Source: Candidatus Obscuribacterium magneticum (lineage in GTDB: Bacteria; Elusimicrobiota; Elusimicrobia; F11). From it: DNA of 64,000 nucleotides. The first letter of the stretch is position 1. The number at the start of each line of letters is the position of its first letter. Positions 1 to 64,000 of this stretch are shown here, one piece after another. A program made the translations under genes and the position numbers. The notes under the pieces are model-generated. The model searched no databases, was not told where the DNA came from, and worked only from the letters and a program-made list of their open reading frames with translations. The stretch is from positions 62,001-126,000 of the forward strand of contig JAJAPZ010000002.1 in assembly GCA_020523905.1 (NCBI GenBank). The letters are read 5' to 3'.

Positions 1-821
1 TTCCCTAAGGCTTTTTCTAGGTCCCTGATTTGCTGGACAAGTTGGCTCAGCTCTTTCGGTTCGATTGAAGAGGAATGATCCGGTCCGGGCATGTGACGGT
101 CAAGGGTAAAGTGTTTTTCTATAACGCTGGCTCCCAGAGCGACGGCGCCCAAGATGGCCAGAGAACCAACCGTGTGGTCTGAATAACCAACGGGGACGTG
201 AAATTCGTTTTTTAACGTTTCTATCACCCGAAGGTGGGCGTCTTCGAGTTGAGAAGGATAATTGGTGGTGCATTGAAGCAGGATGAATTCCTCGTTACCC
301 CCCTGGCGAACGGCCTGAACGGCACCCCTCACATCTTCGAGGGTCGACATGCCGGTGGATATAATCATCGGTTTCCCTTTGCGGGCCATGTACGTCAAAA
401 AGGGCCATTCCGTTAGCTGTCCCGAAGCCACTTTAAAGGCTTCCACCCCAAGTTCGTCCAAAAGATCGATGTCATGGAAACTATAAGGGGTGGATAAAAA
501 TTGAATCTCCATGGCCTTGCAATGACGAATGAGCTTGCTAAAGGCCTCTTTCGGCAATTCCAATTTTTTCAGCATGTTTAATTGCGATACGGTGGGGTCT
601 GTGGAGCGAAGTTGATAGTTTGCCTTGGGCGCTCCGTGCGTTACAATCTCCTCGGCCTTGAAGGTTTGAAATTTGACGCAATCAGCGCCCGCTCTCTTGG
701 CTTCTTCAACCAATCGTTTGGCCAAGGCGAGGTCTCCATTATGATTCACCCCGGCTTCGGCGATGATGAAAATGGGATCGTCAGCCGATAATTGACGCTT
801 GCCGATCTTGACAGGTCGCAT
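1..821 (-). CDS. neuB: NeuB-family nonulosonic acid synthase (3' end cut by window edge)
   Basis: Condenses phosphoenolpyruvate with a six-carbon N-acyl amino sugar to make a nine-carbon sialic, legionaminic or pseudaminic acid in the cytoplasm. The reading frame starts at the ATG at 821 (MRPVKIGKRQLSADDPIFII) and stays open to base 1. Seen: the N-terminal EAGVNHNG segment that opens the TIM barrel, the FKVASGQL segment, the ISTGMSTLEDV loop, and PGPDH near residue 240, all NeuB hallmarks. An AGGAG lies 7 bases before the ATG. The C-terminal antifreeze-like SAF domain expected for the family lies outside the window. It overlaps the end of the upstream gene by 41 bases. The sequence does not decide between sialic, legionaminic and pseudaminic acid, but the neighbouring WbpG/PseA-type amidotransferase favours a diamino-type (legionaminic or pseudaminic) product. 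Confidence 0.88.
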   Translation of the reverse strand, partial: MRPVKIGKRQLSADDPIFIIAEAGVNHNGDLALAKRLVEEAKRAGADCVKFQTFKAEEIVTHGAPKANYQLRSTDPTVSQLNMLKKLELPKEAFSKLIRHCKAMEIQFLSTPYSFHDIDLLDELGVEAFKVASGQLTEWPFLTYMARKGKPMIISTGMSTLEDVRGAVQAVRQGGNEEFILLQCTTNYPSQLEDAHLRVIETLKNEFHVPVGYSDHTVGSLAILGAVALGASVIEKHFTLDRHMPGPDHSSSIEPKELSQLVQQIRDLEKALG

Positions 822-1767
822 CCTTCAACTCCTCTTTTGGCTTTTGATCTCGTGCCCCATTTATCACGGCTTTATCAAAAATAGGGAAGACCTCATGTAG
901 CAAAGACTTGGGATTATAAATCTCGACGGAAACTCCCCTTTCGTCTAAAAATGGCTTGATGAATCGAAAGTATTCGATCGTCCATTTGATTCCCGGATAA
1001 ATATCGTCAACAGATATGTCTTTCTCTTCACACTCCCGTCTTGTTCGGTCATAAGGGAGCCAAAAATACCGCTGGTCATACAAATCAACGCCCACCAGAA
1101 CCATTTTCTTGTAACCCATACAGCAGCCGAAATTCACACATTCCGCCAAGGTACAGGGACCGTGAGTCAGGCCATCCGACATTCTCTCCGACGGGTTCTG
1201 AAGTTTCCCGCGGCCAATGGAAAAGTAGGGGAAGATTTTTGAGCCGGGCGGGAGGAGATGAAATCCGGCGAAGAATTGAGAGGACACAGCCCTCCATTCC
1301 TTTTGGAGAAGGTATACCGTATTCTTATAAAAAGGCCTTTTAAAAAGATTCCCGTACCTTTTGAACTTCCTGTAAAAAGCGAACGGATTTCTGAATTCAT
1401 GAATGAATGTGATAATTTCCCGTACAAGGTAGTAATCGCACCGGACAAAATTTTGATAATTAAACCAATTGAAGCCCAACGTATCATGTTTCTCGAAAAA
1501 GGCCCATTCATTCGGCTCAATATCATTAAGGGAGTAACCGCAACCAAAAATAAAGAGGACGTCGCTTTTTCTGGTTTTTATCAGTTCCTCTTCAGACAAC
1601 CAGCGATAAACGCTCTGGCTCTTCTTTAAAAGGTTGCGTGCCTTCCATCGGAGGAAGAGGAGTTCGGGATATTGGGCAATCGCCTGACCCCGGGAGGATA
1701 GTAATTTCAACCATTTCCTCCGGTCAAAGACTTTCATTGATAAAAAAGCGTTCAGTAATCGAGTCAT
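781..1767 (-). CDS. Sialyltransferase-like (GT29/GT42-type) predicted glycosyltransferase
   Basis: A 328-residue soluble protein. Around residue 73 it has a nucleotide-binding-like FGCGYSLNDIEPNEW, followed by DTLGFNWF. Around residue 200 it has HGPCTLAECVNFGCCMGYKK, followed by VLVGVDLYD. This pattern resembles the CMP-sugar binding fold of bacterial sialyltransferase-like proteins; that family link is from memory and not firm. Its position directly before a NeuB-type synthase suggests it transfers the nonulosonic acid made there, which is inference. The C-terminal 14 codons overlap the neuB start. The start is weakly supported: no clear ribosome site precedes the ATG at 1767, and a second ATG lies ten codons in. 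A DUF115/Maf-like flagellin glycosyltransferase is an alternative. Confidence 0.5.
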   Translation of the reverse strand: MTRLLNAFLSMKVFDRRKWLKLLSSRGQAIAQYPELLFLRWKARNLLKKSQSVYRWLSEEELIKTRKSDVLFIFGCGYSLNDIEPNEWAFFEKHDTLGFNWFNYQNFVRCDYYLVREIITFIHEFRNPFAFYRKFKRYGNLFKRPFYKNTVYLLQKEWRAVSSQFFAGFHLLPPGSKIFPYFSIGRGKLQNPSERMSDGLTHGPCTLAECVNFGCCMGYKKMVLVGVDLYDQRYFWLPYDRTRRECEEKDISVDDIYPGIKWTIEYFRFIKPFLDERGVSVEIYNPKSLLHEVFPIFDKAVINGARDQKPKEELKDATCQDRQASIIG

Positions 1768-1783
1768 AATAAAATGTGGAAAC

Positions 1784-2866
1784 CTATGATGTCAGTACGG
1801 GAGACAGCGGCGACGGATGTAAATCCCTGTATTTTTCCTTATAAGCGGTATAGTCTCTTCCCCATTGAATGCCGGTTTTGGCCACTCGTGCCGGATTTCC
1901 GACGATCAACAGATTTTCGCCAAAGGCTTGTTTCACCAAACCGTACGCACCGACCATCGAATTGGCTCCAATGGATCCGCCCGATAGCACACATGATCCC
2001 ATGCCCATCCACACATGATCACCGACAATAACAGGTTCGGGCCCCCGTTTTTTACCGTCCACGATCAAGTCGTGGCCGGCGCCGCTTTCCACGTAGATAT
2101 TTGAAGAAAACATGCAGTCCTTTCCGATCGTAATGGGAGCATAAGCGTAAAGGTGCAAATTCCAGCCAAACGTAGAAAGAGGGCCTAAATCGATTGTTGT
2201 GTTGTTGGCAGCGTCGATAATGGAATTTTGGCTTATAAGCACCTTTTCTTGAATTCTCACATCAGCGGAAACGGCAGCGCTGATTTTGGTCCCTTCACGA
2301 ATGATAGTCCCTTCCTCTATGTTTAAGTTTCCACCACTCCCGACAAACAAGCAAACCCCCTCTTCAAGAATGATGTTGTGGAGTCGGAGGTTTGCTTTAT
2401 TGCCAACATAGATGCGAATGGGGCGCGCAGAGCGGTCGTTTTTTGGAACGGTGAGGTTATGGACGGAAAGTTGGGCCTCTTGTCCCAAGAAGCAGGTAAA
2501 ACTCCCTGATTCCCTTAAGTCCTGGATATCGCGGATGATTTCGTAATCGTCAAAATAAAGGCTTGTGACACCAAAAAACCGGCAATCAAATACATTTTTC
2601 AACCATTCAAAACCAAAGCCGGTCAACGTGGCGATCGCGGAGGGGATGTACCGGTCAAATATAAATATGACCGTATCCTTTTTGTCGTTTTTTAGTCGAT
2701 CCACCCCACATATCGGCTTGCCGAACTTTTCTCCCCCCTTCTTGGCCTCATCAACAAAATAGGCAAAATCAAAGGTCAGATGTTTTATCGCTCGGTCCAG
2801 GTACTCCCCGGCCCCGTATCCAATGATCCGTTTTCCCCTGATGATGTCCTCAACTCTCGTCAACAT
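1784..2866 (-). CDS. Left-handed beta-helix acyltransferase with N-terminal nucleotide-sugar-binding-like domain
   Basis: 360 residues. Residues 1-70 form a Rossmann-like half (IIGYGAGEYLDRAIKHL, then FVDEAKKGG), like the N-terminal domain of PglD-type sugar acetyltransferases. From about residue 150 the chain shows hexapeptide-type repeats, ending with GKDCMFSSNIYVES, HVWMGMGSCVLSGG and IVGNPARVAK, the CoA-binding end typical of O- or N-acetyltransferases. It probably acylates a cell-surface sugar or its nucleotide-activated precursor. It starts 7 bases inside the preceding GNAT gene, so the two are likely translationally coupled. The lone histidine in ESGAGHDLIVDG is a plausible catalytic base. 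The acyl donor and acceptor cannot be read from sequence. Confidence 0.72.
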   Translation of the reverse strand: MLTRVEDIIRGKRIIGYGAGEYLDRAIKHLTFDFAYFVDEAKKGGEKFGKPICGVDRLKNDKKDTVIFIFDRYIPSAIATLTGFGFEWLKNVFDCRFFGVTSLYFDDYEIIRDIQDLRESGSFTCFLGQEAQLSVHNLTVPKNDRSARPIRIYVGNKANLRLHNIILEEGVCLFVGSGGNLNIEEGTIIREGTKISAAVSADVRIQEKVLISQNSIIDAANNTTIDLGPLSTFGWNLHLYAYAPITIGKDCMFSSNIYVESGAGHDLIVDGKKRGPEPVIVGDHVWMGMGSCVLSGGSIGANSMVGAYGLVKQAFGENLLIVGNPARVAKTGIQWGRDYTAYKEKYRDLHPSPLSPVLTS

Positions 2867-3444
2867 AAAGGTCGCTTTGAATCGATCGGCTCAAATTTAG
2901 AGTTCAATTTAAATTCGGGACTAAGAATTCCCATCCAGTGAAAATCGAGATAGGTTTCATCCATACGAAAACGCTCTCGGAGCCGCCCTTCCATCGACCA
3001 ACCCAACTTCTCCACGCACCGGAGAAACGATGGGTTGCAGCTATTGGCTTCCACACGATGCAAATGGCGGTCGAGAAAGAGATGCTTACACAATAGATAA
3101 ATGGCTTCCGTTCCGAATCCTTTTCCCCAGACAGACTTGTCGCCGATCAGGATTCGAATTTCAGCGCAATGGGAGATGGAATCGATGGGGCCGTATTGGA
3201 TATTGCCGATATGTCTGTCCCCCTCCTTGGTCATGATCGCCAGCACCTCTTCTCCTTCTTTTAAGTTCTGGAGAAAACGAACGGCATCTTCTTTTGTGGT
3301 TGAAAAATATCTCCGCCGTGAATATTTATTTACCTCCGGATCGTTGAGCCACCCCAGGTACTGTTCGTTTAGATCTCCCGTATCAAAAGGAATAAGATAG
3401 ATAGAACGCCCGATCAGCCGTTTCGAGGTCGCGGTATCAGGCAT
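2860..3444 (-). CDS. GNAT (RimJ/RimL-type) N-acetyltransferase, PseH-like role possible
   Basis: 194 residues from the ATG at 3444, which overlaps the amidase stop codon by 8 bases; the frame stays open upstream to 3510, but that part lies over the amidase end and is not needed. The fold is GNAT: LNDPEVNKYSRRRYF at the N-terminus, ILIGDKSVWGKGFGTEAIYL (acetyl-CoA pyrophosphate loop) in the middle, and ANSCNPSFLRCVEKLGW near the end. In nonulosonic acid clusters such enzymes (PseH, or a LegH-type acetyltransferase) acetylate an amino group of the sugar precursor. That role is inferred from context; sequence alone says only acetyl-CoA-dependent acetyltransferase. Confidence 0.75.
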   Translation of the reverse strand: MPDTATSKRLIGRSIYLIPFDTGDLNEQYLGWLNDPEVNKYSRRRYFSTTKEDAVRFLQNLKEGEEVLAIMTKEGDRHIGNIQYGPIDSISHCAEIRILIGDKSVWGKGFGTEAIYLLCKHLFLDRHLHRVEANSCNPSFLRCVEKLGWSMEGRLRERFRMDETYLDFHWMGILSPEFKLNSKFEPIDSKRPLC

Positions 3445-4801
3445 AGAGGGGAAGTTTTTCAGCCAACGGGTTGGCGGTGGCTGCCGTGGTTTTATCGAGA
3501 ATTCCCGCAATCAGACGGCCGATGTCCAATAGCATGTGATCGGAATACTTCTTTCCGACCAATTGAAGGCCGAAGGGAAGGCCGTCGGGTGAGGAGAAAA
3601 ATGGAGCACTCAGGGCCGGTGCGCCCAAATAAGTCCAGATCTTACAGCTGTCAGGCCGGTCCGGAGAATTTAGGCCTCGAGGGGCAGATCCGCCGGAGGA
3701 TAGTGTCAGCCAGGCGTCAAAAGAGAAATCCTGGTTAAACTTGTAAGTAAGCTCTGCTTGCTTCTGGACGGCTTTTAGATAGGTTTCGGGGGATATTTTT
3801 TCACCATCATCCAGCATTCTCAAGAGGACTGGGCTGATGGACATTCGTGTATGTCTTTCTTCCCCCCTAAAATAATAAGACAAGGCCCGACAATAGATAA
3901 TCTCATGGTCTTCATAAATCTCTTCGTCTTCTTTGAGTTCGACTTCTTCTAGGACAAATAAATCGCTATTTGAAAGGCTTCCCGCTAAATCCAAGAGCGC
4001 TCTTTGGGCATAGGGTTCCGCCTGGTTCCATGTGTGCCCCTTGTAAAGGCCGACCCGCAGCTTCTTTGGAAGGGGAGACCTCTTCAATTTGTCATTCACC
4101 ATAGGATAATTTGGGCCATGAACCCGCATCACATCGAAAAGCAACTCTATATCGTCAATCGATCGGGCGAACCAAGCGATTGTGTCGAGGGTGTCGGTCG
4201 TCTTTAAAACCCCCGTCCGGGGAACCGTCCCGAAGGTCGGTTTAAAACCGTAGATACCGCAGTAGCTGGCCGGTCGGATGGTCGATCCTCCGGTTTGCGA
4301 TCCGAGAGCTAATGGGACCATCCCCGCCGCCACGGCGGCGGCGGACCCGGCGGAGGACGTCCCTGGCGGATATTCTAAATTGTGAGGGTTGCAGGTGTCG
4401 GTGGGTTCATGAACGGCAAATTCCGACGTTTTCGTTTTCCCGAAAATATTGGCTCCATCGTACTTGAGATTGAACACGACGCGAGCGTCGTTGCCAGGCC
4501 GGAAACCCTTCCAGATCAAGCTCCCCATTTCCGTCGGCATATCGGCCGAGTTATAAATATCTTTGACTCCCACCGGAATACCCGGCAACCGCCAGGACTC
4601 TTTTTGTTGGTTGTAATCCTTCTGAAGTTTTTCCGAATGAGCGCGAGCCAATTCCGGATCAAAAAAGGTCCAGGCATGGAGGAGAGGTTCCAGGCTTTCG
4701 ATTCGTTGGATCGCGGCCTCGGTTATTTCCCCGATGGAAGTTTCTCCCTTCCTTAGGGATGACACCAATTCGTTGGCCGTTTTAAAGGGATAATCTTTCA
4801 T
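3437..4801 (-). CDS. Amidase signature family hydrolase
   Basis: 454 residues, normal length for the family. The Ser-cisSer-Lys triad is visible: Lys in GIPVGVKDIYN (about residue 80), Ser in PPGTSSAGSAAAVAAGM (about 150) and Ser in GSQTGGSTIRPAS (about 173). Family members cleave carboxamides in the cytoplasm (GatA, amidases, aryl-acylamidases). There is no gatB or gatC nearby, so a tRNA amidotransferase role is unlikely. The start overlaps the stop of the WbpG-type amidotransferase gene by four bases (ATGA), pointing to coupled translation and a shared pathway. The substrate could be an amide or amidine of the surface sugar, or glutamine as an ammonia source; both are guesses. Confidence 0.82.
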   Translation of the reverse strand: MKDYPFKTANELVSSLRKGETSIGEITEAAIQRIESLEPLLHAWTFFDPELARAHSEKLQKDYNQQKESWRLPGIPVGVKDIYNSADMPTEMGSLIWKGFRPGNDARVVFNLKYDGANIFGKTKTSEFAVHEPTDTCNPHNLEYPPGTSSAGSAAAVAAGMVPLALGSQTGGSTIRPASYCGIYGFKPTFGTVPRTGVLKTTDTLDTIAWFARSIDDIELLFDVMRVHGPNYPMVNDKLKRSPLPKKLRVGLYKGHTWNQAEPYAQRALLDLAGSLSNSDLFVLEEVELKEDEEIYEDHEIIYCRALSYYFRGEERHTRMSISPVLLRMLDDGEKISPETYLKAVQKQAELTYKFNQDFSFDAWLTLSSGGSAPRGLNSPDRPDSCKIWTYLGAPALSAPFFSSPDGLPFGLQLVGKKYSDHMLLDIGRLIAGILDKTTAATANPLAEKLPLYA

Positions 4802-5973
4802 TTTTTATTCTTAAAATAAGGTTCGCTTTTTAAAGCGTCTTTCCTTTGTTGTTCAATAATCTGGCGGAAATCTTCTTCTGAATAGCCGGTGATCCGTAGG
4901 TATTCATCCAACGCTCCGGGCCGTTCGGTATCGTATTGTTTTGCGAGTTCAAATCCTTCTTCTCGCGTCAGAAGTCCTGCTCTCACGTCCTGTGACGCCA
5001 TGTCCGTTCCCCGTCCGAATCCCCTTTTTAAGAATTTCGTATAGTCGTGGACCCCCGGCATGATGCATTCCACGCTTTTGTACCGTTTGTAAGTACCCTC
5101 TACGTGGTCTTCCTCCCACCCATATTCCCGAACCAGGAACTCGGTTTGCCGTTCATGGTCCCAAAACATGAAATCGCCCAAAAAGATGGCGGTAATGCCG
5201 GCTTTTTGAAATTCCTCTATGTCCGGCATGCGGTACATCACCAAATCCTTGGCGGTCAGCCCTTCCTTATCAACCATCGTTTCGGCCGGGACCTTGGCTG
5301 AATTTTTCAGCCAATGCTCCGGATCCGAGCGGAAGATATTTTCCTTTCCTTTTTTATCCGTTACGAATGTGGAATCTGTGGACTCGTACAAATCGTCATT
5401 CAGGTAGGTGGCCCGGCCGGAGAACTCGGCGGGAGATTCGCCGTAAACAAGAAGCTTGATTCCGAACTTTATGGCTATTTTCAAGGGGAATGAGGACACG
5501 CCGATGTGGCAATGCCAACAAGCGTCTCCAATCGCTTTTAAAGAGGCCCGGGCGATCTTGTTCACGGTCTCGCGATTGGGCGTGTACATGATGTGATCGA
5601 CCTTAAATACCTCCAGGGCCCTTTCAAGATTTCTCTTTCCGGCAGGAGAGTACCAGTTGTGGCTGGCCGTGACCGCCAAGACTTTCATCCCATACACCTT
5701 GGTCATGACATGCAGTTGGAACCAGCTATCCTTGCCGCCGCTGATGGGAACCATACAATCGTAATTATCTTGATTCTGAGTGCGAAAGTGGTCCAGAATT
5801 TCCCGAAGCATTTTTTCCCGCTTGGTCCAATCAATGTGCATTTTTTGCTCCGATGAGCGGCAGGCCAGACAAATCCCCAAGGAATCGAACTGCATACCCT
5901 CGTTTGTTTCCGGCATGCAGCATCGGGAACAATATTTCAAGTTTAAAAAAAGAGGTTGTCCGAATTTGGTCAC
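4798..5973 (-). CDS. wbpG: N-acetyl sugar amidotransferase (WbpG/PseA/LegG family)
   Basis: 391 residues, starting at a GTG (5973) with AGGAG six bases before it. It has an N-terminal zinc-binding CSRCCMPET and CLACR, an ATP-pyrophosphatase loop PISGGKDSWFQ at about residue 75, and a DACWHCHIGVSSFP segment (about 150) typical of this family. WbpG, PseA and related enzymes turn an acetamido group on a nonulosonic or amino-uronic sugar into an acetamidino group, using ammonia from a glutaminase partner (HisH2/HisF2 in some clusters). No such partner is seen here, although the adjacent amidase might supply it (inference). Its presence supports a legionaminic- or pseudaminic-type product rather than plain sialic acid. 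Confidence 0.85.
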   Translation of the reverse strand: MTKFGQPLFLNLKYCSRCCMPETNEGMQFDSLGICLACRSSEQKMHIDWTKREKMLREILDHFRTQNQDNYDCMVPISGGKDSWFQLHVMTKVYGMKVLAVTASHNWYSPAGKRNLERALEVFKVDHIMYTPNRETVNKIARASLKAIGDACWHCHIGVSSFPLKIAIKFGIKLLVYGESPAEFSGRATYLNDDLYESTDSTFVTDKKGKENIFRSDPEHWLKNSAKVPAETMVDKEGLTAKDLVMYRMPDIEEFQKAGITAIFLGDFMFWDHERQTEFLVREYGWEEDHVEGTYKRYKSVECIMPGVHDYTKFLKRGFGRGTDMASQDVRAGLLTREEGFELAKQYDTERPGALDEYLRITGYSEEDFRQIIEQQRKDALKSEPYFKNKK

Positions 5974-5983
5974 AAGAATCTCC

Positions 5984-6559
5984 TCATTGAGATAAGGTTG
6001 TTTCCATGGGGGCCTGTTTTTCGGTTGAAATTGACTCTTTTTCTTGAAGAAGTTGATTCAAAATTGAAATTCCAATTTGTCCTTTTTCCGTATTAAGTCG
6101 GCAATCCAACACGATTTCCCCATCCTGTGGTAACACATCGAAACTCGCATGCCGGTAGGTAATACCGGGGGCAGAGCGAAGAGACATTTCAAGAAGTGAG
6201 GCCACTTCCCCTTCTCCCAAGATAACAAAACTCTTATGGCCGTTTTTTACAAGTTCTTGTACCAATTCATCGATCCTGGACTTGTAGGTTTTAAAGGTGT
6301 TAATGGTTTGGGAGATGTAAGAGGCAGTACGGTTTGTTTTTTCCAGCATTCCTTTTTTTGTTAATAAATACTTTGCTTTATTACTGTTTAGGTTTAACAC
6401 CTTAAGATATCCGGTTTTAATGAGCCTTTTAATGATGAGGTTAATTAAACCCAAAGAGAGGCCTGTGTTTGATGCTAATTCCCTTTGTGATAAGTGGGGG
6501 TCCCTGGCGAGCAGGTTAAGCACTCGATGCGACTTATCTTCGATGTGGAGTTCGGCCAT
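5984..6559 (-). CDS. EPS-associated MarR-type winged-helix regulator
   Basis: 191 residues. The N-terminal 80 residues form a winged helix: HRVLNLLARDPHLSQRELA, then GLSLGLINLIIKRLIKTGYL, then KAKYLLTKKGMLEK, matching the EPS-associated MarR-family regulators found at the head of polysaccharide clusters. A coiled helical segment follows (residues 85-110). The last 80 residues resemble the alpha/beta segment (FVILGEGEVASLLEMSLRS) of a NAD-binding or sensor half and may bind a sugar-nucleotide signal. It is the first gene of the leftward nonulosonic acid operon, and its start lies 11 bases from a 17-base palindrome. It likely controls its own operon and perhaps the divergent gene. Confidence 0.78.
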   Translation of the reverse strand: MAELHIEDKSHRVLNLLARDPHLSQRELASNTGLSLGLINLIIKRLIKTGYLKVLNLNSNKAKYLLTKKGMLEKTNRTASYISQTINTFKTYKSRIDELVQELVKNGHKSFVILGEGEVASLLEMSLRSAPGITYRHASFDVLPQDGEIVLDCRLNTEKGQIGISILNQLLQEKESISTEKQAPMETTLSQ

Positions 6560-6570
6560 AAAAGGTTAGG

Positions 6571-6587
6571 TGTTCAACAATTGAACA
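6571..6587. promoter_or_regulatory. Palindromic operator candidate for the MarR-type regulator
   Basis: TGTTCAACAATTGAACA: seven-base perfect arms around a three-base centre, 11 bases upstream of the regulator start and directly downstream of the predicted -10 box. The nine-mer CAACAATTG is repeated at 6591-6599. A size of 15-17 bases suits a MarR dimer, and this placement would let the regulator block its own promoter. Confidence 0.6.
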
Positions 6588-6614
6588 GTACAACAATTGC
6601 ACACGCTTCGTCAA
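6587..6614 (-). promoter_or_regulatory. Sigma-70 type promoter for the leftward nonulosonic acid operon
   Basis: On the minus strand a -35 box TTGACG (6609-6614) is followed after 16 bases by a -10 box TGTACT (6587-6592). The -35 matches consensus at five of six and the -10 at four of six positions. Transcription would start within the adjacent palindrome. Confidence 0.45.
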
Positions 6615-6677
6615 TTACCCTTTTTAATCCACTGTTGTTTTCCTATACTCCCGACCATTCTTGTTCAATTAAGTTAT

Positions 6678-6682
6678 GGAGG
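6678..6682 (+). promoter_or_regulatory. Ribosome binding site GGAGG fixing the start at 6687
   Basis: GGAGG lies four bases before the ATG at 6687 and settles the start; the open frame continues 30 codons further upstream through the divergent promoter region, which is not coding. Confidence 0.75.
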
Positions 6683-6686
6683 AAAA

Positions 6687-8072
6687 ATGGATTTGCGCGT
6701 TGCAGGAAAGGCTCTCAAAGTCGCGTCATGGCTGATAACCCTTGGGCTTTTGACATATATTGCCGTTGACAGCTCCCGTTGGTTTCCCGGAAAACAATCC
6801 TTTATTGAACGTCAGGAACCGCTCCGAGGCGGCGATGATACCGGTTATTATTATACGGCCGAATACTTCTGGGGATTGGAGCATGACGCGAATCTTGTCA
6901 GGATGAACGAGCAATATGGTCGTGTTTTGGAAACTTATCCAGTTCGAGAAATTGGACTCGGATCTCTTGTCCTGCCATTCCAGCGGACATTAGGAAGAAA
7001 CTGGAGAATCGTTTACGCAAATTTCGTTATTTTTTTGAATGTGCTTGGAATATTTGTTCTCGCTTTTGGATTGGCCTCGTTTATAGGGCCCCCGTATATC
7101 TTTACACCGCTGTTTGTTTATTGGATTAATAAATTCAGCCTGTACATTACACATGACACAGCCTATTGTACCGAAGCTGTTTCGAGGGCAATCATTCCCT
7201 TATTTATTGGCATTGCTTTCCTATTGTCCAACGTGAGGTTGCGTAGGGTATTTTATTTGGCGTTGTCTGTTGTGTTTGTTCTGGCCGGATTGTTTCTTAG
7301 CTTAATGAAGGCTCAGTGGATCATGGGTTTGTTTTTCATGGGCCTTATATTATTAATTACAAAAGGGACAAGGAAAACAGGATACATTTCATTAATTGCT
7401 TTTCTCATGTCCTTTCTGGCCCTTCGCGGCATCCACTATTATTCATTCAACCACAATAAAGAATTGTTCGCGAGCAATGGTCTTTACGCCCTAACATTTA
7501 GCCTGGAAGGCGATGAAATCATGCGTATCGGGTGTGAAGAACATCGTTTCCCCAAAAGCGTCGAGGAAACCGTGTGTAATGCATCCGCCACGACACTTTG
7601 GATACCCTTACTCCAATCTCAGGCTCCCGTGGAAGATAAGGGCCGGTTCCTCGAGGTTTGTTCCGCCATTAATGTTGAGCTGGCCCGAAAGAATATGTTC
7701 TCCCGGATAGTGAGAGTCATCAAAAATAGCGGTTCAATTCTTAAAGAGATTTATTACGTCCTACAAACCCCGACATCCAGGAAAATGATCAAACTGATTG
7801 TCTTCTGGCTTTTATTTGCGTCCAGTCTGTTTATTTTGAGAGATGGGAAATCAGTTCAAGCCTTAAGTGTCTTCGCTTTCCTGTTTGGCGCTGTTTTTTT
7901 GCCTTCAATGACTTATCTTCATTGGGAATACCGCTTTTCCGTTCCAGTGCGAAGCTTCTTTTTCACGGTTCCTCTGGCGACCATACTTGCCGCCATTTAC
8001 CTAAACAAAAAAACGATCATGGCGTTGGTATTAAAGTGGCCGTTTTTCAAAAAGCTTAAAATCGCGGTATAA
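6687..8072 (+). CDS. Polytopic membrane protein, possible GT-C type glycosyltransferase
   Basis: 461 residues with about ten hydrophobic segments, including a cluster near residues 112-215 and a pair near 375-435. The first extracytoplasmic loop contains RGGDDTGYYYTAEYFW, which recalls the acidic catalytic loop of GT-C enzymes that use lipid-linked sugars. A later loop has LHWEYRFSVPVRSFFF, like the His-Tyr-Arg region before the last helices in that superfamily. The large loop at residues 250-330 with paired cysteines (GCEEHR and VCNAS) would be periplasmic. No close family is recognised. It faces away from the regulator gene and may share control by the palindrome. A polymerase or other transport protein remains possible. 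Confidence 0.55.
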   Translation: MDLRVAGKALKVASWLITLGLLTYIAVDSSRWFPGKQSFIERQEPLRGGDDTGYYYTAEYFWGLEHDANLVRMNEQYGRVLETYPVREIGLGSLVLPFQRTLGRNWRIVYANFVIFLNVLGIFVLAFGLASFIGPPYIFTPLFVYWINKFSLYITHDTAYCTEAVSRAIIPLFIGIAFLLSNVRLRRVFYLALSVVFVLAGLFLSLMKAQWIMGLFFMGLILLITKGTRKTGYISLIAFLMSFLALRGIHYYSFNHNKELFASNGLYALTFSLEGDEIMRIGCEEHRFPKSVEETVCNASATTLWIPLLQSQAPVEDKGRFLEVCSAINVELARKNMFSRIVRVIKNSGSILKEIYYVLQTPTSRKMIKLIVFWLLFASSLFILRDGKSVQALSVFAFLFGAVFLPSMTYLHWEYRFSVPVRSFFFTVPLATILAAIYLNKKTIMALVLKWPFFKKLKIAV

Positions 8073-8081
8073 ATCCAACCT

Positions 8082-8110
8082 TTGACAAACCGTAGCTGTT
8101 CTTATATATA
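8082..8110 (+). promoter_or_regulatory. Sigma-70 promoter for the lipoprotein esterase gene
   Basis: TTGACA (8082-8087, perfect -35), a 17-base spacer, then TATATA (8105-8110, five of six to consensus). The start of transcription is expected near 8117, giving a leader of about 45 bases before the ATG at 8163. This is the clearest promoter in the window, and it implies that the esterase is transcribed on its own. Confidence 0.7.
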
Positions 8111-8162
8111 GGTTTTAGAGCCAACTTCGTAATGTTTGAAGCGGAATAGCGACGGGTTTCTA

Positions 8163-8924
8163 ATGGAAAGAAAAATATACCTCGCACTCTTCTCTTTAAT
8201 TTTAACTTCGTGTGTAACGGTTCATAAACATATTAAAGACACTGGAAACATTTCTGCTAAACCCGAAAGTACGAAGGGCTCCAATCCTCCAACTCCGATA
8301 GCGACAACCTCTCAACCAATGGCCCTCTATATAGCGATGGGGCAATCCAATATGACGGGTTACACAACAATTTATAAGGGTGATTACAAAATCCTTTCAA
8401 GCAGCATTGAATTCTTAAATAATCCAGGAGACGGCCCAATTGTTCCTTTTGCCCTTGAAATGGCAATGCGGAAAATCGCAGTCTTAAACTGCGCAGCTAG
8501 TGCCACCTATATTTCAGAATGGTCGAAAGATGGTCACCTCTACAAAGCCTGTTTAGAGAGAATTCCTACCGGATATTACGAAGTCAAAGGGCTGATATTT
8601 GACCAAGGCGAGGCGGACACGAACGCAAGCGAGCGTGCCACTTATAATTGGCGGAAGTGCTTTATGGGAATGATAAAAGATTTTAGAAAAAGATATGGGA
8701 ATATCCCCGTCGTCCTGGGTATCTTGGGAAATAAACCGGATTTCAATTTACCCTGGTGGGATGCGATCAAAAAACAACAACTTTCTATTTCCAAGCGTAA
8801 ACTTGGAAATGTGAGAAAGGAAAATCTACCCTTAATTGATCTACTTCATTATACGAGGGAAGGGTATGATGAAATCGGTCACCGGTTTGCCGAAGTAATG
8901 AAATCATTTTCTCGTAACAGATAA
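8163..8924 (+). CDS. Surface lipoprotein, sialate O-acetylesterase-like (SASA/CE6-type) hydrolase
   Basis: 253 residues. The ATG at 8163 puts a lipoprotein signal at the very start: hydrophobic IYLALFSLILTSC with a lipobox (LTSC). An upstream in-frame TTG at 8136 would add nine polar residues and spoil the signal. The catalytic serine motif MGQSNM follows at about residue 58, with FDQGEADTN at about 140 as the second block; this pair marks the carbohydrate/sialate esterase fold of the SGNH superfamily. A C-terminal LIDLLHYTREGYDEIGH supplies the likely Asp-x-x-His pair. It probably removes acetyl groups from a surface glycan in the periplasm or outside. Next to a nonulosonic acid operon, O-acetylated surface sugars of the cell itself are a reasonable substrate, but that is inference. 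Confidence 0.72.
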   Translation: MERKIYLALFSLILTSCVTVHKHIKDTGNISAKPESTKGSNPPTPIATTSQPMALYIAMGQSNMTGYTTIYKGDYKILSSSIEFLNNPGDGPIVPFALEMAMRKIAVLNCAASATYISEWSKDGHLYKACLERIPTGYYEVKGLIFDQGEADTNASERATYNWRKCFMGMIKDFRKRYGNIPVVLGILGNKPDFNLPWWDAIKKQQLSISKRKLGNVRKENLPLIDLLHYTREGYDEIGHRFAEVMKSFSRNR

Positions 8925-8991
8925 TCCTTGAAGCAAATTTCATCGCTCGAGTCCCCCCTATTTCGAGACATATATGAAATGGTGTACCTAT

Positions 8992-9008
8992 GTCCCCTGA
9001 AAAAGCAA
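8992..9008. repeat. Copy 1 of a 17-base sequence shared with the transposase relic region
   Basis: GTCCCCTGAAAAAGCAA occurs here and again at 10473-10489, about 120 bases before a decayed transposase. Both copies continue with a similar AGT. It may be the end sequence of an insertion element that once bracketed or duplicated around 8990-10490. Confidence 0.5.
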
Positions 9009-9164
9009 GAGTGTTTCAGGACCCCAGCAAAGTGGTCATTTAACTCGTATACGGCGTGGCTGGGGCGTTCGTATTCCATGCCCTCAGATCTACTACTTTT
9101 GCTACGCTCCCTTCAGGACAGAGTCTCCTCCGCAACCGCAAAGGGGGCGGTATCCGACAGAGGA

Positions 9165-9257
9165 AAAAAGAAATGAGCAGGTGTGCACGACGATGGCGTC
9201 GGATTTGGCGGGGTCGTTTTCGACGGTAAAACACTTTTGTTTGAGCAACAGTTTTTT
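9165..9257 (-). pseudogene. Relic of a MiaB/RimO-type methylthiotransferase N-terminus
   Basis: About 31 codons read KQKCFTVENDPAKSDAIVVH followed by TCSF. This matches the start of radical-SAM methylthiotransferases, where a short helix is followed by a D-P-x-x-A-D-x-x-x-x-N-T-C segment whose cysteine binds the N-terminal iron-sulfur cluster. Here the usual Asn before Thr-Cys is His, and similarity stops right after TCSF. No radical SAM part is present nearby. Likely a scrap left by an old insertion or deletion; a chance match is possible at this length. Confidence 0.4.
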
Positions 9258-9339
9258 TCCTTTATTTATTTCAGTATTTTTTGTTTTTAGGGTTGGCAAA
9301 TTTTGCTACTAATAGGGGACAATAAAACAACAGTGAGGT

Positions 9340-9344
9340 GGAGG
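9340..9344 (+). promoter_or_regulatory. Ribosome binding site GGAGG fixing the start at 9350
   Basis: GGAGG sits five bases before the ATG at 9350. An in-frame GTG at 9338 would put the site partly inside the gene, so the ATG is preferred. Confidence 0.75.
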
Positions 9345-9349
9345 AAAAA

Positions 9350-10183
9350 ATGAACAAGCCGATTATAACTCTAATAATCATTCTGGTTACGATTCCTTCA
9401 TTAATGCATAGCGCGGAAAAAGTCGGTATTGATGGTGATACATTGACTATTGGGAGTGGGAATATGGTGACTGTCAGTAGAGGAGGCACAGTGACCGTCA
9501 GTCGAGGGGATCTAGTGACTATAAATGGACGGGTCATGTTGACTACCCCGAGTGATCAATTGATTTTCGGTGAAGGTGGAAGTTCGACCACCATCAATAT
9601 CCCGCATTTACCACAAAGAAAGGGTCATAACGGATCGGGTCGGACGATAACATTCCCTGGCGGAGATTCAGATGCCTTAGTTGTTTTAACCACAGGGCCA
9701 TATGTCATAAAAGGAAATTGGGCCTTCCATGGAAATTTGGACATCAGCGGGGAGTCTGATTTTAAGGGCACGGCCAGCGGTCGCAATTGCGTTATCCAGG
9801 ATAAGGGCTATTACGTTGAGAACGTCATCAAAACCCCCATCCCAGCCGCGAAGAGTGGGGAATTCGGTGATCTGGCTGTTTTGCCTCTGCCCGCCGGAGA
9901 ATGGGATATTTTCGGAATTGGCGGCGTTTCCGTCGGTTCTTCGGTTTGCTCGGATGTCAGGGTCGTCATTTCAGCCCACTCTGGAAACAATCAAACGGAC
10001 CACACACAGGGTGACAATATGTTTACGATTGCCAGCCCCGTTCAATCCGTCAGCGATTCATCTGGAATGACCTATTGGCGGAGGGCAACGACGACCCCAA
10101 TGAGTTTTTATTTAAAGATGAAAATGGATTATACGGGCAAACCCAGAATTTACGGAAAAATGTGGGCCCGGCGGGTTCGATGA
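9350..10183 (+). CDS. Secreted protein of unknown function with phage-tail-like C-terminus
   Basis: 277 residues. A Sec signal peptide (MNKPIITLIIILVTIPS, cleavage probably after HSA at about residue 23) is followed by short beta-strand repeats rich in Val, Thr, Ser and Gly: VTVSRGGTVTVSRGD and relatives at residues 36-60. The middle is a glycine-rich beta domain with two cysteines. The last 25 residues, MKMDYTGKPRIYGKMWARRVR, resemble the ends of phage tail or receptor-binding proteins that finish with a Y-G-x-x-x-A-R-R-x-R motif; that comparison is from memory. The protein could be an outer-surface fibre or a domesticated phage piece. Preceded by a clear ribosome site; flanked on both sides by relics of mobile DNA. 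Confidence 0.55.
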   Translation: MNKPIITLIIILVTIPSLMHSAEKVGIDGDTLTIGSGNMVTVSRGGTVTVSRGDLVTINGRVMLTTPSDQLIFGEGGSSTTINIPHLPQRKGHNGSGRTITFPGGDSDALVVLTTGPYVIKGNWAFHGNLDISGESDFKGTASGRNCVIQDKGYYVENVIKTPIPAAKSGEFGDLAVLPLPAGEWDIFGIGGVSVGSSVCSDVRVVISAHSGNNQTDHTQGDNMFTIASPVQSVSDSSGMTYWRRATTTPMSFYLKMKMDYTGKPRIYGKMWARRVR

Positions 10184-10472
10184 AAGAACCCATCATCAAG
10201 AACCCAGTCCCGATCCGTTTGATCCGATCGGCTCCGCGATAAATTCATAAGCGCCAAATGAGATAAGTTTGGTGTGAATGAAGCGGCCCTGGCGTTATAC
10301 TTTGCCCCTAAGTAATGGGTAAATTGATGACCAAGCGAGAATAGAATTGGCAAAACAAATAAAATGGCATTGCAAACCAAATCAACCTATACGTTCGTAA
10401 GAGGTTAAGTTTCTCTTCAACCAAAAGAAAAGACGATTCGACTGGGTCCATACCATGACCAAAATACTTGGG

Positions 10473-10489
10473 GTCCCCTGAAAAAGCAA
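10473..10489. repeat. Copy 2 of the 17-base repeat, upstream of the transposase relic
   Basis: Same 17 bases as 8992-9008. Its position about 120 bases before the transposase start would suit the left end of the element. Confidence 0.5.
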
Positions 10490-10608
10490 AAGTATTATAA
10501 AATATCGACGGAAGAAAGGGTTAATTTCTCCTGAAAATAAGAAGATAAGTGAACAGAAGATGAGGTTAACAACCCGAAACCGGTGCACTTTTGAAAGGAG
10601 AAACGACC

Positions 10609-10890
10609 TTGTACAAATCCAAAGACCGCGAGACTCCGCCGCTGTTATCTGAACTCTTACCCTTGGGTGGAAAACTGAATCCGATGAACCGATGGCTGAA
10701 ATTGTCGGCGATCATGCCGTGAGTTGAGCTGGGGGAGGTGTACCGGAAAAACTTTTCAGACCGCATGGGCCGCCCTGCTAAAGGCAGCCGGTTGATGATG
10801 GGGTTGTTGGTAGCCAAACGCAAGAGGGGCGTGAGCGATGAAGCAGCGGTGGAAGAATTTATGGAGGGTCCTTTTCAGGTTATTTCGTAA
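10609..10890 (+). pseudogene. Transposase relic (IS1182/IS5-like N-terminal DUF772 part)
   Basis: 94 codons from a TTG with AAGGAG eight bases before it. The reading contains NPMNRWLKLSAIMP, then an in-frame TGA at 10720 where the family has Trp (one base change from TGG), then VELGEVYRKNFSDRMGRPAK, then LMMGLLVAKRKRGVSDEAAV and EEFMEGPFQ. This is the DUF772 block found at the N-terminus of many IS1182/IS5-group transposases. The frame then ends at a TAA and the DDE catalytic part is missing. The element is therefore dead: stop inside and most of the gene lost. Confidence 0.75.
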
Positions 10891-10977
10891 CACTACATTT
10901 TTGATTTTTTCAGATAGGCTTCCGTCGAGAGGAGGGTTAAAAAGCGTCAGGAGGTGACAAACTCGGGAAATCATTGT

Positions 10978-11082
10978 CTAACGGCCCGTAATCCAGACAA
11001 CATTCTTGGTGTATCGTCGACAAATCTCCGCCAAATAGGTGGAATCAGCTATAAAGAGTTTAGGGGTACGACGGCCATTCTC
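10978..11082 (-). pseudogene. Relic of a GT4 glycosyltransferase, paralogue of the gene at 19482-20582
   Basis: 35 codons ending in a TAG. The reading ADSTYLAEICRRYTKNVVWI is nearly the same as ADSTYLAEICRRYNKNIVWI in the intact GT4 encoded at 19482-20582. At DNA level 10991-11050 matches 20116-20175 at about 50 of 60 positions by eye, with most changes at third codon positions. The relic begins directly after the DUF4956 stop codon. It shows that a second copy of this glycosyltransferase once lay at the downstream end of the same operon. Confidence 0.78.
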
Positions 11083-11083
11083 G

Positions 11084-11782
11084 TCAGAGAAGAACGTTTT
11101 GTTGGCCGGTCAGGATCGAGACCAAGCCCTCAGGGTTTAACCGGCGTAGATTTTCCAGAAATGAATATTCATCTACCCCCCTCCTCGGCAGGATGCTATA
11201 GATGAGTTCCTTTTGTTTTTTCCCGGGGAGGGCATCAATACTGATGAGGGAATATTCGTGCAAATCCCGGAAAAACAACTCTTTGAAAGATTTATCAGCA
11301 TCGAAAGTTTCAGGCACGTGGACCCGAAGCAGCATTTCCGTTTTGATTTTGGCCCCGATTTCGAACCGATAAAGAAAATAAGCGATGGCACTGATGGACG
11401 CCGTGAAAATGAAAGCCAGCAGATAAAAACGTGTCCCGCACGCCATGCCAATCCCCATCGCTACGAATATGAAGCTGACGTCACGTGTATCCTTGACGGC
11501 ATTTCGAAAGCGGATGATGGACAAAGCGCCTACCAGCGCAAATGCCCGCGCAAGGTTGCTGCCGATCAAAAGCATTATCACGGAAATAGTCACCCCGATG
11601 AGCACCATTGAATGTACGAAGGTTTTTGAATACGAAACGCCTTGGTGGGTGATCTTGTAAATAAAAGTCAGAAATAATACGAAGAGGAAGGTCAGAATAA
11701 TGGTTGTTATCACCTCCCAGATTGTGAAGCTCGATGTGAAGTCTGCCGACGACAACGAGATTTGCTTAAGTAATTCATCCAT
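11084..11782 (-). CDS. DUF4956 membrane protein
   Basis: 232 residues. Four hydrophobic segments: VITTIILTFLFVLFLTFIY (about residue 25), MVLIGVTISVIMLLIGS (about 57), FIFVAMGIGMACG (about 105) and FYLLAFIFTASISAIAYF (about 122). Between them is the conserved ARAFALVGALSIIRFRNAVK, followed by DTRD, characteristic of DUF4956. The last 90 residues are cytoplasmic and alpha/beta in character. The function of the family is unknown. It is recurrently found beside VTC-type polyphosphate polymerases and CotH kinases (family knowledge), as here. Last gene of the leftward operon, 30 bases after the VTC gene. It could be the membrane channel or anchor for polyphosphate (inference). Confidence 0.85.
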   Translation of the reverse strand: MDELLKQISLSSADFTSSFTIWEVITTIILTFLFVLFLTFIYKITHQGVSYSKTFVHSMVLIGVTISVIMLLIGSNLARAFALVGALSIIRFRNAVKDTRDVSFIFVAMGIGMACGTRFYLLAFIFTASISAIAYFLYRFEIGAKIKTEMLLRVHVPETFDADKSFKELFFRDLHEYSLISIDALPGKKQKELIYSILPRRGVDEYSFLENLRRLNPEGLVSILTGQQNVLL

Positions 11783-11812
11783 GTTTTTTTAGTGTCTCCT
11801 TTCGTTATGAAT

Positions 11813-12523
11813 TTAAAATTTAGTTCCTGAAAATACCGCTGTATTAATCGAAAAACAATATTTTGATATCCGATCTTGAGCTACCTCGAGTTGGTTAAGC
11901 CGGGTCAATAACCATGTCGGAATAAAGTGATTGCATTTCACTTCCAATACACCCATTGTCGGAGAAACAAAAAACCGGCTGTTTTCTATCGAAAGAGGCA
12001 AATTCAAGCAGCGTGTATTATAACGTATATTCTGATCGAAGGTGATTCTAAGGCCAGGTTCGTTTTTTGCCACAAAGGCATGCCGGTCATAAGCGACGAC
12101 CACGATGGGTCGCAGGTCATATGTTTTAATCAAGCTGTAAGCCTCGGCATAAACGGAATCCAGATGAAAGAGGGGGGCCGGCTGGGAGGCAAACGACAAT
12201 AGTTCCCCCAGTGGTCTTTTGAGTCGGCGTTTTTGAATGGTTTGATCCAACCTTTGCTTGATCTCAAGGAATCCATCCTGAGGGTGCAAACCATACGTTC
12301 GCATTCTCAGCTTCCTTCTAAATCGAAGACCGTCCAGTTTTTCGTAGAAAAGCGTGAGCTCACGGCTGTCAAAATAGAGAGAAGATACTTTGTAGGCATT
12401 GCCTTTTTCGGCATGGGGATCGTCTTCGACGAAATATTGAATATCTTTTATAAGCCACGTGAAGTCCTTGAGGGGCAGGAGAAACTTCAATTCGTATCTA
12501 TTGTTGGACCTCACACTATGCAT
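11813..12523 (-). CDS. VTC-domain polyphosphate polymerase
   Basis: 236 residues, the whole of one VTC catalytic domain. The tunnel-lining basic motifs are visible in order: RYELKFLLP (residues 7-15), FRRKLRMRTYG (about 83), FLEIKQRL (about 100), KRRLKRPLGE (about 113), VVVAYDRHAFV (about 155), LRITFDQNIRYN (about 172) and MGVLEVKCNHF (about 203). In yeast VTC4 this fold makes polyphosphate from ATP; bacterial versions are single-domain and associate with membrane proteins. It overlaps the preceding small membrane protein gene by 8 bases and is followed by DUF4956. Triphosphatase (CYTH-type) activity is an alternative, but the order of motifs and the neighbours favour VTC. Confidence 0.87.
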   Translation of the reverse strand: MHSVRSNNRYELKFLLPLKDFTWLIKDIQYFVEDDPHAEKGNAYKVSSLYFDSRELTLFYEKLDGLRFRRKLRMRTYGLHPQDGFLEIKQRLDQTIQKRRLKRPLGELLSFASQPAPLFHLDSVYAEAYSLIKTYDLRPIVVVAYDRHAFVAKNEPGLRITFDQNIRYNTRCLNLPLSIENSRFFVSPTMGVLEVKCNHFIPTWLLTRLNQLEVAQDRISKYCFSINTAVFSGTKF

Positions 12524-12857
12524 AATCCGACATTTTCCTTGAAAGGATCTTCTTCTGATTGTCCAGTCTTCTTTGTTCCTTATAAAAGATGAGGAGCAAA
12601 TGAAACAACAGCCAGAAACCGACGGTGCATACGAGAATTAAAATTTGGACAGCGCGTCGAACCTTTAATTGGGTGGCCGGATCGACAAAGTAGCCGGCGG
12701 CATCAACAAAAGTTTGAAGGACTGGGATGTCATGAAGAAGAACTTTGAGTGCCACCAAAAACGCACAACCGAAAATTACGGTTATAAAGAAATCAGCCAT
12801 TTTTTCCCAAAAAGACTCATGCCGCCAATACTGAACGGCGTTGCGAATAATTGTCAT
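12516..12857 (-). CDS. Small two-helix membrane protein in the CotH/VTC operon
   Basis: 113 residues with two transmembrane helices (FFITVIFGCAFLVALKVLL near residue 25 and VQILILVCTVGFWLLFHLLL near 75) and a basic C-terminal tail (YKEQRRLDNQKKILSRKM). Not recognised as any known family. It starts four bases inside the CotH gene (ATGA) and its end overlaps the VTC start by 8 bases, so it is translated as part of the cassette. By analogy with the membrane anchor subunits of VTC complexes it may tether the polymerase to the membrane; that is inference only. Confidence 0.7.
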   Translation of the reverse strand: MTIIRNAVQYWRHESFWEKMADFFITVIFGCAFLVALKVLLHDIPVLQTFVDAAGYFVDPATQLKVRRAVQILILVCTVGFWLLFHLLLIFYKEQRRLDNQKKILSRKMSDYA

Positions 12858-15800
12858 AATGATCTCGCTGGGATTGGCCCATTTTTCAGATGAATGACTG
12901 ACTTTCTTTTGATGACCCTAATCCGGTCAATCAGAACGCCGCCTCTCCCCGAGACGTCGATTTCCAGAATTCGGCTTCTCGGCTGCGGAATCCTCATTTG
13001 ATAAAAGCCGGGGGCTTCATAGAGGAACGGAGACGACCAATCCCCTACTTTCATAGTGCCCTGACATGATTTTGCTAATACTTCAACAATTATTTCTTCT
13101 ATCTCGCCTTTTGGTAAAAGGATTTTAACCCGGGGAGTTTTTCGGCTTAATGGGAATTGAGTAAAACTGTTGTCATACTCCTGTGGTTCAATAAGGGCAT
13201 CGTGAACCCCAAACGTGGCATCGAATTCAATATCCTTCTCACTATATAAGCTATAAGTAAAGGGGTGGCGGATTATACCCACGGGCCAATCGGATACTCC
13301 ACTAACTTTCGATATAGGGATCCCTGATATTGGTCCCTGAGCCGTCGGACCAACCAAGGAATTATACGACTTGACTCCGTCCCATGTGCCCGTGGGGTTG
13401 TCGACAGTAGAGTGGTCTAAAACAACAAAGGAATGGTCCCTCATCTCAAAGGTGTTTTTATTTTTGAAAAATTTACTGTTTTTAATCACGGCTCTTCCCG
13501 TGCCTGGGTACCAGCTATTCTTGGTGTAAATGGAAAGAGCCGTGTTATTTGAATTAAATTCGCAGTTGTTAACTTCTCCTTTCGATCCATCTTTCAAGGC
13601 AATCCCAATATTGCATTCGGAGATGGAATTATTCGTGACAATAACGGCGGAATGCTCTCCAACAGAAATGCCTTTGTCGTTGGCCCTTCTAATTTCGTTG
13701 TTAATCAGATAAACGTGGCCTGTCATAATGTCGATCCCATCATTAACCGTATCTTCTATGCGATTATTAACAATGATGCCATCGGACAGATCACAATCCA
13801 AACCGTCCGAGAAAGCTTGTCTGATCTCATTTTCGACGAATTCGAATTTGTCGCATGCCGCCAGGTGAACAACGTCATCCCCTTGGGTGTTGTTGCGGAA
13901 GCGGCAGGATTCAATTCTGATGTCGTCAGCATAATGGATATTAAGCATTCCGCTAAAATTGATCCGCTCATATTGAGCGAGGCTTCCCTTTTCAAAAATG
14001 ACGTTTTTGAATATAGAAGAATCAGCCCCATGTCCCACAACAGCAAAAACGCCCCAAGCAAAGCGAAGATCCATGGGCAATATCCGAATTGGCTTGTCCT
14101 TGGTCCCCACGGACTGAACCTGACCAAAAGAAATAATACTCTTGCCGGGTGCAATGATAACTTGGGTCCCAGGTAGAATCTTCAATGTTTCATTGGCTGA
14201 AATAACCTTATCTTCATTAACTTGAACACGGCCACCCCAGACAATCGTTTTGGGAAGTGGATCGTCCAATAGCCAAGGATGATATGAAGTTTTGTAAAAG
14301 GGTGTGTGATTCAGTAAATTTTCCCATTCATCCTTCGTTAAGGGTTGCGCTGTGACCCCCTTTTTAGTGATGTGATTATTAATGATGGGAACGACAGGTT
14401 TTTCAGTTGTAACGCGAAATGGATAAAGCAATGGGGTCGTCTTCATCGTCTCACCGGAAAGGCTTCTGCCGGGGTAAAGAGTTTGGGGAACCGCTAATAA
14501 AGCCGACCCCGAATTGTTGTTGTAGGTAAGGTTTTCCTCCTTTCCCCCAAATATGTTTTTTTCTTTGGTGATCTGACGAATGAATGGCCCTCCTGTAAAA
14601 CCCATCAATTCACCAGCCACGATTCCATCGGAAACAAACACAATGGAAAAGGATTGATCTTGATTTTTCAGAATCCGATAACGCATCGAACAGCCGTTCT
14701 CGACGGCCTCTTTCATGATGTCTCTGTTGTTCATTAAATTTTTCATTAATGTTTTATTAAGGAAAGAATCACCGGCCCCTTTGTGGGAGTAATCATAGAC
14801 TTCGGCCTGGAGGAATAGATCATTTATCTCCGCCTCTCTTTTTGATCTTTCAGCAATGGATTCAAATGTGTCGTCGGTGAAATAAGGGTAACACCACGCG
14901 TATATATCCTCAAGGAATTTGGGATGGAGAAGCATCTTTTTGTAAAAGAGGTTGATGTAGGGGAACCGCGAGCCGAACTCAGAATAAGGTTTCTGATAGG
15001 AATCCACATACAGATCCCAAACAATCGGTTCAAACCGGCCCGTCAGGGGATTGAGGTACCATTTTTGATTATGAAGATCATCTTGGTGCGCCGATTTCAT
15101 TAATAATGCAAAGCCAATATTTTTAACCGCTTCTTCCCAACTCAACATCTCCATGAACCGGCGGAATTCGTCTAAACCATGATCGTTGAGTTGGCCAATA
15201 AAATCAGCAAGGTAGCGATAGTCATCCCGAGGAATAACATTGGACCTGGCGTTTTTGGTCCACACATAGGGATTCATAAGAAAATTGACCGATCGTAAAG
15301 CTTTCACGGACTGAAAATCCCCGCTATACACATCTCCAGGCATTTTCCTGTTCCGTCGCAGGAACCCCTCATCGGGCGGCTCAAGAGTGTTAAACAATCC
15401 ATAATAACGGCCGTCAATAAAACATCTCAGCGATTTCATGTCCGTGGAAAGAACCCCCAGATCCTTGGCCAGTAAGGCGATAAGGCTGGAGGATTTTTTA
15501 ATAAGATTAAGGACCCTTTTGTGAACGAGGTGGCGTTCATCCTTTCCAAATCGGATTTGAAGCGACTTTAATTCAAAACCCCAATGCAGAAATCCGTCTC
15601 CGCGTAATTCGAGGCGAATCGGCATGATCTGTCCTTGATAATTCAGGAATGCCTTGACCGGACGATCCCCGGATTGAGGCAAGTTGGATCTCAGTTTTTT
15701 AATTTCATCCGGTGACGTCAGAATATTTATGCTTCTTGGATCGCGAATTGAAAAATAAACGCTATTCTGGAGCTTAACCATTCTCCAAAAATGACCTCCC

Positions 15801-15979
15801 TGAGCGATCTCTCGCATGATAAACGCTTGGAGAGGGTATCCACCTTGGTTATGCGTGAAATTAGGGGCTGCCCAATTGTGAAAAACAACGGCCGCAACCG
15901 CACTGGCACAAATAAGCAAGGGGAACGAATAGACAAATATGGTAAACAACCGCCATGAAGGCCTCTTTCTAAATTTCAT
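12854..15979 (-). CDS. CotH-family kinase with C-terminal right-handed beta-helix
   Basis: 1041 residues from the ATG at 15979, which overlaps the TPR gene stop by 11 bases; a further in-frame ATG at 16015 adds 12 polar residues and is less likely. After a membrane anchor (LFTIFVYSFPLLICASAVAA, about residues 9-30) the CotH domain runs to about residue 440. It shows the N-lobe region (LRGDGFLHWGFELKS), DGRYYGLFNTLEPPDEGFL, and the active-site part AHQDDLHNQKWYLNP followed by FEPIVWDLYVDS. CotH proteins are secreted atypical kinases. Residues about 580-870 form parallel beta-helix repeats (rungs with NNRIEDTVNDGIDIMTG and the like), often a glycan-binding or lyase scaffold. A final beta domain (about 900-1030) may bind carbohydrate. 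The fusion suggests phosphorylation of a surface polymer or protein, in the periplasm or outside. Confidence 0.8.
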   Translation of the reverse strand: MKFRKRPSWRLFTIFVYSFPLLICASAVAAVVFHNWAAPNFTHNQGGYPLQAFIMREIAQGGHFWRMVKLQNSVYFSIRDPRSINILTSPDEIKKLRSNLPQSGDRPVKAFLNYQGQIMPIRLELRGDGFLHWGFELKSLQIRFGKDERHLVHKRVLNLIKKSSSLIALLAKDLGVLSTDMKSLRCFIDGRYYGLFNTLEPPDEGFLRRNRKMPGDVYSGDFQSVKALRSVNFLMNPYVWTKNARSNVIPRDDYRYLADFIGQLNDHGLDEFRRFMEMLSWEEAVKNIGFALLMKSAHQDDLHNQKWYLNPLTGRFEPIVWDLYVDSYQKPYSEFGSRFPYINLFYKKMLLHPKFLEDIYAWCYPYFTDDTFESIAERSKREAEINDLFLQAEVYDYSHKGAGDSFLNKTLMKNLMNNRDIMKEAVENGCSMRYRILKNQDQSFSIVFVSDGIVAGELMGFTGGPFIRQITKEKNIFGGKEENLTYNNNSGSALLAVPQTLYPGRSLSGETMKTTPLLYPFRVTTEKPVVPIINNHITKKGVTAQPLTKDEWENLLNHTPFYKTSYHPWLLDDPLPKTIVWGGRVQVNEDKVISANETLKILPGTQVIIAPGKSIISFGQVQSVGTKDKPIRILPMDLRFAWGVFAVVGHGADSSIFKNVIFEKGSLAQYERINFSGMLNIHYADDIRIESCRFRNNTQGDDVVHLAACDKFEFVENEIRQAFSDGLDCDLSDGIIVNNRIEDTVNDGIDIMTGHVYLINNEIRRANDKGISVGEHSAVIVTNNSISECNIGIALKDGSKGEVNNCEFNSNNTALSIYTKNSWYPGTGRAVIKNSKFFKNKNTFEMRDHSFVVLDHSTVDNPTGTWDGVKSYNSLVGPTAQGPISGIPISKVSGVSDWPVGIIRHPFTYSLYSEKDIEFDATFGVHDALIEPQEYDNSFTQFPLSRKTPRVKILLPKGEIEEIIVEVLAKSCQGTMKVGDWSSPFLYEAPGFYQMRIPQPRSRILEIDVSGRGGVLIDRIRVIKRKSVIHLKNGPIPARSL

Positions 15980-17012
15980 TCTTTGGGTATCCAAATTTGG
16001 AGAGCCATCCGTCATTGCCGGTTCGCTGAATTAAATCAAGATTTTCGTCGGTTAACTCCTTGAAACAGCGAAGTCGAATACGGGCATATGTAACATTGTA
16101 CGATGTCGGAAATTGAATCGCATATTCCCCGATTTCTTTTTCGTGTTTAATTTTTAACTGTGATTTGGAAATGTTTACTACTGGAATAAGATATCGTACC
16201 GTTAGTTTTTGGATCGAATCGATAGATAAAAGGCATTCGTTCATCCCATTAATCCGAATAACATGATTATCAACGGGCACATCAATTGCTTGGGATTTGC
16301 CATTGGAAGGGATAAAAAATTCTTTGTTGCTGATGGTAGCTCTTTGGTAAGACAAGCTGGTTAAGTATTCGTGAAGGAGTTCCCATGATATTTCTGGGTG
16401 ACCCATGACACTTGCGGCTGTCGAGTAGTCTGTAAACAGGTCGCGTGAATACGGTTCGATTTGCCATGCTTTCTGATAAAATTCCAAACAGGCCGGATCA
16501 CCACGATGCATAAGAAACCGGGCCAATGCATGATAACTTTCTTTTGAGAGAGGATCGAAACCGATCCAGTCACGGAGAATTTCCTCCCTGCGATTTTGTT
16601 GGCGGCCGTATTGGAGGTAAGCTTCGTCGAGATACCTGTACAATGTCAATTTAGCGGCGCCGAGAAAATGGGGTTGCTGAACATGTGATAAATCTTTAAA
16701 CAATCTTTCGCCGTAACGAATGGCATTTAAGTAATGGCGGGAAGATATTTGTTCTTTCATTCTATCCAATGTTCTTGTCCATGACCGGCTCCGAGTACGG
16801 TTAATAAATTCAACCGATAAAGCCTCGCGCAGTTTAAAGGAAACCAGGTTCGATTTAGACGGTAGAAAAAGGAACACAAAAGGCAAGAATACTGCCAATA
16901 ATGAAATCAAAATGAGAAAAAGGAGTTTTTTTTCGTATCGATATAATGCTCTTAAAAGTTGTCTCAATCGTGAATCCTTTTTGATGATAGTCATGGAATC
17001 AATGGTATGCAT
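15969..17012 (-). CDS. Membrane-anchored TPR-type protein
   Basis: 347 residues. Residues 1-27 are basic, followed by one strong membrane helix (KLLFLILISLLAVFLPFVFL, about 29-50), so most of the protein is periplasmic. Residues about 95-230 read as helical repeats of TPR type (HYLNAIRYGERLFKDL, LYRYLDEAYLQYGRQ, SYHALARFLMHRGDPA, CLEFYQKAWQIEP). The last 110 residues are beta-rich. It resembles scaffold proteins such as AlgK in alginate export, which also carry TPR-like repeats, but this one keeps an inner-membrane anchor. The start codon shares a base with the stop of the upstream SGNH gene (TAATG). No enzymatic motif seen. Confidence 0.6.
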   Translation of the reverse strand: MHTIDSMTIIKKDSRLRQLLRALYRYEKKLLFLILISLLAVFLPFVFLFLPSKSNLVSFKLREALSVEFINRTRSRSWTRTLDRMKEQISSRHYLNAIRYGERLFKDLSHVQQPHFLGAAKLTLYRYLDEAYLQYGRQQNRREEILRDWIGFDPLSKESYHALARFLMHRGDPACLEFYQKAWQIEPYSRDLFTDYSTAASVMGHPEISWELLHEYLTSLSYQRATISNKEFFIPSNGKSQAIDVPVDNHVIRINGMNECLLSIDSIQKLTVRYLIPVVNISKSQLKIKHEKEIGEYAIQFPTSYNVTYARIRLRCFKELTDENLDLIQRTGNDGWLSKFGYPKNEI

Positions 17013-18013
17013 TATGAGGCCGTCGGAATTTGAGTTTTCATAATTTTATTGAGGTCGCCGTCGAAAATATCGGACCACTTGTTCGCCCCATTCTCTGTTA
17101 AATGCGTGATATCGGAAAAATCCTGGACCGTAAAGGATGGGTGCGTGGAATAATTTAGGTAAAAAACCTCATTAGGTTTTGTTTTTCTTTGGAAGTAACG
17201 CTCATACTCCATGATCGTGTCGGGATTATATCCATCAAGCTCATTTGATCGCGCTGGAGCCATGACAAGAATCACCTTTATACCGCGATCAGAGCAAAAC
17301 TTAAGTATTTTGTTGAAATAATCGTCTTGAATGGGAAGTCGCGTCAAATCCCTTATAAGGGAGTCATTTTCAAGCGCAAAGGAGAACGCTATCACGTACT
17401 GTCCATTGTCTCTTAAAAAGGCTTTCATAAAACGTGGTTTCCCTTGCAAAGCTCGAAAAATGTATTTTGAACAAGAGAGAGCAGTCCACGCAAATTTTTT
17501 ACTCATAAAGGAATTGAAAGACGTGTTGAGAGGAGAAAAGAAATCACGCCCCAATAGCCACCTTGTTAACCCATGGATGGATTGAATGGATTGCTGGTAA
17601 TCCTTTTTGTAACCGTCCCCCAAATATTTAAAGTAGACATGGTTCCGGGTGTAGGGGAGATAAGAAAATTCGAAATAATCCATGCCCAAAATAAGATATT
17701 TAAATTTCTTCCTTTTTTTGTCGAGATAAAGGAGTTTAAAGTAGTACTGGTTAAATGACCCGTCATCGTTGGCAAAATTGAAGGTTGGAATGGATACTAA
17801 GTCCGGATTCAGCCCGCGGTATATTCTCGAGTTGCCGAGAGCAAGGCAATCGTAGGTTCGGGACTCCGCCAGTGTAAAGCTTCGATCTATCTGCTCGTCT
17901 GTCCCCGGCCCCAATTCGTACCTGATAAAATAAGGGGCATATTTAAAGTTGAGCATGATGACGACGAAGATCGGGAATGTGAAAAGAAGCGAGTGAAAAA
18001 TGAATTTTCTCAT
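17012..18013 (-). CDS. SGNH-type acyltransferase partner (AlgJ/AlgX/DltD-like)
   Basis: 333 residues with an N-terminal membrane helix (FHSLLFTFPIFVVIMLNF) and the rest periplasmic. The first SGNH block is CLALGNSRIYRGLNP (about residue 55), a second block follows at LILGMDYFEFS (about 108), and the catalytic Asp/His pair is DFSDITHLTENGANKW (about 307). Such proteins move an acyl group from the MBOAT membrane protein to a polysaccharide or teichoic acid (AlgJ/AlgX for alginate, DltD for teichoic acids). The MBOAT gene is directly upstream, six bases away, and the TPR gene directly downstream, matching an alginate-type acylation module. Confidence 0.7.
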   Translation of the reverse strand: MRKFIFHSLLFTFPIFVVIMLNFKYAPYFIRYELGPGTDEQIDRSFTLAESRTYDCLALGNSRIYRGLNPDLVSIPTFNFANDDGSFNQYYFKLLYLDKKRKKFKYLILGMDYFEFSYLPYTRNHVYFKYLGDGYKKDYQQSIQSIHGLTRWLLGRDFFSPLNTSFNSFMSKKFAWTALSCSKYIFRALQGKPRFMKAFLRDNGQYVIAFSFALENDSLIRDLTRLPIQDDYFNKILKFCSDRGIKVILVMAPARSNELDGYNPDTIMEYERYFQRKTKPNEVFYLNYSTHPSFTVQDFSDITHLTENGANKWSDIFDGDLNKIMKTQIPTAS

Positions 18014-18019
18014 GGAATT

Positions 18020-19492
18020 TTAAAATTGAAAGTAGATAAAGTCGGCCGCTGTATATTTCCCTAGGAACAATAAAAAGAAGAAGAGTAAATAATAAATTGA
18101 ATACCGCACATAAGCGGGCCGTTCCGAGAGCATATGCCGGATGCTCCCGTGCCGTTGAATGGAATGCACAATCTCAAGGATAAGGATTGAGATGAGGGCG
18201 ATTGATACCTCCCACTTCCGTTGGCTTAATAAAACATAAGCACCAATGAAATGCTTGTTTGTGATGTTGCTTAAAAACGTTCCCCATCCCGTGAACAAGT
18301 GTGTCACGATGTAGATGGCATCATTGAGGTTTTTTGAACGGAAAAATATCCACGAGAAATTGATGAGTGCGAAAGTTGTCGAAATCCGCGTGTATTTTAA
18401 TAGGTTGGGGTGGCGGGTGATGCCTGTTTTCACGAGAAGTTGGGACCGGACATCGATCGTTAGTTGAGATACAATAAGGTAGATGCCGTTGAGAGACCCC
18501 CAAACAATAAAAGTCCAGTTGGCTCCGTGCCAGAGTCCACTGAGTAAAAAGGTGAGAAATACATTGAAATAATAACGAGGCTTGTTAACCCGATTTCCCC
18601 CCAGGGGAATGTAAAGATAATCACGAAACCAAGAGGATAAGGAAATATGCCATCTTTTCCAAAATTCTCCGATTGATTTTGAAAAATATGGCCTCTTGAA
18701 ATTATCCATTAAGCGAAACCCCATGACTTGAGCAGATCCAATGGCAATGTCCGAATAGCCAGAAAAATCGCAATAGATTTGGAAAGCAAAGAAAACAGTG
18801 GCAATGACAAGTGAAACGCCTTCATAATGAGTCGGGTTTTCGTACACCTGGTTAACAAAAAGAGAAATTCGGTCCGCGATCACCATCTTTTTAAAAAATC
18901 CCCACAACATTAGTTTTAATCCATCCGCCACACGAGCGTAATTAAACTCCTTCTTTTCTCGTAATTGAGTTAAAAGATTTTGAGGGCGTTCAATGGGTCC
19001 CGCTACCAATTGAGGATAAAACATGACATATAGAGCAAAAATGCCGAGATTTCTTTCCGCTTTGTATCGCCCCCTGTACACTTCGATTGTATAGCTCATG
19101 GACTGAAAGGTGTGAAAAGACAGGCCAATAGGAAGGATGATTCCAAGTGTGGAAAACGTTTGGTTTGAACCAACCCAATGAGATATGGCATTTAAATTGC
19201 CAATAGTGAAATTGAGGTATTTAAAAACCGCAAGGACGCCGATATTGGCGATCAAACTCAATATGAGAAATTGGCGGCGTCGAACGCCCCGTGCCCCTTC
19301 GATAAGAAGGCCAGCGACATAATCAATACTGATGGTGAACAGGAGAATGAGAATATAAATGGGGATAAACGCCATGTAGAAATAACAACTGGCAAAAAGA
19401 AGCCAGATCCACCGGAAACGATGAGGGAGGATAAAAAAACCGGTAGTAACAAGAGGGAAGAAGATAAAAAAGTGAAGAGAATTAAACAGCAT
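18020..19492 (-). CDS. MBOAT-family membrane O-acyltransferase (AlgI-like)
   Basis: 490 residues from the ATG at 19492, which lies inside the end of the GT4 gene; an in-frame start 13 codons upstream is less likely since the chain from MLFNSLHFFIFFP aligns with AlgI starts. Around ten membrane segments. Signature residues: FWKRWHISLSSWFRDYLYIP (about residue 280) and the catalytic histidine in LSGLWHGANWTFIVWG (about 325). It carries acetyl or another acyl group across the inner membrane for O-acylation of a surface polymer. Together with the neighbouring SGNH protein it makes the AlgI-AlgJ type pair. Confidence 0.9.
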   Translation of the reverse strand: MLFNSLHFFIFFPLVTTGFFILPHRFRWIWLLFASCYFYMAFIPIYILILLFTISIDYVAGLLIEGARGVRRRQFLILSLIANIGVLAVFKYLNFTIGNLNAISHWVGSNQTFSTLGIILPIGLSFHTFQSMSYTIEVYRGRYKAERNLGIFALYVMFYPQLVAGPIERPQNLLTQLREKKEFNYARVADGLKLMLWGFFKKMVIADRISLFVNQVYENPTHYEGVSLVIATVFFAFQIYCDFSGYSDIAIGSAQVMGFRLMDNFKRPYFSKSIGEFWKRWHISLSSWFRDYLYIPLGGNRVNKPRYYFNVFLTFLLSGLWHGANWTFIVWGSLNGIYLIVSQLTIDVRSQLLVKTGITRHPNLLKYTRISTTFALINFSWIFFRSKNLNDAIYIVTHLFTGWGTFLSNITNKHFIGAYVLLSQRKWEVSIALISILILEIVHSIQRHGSIRHMLSERPAYVRYSIYYLLFFFLLFLGKYTAADFIYFQF

Positions 19493-20582
19493 GAAGTGTC
19501 TGGAGAATGATTCCCTCGTATATCTTTGCAATGACTGGAATTGAGTAGCGTTCTAATACCCGCGTTCTCGCATCCTTTCCTATTTGGGTGACCCTTTGGG
19601 GATCCTTGATAAAAAAAGTGAGGTGTTCTTCCCATTCTTCGGGGGAAGAGCATATCCATCCCCCGACATTATCACGAAGGGCTTCTTTATAGGATTGCTG
19701 GGGACTGGCCAGCGCCGGTAAACCTGCAGCCATGCCCTGTGTTATCTTTAGTTCCGTGTGCCCCATCTCATAGGCGCAATCAAGTATTTTGGGTGAAATG
19801 ATGACGTCGGCCTGATCCATCCATTTGTGGAACAAGATACGCTGACGGCCAAAGGGTTTCGGTTCGCTGAAAGGCACAACGCGGGCCCCGATGTTTTTCT
19901 GCAATCTTTCAATAACATCGACGCGGGGGGCGCCCTCGATCTTGTCGAACACCATGGTCAGTTCGATCGAAGATTTTAATTTTTCCAAGACCGGGGCTAT
20001 TAATTCGAGATGATAGGCTTTCCATTCGATGCCGCTCCAGAGGAGCCGTAACTTTCCATGGGATGCACTCTTTTTGGGGTTCGGCTTGTACATTTCAGTG
20101 TCAATGGGATCTGGAATCCAGACGATATTTTTGTTGTATCGCCGGCAGATCTCCGCCAAATAAGTGGAATCGGCCACGACACAATCGGCCAGAGAGGTCA
20201 TCTTTTTCGCATTTTCCATTTGCCATGGCTTGGGGATCGTCCCCGGCATTCGATGGTTTCCCCAGTCCTCGTAATAATTGACGTTCGCGTCAAAGATGAC
20301 CTTTGTCCCCCTCTTTTTCAGCCGCTCAACAGCGTCGATAACATAATCTTCGAATCTTTTTAAAACGATGACGATGTCACACTTCTTCCATAACGACCAA
20401 AGAGGATAGGACCAATCAAAAAGAACCATCTCAAACAGGGGATTCGTTCGCTGGAGATAAAGGCCCACTTCCTCATAGCGCATTCGTCCGACGATGCTTA
20501 AGCCCTGCCATGGCATTTTTAGGAGGCTCAATCGGCCAAACCGGCCGGCGTTGTCAACGATCCAACCGACTCGAATCTTCAT
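19482..20582 (-). CDS. GT4-like glycosyltransferase
   Basis: 366 residues of GT-B fold. The donor-binding half is visible in the second part: LRLLWSGIEWKAYHLELI (about residue 180), DVIISPKILDCAYEMGHTELK (about 260) and QGMAAGLPALASP (about 285). The first half shows ADSTYLAEICRRYNKNIVWI followed by a conserved PDPIDTEMY, the hinge seen in GT4 enzymes. It probably adds one sugar to the lipid-linked or polymer acceptor of this cluster in the cytoplasm. Start is four bases after the epimerase stop. A decayed near-copy of its middle lies at 10978-11082, at the other end of the same operon. Confidence 0.75.
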   Translation of the reverse strand: MKIRVGWIVDNAGRFGRLSLLKMPWQGLSIVGRMRYEEVGLYLQRTNPLFEMVLFDWSYPLWSLWKKCDIVIVLKRFEDYVIDAVERLKKRGTKVIFDANVNYYEDWGNHRMPGTIPKPWQMENAKKMTSLADCVVADSTYLAEICRRYNKNIVWIPDPIDTEMYKPNPKKSASHGKLRLLWSGIEWKAYHLELIAPVLEKLKSSIELTMVFDKIEGAPRVDVIERLQKNIGARVVPFSEPKPFGRQRILFHKWMDQADVIISPKILDCAYEMGHTELKITQGMAAGLPALASPQQSYKEALRDNVGGWICSSPEEWEEHLTFFIKDPQRVTQIGKDARTRVLERYSIPVIAKIYEGIILQTLHAV

Positions 20583-20586
20583 TGGG

Positions 20587-21600
20587 TTAAAACATCCTTT
20601 GAACCCAGGTCTTCGGCGTTTTGTCGTCGATAATTTCTATGTCCAAATGGTACCTGAATCTTTTAACACCTCGTTTCCGAATGTACTCGATCATCTTATT
20701 TAGGCCATCCCGCAATGGAGTTTGAGTTTTGTAACCCAAAAGCTTCCTCGCTTTATCAGCCGAACAAGTGGCGAATTTAACCTCCTGCGGCCGATCCGGG
20801 ACATAGATCGGCTTTAACGGGAAATCCAGCAACCCCGCAATGGTTTTAGCCAAATCATTGATAGTGATCTCCTCCTCGTCCGGCCCGATGTTTATTTTCT
20901 CCCCGACGACATTTTTTTGAAAGCCTAATTTGACGAGGCATCCCACCACGTCGTCAATATAGGAAAAACACCTCTTCTGCTGCCCATCACCGTATATAAT
21001 GGGTTGCTTTCCTTGCAACATGCGGTTGATCATTATGGAAGCAACGTTTCGATAGGGATCATCGTACTTTTGTCGGGGCCCGATGATGTTATGGGGAATA
21101 GCGTGAACGACTTCGAAGCCATGAGTTTGAGAAAGGACATCTAATATCTGTTCCGCCGCCAATTTGGACACGCCATAGGGATCTTGAGGTTTCGGTATCA
21201 TGTCTTCCGTAAAAGGGACTTTGTCTTGTTTGCCGTAACGGGCCATGCTTGAACAATTAACGAACCGTTTTATACGACACGACGATGCCGCAGAGGCCAT
21301 TGTGGCTGTGATCTGGAAGGTGTTTTCACAAACAAGGTGGGGAGAAAAAACACTTAAACCTTCGTATGCGACACAAGCGGTGTGATAAACAATGTCAATT
21401 TCCATTAATAGCCTCACCATTGTGTTCAAGTAGCGACAGTCGACCTGGTGAAACTCAACCTCGTCAGGGACATTGTCCAAATATCCCCCCATTAGGTTAT
21501 CGCATCCCGAAACGCTGTGGCCCTCCTTCAAAAGGGCCTCGGCTAAAGCACTCCCCAAAAATCCCGCCACCCCCGTGATGAAAATGTTTTTTTTGGCCAT
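20587..21600 (-). CDS. NAD-dependent sugar epimerase/dehydratase (GalE-like SDR)
   Basis: 337 residues. Rossmann nucleotide site FITGVAGFLGSALAEALL at the N-terminus; catalytic YxxxK in DPYGVSKLAAEQIL (about residue 140); serine in CSSMARYG (about 117). Residues RCFSYIDDVVGCLVKLG (about 205) and INIGPDEEEITINDLA are typical of the extended short-chain family acting on nucleotide sugars. Probable reaction: epimerisation or dehydration of a UDP- or dTDP-hexose to feed the glycosyltransferase downstream. A strong ribosome site (GGGAGGAGG) stands before the ATG. Which sugar it acts on cannot be read. Confidence 0.82.
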   Translation of the reverse strand: MAKKNIFITGVAGFLGSALAEALLKEGHSVSGCDNLMGGYLDNVPDEVEFHQVDCRYLNTMVRLLMEIDIVYHTACVAYEGLSVFSPHLVCENTFQITATMASAASSCRIKRFVNCSSMARYGKQDKVPFTEDMIPKPQDPYGVSKLAAEQILDVLSQTHGFEVVHAIPHNIIGPRQKYDDPYRNVASIMINRMLQGKQPIIYGDGQQKRCFSYIDDVVGCLVKLGFQKNVVGEKINIGPDEEEITINDLAKTIAGLLDFPLKPIYVPDRPQEVKFATCSADKARKLLGYKTQTPLRDGLNKMIEYIRKRGVKRFRYHLDIEIIDDKTPKTWVQRMF

Positions 21601-21667
21601 TGGCCTCCTCCCTGTTTTTCGTAGTTTGGACTTTATATCAATTTAAAAATTGATTTCAATATTCCCC

Positions 21668-23008
21668 TCAAGAAAAAGAGTCGATTTTCTCCACTCTTTT
21701 AATAATAAAGCGGCCCACAGATTCTCCCAAGAGCCTATAACCCGGGTTGTCAAAATGCACGGAATCACGGATCATCAACTGATCGATTTGGGACTCTTTC
21801 TCGCGGGCGAAGTCATAAAACCACAGAGCCGATTTATTTTCTCTTGCAATTTGTCGGAGAACGTCATTCATCTGTTCGACGTATTCATAGGCAACATGTG
21901 ACATATATTTTATTTGGTGAGTTTGAGTCAATAAGAGCAAAGAACCCCCATGTATTCGAACGATACCCAGGAGAGTAACGATGTTTCTTTTGTAAGTTGA
22001 AAGGCCAGAAAAATATTGAGGATCGCCGGGATCAGGAAAATAACGGGCCGTGACAGCCATAATGCCCCCATTAAGCCGGCGGATGGTATCTAATAACAAT
22101 ACCCTCCGAAAAATCGAATAGAGAGCAGAATAATCAAGAAAACGCGGCCCATAGTCAAAGAGCCGATATCGGTTGAGCGTGATCATATCCAGGGACGTGC
22201 GCCAGTGAGAATAGTCCGACTTGAAATGACCGATTTCCGGTCCAACATAAGAAGGATATATGTCGTTGCTGGCCTCGTAAAAAACGACGACGTCTGGCGA
22301 GTAATCGATGGCGCGGAAGGCCAACATCGCAATGTTGTCAGCGGTTGTGAAGGCCGCTAGAGCCGCATTTATCACACGATACCGGTATTTTGTGGATTTT
22401 TGGTTAAGATATTTCCAAAGAAAATACGGATAAGGAGAATCCGTTGTTGATCCACCCAAGGCCATGATCGTCATGGCCGGCTTCTTTTGATCGGGCGGGT
22501 CAAACACGACAAAACCGTTCTCGTCCGTTGTTTTAAAAACCGACTCTCCATTTTCCTGCATAACGACCCGTTTGAGACCAGCCTTTCGAACATAGGGAAT
22601 AAACGGAGTGGGCTCATACGTTCCCATGATCAACCGATAATTTCGCAACTTGTTGTAACCTTCGTTACAGTATTCAAGTGTAAATCCTTGGTAAATTAGT
22701 TTGGCTGAGCGACGTATATAATAGAGCGGTGTTTTGCGTCCCTGGTAGGACTTCCCTTCAAATTCGTAGCTTTCTATGACCCCGTTTTTAAAGACCGGTA
22801 TGACAATATTCCCGCCATGTAACCATTTGTTTTTGAGGGGGATAAGGATGGCGGTTGTGGCGAATAATGCGTGCAAAACGATCTCGATAGCCAAAAAAAC
22901 AATCAAGATAAATAGAAATTTATGGCCATAAGATAAGGGTTGGCGATGACCGGCATTATCAGTTCTTATAAGGGATAATATTTTGCGTTGTGAGAACAAG
23001 GGTATCAT
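21668..23008 (-). CDS. Membrane-anchored SGNH/GDSL-like hydrolase
   Basis: 446 residues with one N-terminal membrane helix (KFLFILIVFLAIEIVLHALF, about residues 30-50), the bulk periplasmic. The SGNH catalytic elements are: serine in MALGGSTTDSPYPYFLW (about residue 185), EASNDIYPSYVGP (about 245) and the Asp-x-x-His-type pair in IRDSVHFDNPGYRLLG (about 420). The spacing of GGST-type, ND and SVH blocks is that of GDSL-type esterases that act on acylated glycans or lipids. It is the second gene of the leftward cluster and may edit acyl groups placed by the MBOAT pair. Substrate unknown; start has no strong ribosome site. Confidence 0.65.
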   Translation of the reverse strand: MIPLFSQRKILSLIRTDNAGHRQPLSYGHKFLFILIVFLAIEIVLHALFATTAILIPLKNKWLHGGNIVIPVFKNGVIESYEFEGKSYQGRKTPLYYIRRSAKLIYQGFTLEYCNEGYNKLRNYRLIMGTYEPTPFIPYVRKAGLKRVVMQENGESVFKTTDENGFVVFDPPDQKKPAMTIMALGGSTTDSPYPYFLWKYLNQKSTKYRYRVINAALAAFTTADNIAMLAFRAIDYSPDVVVFYEASNDIYPSYVGPEIGHFKSDYSHWRTSLDMITLNRYRLFDYGPRFLDYSALYSIFRRVLLLDTIRRLNGGIMAVTARYFPDPGDPQYFSGLSTYKRNIVTLLGIVRIHGGSLLLLTQTHQIKYMSHVAYEYVEQMNDVLRQIARENKSALWFYDFAREKESQIDQLMIRDSVHFDNPGYRLLGESVGRFIIKRVEKIDSFS

Positions 23009-23040
23009 ATGTTGTTAGACACATTCTAATCAGTGACTGT

Positions 23041-23799
23041 TCATTTGAGATAAAAAGGAGATTGTTCATCCGATATATTGACGATAAAAATCATGCCGCC
23101 GATGCCATATTTTCGAAACGGCGTTAACTTGATACGGGGATTCTCATGAAGCCATTTTTCAAGTGCCAGCGCCTCGCCGGACTTAAGGTCACCATTCATC
23201 AAGAAGAAATCATCCAGGAATAATACCGTGCCATTTTGAACCACGGGAGTCAAAAACTCAAGGCAATTCACGGCAGATTCATATAGATCACAATCGATGT
23301 AGACAATAGCCACTTTATTGATGGCATATTTTTTTCTCATTTCATCCGTCAATGTATCCTTAAACCAGCCATTCAAAATAATAATGTCCGAGTTTTTACG
23401 GGCCCATTTGATGGATCTTTCAAATTTATCCAGTGGCCAATTATACTGACCGGCTTGAAAGGTGTTCTGACGATTGGATAGCGAGGGAACCATTGGCAAA
23501 CCCCGAAAAGAATCACAGGCGATGAACCGGCCGGGAAACTTTTTATAAACACTCGTCCGATACGAGTTGCGTGCCGTCCGAAGGGCCAGGCGGAACGTAT
23601 CCCCCTGAAAAACCCCGAATTCGATGTAATCCCCTTCCGTTCCATTACGGCTGATAAGATGGAAGGCCTCAACCAACGCCATCGCTTTTAAGTGAATCGC
23701 CATAATTTCTGGTAAAAACGTCATCCGACCGTATAGCCAGTTTAAGAATACCGCTCCTGTTCTCTTCCAACTGTAGTATGATTTATCTGATCCTTTCAA
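23041..23799 (-). CDS. TylF/macrocin-type SAM-dependent O-methyltransferase
   Basis: About 252 residues. SAM-binding motif GDYIEFGVFQGDTFRLAL near residue 55, second motif FIACDSFRGLP near 97, metal-binding motif IVYIDCDLYESAVNCLEFL near 170 and VLFLDDFF near 195. This is the pattern of the TylF family, which methylates sugar hydroxyls and is often found in surface-glycan clusters. Start: no ATG is available; TTG at 23799 lies 8 bases after AAGGAG, whereas the TTG at 23805 is too close to the site. First gene of the leftward string that leads into the CotH/VTC cassette. Confidence 0.82.
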   Translation of the reverse strand: MKGSDKSYYSWKRTGAVFLNWLYGRMTFLPEIMAIHLKAMALVEAFHLISRNGTEGDYIEFGVFQGDTFRLALRTARNSYRTSVYKKFPGRFIACDSFRGLPMVPSLSNRQNTFQAGQYNWPLDKFERSIKWARKNSDIIILNGWFKDTLTDEMRKKYAINKVAIVYIDCDLYESAVNCLEFLTPVVQNGTVLFLDDFFLMNGDLKSGEALALEKWLHENPRIKLTPFRKYGIGGMIFIVNISDEQSPFYLK

Positions 23800-23840
23800 A
23801 ATCAAATCTCCTTCGTAAAATTAATAATAGATAAGGTTAT

Positions 23841-23936
23841 ATGATGATAAAAAAGTATTGGATAAACGCGTATTTGGTGCTGATCACTATTATTTACACG
23901 ATTTGGCGAATAGTCATTTTCCTGGAAAGGATTTAA
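23841..23936 (+). CDS. Small putative membrane peptide before the GT-C protein
   Basis: 31 codons: MMIKKYWINAYLVLITIIY, then TIWRIVIFLERI and TAA. One membrane helix with basic ends. It is preceded by AAGG and ends three bases before the TTG that opens the next gene, so translation may be coupled. It could be a real micro-peptide, a leader that controls re-initiation, or the displaced N-terminal helix of the downstream protein. Not recognised; short length makes this uncertain. Confidence 0.35.
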   Translation: MMIKKYWINAYLVLITIIYTIWRIVIFLERI

Positions 23937-23939
23937 ATT

Positions 23940-25565
23940 TTGATTTTTCATGCGCCTTCTCTGTTATTGGTTTTGGGTTATGGTCTGTTCTGGATAGAAG
24001 CTTATTGCATTCCCAATCTTCAGGGGAGAACATCCCCTTTATCTATTGTTTTGGGGTTTCTACTACTTATCTTCTTTTGTGTCAAAGAATGGCGTTCGGG
24101 CCAACCTGCCTTCGTTGAAGTTAAATATCAGCTTCGGAATTTAAGTCCGCAGTGGAAATGGCGGCTTCTCATCGTGGCACTGATTTGCCTACCGCTCATT
24201 ATCGTTGTTTTCTACGCAAGTTTGTATCCACCGCATCTGCTTCCGGAACTGGATGTCATTAATTATCATTACACCCTACCACGGCAGCATCTGATTCAAA
24301 GATCGTTCCGCCATCTTCCCTGGTCTGTGGCTGATTTATATTATTTACCAGTTCAGTTTGCCTTGGCTCCCTACTGGTTTTCGACTCCCCTTCCCAACAA
24401 GTTCCCCCAGTTTCTATTCCTTGTGGGCCTCTGGGGATTGGTGGCTCAACTCGCATGGGCATTATCAGACCGGAAATGGTCTCTCCAAGCAGCCGCCGCG
24501 GCTTTTTTAGCTTTGTTTGCCAGCCATGGTTTTGCCATTCAGTATGGGACAGCCATGTTGGATATTGTTTTCACTTATCTTTTCATCGCCGCCATCCATA
24601 GTTTTATTCGACAAAAACCCGTCCTCGCAGGGATCGAACTCGCTTTTTTTATTTTTTCTAAATTCCCCCCTTTTTACATTTTTCTCCTTGCTCTCTTTTC
24701 ATTGACGGCCATAACGATGGCAAAAATTGGCTGGACTCTCAGCTGGAGTTTTACAATCGGGAGGATCCATTTGAAATTCGGGAGGAAATGGATCGCCTCT
24801 CTTTGTATTTCGAGCATCTTGATTGCGGGGCCATTTATCTTAAAATCGCTTAAATATGCGCAAACCCCCCATTTTCCATTTGCTGTTGGTCGATTCAAGG
24901 TTTTCAAACAGCCCGCTGACAACAATTTGCCATCGATAAAAAAGACTGCAGAAAGATTATTTCAAGCCGTGAAGACAGGCAATAATGATGATCGGGGTTT
25001 GAAGGGATTCTTGACACACTTTTTTCTTCTTTCTGTTCCCACCAAAGGCGTTAATAATTCATTCGACTATCCACTGGGGCTTCCTTATCTATATCTATTA
25101 TTTTTATTTCCGGTACTTGTTTTTACCTTTCAGTCACTATGGAAAAGGCATTTGCCGATTTTCGCTGGGCTCGCTTTTGTCCTGTGGGGCGGGTGGCGGC
25201 TTTCCAGCCATCAGGCTCGTTTCTTGTATATACCCCTTGTTCTTATCTTCTTGTCAGGCGCCCTGACTCCAACATTGATTCAGAAAAAAGGGTTATGGGT
25301 GGGATTGTTTGTTTCTTTGTTTTTCACCGGCTTTTCTCTCATCCGCATGCACCGGGCCGATTTTGGGAAAGCCCCCACGGACGTGATACGTCCGCAGGAT
25401 TTATCATTGCTTGAAATCGGGAAACGGCGCCGTCCCGACGATATTTCACTGATGCCCATTGATACACCCGAAGCGGCCTACGCCACGTTTCCGATCGATG
25501 TCACAGCGGGTTCGGGACACTTTGTCTTACCAAGAGATTCGGTAAGCCCCGATTCTCCCAAATGA
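23940..25565 (+). CDS. Polytopic GT-C-like membrane glycosyltransferase
   Basis: 541 residues starting at TTG (MIFHAPSLLLVLGYGLFW), with GGAAAGGA about 8 bases before it. About 11 membrane helices. The first loop, LPELDVINYHYTLPRQHL (about residue 105), matches the acidic D-x-x-x-Y-H loop of GT-C enzymes that use polyprenyl-phosphate sugars. The extracytoplasmic RLSSHQARFLYIPL (about 425) carries the His/Arg segment found before the last helices. It probably adds a sugar to a surface polymer on the periplasmic side. Its last 88 bases overlap the convergent FAD-enzyme gene on the other strand, an unusually long tail-to-tail overlap. Confidence 0.62.
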   Translation: MIFHAPSLLLVLGYGLFWIEAYCIPNLQGRTSPLSIVLGFLLLIFFCVKEWRSGQPAFVEVKYQLRNLSPQWKWRLLIVALICLPLIIVVFYASLYPPHLLPELDVINYHYTLPRQHLIQRSFRHLPWSVADLYYLPVQFALAPYWFSTPLPNKFPQFLFLVGLWGLVAQLAWALSDRKWSLQAAAAAFLALFASHGFAIQYGTAMLDIVFTYLFIAAIHSFIRQKPVLAGIELAFFIFSKFPPFYIFLLALFSLTAITMAKIGWTLSWSFTIGRIHLKFGRKWIASLCISSILIAGPFILKSLKYAQTPHFPFAVGRFKVFKQPADNNLPSIKKTAERLFQAVKTGNNDDRGLKGFLTHFFLLSVPTKGVNNSFDYPLGLPYLYLLFLFPVLVFTFQSLWKRHLPIFAGLAFVLWGGWRLSSHQARFLYIPLVLIFLSGALTPTLIQKKGLWVGLFVSLFFTGFSLIRMHRADFGKAPTDVIRPQDLSLLEIGKRRRPDDISLMPIDTPEAAYATFPIDVTAGSGHFVLPRDSVSPDSPK

Positions 25566-26959
25566 GACAGTTTATGGGTGATTTGATCGGCGGCTTGAAT
25601 GGCCAACCCCATAACCAAATGCGAATTGATGTACTTAAAAAGGCCCTGTCGCCCAGTGATCGCAAGATTATTAAAAGAGTTAGCCAAATCGATCGATTTT
25701 TGCAAATGCGATTCGTATCCTAATTCATAGATGGGATATCCGTGTTCCGTTTTATAAACAGTTGTGCCCAATATTTCGGATTCCCTGATACCGAATTCAA
25801 CAGCTAAATCATTCACTACGGCCCGTTTGGCTGAATCATCGTTTTTCCAAAAATCATCTTCCACGCCGCACGTCAATTCAGCGACCAGCTGTGTCGTGCC
25901 AGGCGGTTGTATTTTAAATCCGAAATAAGAAAAGTCCGATATGCGATTAAACGAGTATTCTCGATAGTAGACAAGCGAGGCGGGTAACACCCGTGAACGC
26001 CGAAGGTGTATTCCAACGCACACAAGGGGTCGAAATCGGATAGTGGGCGTGGATCGTCGCCATTCCGTTTCATTCTGTTGAGGATGAATCATTTCGACAA
26101 GAGATGTTATGGGGAGCGTACTCAGAACAGCGCTGGGGGAGATTGTATGCAAAGATTTCTCTTTTAGATATTCAATGGAGACGACGACATCCTTATCGGT
26201 GATCAACTTGGTAACGTGGGCCCCTAGATTGATTTCACCCCCTCTCATTTTGATTTCGGATGCCAACTTTTCCAAGATTGGTGAAAATCCTCTTTTGGTC
26301 GTAAAAAGGGGTCCTTCAACCCTTTCAATAAATTGCCCGGTCTTTGGGGCTTTTTCCCGAGGCCTGAAAAATACCTGCAGCCGATCCAATAGAGGAAAGG
26401 CGCCCAGTCGAGGGACTCGCTCCCGGGCAAAGTCTGGAGACAGGCGACAAGCCGGAATCCCCCAAACCCGTTGGATGTAATCTTTAAAAAAGATCCTATA
26501 TAAAACGTCTCCGAAACTTCTTCGAAGAACCGTTTCGGCGGTTGAAACCTCACCGGGATACGCCTTGCTCAAAAGAGTTTGATAAAGAAAGCTCGCGACG
26601 GCTTTGAATAACGTCAACAGCGAAAAAGAGAAGAGAACTTTGAGGAAGGGAAGGGGGTAATCGTAATAGGTGTCATGGAATTTGATCTTGATTGTTCTGT
26701 TATAGGAAATGAGTTCACTCCCCATGAGTTCTTGTATCCAGTGGCGCAAATCCGCCTGGGGGGAATGAAAGATATGGGGCCCGAATTCATAGATGTTGCC
26801 ATCAAATAGTATACCCCGGGCCAGCCCTCCGACGCAATTTTCTTTCTCGATGATTATAACGGGAATCTTTTTCTGGGTTAATTGATAAGCCGCGGTGAGG
26901 CCGGCACAACCGGCGCCTAAAATGACAACAGGTTTTTGGGGCAGGGCCTGCTCGGTCAT
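25478..26959 (-). CDS. FAD-dependent sugar mutase/amine-oxidase family enzyme (UDP-galactopyranose mutase-like)
   Basis: 493 residues. FAD-binding motif VVILGAGCAGLTAAYQL at the N-terminus with IIIEKENCVGGLARGI; EFGPHIFHSP (about residue 60) matches the substrate-site histidine region of Glf-like mutases. The C-terminal part carries the second FAD contact (ITGRQGLFKYINSHLVMGLA). Possible reaction: ring contraction of a UDP-hexopyranose to the furanose form; a protoporphyrinogen-oxidase-like desaturase is the other option, since this subgroup is longer than classic Glf (about 370-390). The start overlaps the stop of the upstream methyltransferase gene (ATGA). Confidence 0.7.
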   Translation of the reverse strand: MTEQALPQKPVVILGAGCAGLTAAYQLTQKKIPVIIIEKENCVGGLARGILFDGNIYEFGPHIFHSPQADLRHWIQELMGSELISYNRTIKIKFHDTYYDYPLPFLKVLFSFSLLTLFKAVASFLYQTLLSKAYPGEVSTAETVLRRSFGDVLYRIFFKDYIQRVWGIPACRLSPDFARERVPRLGAFPLLDRLQVFFRPREKAPKTGQFIERVEGPLFTTKRGFSPILEKLASEIKMRGGEINLGAHVTKLITDKDVVVSIEYLKEKSLHTISPSAVLSTLPITSLVEMIHPQQNETEWRRSTPTIRFRPLVCVGIHLRRSRVLPASLVYYREYSFNRISDFSYFGFKIQPPGTTQLVAELTCGVEDDFWKNDDSAKRAVVNDLAVEFGIRESEILGTTVYKTEHGYPIYELGYESHLQKSIDLANSFNNLAITGRQGLFKYINSHLVMGLAIQAADQITHKLSHLGESGLTESLGKTKCPEPAVTSIGNVA

Positions 26960-27717
26960 GCGAGGGACCTTTTGGCGACGAAAAGGAGAATGTTGCTCGG
27001 CAGCCCCAGAAAGTAGTTCCTTTTGATTTTAATGTCAAAATTTCCAGGTTGGAGTAGTTTGAGAAGTTGATGAGCCGAAAGCAGATTTAAGTTTTTTTCA
27101 GAAGAATAAAACTCGTATCCCATCCATTTTATCAATCTCCTAAAAATCCGCGGGGGAAACCAATGCACCAGCGGCAATCGAGTATGCAATTCAATGGGGT
27201 ACCACCGGTTCGGCGTGGCCACCATAGCCTTTTTACAAACCCTCAGGAATTCCCTTAAAAATAATCGTTGTTCTTCTCTTGATCCGACATGCTCAATCGT
27301 CGCGTTACAAAATCCCATATCAAATTCGTTGTCATTAAACGGAAGCTTTTGGTTAGGTGTCAGGCGCACAAACTTTAAACCCGAATAACGTGCTTCTAAA
27401 AATCGGCAATCTTCGATACCTGTGCAAACAACCTTATTTTTAAACGGATAATAATGTTCGAAATAATTCTCAAGGGGATGAGGTACATCAGTGACGCCCA
27501 AATTAAGTACGCTGTCATCCTCCGTCGGTTTTAAATGTCTTATAAATGACTCATAGATCCTTTTCCGGGGCTTATGCTGAAGATTCCATATGAATAAATT
27601 ATTGAAGAACCTTTTGTAATAACGCCGATCACCACTGGGGCCCGGTCGGATATCATCAATGAAGGGACTCGATTTTTTATCGGAATGATTTAAGGGATTC
27701 AATGATATAGTCGACAT
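26956..27717 (-). CDS. Class I SAM-dependent methyltransferase
   Basis: 253 residues. The methyltransferase core: SVLNLGVTDVPHPLENY (motif I, about residue 70, with Asn-Leu-Gly in place of the usual D-x-G-C-G), FDMGFCNATIEHVGSREEQ (motif II-III, about 130) and FLREFLRVCKKAMVATPNRWY (about 150). The HVG/EH pattern resembles UbiE- and sugar-methylating enzymes. The start lies inside the end of the aminotransferase gene by 41 bases. It likely methylates the same surface sugar that the neighbouring aminotransferase and acyltransferase modify; the acceptor is unknown. Confidence 0.75.
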   Translation of the reverse strand: MSTISLNPLNHSDKKSSPFIDDIRPGPSGDRRYYKRFFNNLFIWNLQHKPRKRIYESFIRHLKPTEDDSVLNLGVTDVPHPLENYFEHYYPFKNKVVCTGIEDCRFLEARYSGLKFVRLTPNQKLPFNDNEFDMGFCNATIEHVGSREEQRLFLREFLRVCKKAMVATPNRWYPIELHTRLPLVHWFPPRIFRRLIKWMGYEFYSSEKNLNLLSAHQLLKLLQPGNFDIKIKRNYFLGLPSNILLFVAKRSLA

Positions 27718-28778
27718 CGTTTGAGGTCAGGTTCGGGTGAAGAGGGAGGTTGAGTCCTTCTTCATTGAGTTGTTCGGAATTGGGCAAGTGAACCTGTGTT
27801 TTGTATATGGAATTCATGTGGAGAGGATGAAATCGTAGAGTGGTGTATATTTTTTTCGATAACAAGTAATGCGCAAGGGCATCCCGTTTGTTGTTGACGA
27901 CCCTTATAAAGTATGTGAAATATGAATGCTTATCATTGGAGGCCGCCTCCGTTGGTCGGATTAGCCACGAGAGTCCGGAGAGTTCCTTTTGATAGATGTC
28001 CCAGATCTTTTTTCGACACTGTTGTAGCTCGTCTAATCGTCGAAGTTGAGCCAGCCCGATGGAGGCCAGAACATCGCACGGGAGGAATTTTTGAGAAAAA
28101 TCAGAGATTTCATACTCCCACCACCGGCTTTTGTTTGCCGAGGCTTCAAAACCCGACTTGGAAATCCCACAGTAGCGCAATTTGCGAGCTTTTTGTGTCC
28201 ATTCAGGATTTTGTGTTGTAATCCCCCCCCCCTTCTCCCATCGCCAGGTTTTTAACCGAATCAAAACTGAAAATTCCGACTGTCCCAATTGAACCCAGAG
28301 CTTTTCCATTTAGCGTAGAGTCAACGGCGTGAGCAGCATCTTCAACCACAGGAAGTCCCAGGTCGAGAATTGGGCCCATTTTAACCGGCAATCCCGCGTA
28401 GTGGACAACCATGATGGCCCCCGATCTTTTGGTGAGGTGCGGCAATATGGTATCGATGGAAATGTTTTGCGTATGTAAATCAACATCACAGAAAACAGGT
28501 TTGTGGCCAGCGAGAACAATGGCGTGAGCACAAGCAATCCACGTAAAACTAGGGACGATGACTTCTGTCCCCTTTGGAAGATCCATAAGTTTCATCGCCA
28601 TGTAAAGGCTGTTTGAACCGCTGTCCAAAAGAACAAAGTCTTTTAGTTGTCTCCTCTGAGCAAACAATTGTTCAAAGGCTCTAACCTTGGGGCCGATGCC
28701 CAGCCATTTGTTTTCAATGCTGGTTTTAATTTCATCAAGTTCCGCAGGGCCCACGGCTGATCCAAAAACGGTTATCAT
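27677..28778 (-). pseudogene. DegT/DnrJ/EryC1 sugar aminotransferase, frameshifted at a run of ten G
   Basis: PLP-dependent enzyme that converts a keto sugar nucleotide to an amino sugar. The N-terminal part (28778 down to 28203) reads through GWLGIGPKVRAFEQLF, SGSNSLYMAMKLMDLP and the lysine segment FSFDSVKNLAMGEGGG, and then runs to a premature stop. The C-terminal part continues in the next frame (ITTQNPEWTQKARKLRYCGI through HSYFTYFIRV) to a stop at 27677. The switch falls exactly at ten consecutive C on the plus strand (28223-28232). Nine would restore a normal protein of about 366 residues. Either sequencing error, recent loss, or reversible slippage. The start overlaps the preceding acyltransferase stop by four bases (ATGA). 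Confidence 0.8.
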
Positions 28779-29410
28779 GGGAATGATAAGCCGACTCTAT
28801 TTGGAATCGGAGGATTTTCAATTTGGACGAGATTGCCATCGTTTTTCCTTTCCTCTTCTTCCAATTTATTCTGATAAGTTTTAATAATGTCTTTTTCCCT
28901 ATCTCGGATTGGTTTGGCCGGTATACCCTTCGCGATTTTCCATGGTTTAATTGAACCGATCACGAGGGATAAAGCTCCAACAGCTGTCCCCTCCCCAAGA
29001 ATCACTCCCGGCAGGATAACCGTACCCGCTCCGACAATAGCATTCGAACCGATGGTGACCGGGCCTTCTTTTGGACGCCGGTATTTTGAGGGGATCGTCG
29101 GATTGGTCATGCTTCTCCCTAAATAATCTTCCGATACGGTAAAAATAGCTACACGAGTCGAAAGTCCAGCATAATCATTCAAGTTAATGCCGTTTTTACC
29201 GAACAATCCCGTATAAGCCCCTATATGAATATGGTTTCCTATTTTTATAGAACCGCTAAGTATGCAAAAATCATCAATTCTTACGTGGGACCCAATCTCT
29301 ATAAGTTCAGGAGAATAAATGGATGTTTTTCTGCTTATTAGGACTGAATGCCCAATTTTTTTAAAACCTATTCTTCCAAGCTCTTCCGTTGTGTAATAAG
29401 AAGTTTTCAT
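28775..29410 (-). CDS. Hexapeptide-repeat (left-handed beta-helix) N-acyltransferase for an amino sugar
   Basis: 211 residues. Starts MKTSYYTTEELGRIGFKKIG, typical of the FdtC/VioB-like acetyltransferases in O-antigen clusters. Hexapeptide turns run over residues 30-165 (IGSHVRIDDFCILSG, IGNHIHIGAYTGLFG, PVTIGSNAIVGAGTVILPGV), followed by IAKGIPAKPIRDREKDII. It most likely uses acetyl-CoA or another acyl-CoA to acylate the amino group made by the adjacent aminotransferase; the ATGA overlap with that gene supports a shared pathway such as 4-acetamido-4,6-dideoxyhexose. The exact sugar is not determined by sequence. Confidence 0.8.
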   Translation of the reverse strand: MKTSYYTTEELGRIGFKKIGHSVLISRKTSIYSPELIEIGSHVRIDDFCILSGSIKIGNHIHIGAYTGLFGKNGINLNDYAGLSTRVAIFTVSEDYLGRSMTNPTIPSKYRRPKEGPVTIGSNAIVGAGTVILPGVILGEGTAVGALSLVIGSIKPWKIAKGIPAKPIRDREKDIIKTYQNKLEEEERKNDGNLVQIENPPIPNRVGLSFP

Positions 29411-29472
29411 ATTTTTTACAATGATAGCAGCACGGGAAAGGACGTTATTCCGTCGAGATTTCCAGAGGCGAG

Positions 29473-29478
29473 ATTATA
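29473..29478 (-). promoter_or_regulatory. Possible -10 element (TATAAT) upstream of the acyltransferase gene
   Basis: A perfect TATAAT on the minus strand about 63 bases before the ATG at 29410, preceded by TATGA. The matching -35 region at 17 bases is poor, so this is only a candidate for an internal promoter of the leftward cluster. Confidence 0.3.
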
Positions 29479-29576
29479 TCATAAGGTTTTGATTTTGAGT
29501 TTGTAGCATTAATAGCAACAATGAGGGGGCACGATGTCAATTGGACAAAAAGCTGGATGCTGGTGTACGACAGAAA

Positions 29577-31031
29577 TTAAGTTGTTTTTTCGACCTTAGA
29601 ACAAATTGTCAACAATGATAATCCGAAGGGGACGGGCATCCATTTTTCAATAGCCAGGAGCTTCACCAGGAGATCAAAAAGGCGCAATTGGCGACTGGGA
29701 AGGATTTTACGCATTAGAATTTTCCCGTTAATAAACCAGCCGATAGCCCCCAGCATATTGAGATAGCGACTTGAACGAATTTGAAAACCCGCCTTTTCCA
29801 GCCCAACTTTGATTTCGTCTTTGCTGTAGCGGCGGAAATGCCCCAGATTTTCATCAATTTTCGAGTAGAGTTGTTTGTGCGCCGGGACAAGCAGGACGAG
29901 CCGTCCCCCCAAAGGTAATAGATGCCCAATGTTTCTTAGGGCCTCTTTATCTTTCTCTATGTGCTCCAAAACGTTCATGCAGAGAACGGTATCAGGCCCA
30001 AATTCCTTTTGTGCTTGTTTAGCTCCCTGTTCATTCAATAAATCGAGCTTCCGGATTTTGACGTTTGGCAGGTGGGAAAAAAGCTTCGTCAAATCATCCA
30101 GATAAAACTCTACAACATCGGTGGCGATGACGAGATCCCGATCCAGAAGGTGCTTGGTGATGTTGCCGATGCCGGAGCCCACCTCCAAGATTCTTCTTCC
30201 CAAAAAGGGTTTGCATTGATTGAAAAGCCAGGTGTTGTATTCGCCCGCCCCCTCGAGAATGCGGAGGGTCCGTAGGCCGGCTGTTTCCTCGTAGAGGTCA
30301 TCGATCAGCCAGAATTTGAGGATGGTGTAGATGGCCGACAGACCGTCTTTCCAATTGATCTTTTTTCCTTCGGCATAGCTGCGGCCGCGGTAGGAGATGG
30401 GAACTTCGTAAATAGTGCAACGAAGTTTTGCTACTTTGGCGGTGATTTCCGGCTCAAAACCAAATCGGTTGGACCGAAGCGGGATGCTTTTGATGATCTC
30501 CGTTTTGAACACTTTGTAGCACGTTTCCATGTCGGATAGATTGAGGTTGGTGCATATGTTTGAAAGAAGGGTCAGGAACTTGTTTCCGAGCGTATGCCAA
30601 AAAAGATGCACCCGCCGCCGCTCGCCGCGGAATCGGGAGCCGTAGACGACATCCGCATCCCCTGAGAGGATCGGTTCCAGAAGGCGCGGATATTCGGAGG
30701 GGTCGTATTCCAAGTCAGCGTCTTGAATAATGAGAATGTCGCCCGTGGCATGCTTGATTCCTTCTCGAATGGCTGCCCCTTTGCCTTGGTTTTTTTCTCG
30801 GTAAATTATTTTTATTCCTGTGGAAGATTCGCTTTCGATTTTTTTGAGGAGGTCGCGGGTCCCGTCGGTCGAGCAATCGTCAATCATAATGATTTCTATT
30901 GGGAGTGGCACCGCCTGCACCCGGCGCAACACTTCGCGCAATGTGTGCGCCTCGTTGTAGACGGGCATGACGATGGATAAGCAGCGTAGTTTGTCTAAGT
31001 GATAATCCGTCATTGTGTGCGCTAACGTCAT
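29577..31031 (-). CDS. Fused GT2 glycosyltransferase and class I methyltransferase
   Basis: 484 residues. Residues 15-250 are a GT2 glycosyltransferase of DPM1/DolP-mannose type: LSIVMPVYNEAHTLREVL, IMIDDCSTDGT and ILIIQDADLEYDPSEYP (DxD-like), then DMETCYKVF and RFGFEPEI. Residues 275-484 are a SAM methyltransferase: FLGRRILEVGSGIGNITKHL, then TVLCMNVLEHIEKDKEAL, then HLLPLGGRLVLLVPAHKQLY. Both parts likely act on one lipid-linked sugar: transfer followed by methylation. The ATG at 31031 lies inside the palindromic repeat and overlaps the upstream stop (ATGA); an alternative ATG at 31013 gives a chain six residues shorter. This fusion is known from other polysaccharide clusters. Confidence 0.82.
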   Translation of the reverse strand: MTLAHTMTDYHLDKLRCLSIVMPVYNEAHTLREVLRRVQAVPLPIEIIMIDDCSTDGTRDLLKKIESESSTGIKIIYREKNQGKGAAIREGIKHATGDILIIQDADLEYDPSEYPRLLEPILSGDADVVYGSRFRGERRRVHLFWHTLGNKFLTLLSNICTNLNLSDMETCYKVFKTEIIKSIPLRSNRFGFEPEITAKVAKLRCTIYEVPISYRGRSYAEGKKINWKDGLSAIYTILKFWLIDDLYEETAGLRTLRILEGAGEYNTWLFNQCKPFLGRRILEVGSGIGNITKHLLDRDLVIATDVVEFYLDDLTKLFSHLPNVKIRKLDLLNEQGAKQAQKEFGPDTVLCMNVLEHIEKDKEALRNIGHLLPLGGRLVLLVPAHKQLYSKIDENLGHFRRYSKDEIKVGLEKAGFQIRSSRYLNMLGAIGWFINGKILMRKILPSRQLRLFDLLVKLLAIEKWMPVPFGLSLLTICSKVEKTT

Positions 31032-31096
31032 TCCCGCGAAAGCGGGAATCTAAAATATTGTTTTCGGCTTGGATTCCCGTTTTCGCGGGAATGACG
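31026..31096. repeat. Paired palindromic repeat, family A (site 1)
   Basis: GTCATTCCCGCGAAAGCGGG-type unit at 31026-31050 and its inverse at 31071-31096, with about 20 bases between. Long arms can form a hairpin. The ATGAC end provides both the stop codon of the upstream rfbD-type gene (TGA at 31028-31030) and the start of the next gene (ATG at 31029-31031). Confidence 0.9.
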
Positions 31097-31933
31097 AACT
31101 TGATCGAATAGAAAATGGCTTAAGCCGTCCTGCCACGAATCAAGTTTACCGATGCATTTTTCCCATTTCGCCATGGAAAGGCAAGCTCTTTTTGGTCTGG
31201 GAGCAGGCAGGTGGAGGTCATCAATTGATATAGGAACGACGTATTTTTGGCCATCAAGGCCCATCAGTTCGCAGAGTTTCATGGCGAACTCGTGGCGGGA
31301 GCAAAAACCGGTATGACAGAGGTGATAGGTCCCGTAGGGGGCCTTTGATGATAAGAGCCGATAAATCCATCCAGCCAAATCGGCGGTATAGGTTGGGGAA
31401 CAGAGGAGATCGGTGGCCGCTTTGATTTTTTGACCCGTTTGAATGGTTTCCAGCAAACGGGTGGCGTGATTGGGCCGTGAGGTCCCATAGAGCCCGCTGG
31501 TCCTTAAGATGTAATGTTTTCCCCATTCTTGAACGGCTTTCTCTCCCATCCACTTTGTTTTCCCGTAATTTCCTGTCGGCTGAGGCTCATCGTCCTCAAT
31601 GTAAAGGTCCGGTTTGTCGCCTTTAAACACGTAATCTGTAGAAATGTGAACAAAGGGGATATTCATTTCCCGACAGGCCTTGGCGATATGGGCCGGACCT
31701 TGGGCGTTGACATCCATGGCCGCTTGGGGATTTTTTTCAGCCCCATCGACATCGCTGAAGGCAGCGGCATTAATCACCCATTCGGGTTGGTCTTGTGAAA
31801 GGGTTTTCCGCACGGCGGTCTCATCGACGATATTGATTTCGATATCGTGCGGTATTGCTGTGATGTTGGCGGGAGCCTGGCGGAGGAGGTCTGTTCCTAA
31901 TAGGCCCTTGGCACCAAAAACAGTGACTTTCAT
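31028..31933 (-). CDS. rfbD: dTDP-4-dehydrorhamnose reductase
   Basis: 301 residues starting at the ATG at 31933, which overlaps the stop of the heparinase-like gene (ATGA). NADPH site MKVTVFGAKGLLGTDLL; substrate/catalytic Thr-Asp-Tyr and Lys: FVHISTDYVFKGDKPD (about residue 99) with GNYGKTKWMGE (about 126), the Tyr-x-x-x-Lys region of the family. It reduces dTDP-4-dehydro-rhamnose to dTDP-L-rhamnose in the cytoplasm. The partner genes rfbA, rfbB and rfbC are not in the window. The last 22 residues (RHSRENGNPSRKQYFRFPLS and RE) are the translated palindromic repeat, so the native C-terminus was replaced. Confidence 0.88.
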   Translation of the reverse strand: MKVTVFGAKGLLGTDLLRQAPANITAIPHDIEINIVDETAVRKTLSQDQPEWVINAAAFSDVDGAEKNPQAAMDVNAQGPAHIAKACREMNIPFVHISTDYVFKGDKPDLYIEDDEPQPTGNYGKTKWMGEKAVQEWGKHYILRTSGLYGTSRPNHATRLLETIQTGQKIKAATDLLCSPTYTADLAGWIYRLLSSKAPYGTYHLCHTGFCSRHEFAMKLCELMGLDGQKYVVPISIDDLHLPAPRPKRACLSMAKWEKCIGKLDSWQDGLSHFLFDQVRHSRENGNPSRKQYFRFPLSRE

Positions 31934-33996
31934 AGCTTTTTCCAATTTAGAGAGAATTCAATGAGGCAAGGTAGTTGTTTTTCCATGATCAACCGAATGA
32001 TCTTCGTTTCTCGGCACACGCCATAGGCTGGCGAAACGAGCCCTTCTTCGATCGAAAAATTTGATCCATTATCCCCGCAAACCAGTTGGAGCTCGCCACG
32101 GGAGCCCACAAGCTGAAGCGTGTTCGCCGAGATCTTGTTGACTCTTATGCCCGGTCCGAGGACAAACGTCCACTTCAATTGATGTTTGTGGCGACCTTTT
32201 AGTTCGTCATGGAGGGTCCATTGAAGGGGCTCATCAATTCTTGCGATTCGCCGGTGATGGAGAACGGGCTCGTCCAGCCGGCGGTAGCCGGTGTGTTGGG
32301 CCTCTATAAGATGGCCTTCTTTGTAGTTAACGATTTCTACTTGAGCGTCGTTACTGAGGGTAAAAAGAGAGTCCCCCAAAAATTCGTTCTGTTCCCGACC
32401 GTCGACTTCAACCGTGTTGTGCATGGCCGTCGACCGGAATTTGTTTCTTAATGAAGGATTGGGAGTGTAAAGAGTGGAGCCGGGATCGACGATAAAGTCA
32501 TCGCCTCGCACATGCAAGGTGAAGCTCAGTTTGTCGTTGTGGGTGTGATTTCCGATGCCGCGCGTCCCGTTGGGTTGCGCGGAGAAACTTAAGTAATCGT
32601 CGTGGCCCCGTAGAACAACGAGTCCCGAGCGGGACGGCGGTTTGGAGCCCAATTTGTTCGGTTCTATTCCTGGCTGAGCTTTGAAGGCTTCCAATTCTCT
32701 AAAGCCGAAGAGCCATGCCAGCTCCGAGGACTTTTCCCAGCCCTGGACTTTGAGGTGGGAATCTTTAAAGAGAGCGGCGCCCAGATTCAAAAGGTACCGG
32801 TGATCGGCGTCCTCCCGTTTGAAGAGAAGGTGCACCCGACCGCTGTCGTTGTCGCCGATAAGGGGAACAAGGCCGTTGGGCTGGAGCAGTTTCTGAAGAC
32901 ACAAAAACATGGCGTGAAGCCGGGTCTTGAATTTCACATTATCGGGTTCATCCCCAGCCATGTTCCACCGCTCCTGGAGGAGGGTTGCAAAGAAAAACAT
33001 CTCCGTCACGAGCCGATGGTAGGACGTGGATGATTCGTAGTCGAAGCCATCGTCGTACGTTTGTTTTTGTATTTCCCAACACATCTCCTCCGCCGCAAAC
33101 CGCTGCCACTTTTTAACCTGAAGAAAATGACCGATATAGAGAAGACCCAGGAGATTGGACAGATAATGGTTTGAGGTAATCCCCCCACCCCGTTCCAAAT
33201 GTTGGGTGATGTGTTTCCCGTGTTCAAAAAGAACGTGGCTGAATGTTTCGCGGAACCCTGTGGGGCAAGACGGTGCATCGTAAAAGAGATCCCACGCGAG
33301 GAGCCAATTGCCGGCCCGAAGGGCCGCGTCCATGGGGGAGGCCCAGTTCACCCCCCACTTGATGGGATTTTGTTCGATCCAATCCTCAACATGAATGAAG
33401 AAAGCGCGGGCGTACTTTTCGTCATAGGTCAGCCGGTAGGCTTGCCCGAGCGTCACAAGGTGTTGCCCGCGAGAGAGCTCCCAGGGAACTTTGACGTCGA
33501 CGCCGAACACGTGGCCGTATCGGATGTCGGCGAAAAAGGTTTTGGGGTCCCAGCCGATCCCCGCTTTGAAATCAAAGTGCCAGGGAATTCGCCCGGCCAC
33601 CGAAGCTGGTTTCATGTTCAGGGTTGGATCGTTTGAGATGAATTTCAAATCCTTGCGTTCCCTGAATGTCTTCAAGTCCACCGGTCCCGATCCCAGAAGA
33701 TCAAAAATAAGGTTCATGGCTTGATCGGCTTCGTGGATGATGAGTTCTGCATCATGGGGGAAGTGCTGAAGGAATAGTTTTCCAAAGCCCGGCGTGATGG
33801 CCTCGGGATGAATAAGCCCTAAAGGCTGGAGCGCTTGCAGAGGGGCTTTCCAACCCTTTTGATGAGATTGACCGCGGGGATATTGAATCCGTTCCCACCG
33901 GTCGGACGACCAACGCTTCGCCTTGGCCAGAAGCAACCGGGGGATTTCCCCCTTGGGCATGTGTTTAAGATGATGAAGTTTTCGGCGTATGTCCAC
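31930..33996 (-). CDS. Heparinase II/III-like polysaccharide lyase
   Basis: 688 residues. N-terminal (alpha/alpha) toroid around residues 170-400 (KVPWELSRGQHLVTLGQAYR, WIEQNPIKWGVNWASPMDAA, GGGITSNHYLSNLLGLLYIG, NHYL and SSTSYHRLVTE with candidate catalytic Asn, His and Tyr), followed by a beta-sandwich (from about 440: GLVVLRGHDDYLSFSAQPNG, HTHNDKLSFTLHVRGDDFIV). Family enzymes cleave uronic-acid-containing polysaccharides. No signal peptide is visible, so it may act in the cytoplasm or on an intermediate rather than on foreign food. In surface-glycan clusters it may trim or quality-check the polymer; inference. Confidence 0.8.
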   Translation of the reverse strand: MDIRRKLHHLKHMPKGEIPRLLLAKAKRWSSDRWERIQYPRGQSHQKGWKAPLQALQPLGLIHPEAITPGFGKLFLQHFPHDAELIIHEADQAMNLIFDLLGSGPVDLKTFRERKDLKFISNDPTLNMKPASVAGRIPWHFDFKAGIGWDPKTFFADIRYGHVFGVDVKVPWELSRGQHLVTLGQAYRLTYDEKYARAFFIHVEDWIEQNPIKWGVNWASPMDAALRAGNWLLAWDLFYDAPSCPTGFRETFSHVLFEHGKHITQHLERGGGITSNHYLSNLLGLLYIGHFLQVKKWQRFAAEEMCWEIQKQTYDDGFDYESSTSYHRLVTEMFFFATLLQERWNMAGDEPDNVKFKTRLHAMFLCLQKLLQPNGLVPLIGDNDSGRVHLLFKREDADHRYLLNLGAALFKDSHLKVQGWEKSSELAWLFGFRELEAFKAQPGIEPNKLGSKPPSRSGLVVLRGHDDYLSFSAQPNGTRGIGNHTHNDKLSFTLHVRGDDFIVDPGSTLYTPNPSLRNKFRSTAMHNTVEVDGREQNEFLGDSLFTLSNDAQVEIVNYKEGHLIEAQHTGYRRLDEPVLHHRRIARIDEPLQWTLHDELKGRHKHQLKWTFVLGPGIRVNKISANTLQLVGSRGELQLVCGDNGSNFSIEEGLVSPAYGVCRETKIIRLIMEKQLPCLIEFSLNWKKL

Positions 33997-34005
33997 GGGG
34001 TCGTC

Positions 34006-35937
34006 CTAGATTGGAAGATCTAAATCCTTCTGTTCGATCCAGAATTCATGCCACAAGACAAAATTGAGGAGGAACCAAGTCATGTTCCCTTTGGTATAGT
34101 TGAGAAAGGATTGGAGAACAATTGGATCGAAGAAAGGCGTCCGCTTTGCGAAATCCATAATTTTTTTATCCGACCAGACGAGCAACTTTTCCTTAAACCA
34201 GTCGTCCACAGGCACTCCGAACCCCTGTTTCGGCCTGTGTATAATGTCGTGCGGAAGAAGAGGTTTCACGGCTTCTTTAAGCAAATACTTTAAGGTTTTG
34301 TCTTTGAATTTGAGCGTTTGTGGAATTCCCATCACCAGCCGGATGAATTCCTGGTCCAAGAAGGGCACACGGGCCTCAACCGCGGTCGCCATGCTCATCT
34401 TATCCACGCGCATAAGAAGCAGCTCCGGCAGGCGAAACCGGAGGTCCAAATAGGTCATCCAATGCAGGTCGTCCGCTCCTTCGGGGGCGTCTTGAACGAA
34501 ATCTTTTTTGAGGGTCTCAAGAACCTCAACAGAGGAGTAACCATTGAGGCGCTTGAGTAAGGATTTGTTCAGGAACCGTTTCTTGTGCGTTTCGGGGTAA
34601 GCCTCCGCTCCTCCCCAAAAGTACGGCTCATTTTTTGAGACCCGTCGAAAGAGATCCAACCGGCGCATGTCATTCCACCGCACGGGGGCCAATGCCGCCG
34701 CCAACTGCCAAAAGCCATGTCGGATGCCGGCTGGGATCCCTTGGTAAGCTTTGACCCAAGGCAGGGTCTTCAAGACGCCCCCCCAAGAGGGATAACCGCA
34801 GAAGAGTTCGTCCGATCCTTCTCCCACTTGGCAGACGGTCGTCCCGCTGTCTTTGGCGAGCTTGGACACAAAATACACGGGGACGCAAACGGGGTCGACA
34901 ATGGGCTCATCCTGATGATAGACCAGCTTAGGGAGGAAGCTAATCAAATCCTTCTCATCCATGATGATTTCGTGGTGGTTCGTCTTGTAGCGGTCAACAA
35001 TCTTCCGCGCGAAATGGAGCTCATTGAATTTATCCGCGCCTTTAAAGCCGATGGAAAAGGTTTCAACCGGCCGGTCCATCAGCTCCGCCATGAGAGCGAC
35101 GTTGGTGGAGGAATCAATGCCCCCGGAGAGAAAGACCCCGAAATTAACGTCGCTGACCATACGGTAGCGGATGGATTCCCGAAGCGTGGAAATTATTTTT
35201 TCCGTCCATTCTTCTTCCTTGACGTCGGGGAGGGAGGTGACGCCGGAGAAGGGGTGCCAGTAACGCTTAATGGTTTTCTGCCCGTTTCCGTCAATCGTCA
35301 AGGTGTGGCCGGCGGGAAGCTTGTAAATGTTTTCAAAGAGGGTTTGAGGGGGAGGCGAAACGAGAAATGTGAGGAAGTCATAAAAGGCGCGTTCATGGCA
35401 GGTACGCTTGACGCCGGGGTACTCCAGGATGGCCTTGATTTCCGACGCGAAGAGGAACATCCCGTTGACGTCGGTGTAATAAAGGGGCTTCACCCCCATC
35501 CGGTCGCGGGCCAGCCACACGTTCCTTTTCTTTTTGTCCCAGATGGCGAAGGCGAACATTCCGCGCAGACGCGGGAGAACGTCTTCTCCCCACTCTTCGT
35601 AACCCTTAAGGATGACCTCCGTGTCCGAGTGATCCGTTTTAAAACGGCGCCCCCTTTTCTCTAAAAGAGGGCGGATTTCGGCATGGTTGTAGATTTCGCC
35701 GTTAAAAACGATGCCAAGGGAGCCGTCTTCATTAAACATCGGCTGTGAGGCGAGGGAGGAGAGGTCGATGATGGACAGGCGCCGGTGCGCCAGACCGATG
35801 TTGTTGTCCGGCGAAACAAAAACGCCGGCATCGTCCGGTCCGCGATGGACCATCGTGTCCCGCATGCGGATGAGGAGGTTTTGGTCGATGGGGCCGTTAG
35901 CGCCCCGGGTTCGGAAGATGCCTAAGAGGCCGCACAT
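34006..35937 (-). CDS. asnB: Glutamine-dependent asparagine synthase-like amidotransferase
   Basis: 643 residues. Class II glutamine amidotransferase: nucleophile Cys2 after Met (MCGLLGIFRTRG), then LAHRRLSIIDLSSLASQP, VFNGEIYNH and the RDRMGVKPLYY segment. The synthase half has the ATP-pyrophosphatase loop FGVFLSGGIDSSTNVALM (about residue 265), QVGEGSDELFCGYP (about 375) and an EARVPFLDQEF segment (about 540). Length suits AsnB. In polysaccharide clusters such enzymes can make an amide on a uronic acid rather than asparagine. Here the neighbours are a lyase, a sugar oxidoreductase and a WecC-like dehydrogenase, so sugar amidation is plausible but unproved. Confidence 0.85.
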   Translation of the reverse strand: MCGLLGIFRTRGANGPIDQNLLIRMRDTMVHRGPDDAGVFVSPDNNIGLAHRRLSIIDLSSLASQPMFNEDGSLGIVFNGEIYNHAEIRPLLEKRGRRFKTDHSDTEVILKGYEEWGEDVLPRLRGMFAFAIWDKKKRNVWLARDRMGVKPLYYTDVNGMFLFASEIKAILEYPGVKRTCHERAFYDFLTFLVSPPPQTLFENIYKLPAGHTLTIDGNGQKTIKRYWHPFSGVTSLPDVKEEEWTEKIISTLRESIRYRMVSDVNFGVFLSGGIDSSTNVALMAELMDRPVETFSIGFKGADKFNELHFARKIVDRYKTNHHEIIMDEKDLISFLPKLVYHQDEPIVDPVCVPVYFVSKLAKDSGTTVCQVGEGSDELFCGYPSWGGVLKTLPWVKAYQGIPAGIRHGFWQLAAALAPVRWNDMRRLDLFRRVSKNEPYFWGGAEAYPETHKKRFLNKSLLKRLNGYSSVEVLETLKKDFVQDAPEGADDLHWMTYLDLRFRLPELLLMRVDKMSMATAVEARVPFLDQEFIRLVMGIPQTLKFKDKTLKYLLKEAVKPLLPHDIIHRPKQGFGVPVDDWFKEKLLVWSDKKIMDFAKRTPFFDPIVLQSFLNYTKGNMTWFLLNFVLWHEFWIEQKDLDLPI

Positions 35938-35947
35938 TAAGTGAACA

Positions 35948-38095
35948 CTACGAGAGGCGTCCCCAGACGTCCTGGTCCAAACGGATGGTCGCCGCCGTGG
36001 TTTCGACGAGTTGCTCCCAGGGCGTCGGAAAGGAGATGCCGTTTTGAATAGACTTGATGAAAGCTTTTAGAGCCTCCACATGACCTTTGTCCTGGGCCAA
36101 GGAGAGGTTGTCGCCGCTAATCCCAAAAAACCTTAGTTTCTTGAAATCATCCAATACCGCACTCATGGCGCCCCAATGGGCCTCGATGTTTTCCTTGGGC
36201 AATTCCATATGTCCAAGGGAGGTGTATATCAGGTTGCACAAAGAGCCGTCGGCATAAGTGAACTGGGCCGAAAAATTCTCATCTGGTCTTAAGTGGACGT
36301 TGGTGTAAGGATGGATGGCTCGAATGGCACAATCCTTGAGGGGCGAGCGGACCAGGTATTGAAAAAAGTCGACCATGTGACAGGCTTCCCCTTTGAGGCG
36401 GCCCCCCCCTTCGCCTGTTTTTGTCCAATGGTTCATCGGCAGCTCGCCGGCATTCACCCGGTAGGTCGCCATCAAGGGGGCGCTTCTTTTGTCGATATAC
36501 TCCTTCATTTTCTTGGCCATGGGAGCAAAGCGACGGTTGAAGCCCACCATCAAGACCGGCATGGCATTCATCGATCGAATGACATGGTCCAGCCGCTCCA
36601 GTTCCCGCATCTCCAGGGCGAGGGGTTTTTCGAGGTAGATATGCTTTCCCGCCCGTATGGCATCTTCGGTGATTTGGGCATGTTTGTCGTGCCGGGTGGC
36701 GATGAGAACGGCGTCCACACGGGGGTCCGACAGGAGTTCGCGATAATCCGTAGAGACGATGGTGGAGCGGAGCTGGCGAGCGGCGGTTGTGGCCGTGGCA
36801 CTCGAGGCGGCGCAAACCCCGATGATTTCGATCTGACCCTCCAATTGCCGCAGGTTCGGGATATGGGTCGATCGGGTGAATTGGCCGACTCCAATGAGCC
36901 CCAATCGGATTTTCCCGGTTGAACGAATGGGAAAGGACGCCTTGATGACAGGGACCGTTTTAACAGTTTCCGCTGTTCGCCGCGGATACGAGAGAACAAT
37001 CGCCAGCGGTTTGTCTTCTGATTTTTCTTCCAGGAGTTTATAGGCTTTCCCGGCTTCTTCCACTGGGACCTCTTGGTCAATGAGGGATTCAACGTCCACC
37101 TTCTTTTTTTCAATGAGACCCAGGAACGCCGCCATGTTCCTGTTTTCCGTCCAGCGGACATAGGCGTAGGGGTAATCCTGGCCGTACCGTTCGTATGCGG
37201 GATCGTAACGTCCCGGGCCATAGGAACAGGAAATAAGAAAATCCTGCTCTTTTTCGTAAAAGGGCGATCTTTGAAGATTCATCCCCACAGCGCCGACGAC
37301 AACAATGCGGCCTTTTTTCCGGGTGATCTCAAACGCTGTTTGAGCCGGTTCATCGCTGAGGGTCGAAGCCGTGATGATCGTGGCATCGACCCCCTGGCCG
37401 GATGTCATGTGGAGGCTTTGAGCCAAAAGTGATTTAATAGAACTGGTTCCATAACGAAGCCCCCCGAGAGAGGCTTTCTTTATCCGCGAAGAATCGGGGT
37501 CTAAGCCGATGACGTTGCACCCAGACGACGCCAGGAGTTGAACGGTGATCTGGCCCAATAGGCCCAACCCGATGACGCAGACGGTTTCCCCAATGCGCAC
37601 ATCGGCCCGACGGACACCTTGCAGAGCAATGGCCCCCAATGTGACGAAAGCGGCGCTTTGGTCGGAAATGGCCGGCGGGACCTTGACCGTTAAATGAGCC
37701 GGAACGGCCACGATTTCCGCATGATTGGCGAGGCCGCCTCCGCCGCAGGCCACACGATCTCCCACTTGAAAGTTTCCGACGGCTTCACCAACAGCAATCA
37801 CATGGCCGGTACAGGAGTAGCCGAGCGGGCTCCACTCGTTGAGGCGATCTTTGATGAGGTAAAAGGTTCTTTTCATTCCATTGACCACAACCGAACCCAA
37901 AACTTTCATAACCGCTGTCGGTTTTTTTTGAGCCTTTGTTAGGAAGGATTGGTTGGAGGCGTGGATGGTGGACAATTCCGTGCCCGTGCTGATCAGGGAT
38001 TTGGAAACTTCAACGAGGAGGGTCTTTGGATCGCGGGCCGGGGCGGGGACATCTTCAACGGAGACCAATCCTTTATGGAGGAGGATTTGTTTCAT
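35948..38095 (-). CDS. Two-domain sugar oxidoreductase (Zn-alcohol dehydrogenase fused to Gfo/Idh/MocA)
   Basis: 715 residues. Residues 1-355 are a zinc-type alcohol dehydrogenase: GYSCTGHVIAVGEAVGNFQV and GDRVACGGGGLANHAEIVAV (about 95-130), nucleotide loop CVIGLGLLGQITVQLLASSG (about 172). Residues 395-715 are a Gfo/Idh/MocA oxidoreductase: LGLIGVGQFTRSTHIPNL, then the catalytic-type EKPLALEMRELERLD (about 493) and KGEACHMVDFFQYLV (about 570). Such fusions are found in O-antigen clusters and probably carry out successive redox steps on a nucleotide sugar, like WbpB. The ATGA overlap with the WecC-like gene supports shared work. Confidence 0.83.
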   Translation of the reverse strand: MKQILLHKGLVSVEDVPAPARDPKTLLVEVSKSLISTGTELSTIHASNQSFLTKAQKKPTAVMKVLGSVVVNGMKRTFYLIKDRLNEWSPLGYSCTGHVIAVGEAVGNFQVGDRVACGGGGLANHAEIVAVPAHLTVKVPPAISDQSAAFVTLGAIALQGVRRADVRIGETVCVIGLGLLGQITVQLLASSGCNVIGLDPDSSRIKKASLGGLRYGTSSIKSLLAQSLHMTSGQGVDATIITASTLSDEPAQTAFEITRKKGRIVVVGAVGMNLQRSPFYEKEQDFLISCSYGPGRYDPAYERYGQDYPYAYVRWTENRNMAAFLGLIEKKKVDVESLIDQEVPVEEAGKAYKLLEEKSEDKPLAIVLSYPRRTAETVKTVPVIKASFPIRSTGKIRLGLIGVGQFTRSTHIPNLRQLEGQIEIIGVCAASSATATTAARQLRSTIVSTDYRELLSDPRVDAVLIATRHDKHAQITEDAIRAGKHIYLEKPLALEMRELERLDHVIRSMNAMPVLMVGFNRRFAPMAKKMKEYIDKRSAPLMATYRVNAGELPMNHWTKTGEGGGRLKGEACHMVDFFQYLVRSPLKDCAIRAIHPYTNVHLRPDENFSAQFTYADGSLCNLIYTSLGHMELPKENIEAHWGAMSAVLDDFKKLRFFGISGDNLSLAQDKGHVEALKAFIKSIQNGISFPTPWEQLVETTAATIRLDQDVWGRLS

Positions 38096-39408
38096 GAAGT
38101 GGAGGTCACCTCATTGGGAACGGACGCCCCTTTTCCCAAAGTGAATAGACGAAATCCGGCCGGCAGCCACCGTTCCGCCTTGAGCCAATTGTGGGCGTCG
38201 AACACAAGACGAGTGGCCATGAGACTCCCCACTTCTTCGGGATCCAGAAAGCGGTATTCGTCATGAGCCGTGAGGACGACGGCCAAATCGGCTCCCTGGA
38301 ATGTTTCTTGGATGCTGGAGGTTGGGAATTCCTCCGATTCCACGTGGGGATCGTAGACGGTCAGGGTGAAATCGGGGTATTTGGATTTGAGAAGTCGAAG
38401 CACTGTTAATGACGGCGATTCCCGGAGGTCATCGACGTTCCCTTTGTAACTGAGGCCGAGAACGGCGATCTTGGCCTTCTTTTTTCCTTCGAGGAGTCGT
38501 TCGATGATGTCGACCACATGAGCGGGCATGCTGTCGTTGATGTGCCGCGCCGTGCGGATCAAATGGGCTTCCTTGGGGTACTTCTCAACGATAAACCAGG
38601 GATCGACGCTGATGCAGTGGCCGCCGACGCCGGGACCCGGCTTGTGGACATGGACGCGTGGGTGACGGTTCGCGAGTTGGATCACCTCCCATACATTGAT
38701 CCCCAGCTTTTCACAGATCTGAGCCACTTCGTTGGATAGGGCGATGTTGACGTCCCTGTATGTATTTTCGAGAAGCTTCACCATCTCGGCCACCGTCGGT
38801 TCGGTCAGAAAAATTTCGCCGGCGACAAAGGACCGGTAGAGTTTTTTCGTCTCTTCCGCCCAAAAATGGTTGATGGCGCCGATCACGCGATCGTTATTAA
38901 TCAGTTCCCTGAGGGCCTGCCCGGGAATGACCCGTTCGGGGCAGTACGCCACACCGACATCGGAGCCGGGTTGAAGCTTCGTTTTTTGGATCAGAGGAAC
39001 AATAAGATCCCGTGTTGTTCCCGGCGGCGAAGTGGATTCAAGAATGACGAGGTTTCCTTTTTTCAAGTAAGGCAGGATGGATTCTGCGGCGCTTTGGACA
39101 AAGGACATGTCAGCCACAGGGTCTTTCCCCTCCTGATGGGTGTAAGGGGTGGGCACGGCGATGATAAAAACGTCGGCGGGTGCGGGCTTCGATTCAACGT
39201 GAAGGTTTTTCGAAGAGATGGCCGCTTTTACCACCGTGGCCAATCCGGGTTCTTCAATGTGAATTTTCCCTTCCCGGAGCGTCTGTATAATCAAGGGATT
39301 GACATCAACCCCGTGCACGAGAAATCCGTGGGTGGCAAACATAGAAGCCGTCGGCAGGCCGATGTATCCAAGACCAACAACGCAAACTTTTTTCATCTGT
39401 GTTTCCAT
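38092..39408 (-). CDS. wecC: UDP-N-acetyl-D-mannosaminuronate-type nucleotide-sugar dehydrogenase (WecC/WbpA-like)
   Basis: 438 residues, starting at the ATG at 39408 which has AGGGG seven bases before it. NAD site KKVCVVGLGYIGLPTASMFA; catalytic cysteine in GPGVGGHCISVDPWFIVEK (about residue 267); a lysine/asparagine block NTYRDVNIALSNEVAQICE (about 215); third domain ESPSLTVLRLLKSKYPDF. It oxidises the C6 hydroxyl of a UDP-N-acetyl-hexosamine to a uronic acid in two NAD-dependent steps. The GGHCISVDPWF variant is the WecC/WbpA subgroup rather than UDP-glucose dehydrogenase. Substrate (ManNAc or GlcNAc form) is not settled. Confidence 0.87.
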   Translation of the reverse strand: METQMKKVCVVGLGYIGLPTASMFATHGFLVHGVDVNPLIIQTLREGKIHIEEPGLATVVKAAISSKNLHVESKPAPADVFIIAVPTPYTHQEGKDPVADMSFVQSAAESILPYLKKGNLVILESTSPPGTTRDLIVPLIQKTKLQPGSDVGVAYCPERVIPGQALRELINNDRVIGAINHFWAEETKKLYRSFVAGEIFLTEPTVAEMVKLLENTYRDVNIALSNEVAQICEKLGINVWEVIQLANRHPRVHVHKPGPGVGGHCISVDPWFIVEKYPKEAHLIRTARHINDSMPAHVVDIIERLLEGKKKAKIAVLGLSYKGNVDDLRESPSLTVLRLLKSKYPDFTLTVYDPHVESEEFPTSSIQETFQGADLAVVLTAHDEYRFLDPEEVGSLMATRLVFDAHNWLKAERWLPAGFRLFTLGKGASVPNEVTSTS

Positions 39409-39436
39409 AAATGATCCCCTTTAAATCGTCATTTAT

Positions 39437-39507
39437 CGTCATTCCGGCGAAAGCCGGAATCCAGGACAATGTTTAGGACCTGGATCCCGACTTGCGTCGG
39501 AATGACG
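39437..39507. repeat. Paired palindromic repeat, family A variant (site 2)
   Basis: CGTCATTCCGGCGAAAGCCG-type arm (39437 on) and a diverged inverted arm ending at 39507 (its core reads ACTTGCGTCGGAATGACG). Lies between the WecC-like start (39408) and the aminotransferase stop (39518), exactly ten bases from that stop codon. Confidence 0.85.
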
Positions 39508-39517
39508 CCTACCAGCG

Positions 39518-40633
39518 TCATTTAACCACTTTGGGTGAAAATTTTGATAGCAAATCGCAAACTATTGATACCTGTTCGTTTGTGAGATCCGGATACATCG
39601 GCAAGGCCAGTATTCGTTCCGACAGCCGTTCCGATACGGGGAACGATCCCTTGTCGTATTTTAACCGGGCATAGGCCGGTTGGAGATGAAGAGGCAGGGG
39701 ATAATACACGCCGTTTCCAATGCCATGATCCCGCAAGTACTGCATGAGCACGTCCCTGTGTGACGTCTCAACGCAGTATAGATGAAAAACGTGTTTGGCG
39801 TAGGGAGCCACCTCCGGAGGGGTGATGAACGCGCTTTGACGCAGAACCTTGCTGTAGGCCGTGGCAATTTGGCGCCTCCGCTCGTTCCAAGCGTCCAATC
39901 TTTTAAGCTTCGCCCGCAAGACCGCGGCCTGGAGGCCGTCCAGCCGGCTGTTACAGCCTTCCATGTCGTGATAGTAATGCAGGCTCCGCCCGTGATTGCC
40001 AAGCTTTAGGACCGTGTCGATGAGTTCCTTCGATTTTGAGACAACCGCGCCGGCGTCTCCAAAGGCGCCCAGATTCTTTGTCGGGTAGAAACTGAAACAG
40101 CCCACATCTCCCAGGGTCCCCACGCGTTTTCCCTTGTACTCGGCCCCATGCGCCTGAGCGGCGTCTTCAATGACGTTGAGATTGTGTTCGCGGGCAACTT
40201 TTAAGATCGGGTCCATGTCCGCGGGTTGGCCGTAGAGGTGCACCACGATGATCGCCTTGGTTTTCGGGCCGATCGCCATGTTGAGAAGAGTCGGTTCCAG
40301 CGTGTAGTATTTTGGGTGAATATCAACATATTTGACGGAGGCGCCGGCGGCCGTGATCGCCTCCGCGGTGGCGATGAAGGTATAGGGGACCGTGATCACT
40401 TCATCCCCCGGACCGAGCCCCAGCGCTTTTAAGCCGAGAATTAAAGCGTCCGTCCCGTTGGCGACGGGTGAACAAAAGCCCCCACCGCACGCCTCGGCGA
40501 ACTCCGCTGCGAAGCGATCCACCGTTTCCCCTCCGATGAAAGCGTTTGAAGAAATGACGGAATTGATCGCTTGAGATATTTCATCTTTGAGCGATTTGTC
40601 TTTGATGTTTAAATCCAGCAACGGGATGTTCAT
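39518..40633 (-). CDS. DegT/DnrJ/EryC1 nucleotide-sugar aminotransferase (WbpE-like)
   Basis: 371 residues. Substrate start IPLLDLNIKDKSLKDEI; GGETVDRFAAEFAEACG; PLP phosphate-binding ANGTDALILGLKALGLGPGD (about residue 60); NVIEDAAQAHGAEYKG (about 160, Asp and Gln contacts); PLP lysine in CFSFYPTKNLGAFGDAGAV (about 188); GNHGRSLHYYHDMEGCNSRL (about 213). Converts a 3- or 4-keto nucleotide sugar into an amino sugar with glutamate as donor. Together with the WecC/WbpA-like dehydrogenase and the two-domain oxidoreductase this looks like a WbpA-B-E type route to a 3-amino-uronic acid; the matching acetyltransferase (WbpD type) is not adjacent. Confidence 0.85.
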   Translation of the reverse strand: MNIPLLDLNIKDKSLKDEISQAINSVISSNAFIGGETVDRFAAEFAEACGGGFCSPVANGTDALILGLKALGLGPGDEVITVPYTFIATAEAITAAGASVKYVDIHPKYYTLEPTLLNMAIGPKTKAIIVVHLYGQPADMDPILKVAREHNLNVIEDAAQAHGAEYKGKRVGTLGDVGCFSFYPTKNLGAFGDAGAVVSKSKELIDTVLKLGNHGRSLHYYHDMEGCNSRLDGLQAAVLRAKLKRLDAWNERRRQIATAYSKVLRQSAFITPPEVAPYAKHVFHLYCVETSHRDVLMQYLRDHGIGNGVYYPLPLHLQPAYARLKYDKGSFPVSERLSERILALPMYPDLTNEQVSIVCDLLSKFSPKVVK

Positions 40634-40670
40634 TACGTTGGTCTCTCCATTGTTACTGTCCAGGGGCTTC

Positions 40671-40761
40671 CGTCATGCCTGCGAAAGCAGGCATCCAGGT
40701 TTTGAACCTGCTTTTTAACTTCCTGTCTAAGACCTGGATTCCCGCTTTCGCGGGAATGACG
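40671..40761. repeat. Paired palindromic repeat, family A variant (site 3)
   Basis: CGTCATGCCTGCGAAAGCAG-type arm (40671 on) and CGCTTTCGCGGGAATGACG at the other end. Sits between the aminotransferase start (40633) and the GT4 stop (40772), again ten bases from the stop codon of the upstream gene. The two arms differ (GCAGG against GCGGG), so this is a mixed pair. Confidence 0.85.
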
Positions 40762-40771
40762 ACCCGGTTAG

Positions 40772-41881
40772 TTACACTCCCTCGACTAAAAAGCGATAGG
40801 TTTGTTCATACTGTTCGATCATTTGATCCAGCGAGAATTCAAGGGCGGTTTGTCGTGCCGCCAATGATAGTTTTTTCCGCCAGTCGCTGTCATCTGTCAG
40901 TTTTTTGAGGCCCCGGCAAAGAGCCTGGGCGTCGTTCGGCTCGACCAAAATCCCGTTTTCCCCATTCCGAATGACATCCAGGGTCCCATCCACCGCGGTC
41001 GCCACGACCGGACACCCCGTGCTCATCGCTTCCAGAAGGGCGTTCGATAAACCCTCGTAACGCGAACTTTGTGCATAGATGTCCAACGCCGAGTAAATCT
41101 GTTCCATGTTTTGCGTCAGGCCGGCAAACGTGACGGAGACTTTCTTTTCGCGCGCCAGAATTTCAAGGGGAGTTTTTAAAGGCCCCTCACCGAAGATGAT
41201 GGCTTTGGTCCGGACCTTCATTTGGTTCAGCTCCGCCAAGGCTTCAATCAAAAGATCGAATCCCTTTTGTTCGTGAAGTCGGCCGACCGCCCCAATGAGA
41301 AGGTCGGATTCTTCGATTCCATATTGTCGCCGGATCTTTTGCCGATTCTCATCGCTCCATGCGTATTTATTGGGGTCAACGGTGTTGAAAATGGTTTTTA
41401 CATGGGATTCGTCGTAGCCCAAGTTTCGAATGAGGAATTCACGCGTGGCCGAACATTCCGTCACCATCAAATCGTCCAGCTTTTTGGTGAATTGATCAAC
41501 CCGGAGGCCCCAACGGGGTGCAAATCGATAATTGACGCGGGGGGAGCTGAGGAGTTTGAAAGATCCCCCCAAAAAGCGCAGAACGCGGCTCATTTGAACC
41601 GCATGATAGAGGAAGGCATGGACGATATGGGGTTCGCCGGCTCGGATAATGGAAGAAAGGCGGATGAGTTGACTTAAGGTGGGAACACGGCGCATGCCCA
41701 ACGCATGGACGGGGAGGCCTTCTTTCTCCCAAAGGGCGGCCGTCTCCCTTTTTTCTTTCAAGACGACAACGCCGGCCGGCGTGAATTCCGGCCGAATGAG
41801 GCGCTGAATAAGATTGGTCAGGATTTTTTCGGAGCCGCCGATGCCGGAATCCGTGATGACGTAAAGAATGCGGGTGGTCAT
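40772..41881 (-). CDS. GT4 glycosyltransferase
   Basis: 369 residues, GT-B fold. N-terminal TDSGIGGSEKILTNLIQRL (glycine-rich loop), middle VKTIFNTVDPNKYAW (about residue 163), nucleotide-sugar site LIGAVGRLHEQKGFDLLIEAL (about 190), SSRYEGLSNALLEAMSTGCP (about 275, the E-x7-E region) and VVATAVDGTLDVIRNGENG. It adds a sugar from a nucleotide donor to the growing surface oligosaccharide in the cytoplasm. Start is 15 bases from the stop of the GT2 upstream. Confidence 0.88.
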   Translation of the reverse strand: MTTRILYVITDSGIGGSEKILTNLIQRLIRPEFTPAGVVVLKEKRETAALWEKEGLPVHALGMRRVPTLSQLIRLSSIIRAGEPHIVHAFLYHAVQMSRVLRFLGGSFKLLSSPRVNYRFAPRWGLRVDQFTKKLDDLMVTECSATREFLIRNLGYDESHVKTIFNTVDPNKYAWSDENRQKIRRQYGIEESDLLIGAVGRLHEQKGFDLLIEALAELNQMKVRTKAIIFGEGPLKTPLEILAREKKVSVTFAGLTQNMEQIYSALDIYAQSSRYEGLSNALLEAMSTGCPVVATAVDGTLDVIRNGENGILVEPNDAQALCRGLKKLTDDSDWRKKLSLAARQTALEFSLDQMIEQYEQTYRFLVEGV

Positions 41882-41896
41882 GAATGGGGGAACCCC

Positions 41897-42670
41897 TCAG
41901 GCCGATCCTTGCGGGAAGGCTTTGGGTTCCAAGAGAGAATATTTGACCAGGCGAAGCTGATGCAGGATGAAGCGGACCAGAGCCCAGAGCGTCCCCAAGC
42001 CGTAGACGACGCTGCGTTTAAAGCTGATGGACGACGCCTCGCTGAAATACCGCGTGGGGACAGGGATTTCGCCGATCCGAAATTTGTGATGGACGGCTTG
42101 AATGATGAATTGTTGGTCAAACAAAAAGTCGTCGGAATTCCGTTCGAAGGTGACCATTTCTAAAACGGATCGGTGATAGGCCCGAAAGCCGGTGTGGGTT
42201 TCGGAGACGGCAATCCCCAAGATCATGTTTTCGGTCAGGGTCAAAAGCCGGTTCATGAGATACTTGTACAAAGGCATACCGCCTTTCAAGGCCTCATGCC
42301 GGGTGCGAATGCGGCTGCCAAGGATCATGTCGCAGATGCCTTCCTGGATAAGCCCCGTCATGTAGGGGATGAGCTTGGCGTCATACTGGTAGTCCGGATG
42401 GAGCATGACGACGATATCGGCCCCCCGGTCCAATGCCAATCGGTAGCAGTTTTTTTGATTCCCCCCGTAGCCCGTATTCTTTTCGTGACGGACGGAATAA
42501 ATCCCCAACTTTTTCGCCAGTTCAAAGGTCCCGTCTTTTGAAGCATCATCAACCAATATCAGGTCCGCATAGGATCCCGGGGGAATGTCACGAAGCGTAC
42601 GCTCCAGCGTTTTTGCTGCGTAATAAGCTGGCATGACAATCGCAACTTTAGGGGGATTTTTCTTGTGCAT
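41897..42670 (-). CDS. GT2 glycosyltransferase (dolichol-phosphate-mannose synthase-like)
   Basis: 257 residues. AIVMPAYYAAKTLERTL at the start, LILVDDASKDGTFELAKKLG (DD motif, about residue 38), NTGYGGNQKNCYRLALDRGA, VVMLHPDYQYDAKLIPYM (DxD equivalent HPDYQYD, about 90), GSRIRTRHEALKGGMPLYKY and HTGFRAYHRSVLE. It likely makes a polyprenyl-phosphate sugar, using a nucleotide-sugar donor at the inner membrane. No C-terminal membrane helix, so the ArnC/GtrB anchor type is not present. Confidence 0.85.
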   Translation of the reverse strand: MHKKNPPKVAIVMPAYYAAKTLERTLRDIPPGSYADLILVDDASKDGTFELAKKLGIYSVRHEKNTGYGGNQKNCYRLALDRGADIVVMLHPDYQYDAKLIPYMTGLIQEGICDMILGSRIRTRHEALKGGMPLYKYLMNRLLTLTENMILGIAVSETHTGFRAYHRSVLEMVTFERNSDDFLFDQQFIIQAVHHKFRIGEIPVPTRYFSEASSISFKRSVVYGLGTLWALVRFILHQLRLVKYSLLEPKAFPQGSA

Positions 42671-42679
42671 AATAATGGG

Positions 42680-44029
42680 TTATGGAAGGTACCATTTTTT
42701 CAGGGTGGGCAGATAGAGCGACCAATCGAAGATGTCCCGGGCGATTTTGTGGGCCTCTTCGATCCTCTTCCCCCCCTCTTTGGCCTTAAGCAATGCCGGT
42801 TTTACAGCTTGCACGATTTCCTCTTTGTTTTGAAGATCACTGATCATGGTCCCTACGGAATGTTTTTCCAGTAAATCCACGACATCAGCGATGGCCCGGG
42901 TGGTGAACAGATGAAGACCCGCCGCCAGGTACTCCGCCAATTTCGTGGGGCAGGCGAAGGTGTTGAGGGGGTGGTTTTCGCGCAGAAGGAGGCCAATGTC
43001 GGAGGCCGCCAGAGTGTCGGGTATTTTTTCAAAGGGACTCGTGAAGATAGTATAGACATCGGGAGAAATACCGTGATCAATAAACAGTTTTTTCAATTTT
43101 TCTGTGTCCGGGGTCAAACCGACAAAGAAACATCGGGAGTCCTCTTGATGAAAGGCTGAAAAGATGTCGGCCAAATAGGCTTGTCCCTGCCAAAGGTTGA
43201 GTCCACCGGTGTAAACCAGAACTATTTTGTCATCCCAATGGTGTTCTTTCCGAACGTCATTCCGTCTAGAGAGAGCGGTCGCATAGCGTTCAATGTCAAC
43301 ACAACACGGAACATAAGCCCAGCGGGAAGTTTCTTCTACGTGGCCGATGAGCTTGTCCAGAATCACGTCATTCCCGCGAAAGCGGGAATCCAGGACGTGA
43401 ACACCGGACTGGATTCCCGCTTTCGCGGGAATGACGGCATTTTGCAACAGTCCCCCGATGGATTGATAATGGTGAAGCAACGCTTTTGAAACACCGATGA
43501 TGGCGTCGGATTTCTGAATGGCGGTCAATGCCATGCGTTCGAGCTTGTTTTTCCATGCAGTTTCCAATCGGTTTAGGGGGCGGGGTTTATTTTTTGTGAC
43601 CTGGTAGACGTACTCTTCGGCCTCATGGCCTCGGATGTCGCATATGACCTTCAATTTTTTAAAAAGCCGCTTGATCGGTAAGAGGACGGCACACCCTTGA
43701 AAACCGCGCGCGTGGACAACGGTGGCTTGGCCGCTCAACAATTTTGGAGAAAGGACCAGGAAAGCCATGAGGGTATTCATCCACAGGACGTTCCGGGGGA
43801 CACGGGGTAAAAATATCGCCCGCATAGAAGGCGACACATTCATTCTTTTTCGTCGGAAAGGCCAGGCCAGAAGAGCCCGGAGAAAATTTGTTCCGTCCTC
43901 CATGAAAAGGAGGGTCACCGTAAAATTGTCATGAACGAGTTTTCGAGCGGGGGTGATGACTTGCGACTCAATGACGGTATTTTCGAATCCGTAATAAACG
44001 AAATAATATAGATGAGGTTGAGCCTGCAT
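42680..44029 (-). CDS. GT4 glycosyltransferase carrying an in-frame palindromic repeat
   Basis: 449 residues. GT4-type elements: LLSGQATVVHARGFQGCAVL (about residue 100), KSDAIIGVSKALLHHYQSIG (about 175), KIVLVYTGGLNLWQGQAYLA (about 268), CFFVGLTPDTEKLKKLF (about 300) and ASDIGLLLRENHPLNTFACP (about 345). Residues about 198-222 read NAVIPAKAGIQSGVHVLDSR and FRGND, which is the translated family A repeat (43366-43436) inserted between the two domains; the frame stays open through it. Whether the enzyme still works is unknown, but the site is a loop between the helix that binds acceptor and the donor domain, where an insertion could be tolerated. The ATG at 44029 has almost no untranslated leader if the predicted promoter is right. 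Confidence 0.8.
   Translation of the reverse strand: MQAQPHLYYFVYYGFENTVIESQVITPARKLVHDNFTVTLLFMEDGTNFLRALLAWPFRRKRMNVSPSMRAIFLPRVPRNVLWMNTLMAFLVLSPKLLSGQATVVHARGFQGCAVLLPIKRLFKKLKVICDIRGHEAEEYVYQVTKNKPRPLNRLETAWKNKLERMALTAIQKSDAIIGVSKALLHHYQSIGGLLQNAVIPAKAGIQSGVHVLDSRFRGNDVILDKLIGHVEETSRWAYVPCCVDIERYATALSRRNDVRKEHHWDDKIVLVYTGGLNLWQGQAYLADIFSAFHQEDSRCFFVGLTPDTEKLKKLFIDHGISPDVYTIFTSPFEKIPDTLAASDIGLLLRENHPLNTFACPTKLAEYLAAGLHLFTTRAIADVVDLLEKHSVGTMISDLQNKEEIVQAVKPALLKAKEGGKRIEEAHKIARDIFDWSLYLPTLKKWYLP
43366..43436. repeat. Paired palindromic repeat, family A (site 4), inside a coding sequence
   Basis: GTCATTCCCGCGAAAGCGGG-type arm at 43366-43391 and its inverse ending at 43436. It lies entirely within the GT4 gene 42680-44029 and is read in the frame that yields IPAKAGIQ and SRFRGND. 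Confidence 0.92.
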
Positions 44030-44041
44030 ATAGTAAAAACG

Positions 44042-44070
44042 ATGATAGTCAATCGTCTTTTGTTCGTCAA
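44042..44070 (-). promoter_or_regulatory. Sigma-70 promoter for the GT4 gene at 42680-44029
   Basis: TTGACG (44065-44070) and TATCAT (44042-44047) with a 17-base spacer, both five of six to consensus. Start of transcription would be near 44035, only about six bases before the ATG, so the mRNA would be nearly leaderless; there is no ribosome site before that ATG. Confidence 0.55.
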
Positions 44071-44128
44071 ATTCTCTAATATTCCATTGAATGTCAGTCT
44101 TATTTACTTCAAGATATAGGACGTCAAC

Positions 44129-45550
44129 ATGAAAGTGCTCTTGCTAGAAGCCTTTGCTCCGGATGAAAGTCGCTGGGGAAGTTTCTCCGTAGAAAAAGGG
44201 TTTGTCCTTCCGTTGGGGATGCTCGCCATTTATTCCTATTTGAAGTCAAAGGGAATCGACGTTCAATTGATCGACACCCAGTTTGGGCAATTCACAAGAC
44301 AGCACTTGCAGACGATCCTGGCCGATAAAGAGATCGGTATTGTTGGCATCCCCGTTTTTACCAATTCGGCCCACCACTCCTTTCAAACCGCGGCGCTTTG
44401 CAAAGAGATAAGGCCCGACATCGTGGTCGTTTTGGGAGGTGTCCACGTCACCATATTGCCCGAGCGGACGTTGATGGAGTGCCCCGCGGTCGATTACGTC
44501 ATTATGGGAGAGGGGGAGTATACGTTTTATGAGCTCGTGACGAGCTTATCTTCAAAAAAACCGATTAATGGATTGGCGGGAGTGGCCTATCGCGATGGCG
44601 ATAAAATCATCGTCAATCCCCATCGACCCTTTATCTCGAATTTGGATGAACTTCCCATGACATGTTATGAGGGACTTGATCTTTCCAAGTATATTCCCCA
44701 TCCGACGCAATACATTGTGCTTCCGAATCAGGCGCTTGTGACGCAACGGGGCTGCCCCTATCCATGCGTTTTTTGCGAAGCCTCCGCGGTCCTCGGGAAA
44801 GTAGCCCGACGCTTCAGCCCTGAACGTGTGATGGCCGAATTGGACCTCTTGGTTAAAAAATACGGGACTCGCGGCATCTATTTTCAGGACAGCACATTTT
44901 CCATCAATAGGGATTACACGATGAAACTCATGGAATTGCTAATAAAATCGGATCTTGACATCAAATGGGCGTGCAACAACCGGGCTGATAAAGTCGATAA
45001 GGAACTGTTGACCGCCATGAAAAGGGCAGGGTGTTGGATGATCAACTACGGGGTGGAGTCGGGAAATCAGGCATCGCTGGAGGTGTTAAAAAAATGCATG
45101 ACCGTTGAAGATAATGAGAAGGCGGTGGAGCTGACTAAAAAAACCGGTATCGACGTTCTCTGCAACTTTATTATCGCCATTCCGGGGGAGGATGAAGCCA
45201 TGGTGAAGAATACGATCCGCTATGCCAAGAAACTCCTCCCTGATTTGGCTTTGTTTTATCTCCCCACCCCATTTCCGACGAGTCCTTTGTATGATATATG
45301 CAAAAAGTCAGGAGGGATCAGAGAAAACGTGACGTGGGAGGATTATCTTCTTGTCGACTACGATAATCCGGTCTATGTCAATCCTCTCCTCGGTAAGGAT
45401 AAGATGAAAGCTTATTACAAGAAGGCTTACCGCGATTTTTATCTGAATCCCCGCTATCTCCTCCAAGCCGTTGCGAAACTCCGTTCCCCGACAAACCTAA
45501 AACGCTTGTGGCGGGGCCTACGGGCCCTGCGCCACTTTCTTGACGCGTAG
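44129..45550 (+). CDS. B12-binding radical SAM protein
   Basis: 473 residues. N-terminal cobalamin-binding-like alpha/beta domain (residues 1-140: LPLGMLAIYSYLKSKGID, IGIVGIPVFTNSAHHSF, IVVVLGGVHVTILPE, YVIMGEGEYTFYELV). Then the radical SAM cluster motif TQRGCPYPCVFCEAS (CxxxCxxC, about residue 208), IYFQDSTFSINRDYTMKL, GVESGNQASLEVLKKCMTVE. Members of this family methylate or rearrange unreactive carbons in sugars, lipids or pigments. In a glycan cluster it could methylate or dehydrogenate a sugar or its lipid carrier; inferred. AGGA stands seven bases before the ATG. Confidence 0.85.
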   Translation: MKVLLLEAFAPDESRWGSFSVEKGFVLPLGMLAIYSYLKSKGIDVQLIDTQFGQFTRQHLQTILADKEIGIVGIPVFTNSAHHSFQTAALCKEIRPDIVVVLGGVHVTILPERTLMECPAVDYVIMGEGEYTFYELVTSLSSKKPINGLAGVAYRDGDKIIVNPHRPFISNLDELPMTCYEGLDLSKYIPHPTQYIVLPNQALVTQRGCPYPCVFCEASAVLGKVARRFSPERVMAELDLLVKKYGTRGIYFQDSTFSINRDYTMKLMELLIKSDLDIKWACNNRADKVDKELLTAMKRAGCWMINYGVESGNQASLEVLKKCMTVEDNEKAVELTKKTGIDVLCNFIIAIPGEDEAMVKNTIRYAKKLLPDLALFYLPTPFPTSPLYDICKKSGGIRENVTWEDYLLVDYDNPVYVNPLLGKDKMKAYYKKAYRDFYLNPRYLLQAVAKLRSPTNLKRLWRGLRALRHFLDA

Positions 45551-45608
45551 GAAATAGATGGCGCGCCCGATTGATGCCCTTACTGTAATTTAATACGCTC
45601 GTTTACCT

Positions 45609-47975
45609 ATGGATTCGCCCATCACGGGATTGAGTGTTGTCATTCCAGCCCATAATGAGCGTGACGGGATTCCTTCTGTTGTCAATTCGCTGACCCAGAC
45701 CCTTCAAAATATTCCCTGTCCTTATGAGATCATTATTGTCGATGATGGTTCGACGGATGGAACGGCAGAAGTCATCGAAGGGCGTCCTTTCGTCCGTCTT
45801 ATAAAACACGATCACAAGATGGGATACGGGCATTCGTTGGCGGATGGCATCAATGCCTCAACTCATGACGTGATTGCCATCATGGATGCCGATGGAACCT
45901 ATCCGGCCGAATATCTTTCAGATTTTTTAAGCCAAATGGAAAGCCATGACATGCTGGTTGGATCCCGTAAACACATTCTGCCCTCCACCCTTTCAGCCAA
46001 ATCACTGGCTCGCCGGATGCTCCATATCCTGGGAGGGTATCTTTCAGGCCACAAAATTATTGATTTGAACTCTGGATTTCGTGTATTCAAAAAAGAATTA
46101 TGGGCTCGCTATCAACACTTTTTCCCGGTGGGCTTTTCATTTACGACGACCCTCACCTTAATTACTCACTTTACGGGACGATCGCTCAAATACATTCCGA
46201 TTGATTACTGGCCTCGCATCGGTCAAACAAAAGTGAAATATTTCATGGATGGCCTGAGAGTGGCCAAATGGATGTTATCTCTGACATGGGCCTTCCGGCC
46301 AACACGTGTTTGGCTTCCTTTTATAACGATCCTGGCCTTCATTTTAAGGGCGACAGGGACGTCCTTCGGCCTCCCGGGGACGTTCAATCCGGATGAACCG
46401 CATCACATTAATCTCGCCGTCTATTTCGGGTCGGGGGATTTCAATCCGCACGTTTTTAAGTACCCCACCCTTTGGATGTATGTTCTTTCTATTGAATACG
46501 GACTTCTCTTTCTTCTCTGGTCAGGCTTTGGTCTTCTCCATCAGGTTAAAGATTTTGCCCATCTTTATATCTGGGATCCCACTCTTTTCTATCTCACCGC
46601 CCGTTTGACGTCAGCTCTTCTTGGGTCTTTGATTGTGATCTTTATCTATTCCATCGGCCGCCGTCTTATCAATGAAGAGGCCGGCATTGTGGCAGCCCTC
46701 ATGTGGGCGGTATCGCCACACCTTGTTTATTACGCCCATTTAGCCAAAGCCGATATGCTGATGCTCTTTTTATTGACGGTGGGCCTCTGGTATGCATTCA
46801 AATACTACCAAGAGGGAGGCATGAGAACGGCTTTAATGTCCGGCTTCTTTCTTGGATTGTCCCTCTCGACTCAATACACGGTGGCTCCCATGCTTCCCGT
46901 CCTTTTCTGGGCTCACATCGTTCGCTCTGTCAAAACGCGTGAAAAAGGGGCTCGATTTCTCGTCGCTCCGGAGATGTTTTGCGGGTATGGTCTTATGATG
47001 GCCGCCTTTTTTTTGGGGTCCCCTTTCATAGTGACGAATTTTCAAACCTTCCTGAGAGATATCGGAGATCTCCGGGGATATGCCCAGGGGAACCTCACGA
47101 GCGTCGGGCAGCCTCTCGGGTTGGGAATTATTCGATATTACGCCGAATTTTTGGGCCGTCCCTTGGTAGGACTCACTGTCATCCTCATCGGAGTTATTTC
47201 CCTTTTTATCTGGGCACGGCCAACCGCCTTCTTATTGACCGGCGTTCTTGTTTGGTTTGGACTTTTCTGGAGTCGACAGATCGGCAATACCGTCGTCATT
47301 AACTATACTTACCAGGTTTTTCCCGTCGTTTGTCTTGTGGCCGGCGGCATCTGGTTGGGTCTTTCAAAAATAATTCGGTATAAAGCGATCAACACCCTCA
47401 TTGTTGGGTTGATTCTCCTGACCCCGTTTATCCAGTCCATTCGTACGACGATCTCCTTTTTGTATCCCGACACACGAGAGACCGCCAGAATTTGGATCGA
47501 AGAACACATCCCGCCGGGGAGCAAAATCTTGTTGGATCAAATTCATTGCGAGCCGCCCCTGGTGATGAGCCGAACACAAGTGGAAAACCTATATAAAAGG
47601 TTGGCGCTCGAAAAACATCCGCGGAGCTATTACCATAAGCTCATGTTGGAATCACACCCGGGGGGTGGATACGAGATTACACGGATCCAACGAACTCCCA
47701 AGGAATTGCTGTCCATGCCCCGCCAAACGGAATGGGCGCAAAAGGGCTACGATTTACTGGATGTCGAAGAAGGGTGGCCGGCGTTGTTAAAGGCCCGCAT
47801 CCAATATGTGGTTCTCTCCAGCTTCGGGGCGACTCCTGATAATTCTCCGCGTTTGATGACGTTTTTCCGAGATCTCGAAAAGGTGGGCGTCTTGATGAAA
47901 GAAATTTTTCCGGTGAAGGGGGGTTCTTCTCCGGTCATTCGAATTTATCGTATTCCACTCCCCTCAACTCGATAA
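45609..47975 (+). CDS. Fusion of GT2 glycosyltransferase with GT39-like membrane glycosyltransferase
   Basis: 788 residues. Residues 1-220 are a GT2 domain: LSVVIPAHNERDGIPSVV, IIIVDDGSTDGTAEVI, VIAIMDADGTYPAEYLSDFL (DAD) and LNSGFRVFKKELWARY. A chain of about ten membrane helices follows (from about residue 235). Its first large loop, GTFNPDEPHHINLAVYFGS, contains the acidic DE motif of the GT39/PMT-type enzymes, and residues 640-788 form a soluble tail. The logical reading is that the GT2 half makes a polyprenyl-phosphate sugar and the membrane half passes that sugar to an acceptor on the outer side. Last 12 bases overlap the convergent GT2 gene. Confidence 0.82.
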   Translation: MDSPITGLSVVIPAHNERDGIPSVVNSLTQTLQNIPCPYEIIIVDDGSTDGTAEVIEGRPFVRLIKHDHKMGYGHSLADGINASTHDVIAIMDADGTYPAEYLSDFLSQMESHDMLVGSRKHILPSTLSAKSLARRMLHILGGYLSGHKIIDLNSGFRVFKKELWARYQHFFPVGFSFTTTLTLITHFTGRSLKYIPIDYWPRIGQTKVKYFMDGLRVAKWMLSLTWAFRPTRVWLPFITILAFILRATGTSFGLPGTFNPDEPHHINLAVYFGSGDFNPHVFKYPTLWMYVLSIEYGLLFLLWSGFGLLHQVKDFAHLYIWDPTLFYLTARLTSALLGSLIVIFIYSIGRRLINEEAGIVAALMWAVSPHLVYYAHLAKADMLMLFLLTVGLWYAFKYYQEGGMRTALMSGFFLGLSLSTQYTVAPMLPVLFWAHIVRSVKTREKGARFLVAPEMFCGYGLMMAAFFLGSPFIVTNFQTFLRDIGDLRGYAQGNLTSVGQPLGLGIIRYYAEFLGRPLVGLTVILIGVISLFIWARPTAFLLTGVLVWFGLFWSRQIGNTVVINYTYQVFPVVCLVAGGIWLGLSKIIRYKAINTLIVGLILLTPFIQSIRTTISFLYPDTRETARIWIEEHIPPGSKILLDQIHCEPPLVMSRTQVENLYKRLALEKHPRSYYHKLMLESHPGGGYEITRIQRTPKELLSMPRQTEWAQKGYDLLDVEEGWPALLKARIQYVVLSSFGATPDNSPRLMTFFRDLEKVGVLMKEIFPVKGGSSPVIRIYRIPLPSTR

Positions 47976-48683
47976 TCGCCAAGCGATTATTTTGATGAAC
48001 ATCCGCAGGTGATTTCGGATTTCCCTTGATATCCGAATTTTTGAGCTCCCGCCCTTCCTTTGCGTAAGAACCGCCGCCACCTCGTCAATCGGGCGTTTCC
48101 TTTCCAACAGTCTGAAAACGATTTCGGCATTGATATCGAAGGCACGGGATGTCAACGGTAATTCTTTTAGAGGGGCCGTCCGGTAAAGCCGAAATATGGA
48201 ACTCATGGACGTGAGGGGAATTCCAAGAAGGATGCCATAGATTTTATTGACGCCCAGGCTGAGGAGTTTTCGAACGGGAGAGACGCCTTCCAGTTGTCCT
48301 TTTATGGGAGAACCCATCACACAATCAATCCCCGGTTGATAAGCCTGAAGAAGCAGAGGAAATTGGCCCGGATGAAACGTCAAATCAGCGTCTATTGTTA
48401 GAAGGGCATCACCCTGAGCTTGAGCGATTCCGGTTTGGAGCGCGGCCCCCAGACCCCGATTGGATTCGTGCCGGATCAGGCGGGCTTGCGGGTTAGTTTT
48501 TACGATCCCGGCCAGGAGCTCTGCCGTCCGATCGGTCGAACCATCATCTATAAAGATAAATTCCTTTTGGAAATTGAATTGGGAAAATGTGTCGAGGAGC
48601 TCTTTTTGAAATCGCGGGATATTTGTTTCTTCGTTGTAACAGGGGATGACGACGCTTAAGAACCGAATATCGGATTCCGGCAT
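47964..48683 (-). CDS. GT2 glycosyltransferase
   Basis: 239 residues. SVVIPCYNEETNIPRFQKEL, FIFIDDGSTDRTAELLAGI, NRGLGAALQTGIAQAQGDAL, LLTIDADLTFHPGQFPLLL (D-A-D, about residue 95), VMGSPIKGQLEGVSPVRKLL and a C-terminal cytoplasmic tail. Similar to polyprenyl-phosphate hexosyltransferases. Lies 16 bases downstream of ugd, transcribed with it. Confidence 0.85.
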   Translation of the reverse strand: MPESDIRFLSVVIPCYNEETNIPRFQKELLDTFSQFNFQKEFIFIDDGSTDRTAELLAGIVKTNPQARLIRHESNRGLGAALQTGIAQAQGDALLTIDADLTFHPGQFPLLLQAYQPGIDCVMGSPIKGQLEGVSPVRKLLSLGVNKIYGILLGIPLTSMSSIFRLYRTAPLKELPLTSRAFDINAEIVFRLLERKRPIDEVAAVLTQRKGGSSKIRISREIRNHLRMFIKIIAWRLSS

Positions 48684-48699
48684 GGGATAAGAGGAGGGT

Positions 48700-50046
48700 T
48701 TAAACCGGTGCTTTGGCGGGAACGGCCACTTCCGGCAGGGCCGCCGGATTCAAACCCCGCCCGACGCCGGTGTAGTGGAATCCCAAGGCGTGCATTTTCT
48801 CGGGTTCAAAAATATTCCGGCCGTCGACAACCACATGGGTGTTCATAAGGGATTTTAGTTTCTTGAGGTTGATTCTTCGATAAACATCCCATTCCGTAAG
48901 GACCAGGAGGCCATCAACGTCTTTGGCCGCCTCATAAGGCGTTTTGCAATAGTCGATTTGGGGGAAGATCGCCTTCATCCTCTCCATCGCGACGGGATCA
49001 TGGGCTTTCAAACGGGCGCCGTGGCCGAGAAGCGACTGAACAATATCTTTGGAGGGTGCGTTTCGCAGATCGTCCGTGTCGGGTTTGAAAGAGAGCCCCC
49101 AAATTCCGATCGTCTTGTCCTTGAGCGTCCACAGGGCGTCTTCCAATTTCTTGACGATGCTTTCTCGCTGCTGCTGATTGATGTGCGACGTGTTTTTCAA
49201 GAGTTGGAAATCGTAGCCGTTTTTCTCGGCGATTTTGATGAAAGCCGAAACGTCCTTGGGGAAACAAGAACCGCCATAGCCGATGCCGGCGCTTAAGAAG
49301 GATCGTCCGATCCGCGTGTCGTATCCCATCCCCTCGGCCACCTTGACCACATCGGCTCCGACCTTTTCGCATATTTGGGAAATCGCGTTCATATAGGAGA
49401 TTTTTAAAGCAAGAAAGGAATTGGAGGCGTGCTTGATGATTTCGGCGCTTCTGATATCCGTCACGACGATCGGGACCTTGATTTTGGCGTAGAGTTCGCG
49501 GAGAATCTTCTCCGCTTTCTTGGATTGAACCCCGATGACGATCCGATCCGGTTTCAGGAAATCTTTAATGGCCGAGCCTTCACGCAAAAATTCCGGATTG
49601 GAGGCCACTTCAATCAAGCCCCAGGAGGGGTGGATATTGGAGAGCGTCTTTTTAATCCGTTCGCCTGTTTGGACGGGCACGGTCGATTTTTCAACCAGGA
49701 GCGTGTACTTTTTCACATAACGGGCGACTTCCCGGGTACAAGCTTCCACAAAACTCAAGTCCGCTCCGCCGTCGGGCAAAGGGGGTGTGTTGACGGCGAT
49801 AAAAACAATGTCCGAGTTTTTAATCCCCTCCTCAATTTTAGATATGAAATGGAGCCGTTTAAGTTTGCGGTTTTTCTTGATCAAGGGGCCCAATCCCGGT
49901 TCATAAATGGGGACCCCGCCGGCATTGAGCGTGTCAATTTTTGACTGATCTTTGTCGACACAGATGACGTTGTGACCCAGTTCGGCAAAACACGTGCCGC
50001 TCACCAGCCCCACATATCCCGTTCCAATGATGCACACCCGTTTCAT
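48700..50046 (-). CDS. ugd: UDP-glucose 6-dehydrogenase
   Basis: 448 residues. NAD site RVCIIGTGYVGLVSGTCFAE; VFIAVNTPPLPDGGADLSFV (about residue 80); LLVEKSTVPVQTGERI; NPEFLREGSAIKDFLKPDRI (about 150); catalytic cysteine in GIGYGGSCFPKDVSAFIKIA (about 260); GLSFKPDTDDLRNAPS (about 320). Makes UDP-glucuronate from UDP-glucose with two NAD, in the cytoplasm, supplying uronic acid for surface polymers. The FPKD and SFKPDTDD details mark it as UDP-glucose rather than UDP-HexNAc type. It is the first of a two-gene leftward unit. Confidence 0.92.
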   Translation of the reverse strand: MKRVCIIGTGYVGLVSGTCFAELGHNVICVDKDQSKIDTLNAGGVPIYEPGLGPLIKKNRKLKRLHFISKIEEGIKNSDIVFIAVNTPPLPDGGADLSFVEACTREVARYVKKYTLLVEKSTVPVQTGERIKKTLSNIHPSWGLIEVASNPEFLREGSAIKDFLKPDRIVIGVQSKKAEKILRELYAKIKVPIVVTDIRSAEIIKHASNSFLALKISYMNAISQICEKVGADVVKVAEGMGYDTRIGRSFLSAGIGYGGSCFPKDVSAFIKIAEKNGYDFQLLKNTSHINQQQRESIVKKLEDALWTLKDKTIGIWGLSFKPDTDDLRNAPSKDIVQSLLGHGARLKAHDPVAMERMKAIFPQIDYCKTPYEAAKDVDGLLVLTEWDVYRRINLKKLKSLMNTHVVVDGRNIFEPEKMHALGFHYTGVGRGLNPAALPEVAVPAKAPV

Positions 50047-50110
50047 GAGATCTCCTCTCGATGTCGAATTTGCTTTACGATTTGAGGGCGAAGTTTAACA
50101 AATAAAAGAA

Positions 50111-52315
50111 TCATTTTCCGATGTTGGGAAGGATCGGCTTGATGGTTTCCCCCGGCTTAAAGACATCGGTGACATCGGCCGCTTCTGTGTATGGATAGAA
50201 TGGATTGTTGGTGACCCTGTTGAAGGGGGTTCCCTGGGAAGCGATGTTCGTTTTTAAATCGATGTTAAATGAGGCTTCCACCTGAGTCGCGGAACCAACG
50301 CGACGCCCGACAAATTGCATGCGCAGAATCCAGCAATGCAAATCGCGGATAACCGCAAGCGTGTGGGCGATCGGTTGAACACGCTTGAAGTGAAGCCGGT
50401 ATTCTCCCAATATTTGGTAGCTAAGATTGTAATCGAGATACCAATTACGCGTGAGATAAAATTTAATCCGGTTGTTCAGAATGACAGAGGACAAGGCTTG
50501 GGCGGTCGGCGGTCTTTTGGTATAGGAAAATCCCTGAGAAAAATAGGCTGTTTGTGACGCATCATTAATTTGAATTTCGCCGGAGGTGTTTATAGGAGAG
50601 CGGACGATTCTTCTTTGCTGCGGATCATAGACGGCATAGGTCTCACGAAAGTAAACGTTGACTTGGGGGGACGCTTGCCACTGAACATCGAGGGTAGGGG
50701 ATGTGATCCGTTCATTTTTAAATCGATAGCGTTCCGGATCGCTTCGCGGGGGATGTCGGAGATCATAGCCGGAGCTCAACGTCAGCCGCGTGCTTCGCCC
50801 GATCGATGACTGAAACGATCCTCTTAATTGGTTGGTGACAATTCCCCTGTCATCGGCTTTTGTCTCCAGGTTCATCCGGTTCTTTTCCAAGCGGGCTTGA
50901 TAGTCATACCCCAAGAGCATGTTCAGATTCCTCCCCAATTTCCTCCGATCGTCAAGACCGGCGGTATAGGTACCTTGAAAGGTGTCTTTGCTGATGTCTT
51001 TAGATATATCCCGATCCAGCCATGATTCCGAATAACCCAGGCGCGGCGTCAGGGTCCCAAGGAAAGGGACTTTATACTCCCGGCTGAGGGAAAGGCTTGA
51101 ATCGCCGGATCGAAAATAATGAAGGGATTGATCCGGATCGGTGCGCACCTCGGTCTGGATGAGATAGTTGGCCGAGAGGTTAACGTAAAAGGGGAAATAC
51201 TTAAAAATGAGAGGGCTTGTGACGAACGCCAGACGTGGCAGGGTGACTTGACTGATAAAAAAATGCGACGAAATGGTGGTATCGTAAAGGTCTTTTCTCT
51301 CAACCTGCGCGTTTAGGGAGGCCTTGGGGAATTGATAGTTGAATTCGGCCCGGGATTCCATGGGGCGCCGGTTGTTTTGAACGATGCCTTGGTTGAGAGA
51401 CCGTTGAAAATCGTTCGCATAGGTGGTGTCACTCTGGAAATCGAACCGGGCGCGAGTCGTGAGCCGTGGAGTCAATTTTTGATAGTGCCCCCACTGAATT
51501 TTGTACCGCCTCGACTGCGGATACGGGTCGGGATTGATGTCCCGAAAATAATCCCAGTAGAAGAGGCCATCCATCTTGTCATCGATAAAATAACGATGAT
51601 CGAGGCCGGCGCCATTGCCGGTCCGTTGGCGCCAGTCCCATTTAAATTTTGTGTAGGTGTGAGGAGTGATCGGATAGCCGAAAGTGGTCAATGCCATGTA
51701 GCCGTCGCGACCGGAGTGGCCGGGTTCAATGCGAAGCGAGTATTTATGGGGTACGAGGGAATGAGTGTAAATGGGGCTGTAAAGGATGGGCGTGTCATCC
51801 ATGGTAAACCGGGCGTTTCTTAGCGTCGCCCGTCGGTGGAGCCGGATTTTGGATTTTGATGACAAAATGACGTAGTGCGGGGGATCGAGATCGCAGCTGG
51901 TGAATCCCCCCCGGTTGAGGATAAGGACATTGGGAGAGATTTGAGTCATGGTGCTGGCGGCAAATCGATAGGGCGGGTTTTCGCCGTAGGCTTGGGTAAG
52001 AACCCCCGTCGAAGTGCCCCAGTTATATTGCCCCTCATTGCCAATCAGGATTTGCGACGATTGGAAAATTTCCACGTGGCCGGTGGCATGGCCTTCCTTG
52101 GACTTTGGATTAACGGAAATTTTATCGGCTTTGATGGTGGCCGTCGATGTTTCCACGACGGCGTTCCCTTCGACTACGGCAATTCCTTCTTGCGCGTCAT
52201 AATGGATTCTTTGGCCGGTGGCGGTGGAAATGTCCACAGCGAAAGCGGTTGACGAAAAACAAATAACCGAGAGAAAGGCGAGAGAAAACCACCGGCTCCT
52301 GAAACGCCTCGTCAT
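50111..52315 (-). CDS. lptD: LPS-assembly outer membrane protein LptD (OstA)
   Basis: 734 residues from the ATG at 52315, which lies in the palindromic repeat. Signal peptide FRSRWFSLAFLSVICFSSTA, then AVDISTATGQRIHYDAQEGI, an OstA-type (N-terminal) beta-taco domain (IAVVEGNAVVETSTATIKAD, KEGHATGHVEIFQSSQIL) with cysteine in GGFTSCDLDPPHYVIL. From about residue 190 a long beta-barrel of alternating aromatic strands continues to the end. LptD takes LPS from the LptABC bridge and places it in the outer leaflet. The frame also runs upstream to 52495, but that part only translates stacked repeats and has no homology. Confidence 0.83.
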   Translation of the reverse strand: MTRRFRSRWFSLAFLSVICFSSTAFAVDISTATGQRIHYDAQEGIAVVEGNAVVETSTATIKADKISVNPKSKEGHATGHVEIFQSSQILIGNEGQYNWGTSTGVLTQAYGENPPYRFAASTMTQISPNVLILNRGGFTSCDLDPPHYVILSSKSKIRLHRRATLRNARFTMDDTPILYSPIYTHSLVPHKYSLRIEPGHSGRDGYMALTTFGYPITPHTYTKFKWDWRQRTGNGAGLDHRYFIDDKMDGLFYWDYFRDINPDPYPQSRRYKIQWGHYQKLTPRLTTRARFDFQSDTTYANDFQRSLNQGIVQNNRRPMESRAEFNYQFPKASLNAQVERKDLYDTTISSHFFISQVTLPRLAFVTSPLIFKYFPFYVNLSANYLIQTEVRTDPDQSLHYFRSGDSSLSLSREYKVPFLGTLTPRLGYSESWLDRDISKDISKDTFQGTYTAGLDDRRKLGRNLNMLLGYDYQARLEKNRMNLETKADDRGIVTNQLRGSFQSSIGRSTRLTLSSGYDLRHPPRSDPERYRFKNERITSPTLDVQWQASPQVNVYFRETYAVYDPQQRRIVRSPINTSGEIQINDASQTAYFSQGFSYTKRPPTAQALSSVILNNRIKFYLTRNWYLDYNLSYQILGEYRLHFKRVQPIAHTLAVIRDLHCWILRMQFVGRRVGSATQVEASFNIDLKTNIASQGTPFNRVTNNPFYPYTEAADVTDVFKPGETIKPILPNIGK

Positions 52316-52450
52316 ACCGGCGAAAGCCGGTATCCGTCCATTCGTCATTCCCGCGAAAGCGGGAATCCAAAATTTAATGGGTCCCCGATTAAGACATTCG
52401 GGGATGACGCCTTTGGCGTCACCTGGATACCGGCTTTCGCCGGTATGACG
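52310..52450. repeat. Compound block of palindromic repeats, family A (site 5)
   Basis: Three units: 52310-52335 (CGTCATACCGGCGAAAGCCG type), 52343-52368 (CGTCATTCCCGCGAAAGCGG type) and an inverted unit 52425-52450 (ending CGCCGGTATGACG). Between them is a related diverged piece (GGGGATGACGCCTTTGGCGT, 52400-52419). It forms the 5' end of lptD and supplies its ATG. Confidence 0.9.
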
Positions 52451-52517
52451 AGGCAACGTCACCTTTCCACTTTCGTATGTATTAATCGCTGGCATCGGGT
52501 CTGTAGATAAGAAGCCA

Positions 52518-53444
52518 TTAGAGAAGGGAAGCCCCGATGAGGCCGATATGCGGTGCGTTGCGAGCGATCTGGATCCTGACGGCGTTGATGGGTGTTTTAA
52601 AAGTCCCCCGGTGAAGTGTTTTTTTCAAAGGTTCCAGGATGAGATCCCCGGCTTGTGAGACACCCCCTGTTAATATAATCAATTCGGGATTAAAGACGTA
52701 AACCAAATTTCCCAATGCCAACCCAAGGACATGCCCCACATCATTCCAAACCGAGATCGCATATCGGTCCCCATGCCTGGCCGCCTGAGATAGGAGCAAG
52801 GGGCTGATGGCTTGGGGATCCTTCTTATACACACTTTGGAGGAGACTTTGAACCCCGTTGGCCAAATCTTCTTTTACGCGCCGGATAAGATGAAAGGCCC
52901 CGGCGTAGGTTTCCAAACATCCGCGGTTGCCACAGTTGCAACGTCGTCCCCTTTCATCAATGGTCATGTGGCCAATCTCGCCGGCGCTGCCCGTTGCCCC
53001 ACGATAAAGCTGGCCATTTAAGATGAGGCCCCCCCCAATTCCCGTCCCCAAGGTGACCGCAATCATGTTCTTGACGTGTTTCCCCACTTGGGTTTTGTAC
53101 AACCCCCAGGCGGCGGCGTTGGCATCGTTATCGAGCACAACTCGAAAGCGAAAATAGCGCTGCATAAGGTTGCGTAAGGGAACATTCTTCCAGCCGAGGT
53201 TGGGTGATACACGGATGAGGCCCCGGTCAAAATCAATATCGCCGGCCACGCCAATCCCCAGGCTTTTTACATTTTTCCCATTGATGATTTCACGGCAAAC
53301 ACCAGCGAGCTTCCTGGTAAATGTGTGGGGCGTTGGGAAGCCTTCGGTGGAAAGGGAGGATGAAACGACAATTCTGTTCTTGTTATCGACCAAGCCCACC
53401 TTGGCCGATGTTCCCCCGAAATCGATTCCCACGCGATAGGTCAT
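52518..53444 (-). CDS. ROK-family sugar kinase (glucokinase-like)
   Basis: 308 residues. ATP motif VGIDFGGTSAKVGLVDN at the start; substrate region VVLDNDANAAAWGLYKTQVG (about residue 100); TLGTGIGGGLILNGQLYRGA (about 130); EIGHMTIDERGRRCNCGNRG followed by CLE (about 155), the zinc-binding CxCGxxGCxE motif; NLVYVFNPELIILTGGVSQA (about 245). Phosphorylates glucose or N-acetylhexosamine to supply hexose-6-phosphate. It follows folC at six bases, so it is read as part of the large leftward operon. Glucose, mannose and GlcNAc kinases cannot be told apart here. Confidence 0.86.
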   Translation of the reverse strand: MTYRVGIDFGGTSAKVGLVDNKNRIVVSSSLSTEGFPTPHTFTRKLAGVCREIINGKNVKSLGIGVAGDIDFDRGLIRVSPNLGWKNVPLRNLMQRYFRFRVVLDNDANAAAWGLYKTQVGKHVKNMIAVTLGTGIGGGLILNGQLYRGATGSAGEIGHMTIDERGRRCNCGNRGCLETYAGAFHLIRRVKEDLANGVQSLLQSVYKKDPQAISPLLLSQAARHGDRYAISVWNDVGHVLGLALGNLVYVFNPELIILTGGVSQAGDLILEPLKKTLHRGTFKTPINAVRIQIARNAPHIGLIGASLL

Positions 53445-53450
53445 TTGACT

Positions 53451-54659
53451 TTATCTCCCGCCCAGTATTTTCCGAACGGCTCCAATCAAAAAAAGCGATC
53501 CCGTCACCAAAATGGGATGCCTGTCTTTTATTGTAGTAATTCTTTTCCAGCCTTCCCTCAGTGTCTTTGCGCTTTCTGCGCGCCCCTTCCAATGGGGCAG
53601 CCGAAGAATTTCCGCAGGCAACGCCGAACGGTCGGATGGCACGGGGACGATCACAGCCCGGTGGACAAAAGGCATTACTGTTTTCACCATAAGGGGGTAA
53701 TTTTTATCCTTCAAAACGCCGAACAACAAATTAACCTTTTTTACGGCCTCTTCTTGGAGGGTTTTCGTCAGCACGGCGATTCCGGCGGGGTTGTGCGCTC
53801 CATCGAGGATGATGTTTCTCTTGATGCGTTCAAAGCGACCCGGCCAAAATGTATGGGCCAATCCTTTTTTAATGGCTCCATCCCCGATTGGAAAACACTT
53901 CTCATTCAGTATTTTTAAGCCGCCTAAAACGAGGCAGGCATTGTTTTTTTGAAATCCCCCTTTAAGCGACAATTTGTAGGGGAATTGCCTTCTAACATTT
54001 TGAGGGATAGCGTATAGGGGGGCCTTCCTTTTCCGGGCCACCTTTTTGATGACATTGAAGGCGTCTTTATGAGCGCCTGTCACCACCGGAATGTGCGGCT
54101 TAATGATCCCGGCTTTTTCAAAGGCGATCTCTTTGATGGTGTACCCCAGCCATTGAGTGTGGTCCAAATCAATGTTGGTAATGATCGACACGAGAACCCT
54201 TTTCATGATGTTCGTGGCATCCAGGCGGCCTCCGAGGCCGACTTCGACAACGGCGACATCCACCTTTTTCTTTTCAAACCAGAGAAACGCCAGAGCGGTC
54301 AAGAATTCAAATTGAGTCAGTTGGCTTGATTTCAAGGGGGGGCGCGCCAGGATATTTCTCAGCTTCCGTGTAAGAAGAGATAATTCGCGGTTCGAAATGG
54401 ATTGACCGTTTATCTGGAACCGTTCATGGAGCCGCACCAGATGTGGAGAAGTGTAGAGGCCCACCCGTAAACCGGTTTCCTTTAGCACGGCGGCCATCAT
54501 GGCGGCAACCGACCCTTTCCCGTTTGTGCCGGCAATGTGGATGGAAGGGAATTGGTCCTGGGGATTCTTGAGGGTGTTCATGACCCGGCGCATACGGCCC
54601 AGGCCGAGGATCATGACGGAAGGACCCAGGGAATTGATAAAGGAGACGGCGGAAGAGAT
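53451..54659 (-). CDS. folC: Folylpolyglutamate synthase / dihydrofolate synthase
   Basis: About 402 residues. IHIAGTNGKGSVAAMMAAVL (ATP loop), GLRVGLYTSPHLVRLHERFQ, VDVAVVEVGLGGRLDATNIM, LVSIITNIDLDHTQWLGY and ILDGAHNPAGIAVLTKTL are classic FolC blocks. It adds glutamate to folates, making the working coenzymes. The frame starts without ATG, GTG or TTG: homology needs it to begin about ISSAVSFINSLGP. The AUC codon at 54659 has AGAGGA about nine bases before it, so a rare ATC start is likely; the first in-frame ATG at 54614 would cut into the conserved N-terminus. The apparent extension to 55061 is the other strand-frame of accD and is not real. Confidence 0.88.
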   Translation of the reverse strand: MSSAVSFINSLGPSVMILGLGRMRRVMNTLKNPQDQFPSIHIAGTNGKGSVAAMMAAVLKETGLRVGLYTSPHLVRLHERFQINGQSISNRELSLLTRKLRNILARPPLKSSQLTQFEFLTALAFLWFEKKKVDVAVVEVGLGGRLDATNIMKRVLVSIITNIDLDHTQWLGYTIKEIAFEKAGIIKPHIPVVTGAHKDAFNVIKKVARKRKAPLYAIPQNVRRQFPYKLSLKGGFQKNNACLVLGGLKILNEKCFPIGDGAIKKGLAHTFWPGRFERIKRNIILDGAHNPAGIAVLTKTLQEEAVKKVNLLFGVLKDKNYPLMVKTVMPFVHRAVIVPVPSDRSALPAEILRLPHWKGRAESAKTLREGWKRITTIKDRHPILVTGSLFLIGAVRKILGGR

Positions 54660-54661
54660 GT

Positions 54662-55516
54662 TTACTTCCTCTTGGCGGGTTCTTTTTCCCAAAATCGCAG
54701 CGTTTTGCGGAGCTCTTTTTTTAATTCGCTCCTCGGAATGATTCGGTCCAGCATGCCGTGTTTCAAGAGAAACTCGGAGCGCTGGAAACCCTCGGGAAGG
54801 GTTTGACGAATGGTTTGTTCGATGACGCGGGGCCCGGCAAAACCGATAAGAGCCCCGGGCTCGGCGTAATTGACATCGCCCAGCATGGCGAAGCTCGCGG
54901 TCACACCTCCCGTTGTCGGATCCGCCAAGACGGAAATATAAGGGATGGGGATTCCCCGAAGTTTCCCCAGGGCGGCTGAGATCTTGGCCATTTGCATGAG
55001 AGAGAGGATGCCTTCCTGCATCCGGGCCCCGCCGGAGGTGGAGACAACGATGAGAGGCCATTCTTTCTCAAGGGCGAGTTCGCAGGCTCGCGTGATTTTC
55101 TCACCCACGACGCTCCCCATGCTGCCCCCCATGAAGTTGAAATCCATGACGCCCAAGACCACATCAAGCCCATCCAATGTGCCGGTTCCAATCCAGACCG
55201 CCTCGTTGAGCTTGGATTTTTCCTTGCCGGAAGCAAGTTTCTCCTTGTAGATTTTCCCGTCCAAAAACTCAAGGGGATCGGCGGATTCCATGTCGGAGTC
55301 CAGCTCTTTTTCTGATCCTGCGTCGAGAAGCATGGCCACCCGTTCGGAGGCGGCCAAGGGAAAGCAATAGCCGCACTTGGGGCAGACCTTAAATTTTTCC
55401 TGGAGTTCCTTGTTGTAGACGATTTGGTCGCACTTGGTGCATTTTGTCCACAACCCTTCCGGGACGCCCTTCTTCTCGTCTTTGGATTCCTGTCCTTTAG
55501 TTTCTTCCGGTGCCAT
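54662..55516 (-). CDS. accD: Acetyl-CoA carboxylase carboxyltransferase subunit beta
   Basis: 284 residues. N-terminal zinc ribbon: KCTKCDQIVYNKELQEK and KVCPKCGYCFPL (four cysteines). Carboxyltransferase core: GKEKSKLNEAVWIGTGTLDG, VVLGVMDFNFMGGSMGSVVG, VSTSGGARMQEGILSLMQMA (oxyanion and CoA region, about residue 145), VLADPTTGGVTASFAMLGDV and GALIGFAGPRVIEQTIRQ (about 200). Transfers the carboxyl group from biotin to acetyl-CoA for fatty acid synthesis. It overlaps trpA by 20 bases and is followed by folC, an order known in several proteobacterial groups. Confidence 0.94.
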   Translation of the reverse strand: MAPEETKGQESKDEKKGVPEGLWTKCTKCDQIVYNKELQEKFKVCPKCGYCFPLAASERVAMLLDAGSEKELDSDMESADPLEFLDGKIYKEKLASGKEKSKLNEAVWIGTGTLDGLDVVLGVMDFNFMGGSMGSVVGEKITRACELALEKEWPLIVVSTSGGARMQEGILSLMQMAKISAALGKLRGIPIPYISVLADPTTGGVTASFAMLGDVNYAEPGALIGFAGPRVIEQTIRQTLPEGFQRSEFLLKHGMLDRIIPRSELKKELRKTLRFWEKEPAKRK

Positions 55517-56306
55517 AGCGGCACTCCTTTGATAAGGCTGTCACGAATCTCTTGAGTTTTTGAATCCGGTTGGCGGGTTTATTCTTCCGGATCAGGTCAA
55601 TCAGGGCGGACCCAACGATGAATCCGTCGACCTGGTTTTTAAGGTGCCTGATCTGTTCAGGCCCGGAGATGCCAAATCCCACACAAACCGGGACGGGACT
55701 AACGAGTCGGAGCTGATTCAACCATCTTTTTGTCTCGGTTGGCAATTGGCGTCGGGCCCCCGTCACGCCGGTGACGGAAACCGCGTAAAGAAACCCCCCC
55801 GTCTTACGGGCGATCCATTTTTGGCGTTTCATGGGGGTCGTCGGCGCAACCAGATAGATGTTATGAAGGCCTTCTTTTTTTAATAGTGATTGCAACTCGA
55901 CGCTTTCTTCGGGTATTGCGTCTGGGACAATAAGACCACTGACGCCGGCTTCCTTAGCCTTTTTGGTGAAAGAAGCAAGTCCGCCTCTGTAGATAGGATT
56001 CAGGTAACTCATGAAAACAATGGGGATGGGAAAGCGTCTTTTGATGGATTTAACCCAAACCAGGACCTTTTGGAGGGTTGTGCCCCGTTTTAAGGATTGG
56101 TAGGAGGCAAACTGGATGGTCGGACCATCCGCGACGGGATCCGAAAAGGGAATGCCCAGTTCCAGCAAATCGATTCCCCCTTGGACCAGTGCCTCAATAT
56201 GCCGGGTCTGCTCCGCAAAGGACGGATAGCCGGCCGAAAGATAGGCGATAAGGGCCTTTTTCTTTCCCCTCAACCGTTGAAAAAGGAAGTCAATATCGTT
56301 CTTCAT
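55497..56306 (-). CDS. trpA: Tryptophan synthase alpha chain
   Basis: 269 residues. ALIAYLSAGYPSFAEQTRHI; catalytic Glu and Asp in LLELGIPFSDPVADGPTIQF (about residues 48-60); FMSYLNPIYRGGLASFTKK; GLIVPDAIPEESVELQS; YLVAPTTPMKRQKWIA; GVTGARRQLPTETKRWLNQ; VCVGFGISGPEQIRHLKNQ; GFIVGSALIDLI. Cleaves indole-3-glycerol phosphate to indole, passed through a tunnel to the beta chain. It lies 89 bases downstream of trpB, with a repeat in between, instead of the usual tight overlap. Confidence 0.95.
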   Translation of the reverse strand: MKNDIDFLFQRLRGKKKALIAYLSAGYPSFAEQTRHIEALVQGGIDLLELGIPFSDPVADGPTIQFASYQSLKRGTTLQKVLVWVKSIKRRFPIPIVFMSYLNPIYRGGLASFTKKAKEAGVSGLIVPDAIPEESVELQSLLKKEGLHNIYLVAPTTPMKRQKWIARKTGGFLYAVSVTGVTGARRQLPTETKRWLNQLRLVSPVPVCVGFGISGPEQIRHLKNQVDGFIVGSALIDLIRKNKPANRIQKLKRFVTALSKECRYGTGRN

Positions 56307-56317
56307 GAAGTCCTTTT

Positions 56318-56414
56318 GTCATTGCGAGCGAAGCGAAGCAATCCGTTTGCTAGATAAAAGTCTTCGGTGGACATTTTTCTGAACGACGGATCGCTTCACT
56401 TCGCTCGCGATGAC
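56318..56414. repeat. Paired palindromic repeat, family B (GTCATTGCGAGCGAAGCGAA type)
   Basis: GTCATTGCGAGCGAAGCGAA (56318-56337) and an inverse arm CTTCACTTCGCTCGCGATGAC ending at 56414, about 50 bases apart. It fills the trpB-trpA gap and encodes the last three codons and the stop of trpB. Different in sequence from family A but similar in size and position. Confidence 0.9.
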
Positions 56415-57613
56415 AAATTGATCAGGCGTTCGACTTCTGTGACGTCCTTGTCACCCCGGCCGGAGAGTCCGACAACGACGACATCCGAAGTGTTAAATTT
56501 CCTCGCATATCGGATGAGATAACCGATGGCGTGGGCCGATTCCAGTGCGGGGATAATGCCTTCCGTTTCCGACAGAAGTTTAAATCCATTCAAGGCGTCT
56601 TTATCCGTAACGGCGGCGTATTCTGCCCTCCCGGACCATTTGTAGAAAGAATGTTCGGGCCCGACGGCGGGGTAGTCGAGGCCCGCGGAAATCGAATGGG
56701 TTCCCTTGATTTGCCCGTTGGCATCTTGCAAAACGAATGTTTTGGCCCCATGTAGGACGCCCGTTTCGCCCCCAACAATGGAGGCGGCATGTTCACCGCT
56801 TGAAATCCCTTTTCCTCCCGCTTCCACCCCGATGAACCGGACCTTTTTGTCGTAGTAAAACGGGGCAAACAGACCCATCGCATTGGATCCTCCCCCCACA
56901 CACGCCACAAGGGCCCTGGGATTGGCCCCGGTCAATGAGCGGATCTGCTTTTTGACCTCTTGCCCGATGACCGTTTGAAACCACCGCACCATTTTTGGAT
57001 AGGGGTGAGGGCCGACAACCGAACCGATGCAGTAGTAAGTCGTCCTGACATTCGTCACCCAGTCCCGGAACGCCTCGTTGATGGCGTCCTTCAACGTTCG
57101 GCTTCCTGAGGCAACGGGGATTACCTTTGACCCGAGCAGTTTCATTCGGAATACGTTTAGCGCTTGGCGGCGAATGTCTTCTGTGCCCATGTAAACGACG
57201 CATTCCATTCCCAGCAAGGCTGCCGCCGAAGCGGTGGCGACGCCGTGTTGCCCGGCCCCCGTTTCAGCGATGATCCGTTTCTTCCCAAGATGCTGGGCTA
57301 ACAGGCACTGACCAAGGGTGTTATTGATCTTGTGGGAGCCCGTATGTGCCAGATCTTCACGTTTAAGGAAAATGCGGGGCCCCTTTAACGCTTTTGAAAG
57401 ACGACGGGCTTCATAGAGGGGCGTCGGACGCCCCGCGTAAGTTTTAAGGAGGTCATTCAGCTTCTTTATAAATGATTTGGACCGAACGGCGGCCTCGAAT
57501 CCCTTTCCAATTTCGTCCAAAGGAGCCAGGAGCGTTTCAGGGACAAAGCGGCCGCCAAAGGGCCCGTAATAGCCTTTTTTGTTCGGGAGCTGACTTTTTT
57601 TCCAGAGAATCAT
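56396..57613 (-). CDS. trpB: Tryptophan synthase beta chain
   Basis: 405 residues. [21 protein letters not shown] start; [23 protein letters not shown] lysine in [18 protein letters not shown] (about residue 92); [33 protein letters not shown] (PLP phosphate site); [36 protein letters not shown]. Joins indole and serine to make tryptophan. Its start overlaps the trpF stop (ATGA). The final residues and the stop codon come from the family B repeat. Confidence 0.95.
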
Positions 57614-58257
57614 CGGATTCGTTTTGCGTTATTGATGAAGTCCTGTAATTTCTGAGGATCTTTTCTTTTGGGGGACTTTTCAACGCCGGAAGCGACATCG
57701 ACGGCAAAAGGAGCAACCTTTTTAACGGCCTCTTTCACATTCTCCGGCGTCAGACCGCCCGCCAAAAAGACGGGTTTCCCCATCTCCTTCACCTTCACGG
57801 CCAGGTCCCAGTTGAATCGAACTCCGGTTCCGCCGGGGGTGTCATCCACTTTGGAATCCAGTAGAAAATAATCGACAACCTCCGCAAAGAAAGGAATGTT
57901 ATTCAAGGTTGATTCATCGGATATATGAAAGGCTTTAATGATAAAAACGCTCCGACCCTGACCTTCCAACGCGACCCGCACGGATTGAATAAACTCGGGA
58001 CTTTCATCCCCGTGCAGCTGGATCCCTTTCAAGTTGAGTTTGTCCACCGTTTTCACAATCTCGTCTTTATCGGCGTTGACAAATATCCCTACCGCGGTGG
58101 TGAAGGAAGGCAGCTGAGGGACCCAGGCGACGGCGTTCGAAAGAGAAATGTGCCGTGGACTATCTTTATAAAAATTGAGGCCGATAAAATCAGCGCCGTA
58201 ATTAATGGCCCACGTGGCGTCTTCTTTGTTCGTGATGCCGCAGATTTTAACTTTCAT
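57610..58257 (-). CDS. trpF: Phosphoribosylanthranilate isomerase
   Basis: 215 residues. [20 protein letters not shown] (catalytic Cys at residue 5), [56 protein letters not shown] (Asp/Lys site and phosphate loop), [18 protein letters not shown] and [18 protein letters not shown]. Amadori rearrangement of phosphoribosylanthranilate in tryptophan synthesis. Follows trpC at 12 bases. Confidence 0.94.
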
Positions 58258-58269
58258 GACGTTCTCCCC

Positions 58270-59085
58270 TTACTCCTGGCCTGCCGCGACGAGCTCGTGA
58301 ACGGCTTTTTCTTTGTCTTCATTTTTCATCAAAGATTCTCCCACTAATACAGCGGAAACGCGGAAGGGTTTCAGTTTTTTTACATCTTCCGCCGTTTGGA
58401 TTCCGCTTTCCGCCACAATCACCCGGTCCCGAGGAACCAGGCGGGACATGTAATATACATTTCCCGGGACCATTTCCAGTGTTCTTAAATTTCTGGCATT
58501 GATACCGATGAAACGGACGCCGGAATTGATCACCGCCGGCAAAAAGCCGGACGAATAAACTTCCACCAGAGGTTCCAGGCCATAGGTTTGAGCGCAACTG
58601 GCGAGCTCTAATATCAAGCTCGGGCTGAGCATGTCTGCTATCAACAGCACCGCATCCGCTCCAAAAGCGCGGGCTTCGGCCAGTTGGTAGGTGTCAAAGA
58701 TGAAATCCTTCCGGAGGATCGGTAACGTGGATGCGCTTCGAACCTGAGCGATATGCTCAAGACGCCCTCCGAAATGATCTTCCTCTGTTAAAACAGAAAG
58801 AGCGCTCGCCCCCCCGCGTTCATAGGCGTGGGCGATTTCCGTGACATTATAAGGCTCGAGTAACAGACCGGCCGACGGGCTCTTCATTTTCAACTCGGCG
58901 ATGACGGTTATCCGCGGGGGCTTGTGGATCGCCGCCGCGAAATTAAGAGTCGGGGGGCTCCTCTTGATCTTTTCTTCCAGTTCTGAAAGAGGGGCTTTTT
59001 CCTTCGCTTCTTTCAGCCGTTCCTTCTTCTTGGTGAGGATTTTTTCCAGGACGTCCACGGGGTCACCCAAGCATGTGGGAGACAT
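58270..59085 (-). CDS. trpC: Indole-3-glycerol phosphate synthase
   Basis: 271 residues. LNFAAAIHKPPRITVIAELK with the catalytic lysine in AELKMKSPS (about residue 65), IAHAYERGGASALSVLTEED, LPILRKDFIFDTYQLAEARA (second lysine, about 125), AVLLIADMLSPSLILELA, VYSSGFLPAVINSGVRFIGI, NARNLRTLEMV and VIVAESGIQTAEDVKKL. Closes the indole ring in tryptophan synthesis. The ATG at 59085 overlaps trpD by 23 bases and has GGAG about nine bases before it. A GTG at 59058, five codons before the helix starting LEKILTKKK, is the other possible start. Confidence 0.92.
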   Translation of the reverse strand: MSPTCLGDPVDVLEKILTKKKERLKEAKEKAPLSELEEKIKRSPPTLNFAAAIHKPPRITVIAELKMKSPSAGLLLEPYNVTEIAHAYERGGASALSVLTEEDHFGGRLEHIAQVRSASTLPILRKDFIFDTYQLAEARAFGADAVLLIADMLSPSLILELASCAQTYGLEPLVEVYSSGFLPAVINSGVRFIGINARNLRTLEMVPGNVYYMSRLVPRDRVIVAESGIQTAEDVKKLKPFRVSAVLVGESLMKNEDKEKAVHELVAAGQE

Positions 59086-60091
59086 CCGCCAGTGTCTCCA
59101 GTTTTTTCAAGGCTTGACCGGAATCAATGGCCTCTTCCGCCCTTTTGACGGCGTCTTTTAGAGTGATCTTGGCGGACCCATAGTTCTTTTCGGCCACCCA
59201 AAGGGTGGCGGCCGCGTTTGCGACAACAACGTGTCGCAGGGAATCTTTCTCTCCCTTGAACACATTTCGAATCCGTTCTGCATTTTGCGAGGGGTCTCCC
59301 CCCCGTAAGACTTTGTTGGGGACTTTGGGCAGGCCGAAGTCTTTGGCGGTCCATTCGTAGGTAAATATCTTGCCTTTATGCAGCTCCGCCACCTTGGTTT
59401 TTCCTTCAAGAGTGATTTCATCCCATCCGTCGGAATGAACAACCAGGCCCCCTTTGTGACCCATGACTTTCAACACCAGTGCGATGGTTTTAAGAAGCCG
59501 GGGGTCGTAAAGACCGATTAACTGGACCTGCACGCGGGCTGGATTCGTCAGGGGTCCCAGAAGATTGAAAACGGTTCGTATGCCCAGTTCCCGCCGGGTG
59601 GGCATGACGTTTTTCATGGAGGTGTGGTAACTGGGGGCGAAGAGAAAGCCGATCCCGATGGTGTCGATGGCTTTTTCCGTAATGGCTGGCGGCGGATCAA
59701 TGCGGATTCCGAGGGCTTCCAGGACATCGGCGCTGCCGGAGTGAGAAGAGATGCATCGGTTTCCATGTTTGGCCACTTTGACTCCGGCTCCCGCAACCAC
59801 AAAAGCCGCCGCGGTCGAAATATTGATGCCTCCCTTGCCGTCCCCGCCGGTTCCGCAGCAATCAACCAGCAGTTTCGATTCGACGGACAATGGGAAGGTC
59901 GCATCCCGCATGGAGAGGGCGCATCCGGCAATCTCTTCGGCTGTTTCCCCCTTGTTTCTGAGCGCCACAAGAAACCCGGCCATTTGAGACGGTGTCGCTT
60001 GGCCGCCCATGATCTCCTTCATGATGGCATAGGCTTCTTTTTGGGTTAAGTCCTGTTTATCGATGAGCTTTCCGATCGCTTCTTTAATCAC
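59063..60091 (-). CDS. trpD: Anthranilate phosphoribosyltransferase
   Basis: 342 residues from GTG at 60091 (MIKEAIGKLIDKQDLTQ), with GGGAG eight bases before it; a GTG at 60112 would begin inside the repeat and is less likely. LLVDCCGTGGDGKGGINIST (phosphoribosyl-pyrophosphate loop, about residue 80), VKVAKHGNRCISSHSGSADV (about 105), TPSQMAGFLVALRNKGE, RTVFNLLGPLTNPARVQVQL and VVHSDGWDEITLEGKTKV. Joins phosphoribose to anthranilate. Repeat site 6 lies just upstream. Confidence 0.93.
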   Translation of the reverse strand: MIKEAIGKLIDKQDLTQKEAYAIMKEIMGGQATPSQMAGFLVALRNKGETAEEIAGCALSMRDATFPLSVESKLLVDCCGTGGDGKGGINISTAAAFVVAGAGVKVAKHGNRCISSHSGSADVLEALGIRIDPPPAITEKAIDTIGIGFLFAPSYHTSMKNVMPTRRELGIRTVFNLLGPLTNPARVQVQLIGLYDPRLLKTIALVLKVMGHKGGLVVHSDGWDEITLEGKTKVAELHKGKIFTYEWTAKDFGLPKVPNKVLRGGDPSQNAERIRNVFKGEKDSLRHVVVANAAATLWVAEKNYGSAKITLKDAVKRAEEAIDSGQALKKLETLADVSHMLG

Positions 60092-60099
60092 TTTTCTGT

Positions 60100-60104
60100 C
60101 TCCC
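60100..60104 (-). promoter_or_regulatory. Ribosome binding site GGGAG for trpD
   Basis: GGGAG lies eight bases before the GTG at 60091 on the minus strand, supporting that start over the GTG at 60112. Confidence 0.65.
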
Positions 60105-60106
60105 GT

Positions 60107-60195
60107 CGTCACCCCGGCGTAAGCCGGGGTCCAGGTTGCAAACTGATTCTAAACAACAATTTGACTGCCTGGATACCGGCTTTCGCCGATATGAC
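60107..60195. repeat. Paired palindromic repeat, family A variant (site 6)
   Basis: CGTCACCCCGGCGTAAGCCG type arm (60107 on) and an inverted arm ending CGCCGATATGAC at 60195. It fills the trpG-trpD gap; the end at 60195 lies four bases from the trpG stop. The arms are only partly complementary (GGGG against ATAC). Confidence 0.82.
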
Positions 60196-60199
60196 AGCA

Positions 60200-60772
60200 T
60201 TAAGTTCTCATCCTCAAGAAGTTCATTAATATTTTTTTGCCGTGGTCCGTCAAAATCGATTCCGGATGGAATTGCACCCCTTCCAAGGCCTTGAAGCGCT
60301 TGTGGCGGACGCCCATGACTTCTCCCCGGTCGGTTTTGGCGCTGATGACGAATTCCCTCAAAATGGTGCGGGGCTCGGCGAGAAGGGAATGGTAGCGGGT
60401 GGCTTGAAATCGTTGCGGAAGGCCCTGGAAAAGCCCTTTGTTGTCGTGAATGATTTCCGAGGTTTTTCCGTGCATCATCCGCTTGGCTTGGACAATCTTA
60501 CCGCCAAAGGCATAACAGATGGCTTGGTGTCCGAGGCACACCCCAAGAATCGGGATTCGTCCGGCAAAAGCGCGAATCAAGTCGACGGTCATGCCGGCGT
60601 TTTCGGGCCGTCCGGGTCCGGGGGAGATGACGATATGCGAAGGCCTTAAGCCTTCAACTTTTTTAAGCGTCACCTGGTCGTTCCGAAAAACCTTGAGGCG
60701 TTGCCCCAGTTCCCCGAAATACTGGACGAGGTTATAGGTGAAGGAATCGTAGTTGTCGATCATGATCATCAT
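60200..60772 (-). CDS. trpG: Anthranilate synthase glutamine amidotransferase component
   Basis: 190 residues. MIDNYDSFTYNLVQYFGELG; IVISPGPGRPENAGM (oxyanion region, about residue 50); nucleophile Cys in PILGVCLGHQAICYAFGGKI (about 79); EGVQFHPESILTDHGKKIL (catalytic His and Glu, about 170). Delivers ammonia from glutamine to TrpE. The start overlaps the trpE stop (ATGA). No fusion to another trp gene. Confidence 0.94.
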   Translation of the reverse strand: MMIMIDNYDSFTYNLVQYFGELGQRLKVFRNDQVTLKKVEGLRPSHIVISPGPGRPENAGMTVDLIRAFAGRIPILGVCLGHQAICYAFGGKIVQAKRMMHGKTSEIIHDNKGLFQGLPQRFQATRYHSLLAEPRTILREFVISAKTDRGEVMGVRHKRFKALEGVQFHPESILTDHGKKILMNFLRMRT

Positions 60773-62292
60773 AACGGGTCCAGGAAAAGCTCGCCGCGCT
60801 CGGCCAGCTCAATCGTCTTTTTCATGCCGGCGGCTTTGTTTTCAGTCTCTAAATATTCGCGATTCGGATTCGAATCCGCCACGATGCCGGCCCCCGTTTG
60901 GATGGAAACGCGGCCCTTGTCCCAGAGAATGGTGCGGATGGTGATGGCCATATCCATGTTCCCGGAATAGGAAAAGTACCCGAGAGCCCCGGCGTAGGGA
61001 CCGCGCTGATCCACTTCCAATTCATCGATGATCTCCATGGCGCGGATTTTGGGAGCCCCGGCGACAGTGCCCGCGGGAAAGCTGGCCTTAAGAAGATCAA
61101 ACGCATCCTGATCCCCCCTTAATTTCCCGGTGACTTCGGAAACGATGTGCATGACGTGGGAATAACGCTCAATGGTCATAAATGTGGGGACGTGAACCGT
61201 TCCTTTCTCGCAAACCCGGCCCAAATCGTTTCGACCGAGATCCACCAACATCACATGTTCGGCCCTTTCTTTGGGATCTTTGAGGAGCTCTTTTTCAAGG
61301 ATTTTGTCTTCCTGGGCGTTTGCGCCGCGGTGGCGCGTGCCGGCAATCGGCCGGGTGGCGGCCAGGCCTTTCTCCAAACGGACAAGCGATTCTGGGCTGG
61401 AACCGATGATGGCTCTGTCCTTCATTTTGATCAGATACATGTAAGGGGAAGGGTTCACAACGCGCAAGCAACGATAGATGTCAAGCGGTGAAGCTGAGGA
61501 GTCCTTTGAAATGCGCCGGGAGAGGACGACCTGGATGACATCGCCCTTGTAGATATATTTCTTGCCTTTTTTAACCATATCCATAAAGCGCTTTTGGGAC
61601 ATGTTGGATTTAAAGTCGCCAAGGGAACGGCGATCAGGGGATCTGTGCGAAGCCTTCTTTGAACTGGCCATGACCCTTCGAAGTAATTTCAAATTATTCA
61701 GTAGACGACCCCTTGCCGCTTCATACGCTTTTTTGACGTTTGTGCGGCGGCCGATATGGACATGGGTGATCAATTTCAGGAGTTGTTGCGTGTTGTCAAA
61801 AATAAAAAGATCGCCCGTGATGAAGAAGAAGGCTTGCGGCCAGTGCAAGTTATCGGGTTTCGTTCGAGGCAGCCGTTCGATTTCATGAATGGTTTCGTAG
61901 GCGCAATAGCCTACCGCTCCCCCGAAAAACCGTGGCAGGCCCGGGGGCACGACCGGTTTCACCGCTTTCAAATGGTTTCTTAAGGTATCCAAAGTGGAAT
62001 TGCGGGATTCGTAAATCATTTCGCCCACCGGCGACCTCAGGGTACACTTGCCGTCTCTCCGTTCGAAAATCGCCTCCGGTTGAAAGGAGACGATGGAGTA
62101 ACGGCCGAGTTTTTCTCCCCCCTCCACGCTTTCTAAGAGAAAGCAGTGGGAATTGGATTTCCACTGGGAACTGATAAGGGAGACCGGCGTGATCTGGTCC
62201 GCCACCACATCAACGGCCACGGGAATCAAATTCCCTTTTCGGGAACATGCGCAAAATTCCTTAAAGGTTGGGTAAATATTATTGATTATCAT
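60769..62292 (-). CDS. trpE: Anthranilate synthase component I
   Basis: 507 residues. Feedback site [20 protein letters not shown] (LLES motif, about residue 50); chorismate-binding domain: [120 protein letters not shown] and [20 protein letters not shown]. Converts chorismate and ammonia to anthranilate; the LLES motif implies inhibition by tryptophan. It overlaps the hisI stop (ATGA), joining the histidine and tryptophan parts into one transcript. Confidence 0.95.
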
Positions 62293-62693
62293 TTCTTTTT
62301 ATACACCTTATCGGGATCAAAGAGGGGTTCGGAAATAATGTCCCAGCTCCCATCTTCTTTGGCGCGCCGATAGAAGCAGCTTCGGCGACCGGTGTGACAG
62401 GCGGCCTTCCCCACCTGTTCCACTTTAATGAGGAGGGTGTCCCCATCGCAATCGGTGTAAATTTCGGTTACTTTCTGGACATTTCCCGATGATTCCCCTT
62501 TTAGCCACAGCTTTTGGCGGGAACGACTCCAGTAGGTGGCCAGACCCGATTCCAGGGTTTTCCGAAGGGATTCTAGGTTCATGTAAGCCACCATCAAGAC
62601 CGTTCCATCTTTGGCGTCCTGGGTTACGACGGGAATGAGTCCCCGCTCATCAAACTTCAGCTCCGATAGGCTTATCTCGTTTTTCTTGCTCAT
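62289..62693 (-). CDS. hisI: Phosphoribosyl-AMP cyclohydrolase
   Basis: 134 residues. [60 protein letters not shown] (metal-binding D-x-D and Cys, about residue 84) and [19 protein letters not shown] (Zn-binding Cys pair, about 105). Opens the adenine ring in histidine synthesis. Single-domain, without the HisE pyrophosphohydrolase part often fused to it; hisE is not in the window. Confidence 0.93.
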
Positions 62694-63442
62694 CGAATTA
62701 CGACACCCTTTTGCTTGAGATATTTCTTCAAATCTTTGATTTCCAATTGTTTATAGTGGAACAGGGAAGCGGCCAGCGCTGCGCTTGCGCCCGCCCGGAA
62801 GGCACCATAAAAATGTGATTTCATTCCGGCGCCCCCCGACGCTATAACGGGGATCTTAACGCTGTCGCAGACTTTTCTTGTTAACTCAATGTCGAAGCCT
62901 TCCTGCGTGCCGTCGGCGTCCATGCTGGTGAGGAGAATTTCTCCGGCGCCTCGTTTTTCGGCTTCCCGGGCCCATTGTATCGCATCCAGACCCGTCGGTG
63001 TGCGTCCACCGTGAATAAAAACCTCCCAGCGGTCGCGGCTCTTTCGCTTGGCGTCAATGGCTACAACAACACATTGGCAACCGAAACGGCGGGATGCTTC
63101 GTTAATGAGACGTGCTTTTTGGACGGCGGCCGTGTTGATGGAGACCTTATCGGCACCGCTGGAAAGGAGAATTCGGAAGTCCTCCACCGAACGCACCCCT
63201 CCGCCAACGGTGAGGGGAATGAAAACCTCTTCGGCTGTTCTTTTGACGACCTCCAGGAGAATGGCCCTTTTTTCCGCGCTGGCGGTGATGTCTAAAAAGA
63301 CCAGTTCGTCAGCCCCTTCGATGTTATAGCGTTTGGCGACTTGAACGGGATCGCCGGCGTCTCTTAAGTTGAGGAATTTCGTTCCTTTGACGACCCGTCC
63401 CTTGTCAACATCCAGGCAGGGAATAATCCGCTTGGCGAGCAT
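62690..63442 (-). CDS. hisF: Imidazole glycerol phosphate synthase cyclase subunit
   Basis: 250 residues. [20 protein letters not shown] (catalytic Asp, residue 11), [80 protein letters not shown] (second Asp, about 130), [40 protein letters not shown] and [19 protein letters not shown]. Takes ammonia from HisH and makes imidazole glycerol phosphate. Overlaps hisI by four bases (ATGA). Confidence 0.95.
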
Positions 63443-63448
63443 GGTCCT

Positions 63449-64000
63449 TTAGGAGGCGAGCTGGATGGCCACTTTTAAATCGAGTTTTTTATCGTAAATC
63501 GCCTTGCCGACGATGCAGCCTGGAGATCCAATCTCTTTAAGTTTTTTAATGTCATCCAGAGAACTCACTCCGCCCGAGTAAAACACCTTCATCTTGGTTT
63601 TTGACATCACGTCCTCAACGGTCCCGACGTTGATCCCCTGAAGGGTGCCGTCCCGGCTGATGTCCGTGAAGATGATTTCCAGGCCCCCCAGTTTTTCAAC
63701 GATGGAGAGCGCATCCTTTAGAGGAAAGCCGGAGCTTTCCTTCCAGCCGCGAATGGCCACCAATCCTTGGTCGACATCCATCGCGACCATGATGCGGTCT
63801 TTGTATTTGTTGAAAGCATCCTGGGCGAGCCCGGCCTGTTCCAGAACCATTGTTCCCAATATAACGCGGTCGATGCCGGCCTGAAGGACGCGCTGGATCG
63901 TGGCAATATTTCGCATCCCCCCGCCCATCTGAACGAAAGCCCCCGTTTCCTGTTTTATTTTCAGGATCTGATCGAGGTTTTTTGGTTGGCCCGTAAAAGC
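63449..64000 (-). CDS. hisA: HisA (ProFAR isomerase), N-terminus beyond the right edge
   Basis: At least 184 codons read from the right edge; the frame is open to 64000. AFTGQPKNLDQILKIKQETG, VQMGGGMRNIATIQRVLQAG, VILGTMVLEQAGLAQDAFNK, VAMDVDQGLVAIRGWKESSG (catalytic second Asp), LEIIFTDISRDGTLQGINVG, VFYSGGVSSLDDIKKLKEIG and GCIVGKAIYDKKLDLKVAIQ are typical HisA segments; the first catalytic Asp lies outside. Converts ProFAR to PRFAR in histidine synthesis. A start codon at 63928 exists but falls in the middle of conserved sequence, so it is not the true start. Confidence 0.92.
   Translation of the reverse strand, partial: AFTGQPKNLDQILKIKQETGAFVQMGGGMRNIATIQRVLQAGIDRVILGTMVLEQAGLAQDAFNKYKDRIMVAMDVDQGLVAIRGWKESSGFPLKDALSIVEKLGGLEIIFTDISRDGTLQGINVGTVEDVMSKTKMKVFYSGGVSSLDDIKKLKEIGSPGCIVGKAIYDKKLDLKVAIQLAS

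Follow-up and report, generated by a model that had tools for sequence, protein, structure and literature searches.

A recurrent CotH-VTC-DUF4956 module beside a putative O-acylation pair in an Elusimicrobiota surface-glycan island

Three gene families, encoding a CotH kinase, a putative VTC-type polyphosphate polymerase and the membrane protein DUF4956 (hereafter the trio), have been described in Gram-positive pel loci as cotH-PPP-DUF4956 accessory genes (PMC7112168). Here we find the trio in an Elusimicrobiota MAG, in one row with an MBOAT acyltransferase and an SGNH protein. This raises the question of what the trio does, and whether its union with an acylation pair reflects a shared task or the crowding of glycan genes at one locus.

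The gene row and its surroundings

The window, i.e. the whole 64,000-nucleotide stretch analysed, carries a minus-strand row of seven genes at 11084-19492. The row belongs to a longer co-directional run (approximately 11084-23805) that continues upstream, beyond MBOAT, with four further genes. The features of the run are as follows.

11084..11782, minus: DUF4956 membrane protein (Pfam PF16316, 2.7e-14)
11813..12523, minus: VTC-family triphosphate-tunnel enzyme, putative polyphosphate polymerase, without a transmembrane (TM) segment (Pfam PF09359, 1e-41)
12516..12857, minus: two-TM protein of 113 aa, family unassigned; two hydrophobic segments, gene overlapping those of VTC and CotH
12854..16015 (start maybe 15979), minus: CotH kinase-beta-helix protein, predicted to be N-anchored and secreted (Pfam CotH 5.8e-13, Beta_helix 4.8e-18)
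15969..17012, minus: protein of 347 aa with one, N-terminal, TM segment, a helical TPR-like middle and a beta-rich C-terminus
17012..18013, minus: N-anchored SGNH/DltD-like protein, putative MBOAT partner (DUF1574 8.7e-4, weak)
18020..19492, minus: MBOAT O-acyltransferase of AlgI/DltB type (Pfam MBOAT 2.8e-27)
19482..20582, minus: GT4-type glycosyltransferase (Pfam), 11-nt overlap with MBOAT
20587..21600, minus: NAD-dependent sugar epimerase/dehydratase (Pfam Epimerase 2.3e-50), 4-nt gap
21668..23008, minus: second N-anchored SGNH/GDSL protein (Pfam Lipase_GDSL_2 1.1e-7)
23041..23805, minus: TylF-like methyltransferase, which starts the run (Pfam TylF 1.8e-14)

An earlier note, made from the DNA letters, had read the row as seven genes with overlapping ends. 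The genes are indeed contiguous or overlapping, with families as given by Pfam: the spacing is +30 nt between DUF4956 and VTC, -8 between VTC and the 113-aa protein, -4 from there to CotH, -47 between CotH and the 347-aa protein, -1 to SGNH and +6 to MBOAT. From MBOAT upstream to TylF the gaps are -11 to +67 nt. Promoter and terminator scans of the window gave sites that were not usefully in excess of shuffles. The MBOAT ORF can be read from a TTG at 19531, and the ATG at 19492 that the note had chosen is probably the right start.

The row sits within a large surface-glycan island, whose genes in the window include GT2, RmlD, DegT, a hexapeptide transferase, a sugar amidotransferase-like protein, a heparinase-like protein, AsnB and a UDP-sugar dehydrogenase. 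Reading by eye adds NeuB-like, nucleotidyltransferase-like and flippase-like genes immediately beyond the window, and a second MBOAT lies on the same contig. No processive synthase was found next to the trio in the window. The heparinase II/III-like gene (31930-33996), which AsnB and the UDP-sugar dehydrogenase adjoin, has a GC content of 0.54 vs 0.44 in the trio region. A DegT/DnrJ/EryC1 aminotransferase is split over two overlapping frames (27677-28309 and 28203-28778), either an assembly frameshift or a broken gene. MAG contamination is 13%; the contig is most likely native, since one of its genes, 16 kb away, is 70% identical to a gene of a genome of the same family.

Recurrence of the trio and of its union with MBOAT

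GTDB genomes were searched by VTC alone, with the other families modelled on locus ORFs, which gave 76 analysable loci, among them the window and a second locus from the Elusimicrobiota. DUF4956 shares a run with VTC in 69/76 loci and CotH does so in 65/76, with all three together in 62/76. MBOAT was found in 15 of the 76 runs, all of them among the 62 trio loci. Ten of these genomes have a background density of 74 MBOATs per about 31.5 Mb. For 76 runs, each taken as 10 kb, this predicts approximately 1.8 with an MBOAT, so that the observed number is about 8-fold higher (Poisson 9e-10, a figure that ignores kinship and is inflated by it). The association of these families, whose co-occurrence the earlier note had proposed as a check, is thus beyond chance. 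Even so, the MBOAT label requires at least 7 changes on the VTC tree, where the window VTC and the Firmicutes MBOAT loci fall in separate supported clades. Because the window VTC is phylogenetically remote from these loci, the link between acylation and the trio arose more than once. To that extent the suggestion of a trio joined with an acylation pair in one row held: the module recurs, and its union with MBOAT/SGNH recurs in distant bacteria. Within the Elusimicrobiota, VTC is rare and scored above the cut-off in 6/341 genomes, five of which have the trio (the DUF4956 frame of G188 is short), and MBOAT adjoins that of the window only.

The trio recurs in four settings. In one, VTC, DUF4956 and CotH are followed by a protein of ~700 aa, a HEAT protein and a chitin-synthase-like GT2; the ~700-aa protein is present in thirteen loci, ten of them with HEAT and GT2. 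This arrangement matches Clostridium perfringens NELoc-2, published as a cluster of VTC, a membrane gene, CotH, a 685-aa protein, HEAT and a chitin-synthase-like protein in which the module was not recognised (PMC2879425). The NELoc-2 gene beside VTC was annotated at the time as tubulin/FtsZ (PMC2879425); it has the length and place of DUF4956 and is followed by CotH. A second setting, mostly in Lachnospiraceae, joins VTC-DUF4956-CotH with MBOAT, an AlgX/DHHW-type SGNH protein and GT2. Twelve Firmicutes loci combine MBOAT, AlgX/DHHW and GT2 with the trio, and the GT2 of one (L031) bears a PilZ domain. Two trio copies, complete or partial, flank MBOAT-AlgX-GT2 in the Lachnospiraceae loci L031, L034, L039 and L044 (and L024 and L026), suggesting within-operon duplication. 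In the third setting, to which the window belongs, VTC and DUF4956 are accompanied by a CotH-beta-helix protein; this setting is seen in Pseudomonadota, Desulfobacterales, Chloroflexota, Elusimicrobiota and others. At one Chloroflexota locus, the run with CotH-VTC-DUF4956 also encodes a fusion of a phytase domain with a beta-helix (L025:16138-18306), a further enzyme related to phosphate. The fourth setting comprises three Pel loci, in one of which Pfam confirms PelG. In 17 trio loci, some of which lie on short contigs, no modelled exopolysaccharide family was found. Lastly, three VTC loci without CotH (L011, L048, L081) carry a Cthe_2159 carbohydrate-binding protein beside VTC.

It has been stated that the synteny of the trio is absent outside Pel loci (PMC12345266); this does not hold in our wider GTDB search. 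A Pel locus was also considered for the window and rejected, as no PelG was found in its genome (71% complete); the window run has no PelG either, and pelDEADAFG linkage was not found there.

What the proteins would do

The VTC family profile matches yeast Vtc4 at 1.4e-19. Nine residues of the window protein (K13, R73, R75, K89, K98, R147, R159, E194 and K221) align with Vtc4 K200, R264, R266, K281, K294, R361, R373, E426 and K458, which we take from structural work on Vtc4 to be catalytic or tunnel-lining. All nine are invariant among 35 bacterial VTC sequences, and this conservation would allow polyphosphate synthesis by bacterial VTC. No VTC relative was found in viral contigs. DUF4956 (AlphaFold pLDDT 87) carries four TM helices and one more hydrophobic helix, which closes with the invariant RFR-type motif (R91/R93), and then a C-terminal ACT/ferredoxin-like domain; G85, R91, R93, D101, F106 and G112 are invariant over 49 sequences. 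A fold search matched the small soluble C-terminal domain, which resembles ACT/PII-like folds, and returned no solved structural relative of the TM part that would support a channel.

The CotH protein consists of a kinase domain (approximately residues 90-440), a beta-domain (444-575), a right-handed beta-helix (586-890) and a C-terminal beta-sandwich (961-1035). The kinase domain matches Bacillus cereus CotH by profile (3.4e-30) and by Foldseek comparison with 5jda (E 8.6e-15, TM 0.74 by target). Candidates for the catalytic and metal-binding positions are D312/D313, with N316 and D334 also present; in the alignment the Asp of the CotH-beta-helix class is shifted by one residue relative to B. 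cereus CotH, and the presumed catalytic Asp is retained in most lineages. The beta-helix fold is predicted with pLDDT mostly >90 over about 590-830, and by Foldseek it is most similar to polysaccharide lyases/epimerases, with matches to AlgG, AlgE, PL6 lyases, GH87 and RbmB. The 13 other CotH-beta-helix fusions are just 17-25% identical to the window protein, and the beta-helix is the most conserved part of the fusion. Fifteen of its residues (D714, D737, D740, D742, D759, D762, D780, K781, S784, G786, E787, K808, D809, S811 and K832) are identical in 14/14 fusions, and the conservation of this Asp/Lys/Glu ladder exceeds that of the kinase motif. No AlgG-like DPH motif was seen in the ladder. 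Judged from these alignments, the charged ladder resembles a face that is active or binds a polymer, possibly a polysaccharide-acting site of an undescribed kind.

Of the two smaller proteins, the one of 113 aa has no homologue among the ORFs of related loci; its weak Pfam match to Srg and its matches to NADH subunit J look like TM composition and were judged spurious. The 347-aa protein had been called an anchored TPR protein, a pattern read by eye for which Pfam gives no match even at E=5. It is placed like the proteins with TM, helical and beta parts found upstream of CotH-beta-helix in Pseudomonadota; homology to these is unsupported (hhalign probability 4.6%).

The window MBOAT matches the NCBIfam DltB model at 8.2e-44, below the cut-off. 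Its GLWHGANW and FWKRWHISL motifs are common to trio-linked MBOATs and the conserved His is present. The SGNH protein scores 0.036 against DltD, below the cut-off; its sequence shows the LGNSR motif of block I and the DITH motif of block V. We therefore regard the two as a putative AlgI/AlgJ-type O-acylation pair, the SGNH member by motif and weak profile only.

A working model and its alternatives

The earlier note had described the trio as recurring without a role. The recurrence stands; the absence of a role does not, since the trio has been described in Gram-positive Pel loci (PMC7112168) and deletions of its CotH and DUF4956 genes alter both the amount of Pel and aggregation (PMC12345266). 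In the Streptococcus intermedius trio (SIR_1592-1594), deletion of CotH gave less Pel and deletion of DUF4956 more, both with reduced aggregation, whilst deletion of the VTC gene SIR_1593 had no reported effect on aggregation and Pel was still produced in all three mutants (PMC12345266). These genetics show the trio to be accessory. Since it is portable and joined to at least four types of machine, including alginate-style acylation, it probably serves polysaccharide assembly in general. With the neighbourhoods added, we take it as the safest reading, at a probability of about 0.8, that the trio is an accessory module of exopolysaccharide assembly.

We hypothesise that the trio is a transferable accessory module by which exported polysaccharides are built or modified, coupled here to O-acylation by MBOAT and SGNH. 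VTC would make polyphosphate from cytosolic ATP, and DUF4956, as its membrane partner, would move the chain or its phosphate across the membrane under control of the ACT-like domain. Outside the cell the anchored CotH-beta-helix protein would bind the polysaccharide through its beta-helix, the CotH domain would transfer phosphate to the polymer or to a protein on it, and MBOAT/SGNH would add acyl groups. The polyphosphate product, its export, its use as a donor and the substrate of CotH are all steps that we infer; export feeding CotH is plausible, and the use of polyphosphate as donor is the least secure part. Predicted localisation favours this scheme, CotH having an N-terminal anchor and VTC none. 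So do the recurrence of the trio and of its union with MBOAT, the Pel and aggregation phenotypes (PMC12345266), the invariant VTC tunnel residues, the CotH fold, the likeness and ladder of the beta-helix, and the Cthe_2159 carbohydrate-binding proteins at loci without CotH. As a whole, the scheme in which VTC makes polyphosphate, DUF4956 passes it outward and CotH modifies a polymer or scaffold bound by the beta-helix is our preferred one, tentatively and at somewhat less than even odds. Several observations weigh against it: the lack of a reported aggregation change upon VTC deletion and the Pel retained in the trio mutants (PMC12345266), the VTC-DUF4956 loci without CotH, the 17 trio loci without modelled exopolysaccharide families, and, as noted above, the lack of a processive synthase adjoining the window trio and of a solved structure, related to the membrane part of DUF4956, that would support a channel. 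Moreover, the only solved CotH ligand complex that we found, 5jda, contains AMP and Mg, which fits a nucleotide donor, and donating phosphate to CotH cannot be the whole role of VTC because three loci lacking CotH carry Cthe_2159 instead. That the trio forms a general extracytoplasmic pathway, with polyphosphate exported by VTC-DUF4956 as the phosphoryl donor with which CotH kinases phosphorylate a polymer or its scaffold, alongside O-acylation and across several polymers and phyla, we consider improbable. If true, an exported polyphosphate donor would explain how extracellular kinases obtain phosphate without ATP.

One of the two main rival readings is regulation, with CotH, VTC and DUF4956, the last an ACT-like sensor, tuning the amount or export of a phosphate-free polymer by phosphate or nucleotide state. 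More Pel without DUF4956, less without CotH and some in every mutant (PMC12345266) would suit such a device, DUF4956 has an ACT/PII-like cytosolic domain, and the authors of the Pel study themselves proposed regulation by phosphorylation (PMC7112168). However, a CotH predicted to be N-anchored and secreted, and often fused to a beta-helix resembling polysaccharide enzymes, is odd for a regulator of cytosolic synthesis, and we regard this reading as rather unlikely. The other main rival, which we think still less likely, is that polyphosphate exported by VTC-DUF4956 serves as a matrix cross-linker, with CotH/beta-helix binding polymer and/or polyphosphate rather than acting as a kinase. Cthe_2159 proteins in the place of CotH at some VTC loci and a ladder better conserved than the kinase motif would suit that role, but most lineages keep the presumed catalytic Asp of CotH and VTC deletion has no reported aggregation phenotype (PMC12345266). 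Finally, the acylation pair and the trio of the window may act on different products and be mere neighbours. The island is rich in glycan genes, the contig has a second MBOAT and the other Elusimicrobiota trios examined (G101, G186, G188 and G343) have no MBOAT nearby; however, overlapping genes link the two sets and the same union is found independently in Firmicutes, which makes this the reading to which we give the least credence. Being joined to several types of machine, the trio is open to study in several hosts.

Compared with known systems, the row resembles parts of several. The alginate machinery (AlgI, AlgJ/X, AlgG, AlgK) shares with it an MBOAT and SGNH pair, a beta-helix of AlgG-like fold and an anchored helical protein; it differs in that the window row has no adjoining alginate synthase genes and its beta-helix lacks the AlgG DPH motif, and to our knowledge alginate loci have neither kinase nor VTC. 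The catalytic tunnel residues of the yeast VTC complex (Vtc4) are kept in the window VTC, whereas the yeast DUF202/SPX domains would be replaced by a separate DUF4956 protein as membrane part and regulator. The B. cereus spore coat kinase CotH (5jda) shares the kinase fold and, by alignment, key motifs; the window protein differs by its N-terminal anchor, its fusion to a beta-helix and its non-spore setting. Pel loci have the same three adjacent families in an exopolysaccharide locus, a secreted CotH and a DUF4956 of four TM helices with an ACT domain, whilst the window has MBOAT/SGNH in the place of PelG and a CotH-beta-helix instead of the FN3 domain of S. intermedius. NELoc-2 has a GT2 synthase and a HEAT protein and no acylation pair. 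In the open-licence literature we found no other description of the union, the beta-helix class or the Cthe_2159 swap. Three things are new with respect to these systems: the trio is repeatedly joined to MBOAT/AlgX-type acylation, CotH-beta-helix fusions form a class that has an invariant charged face, and Cthe_2159 takes the place of CotH at some loci.
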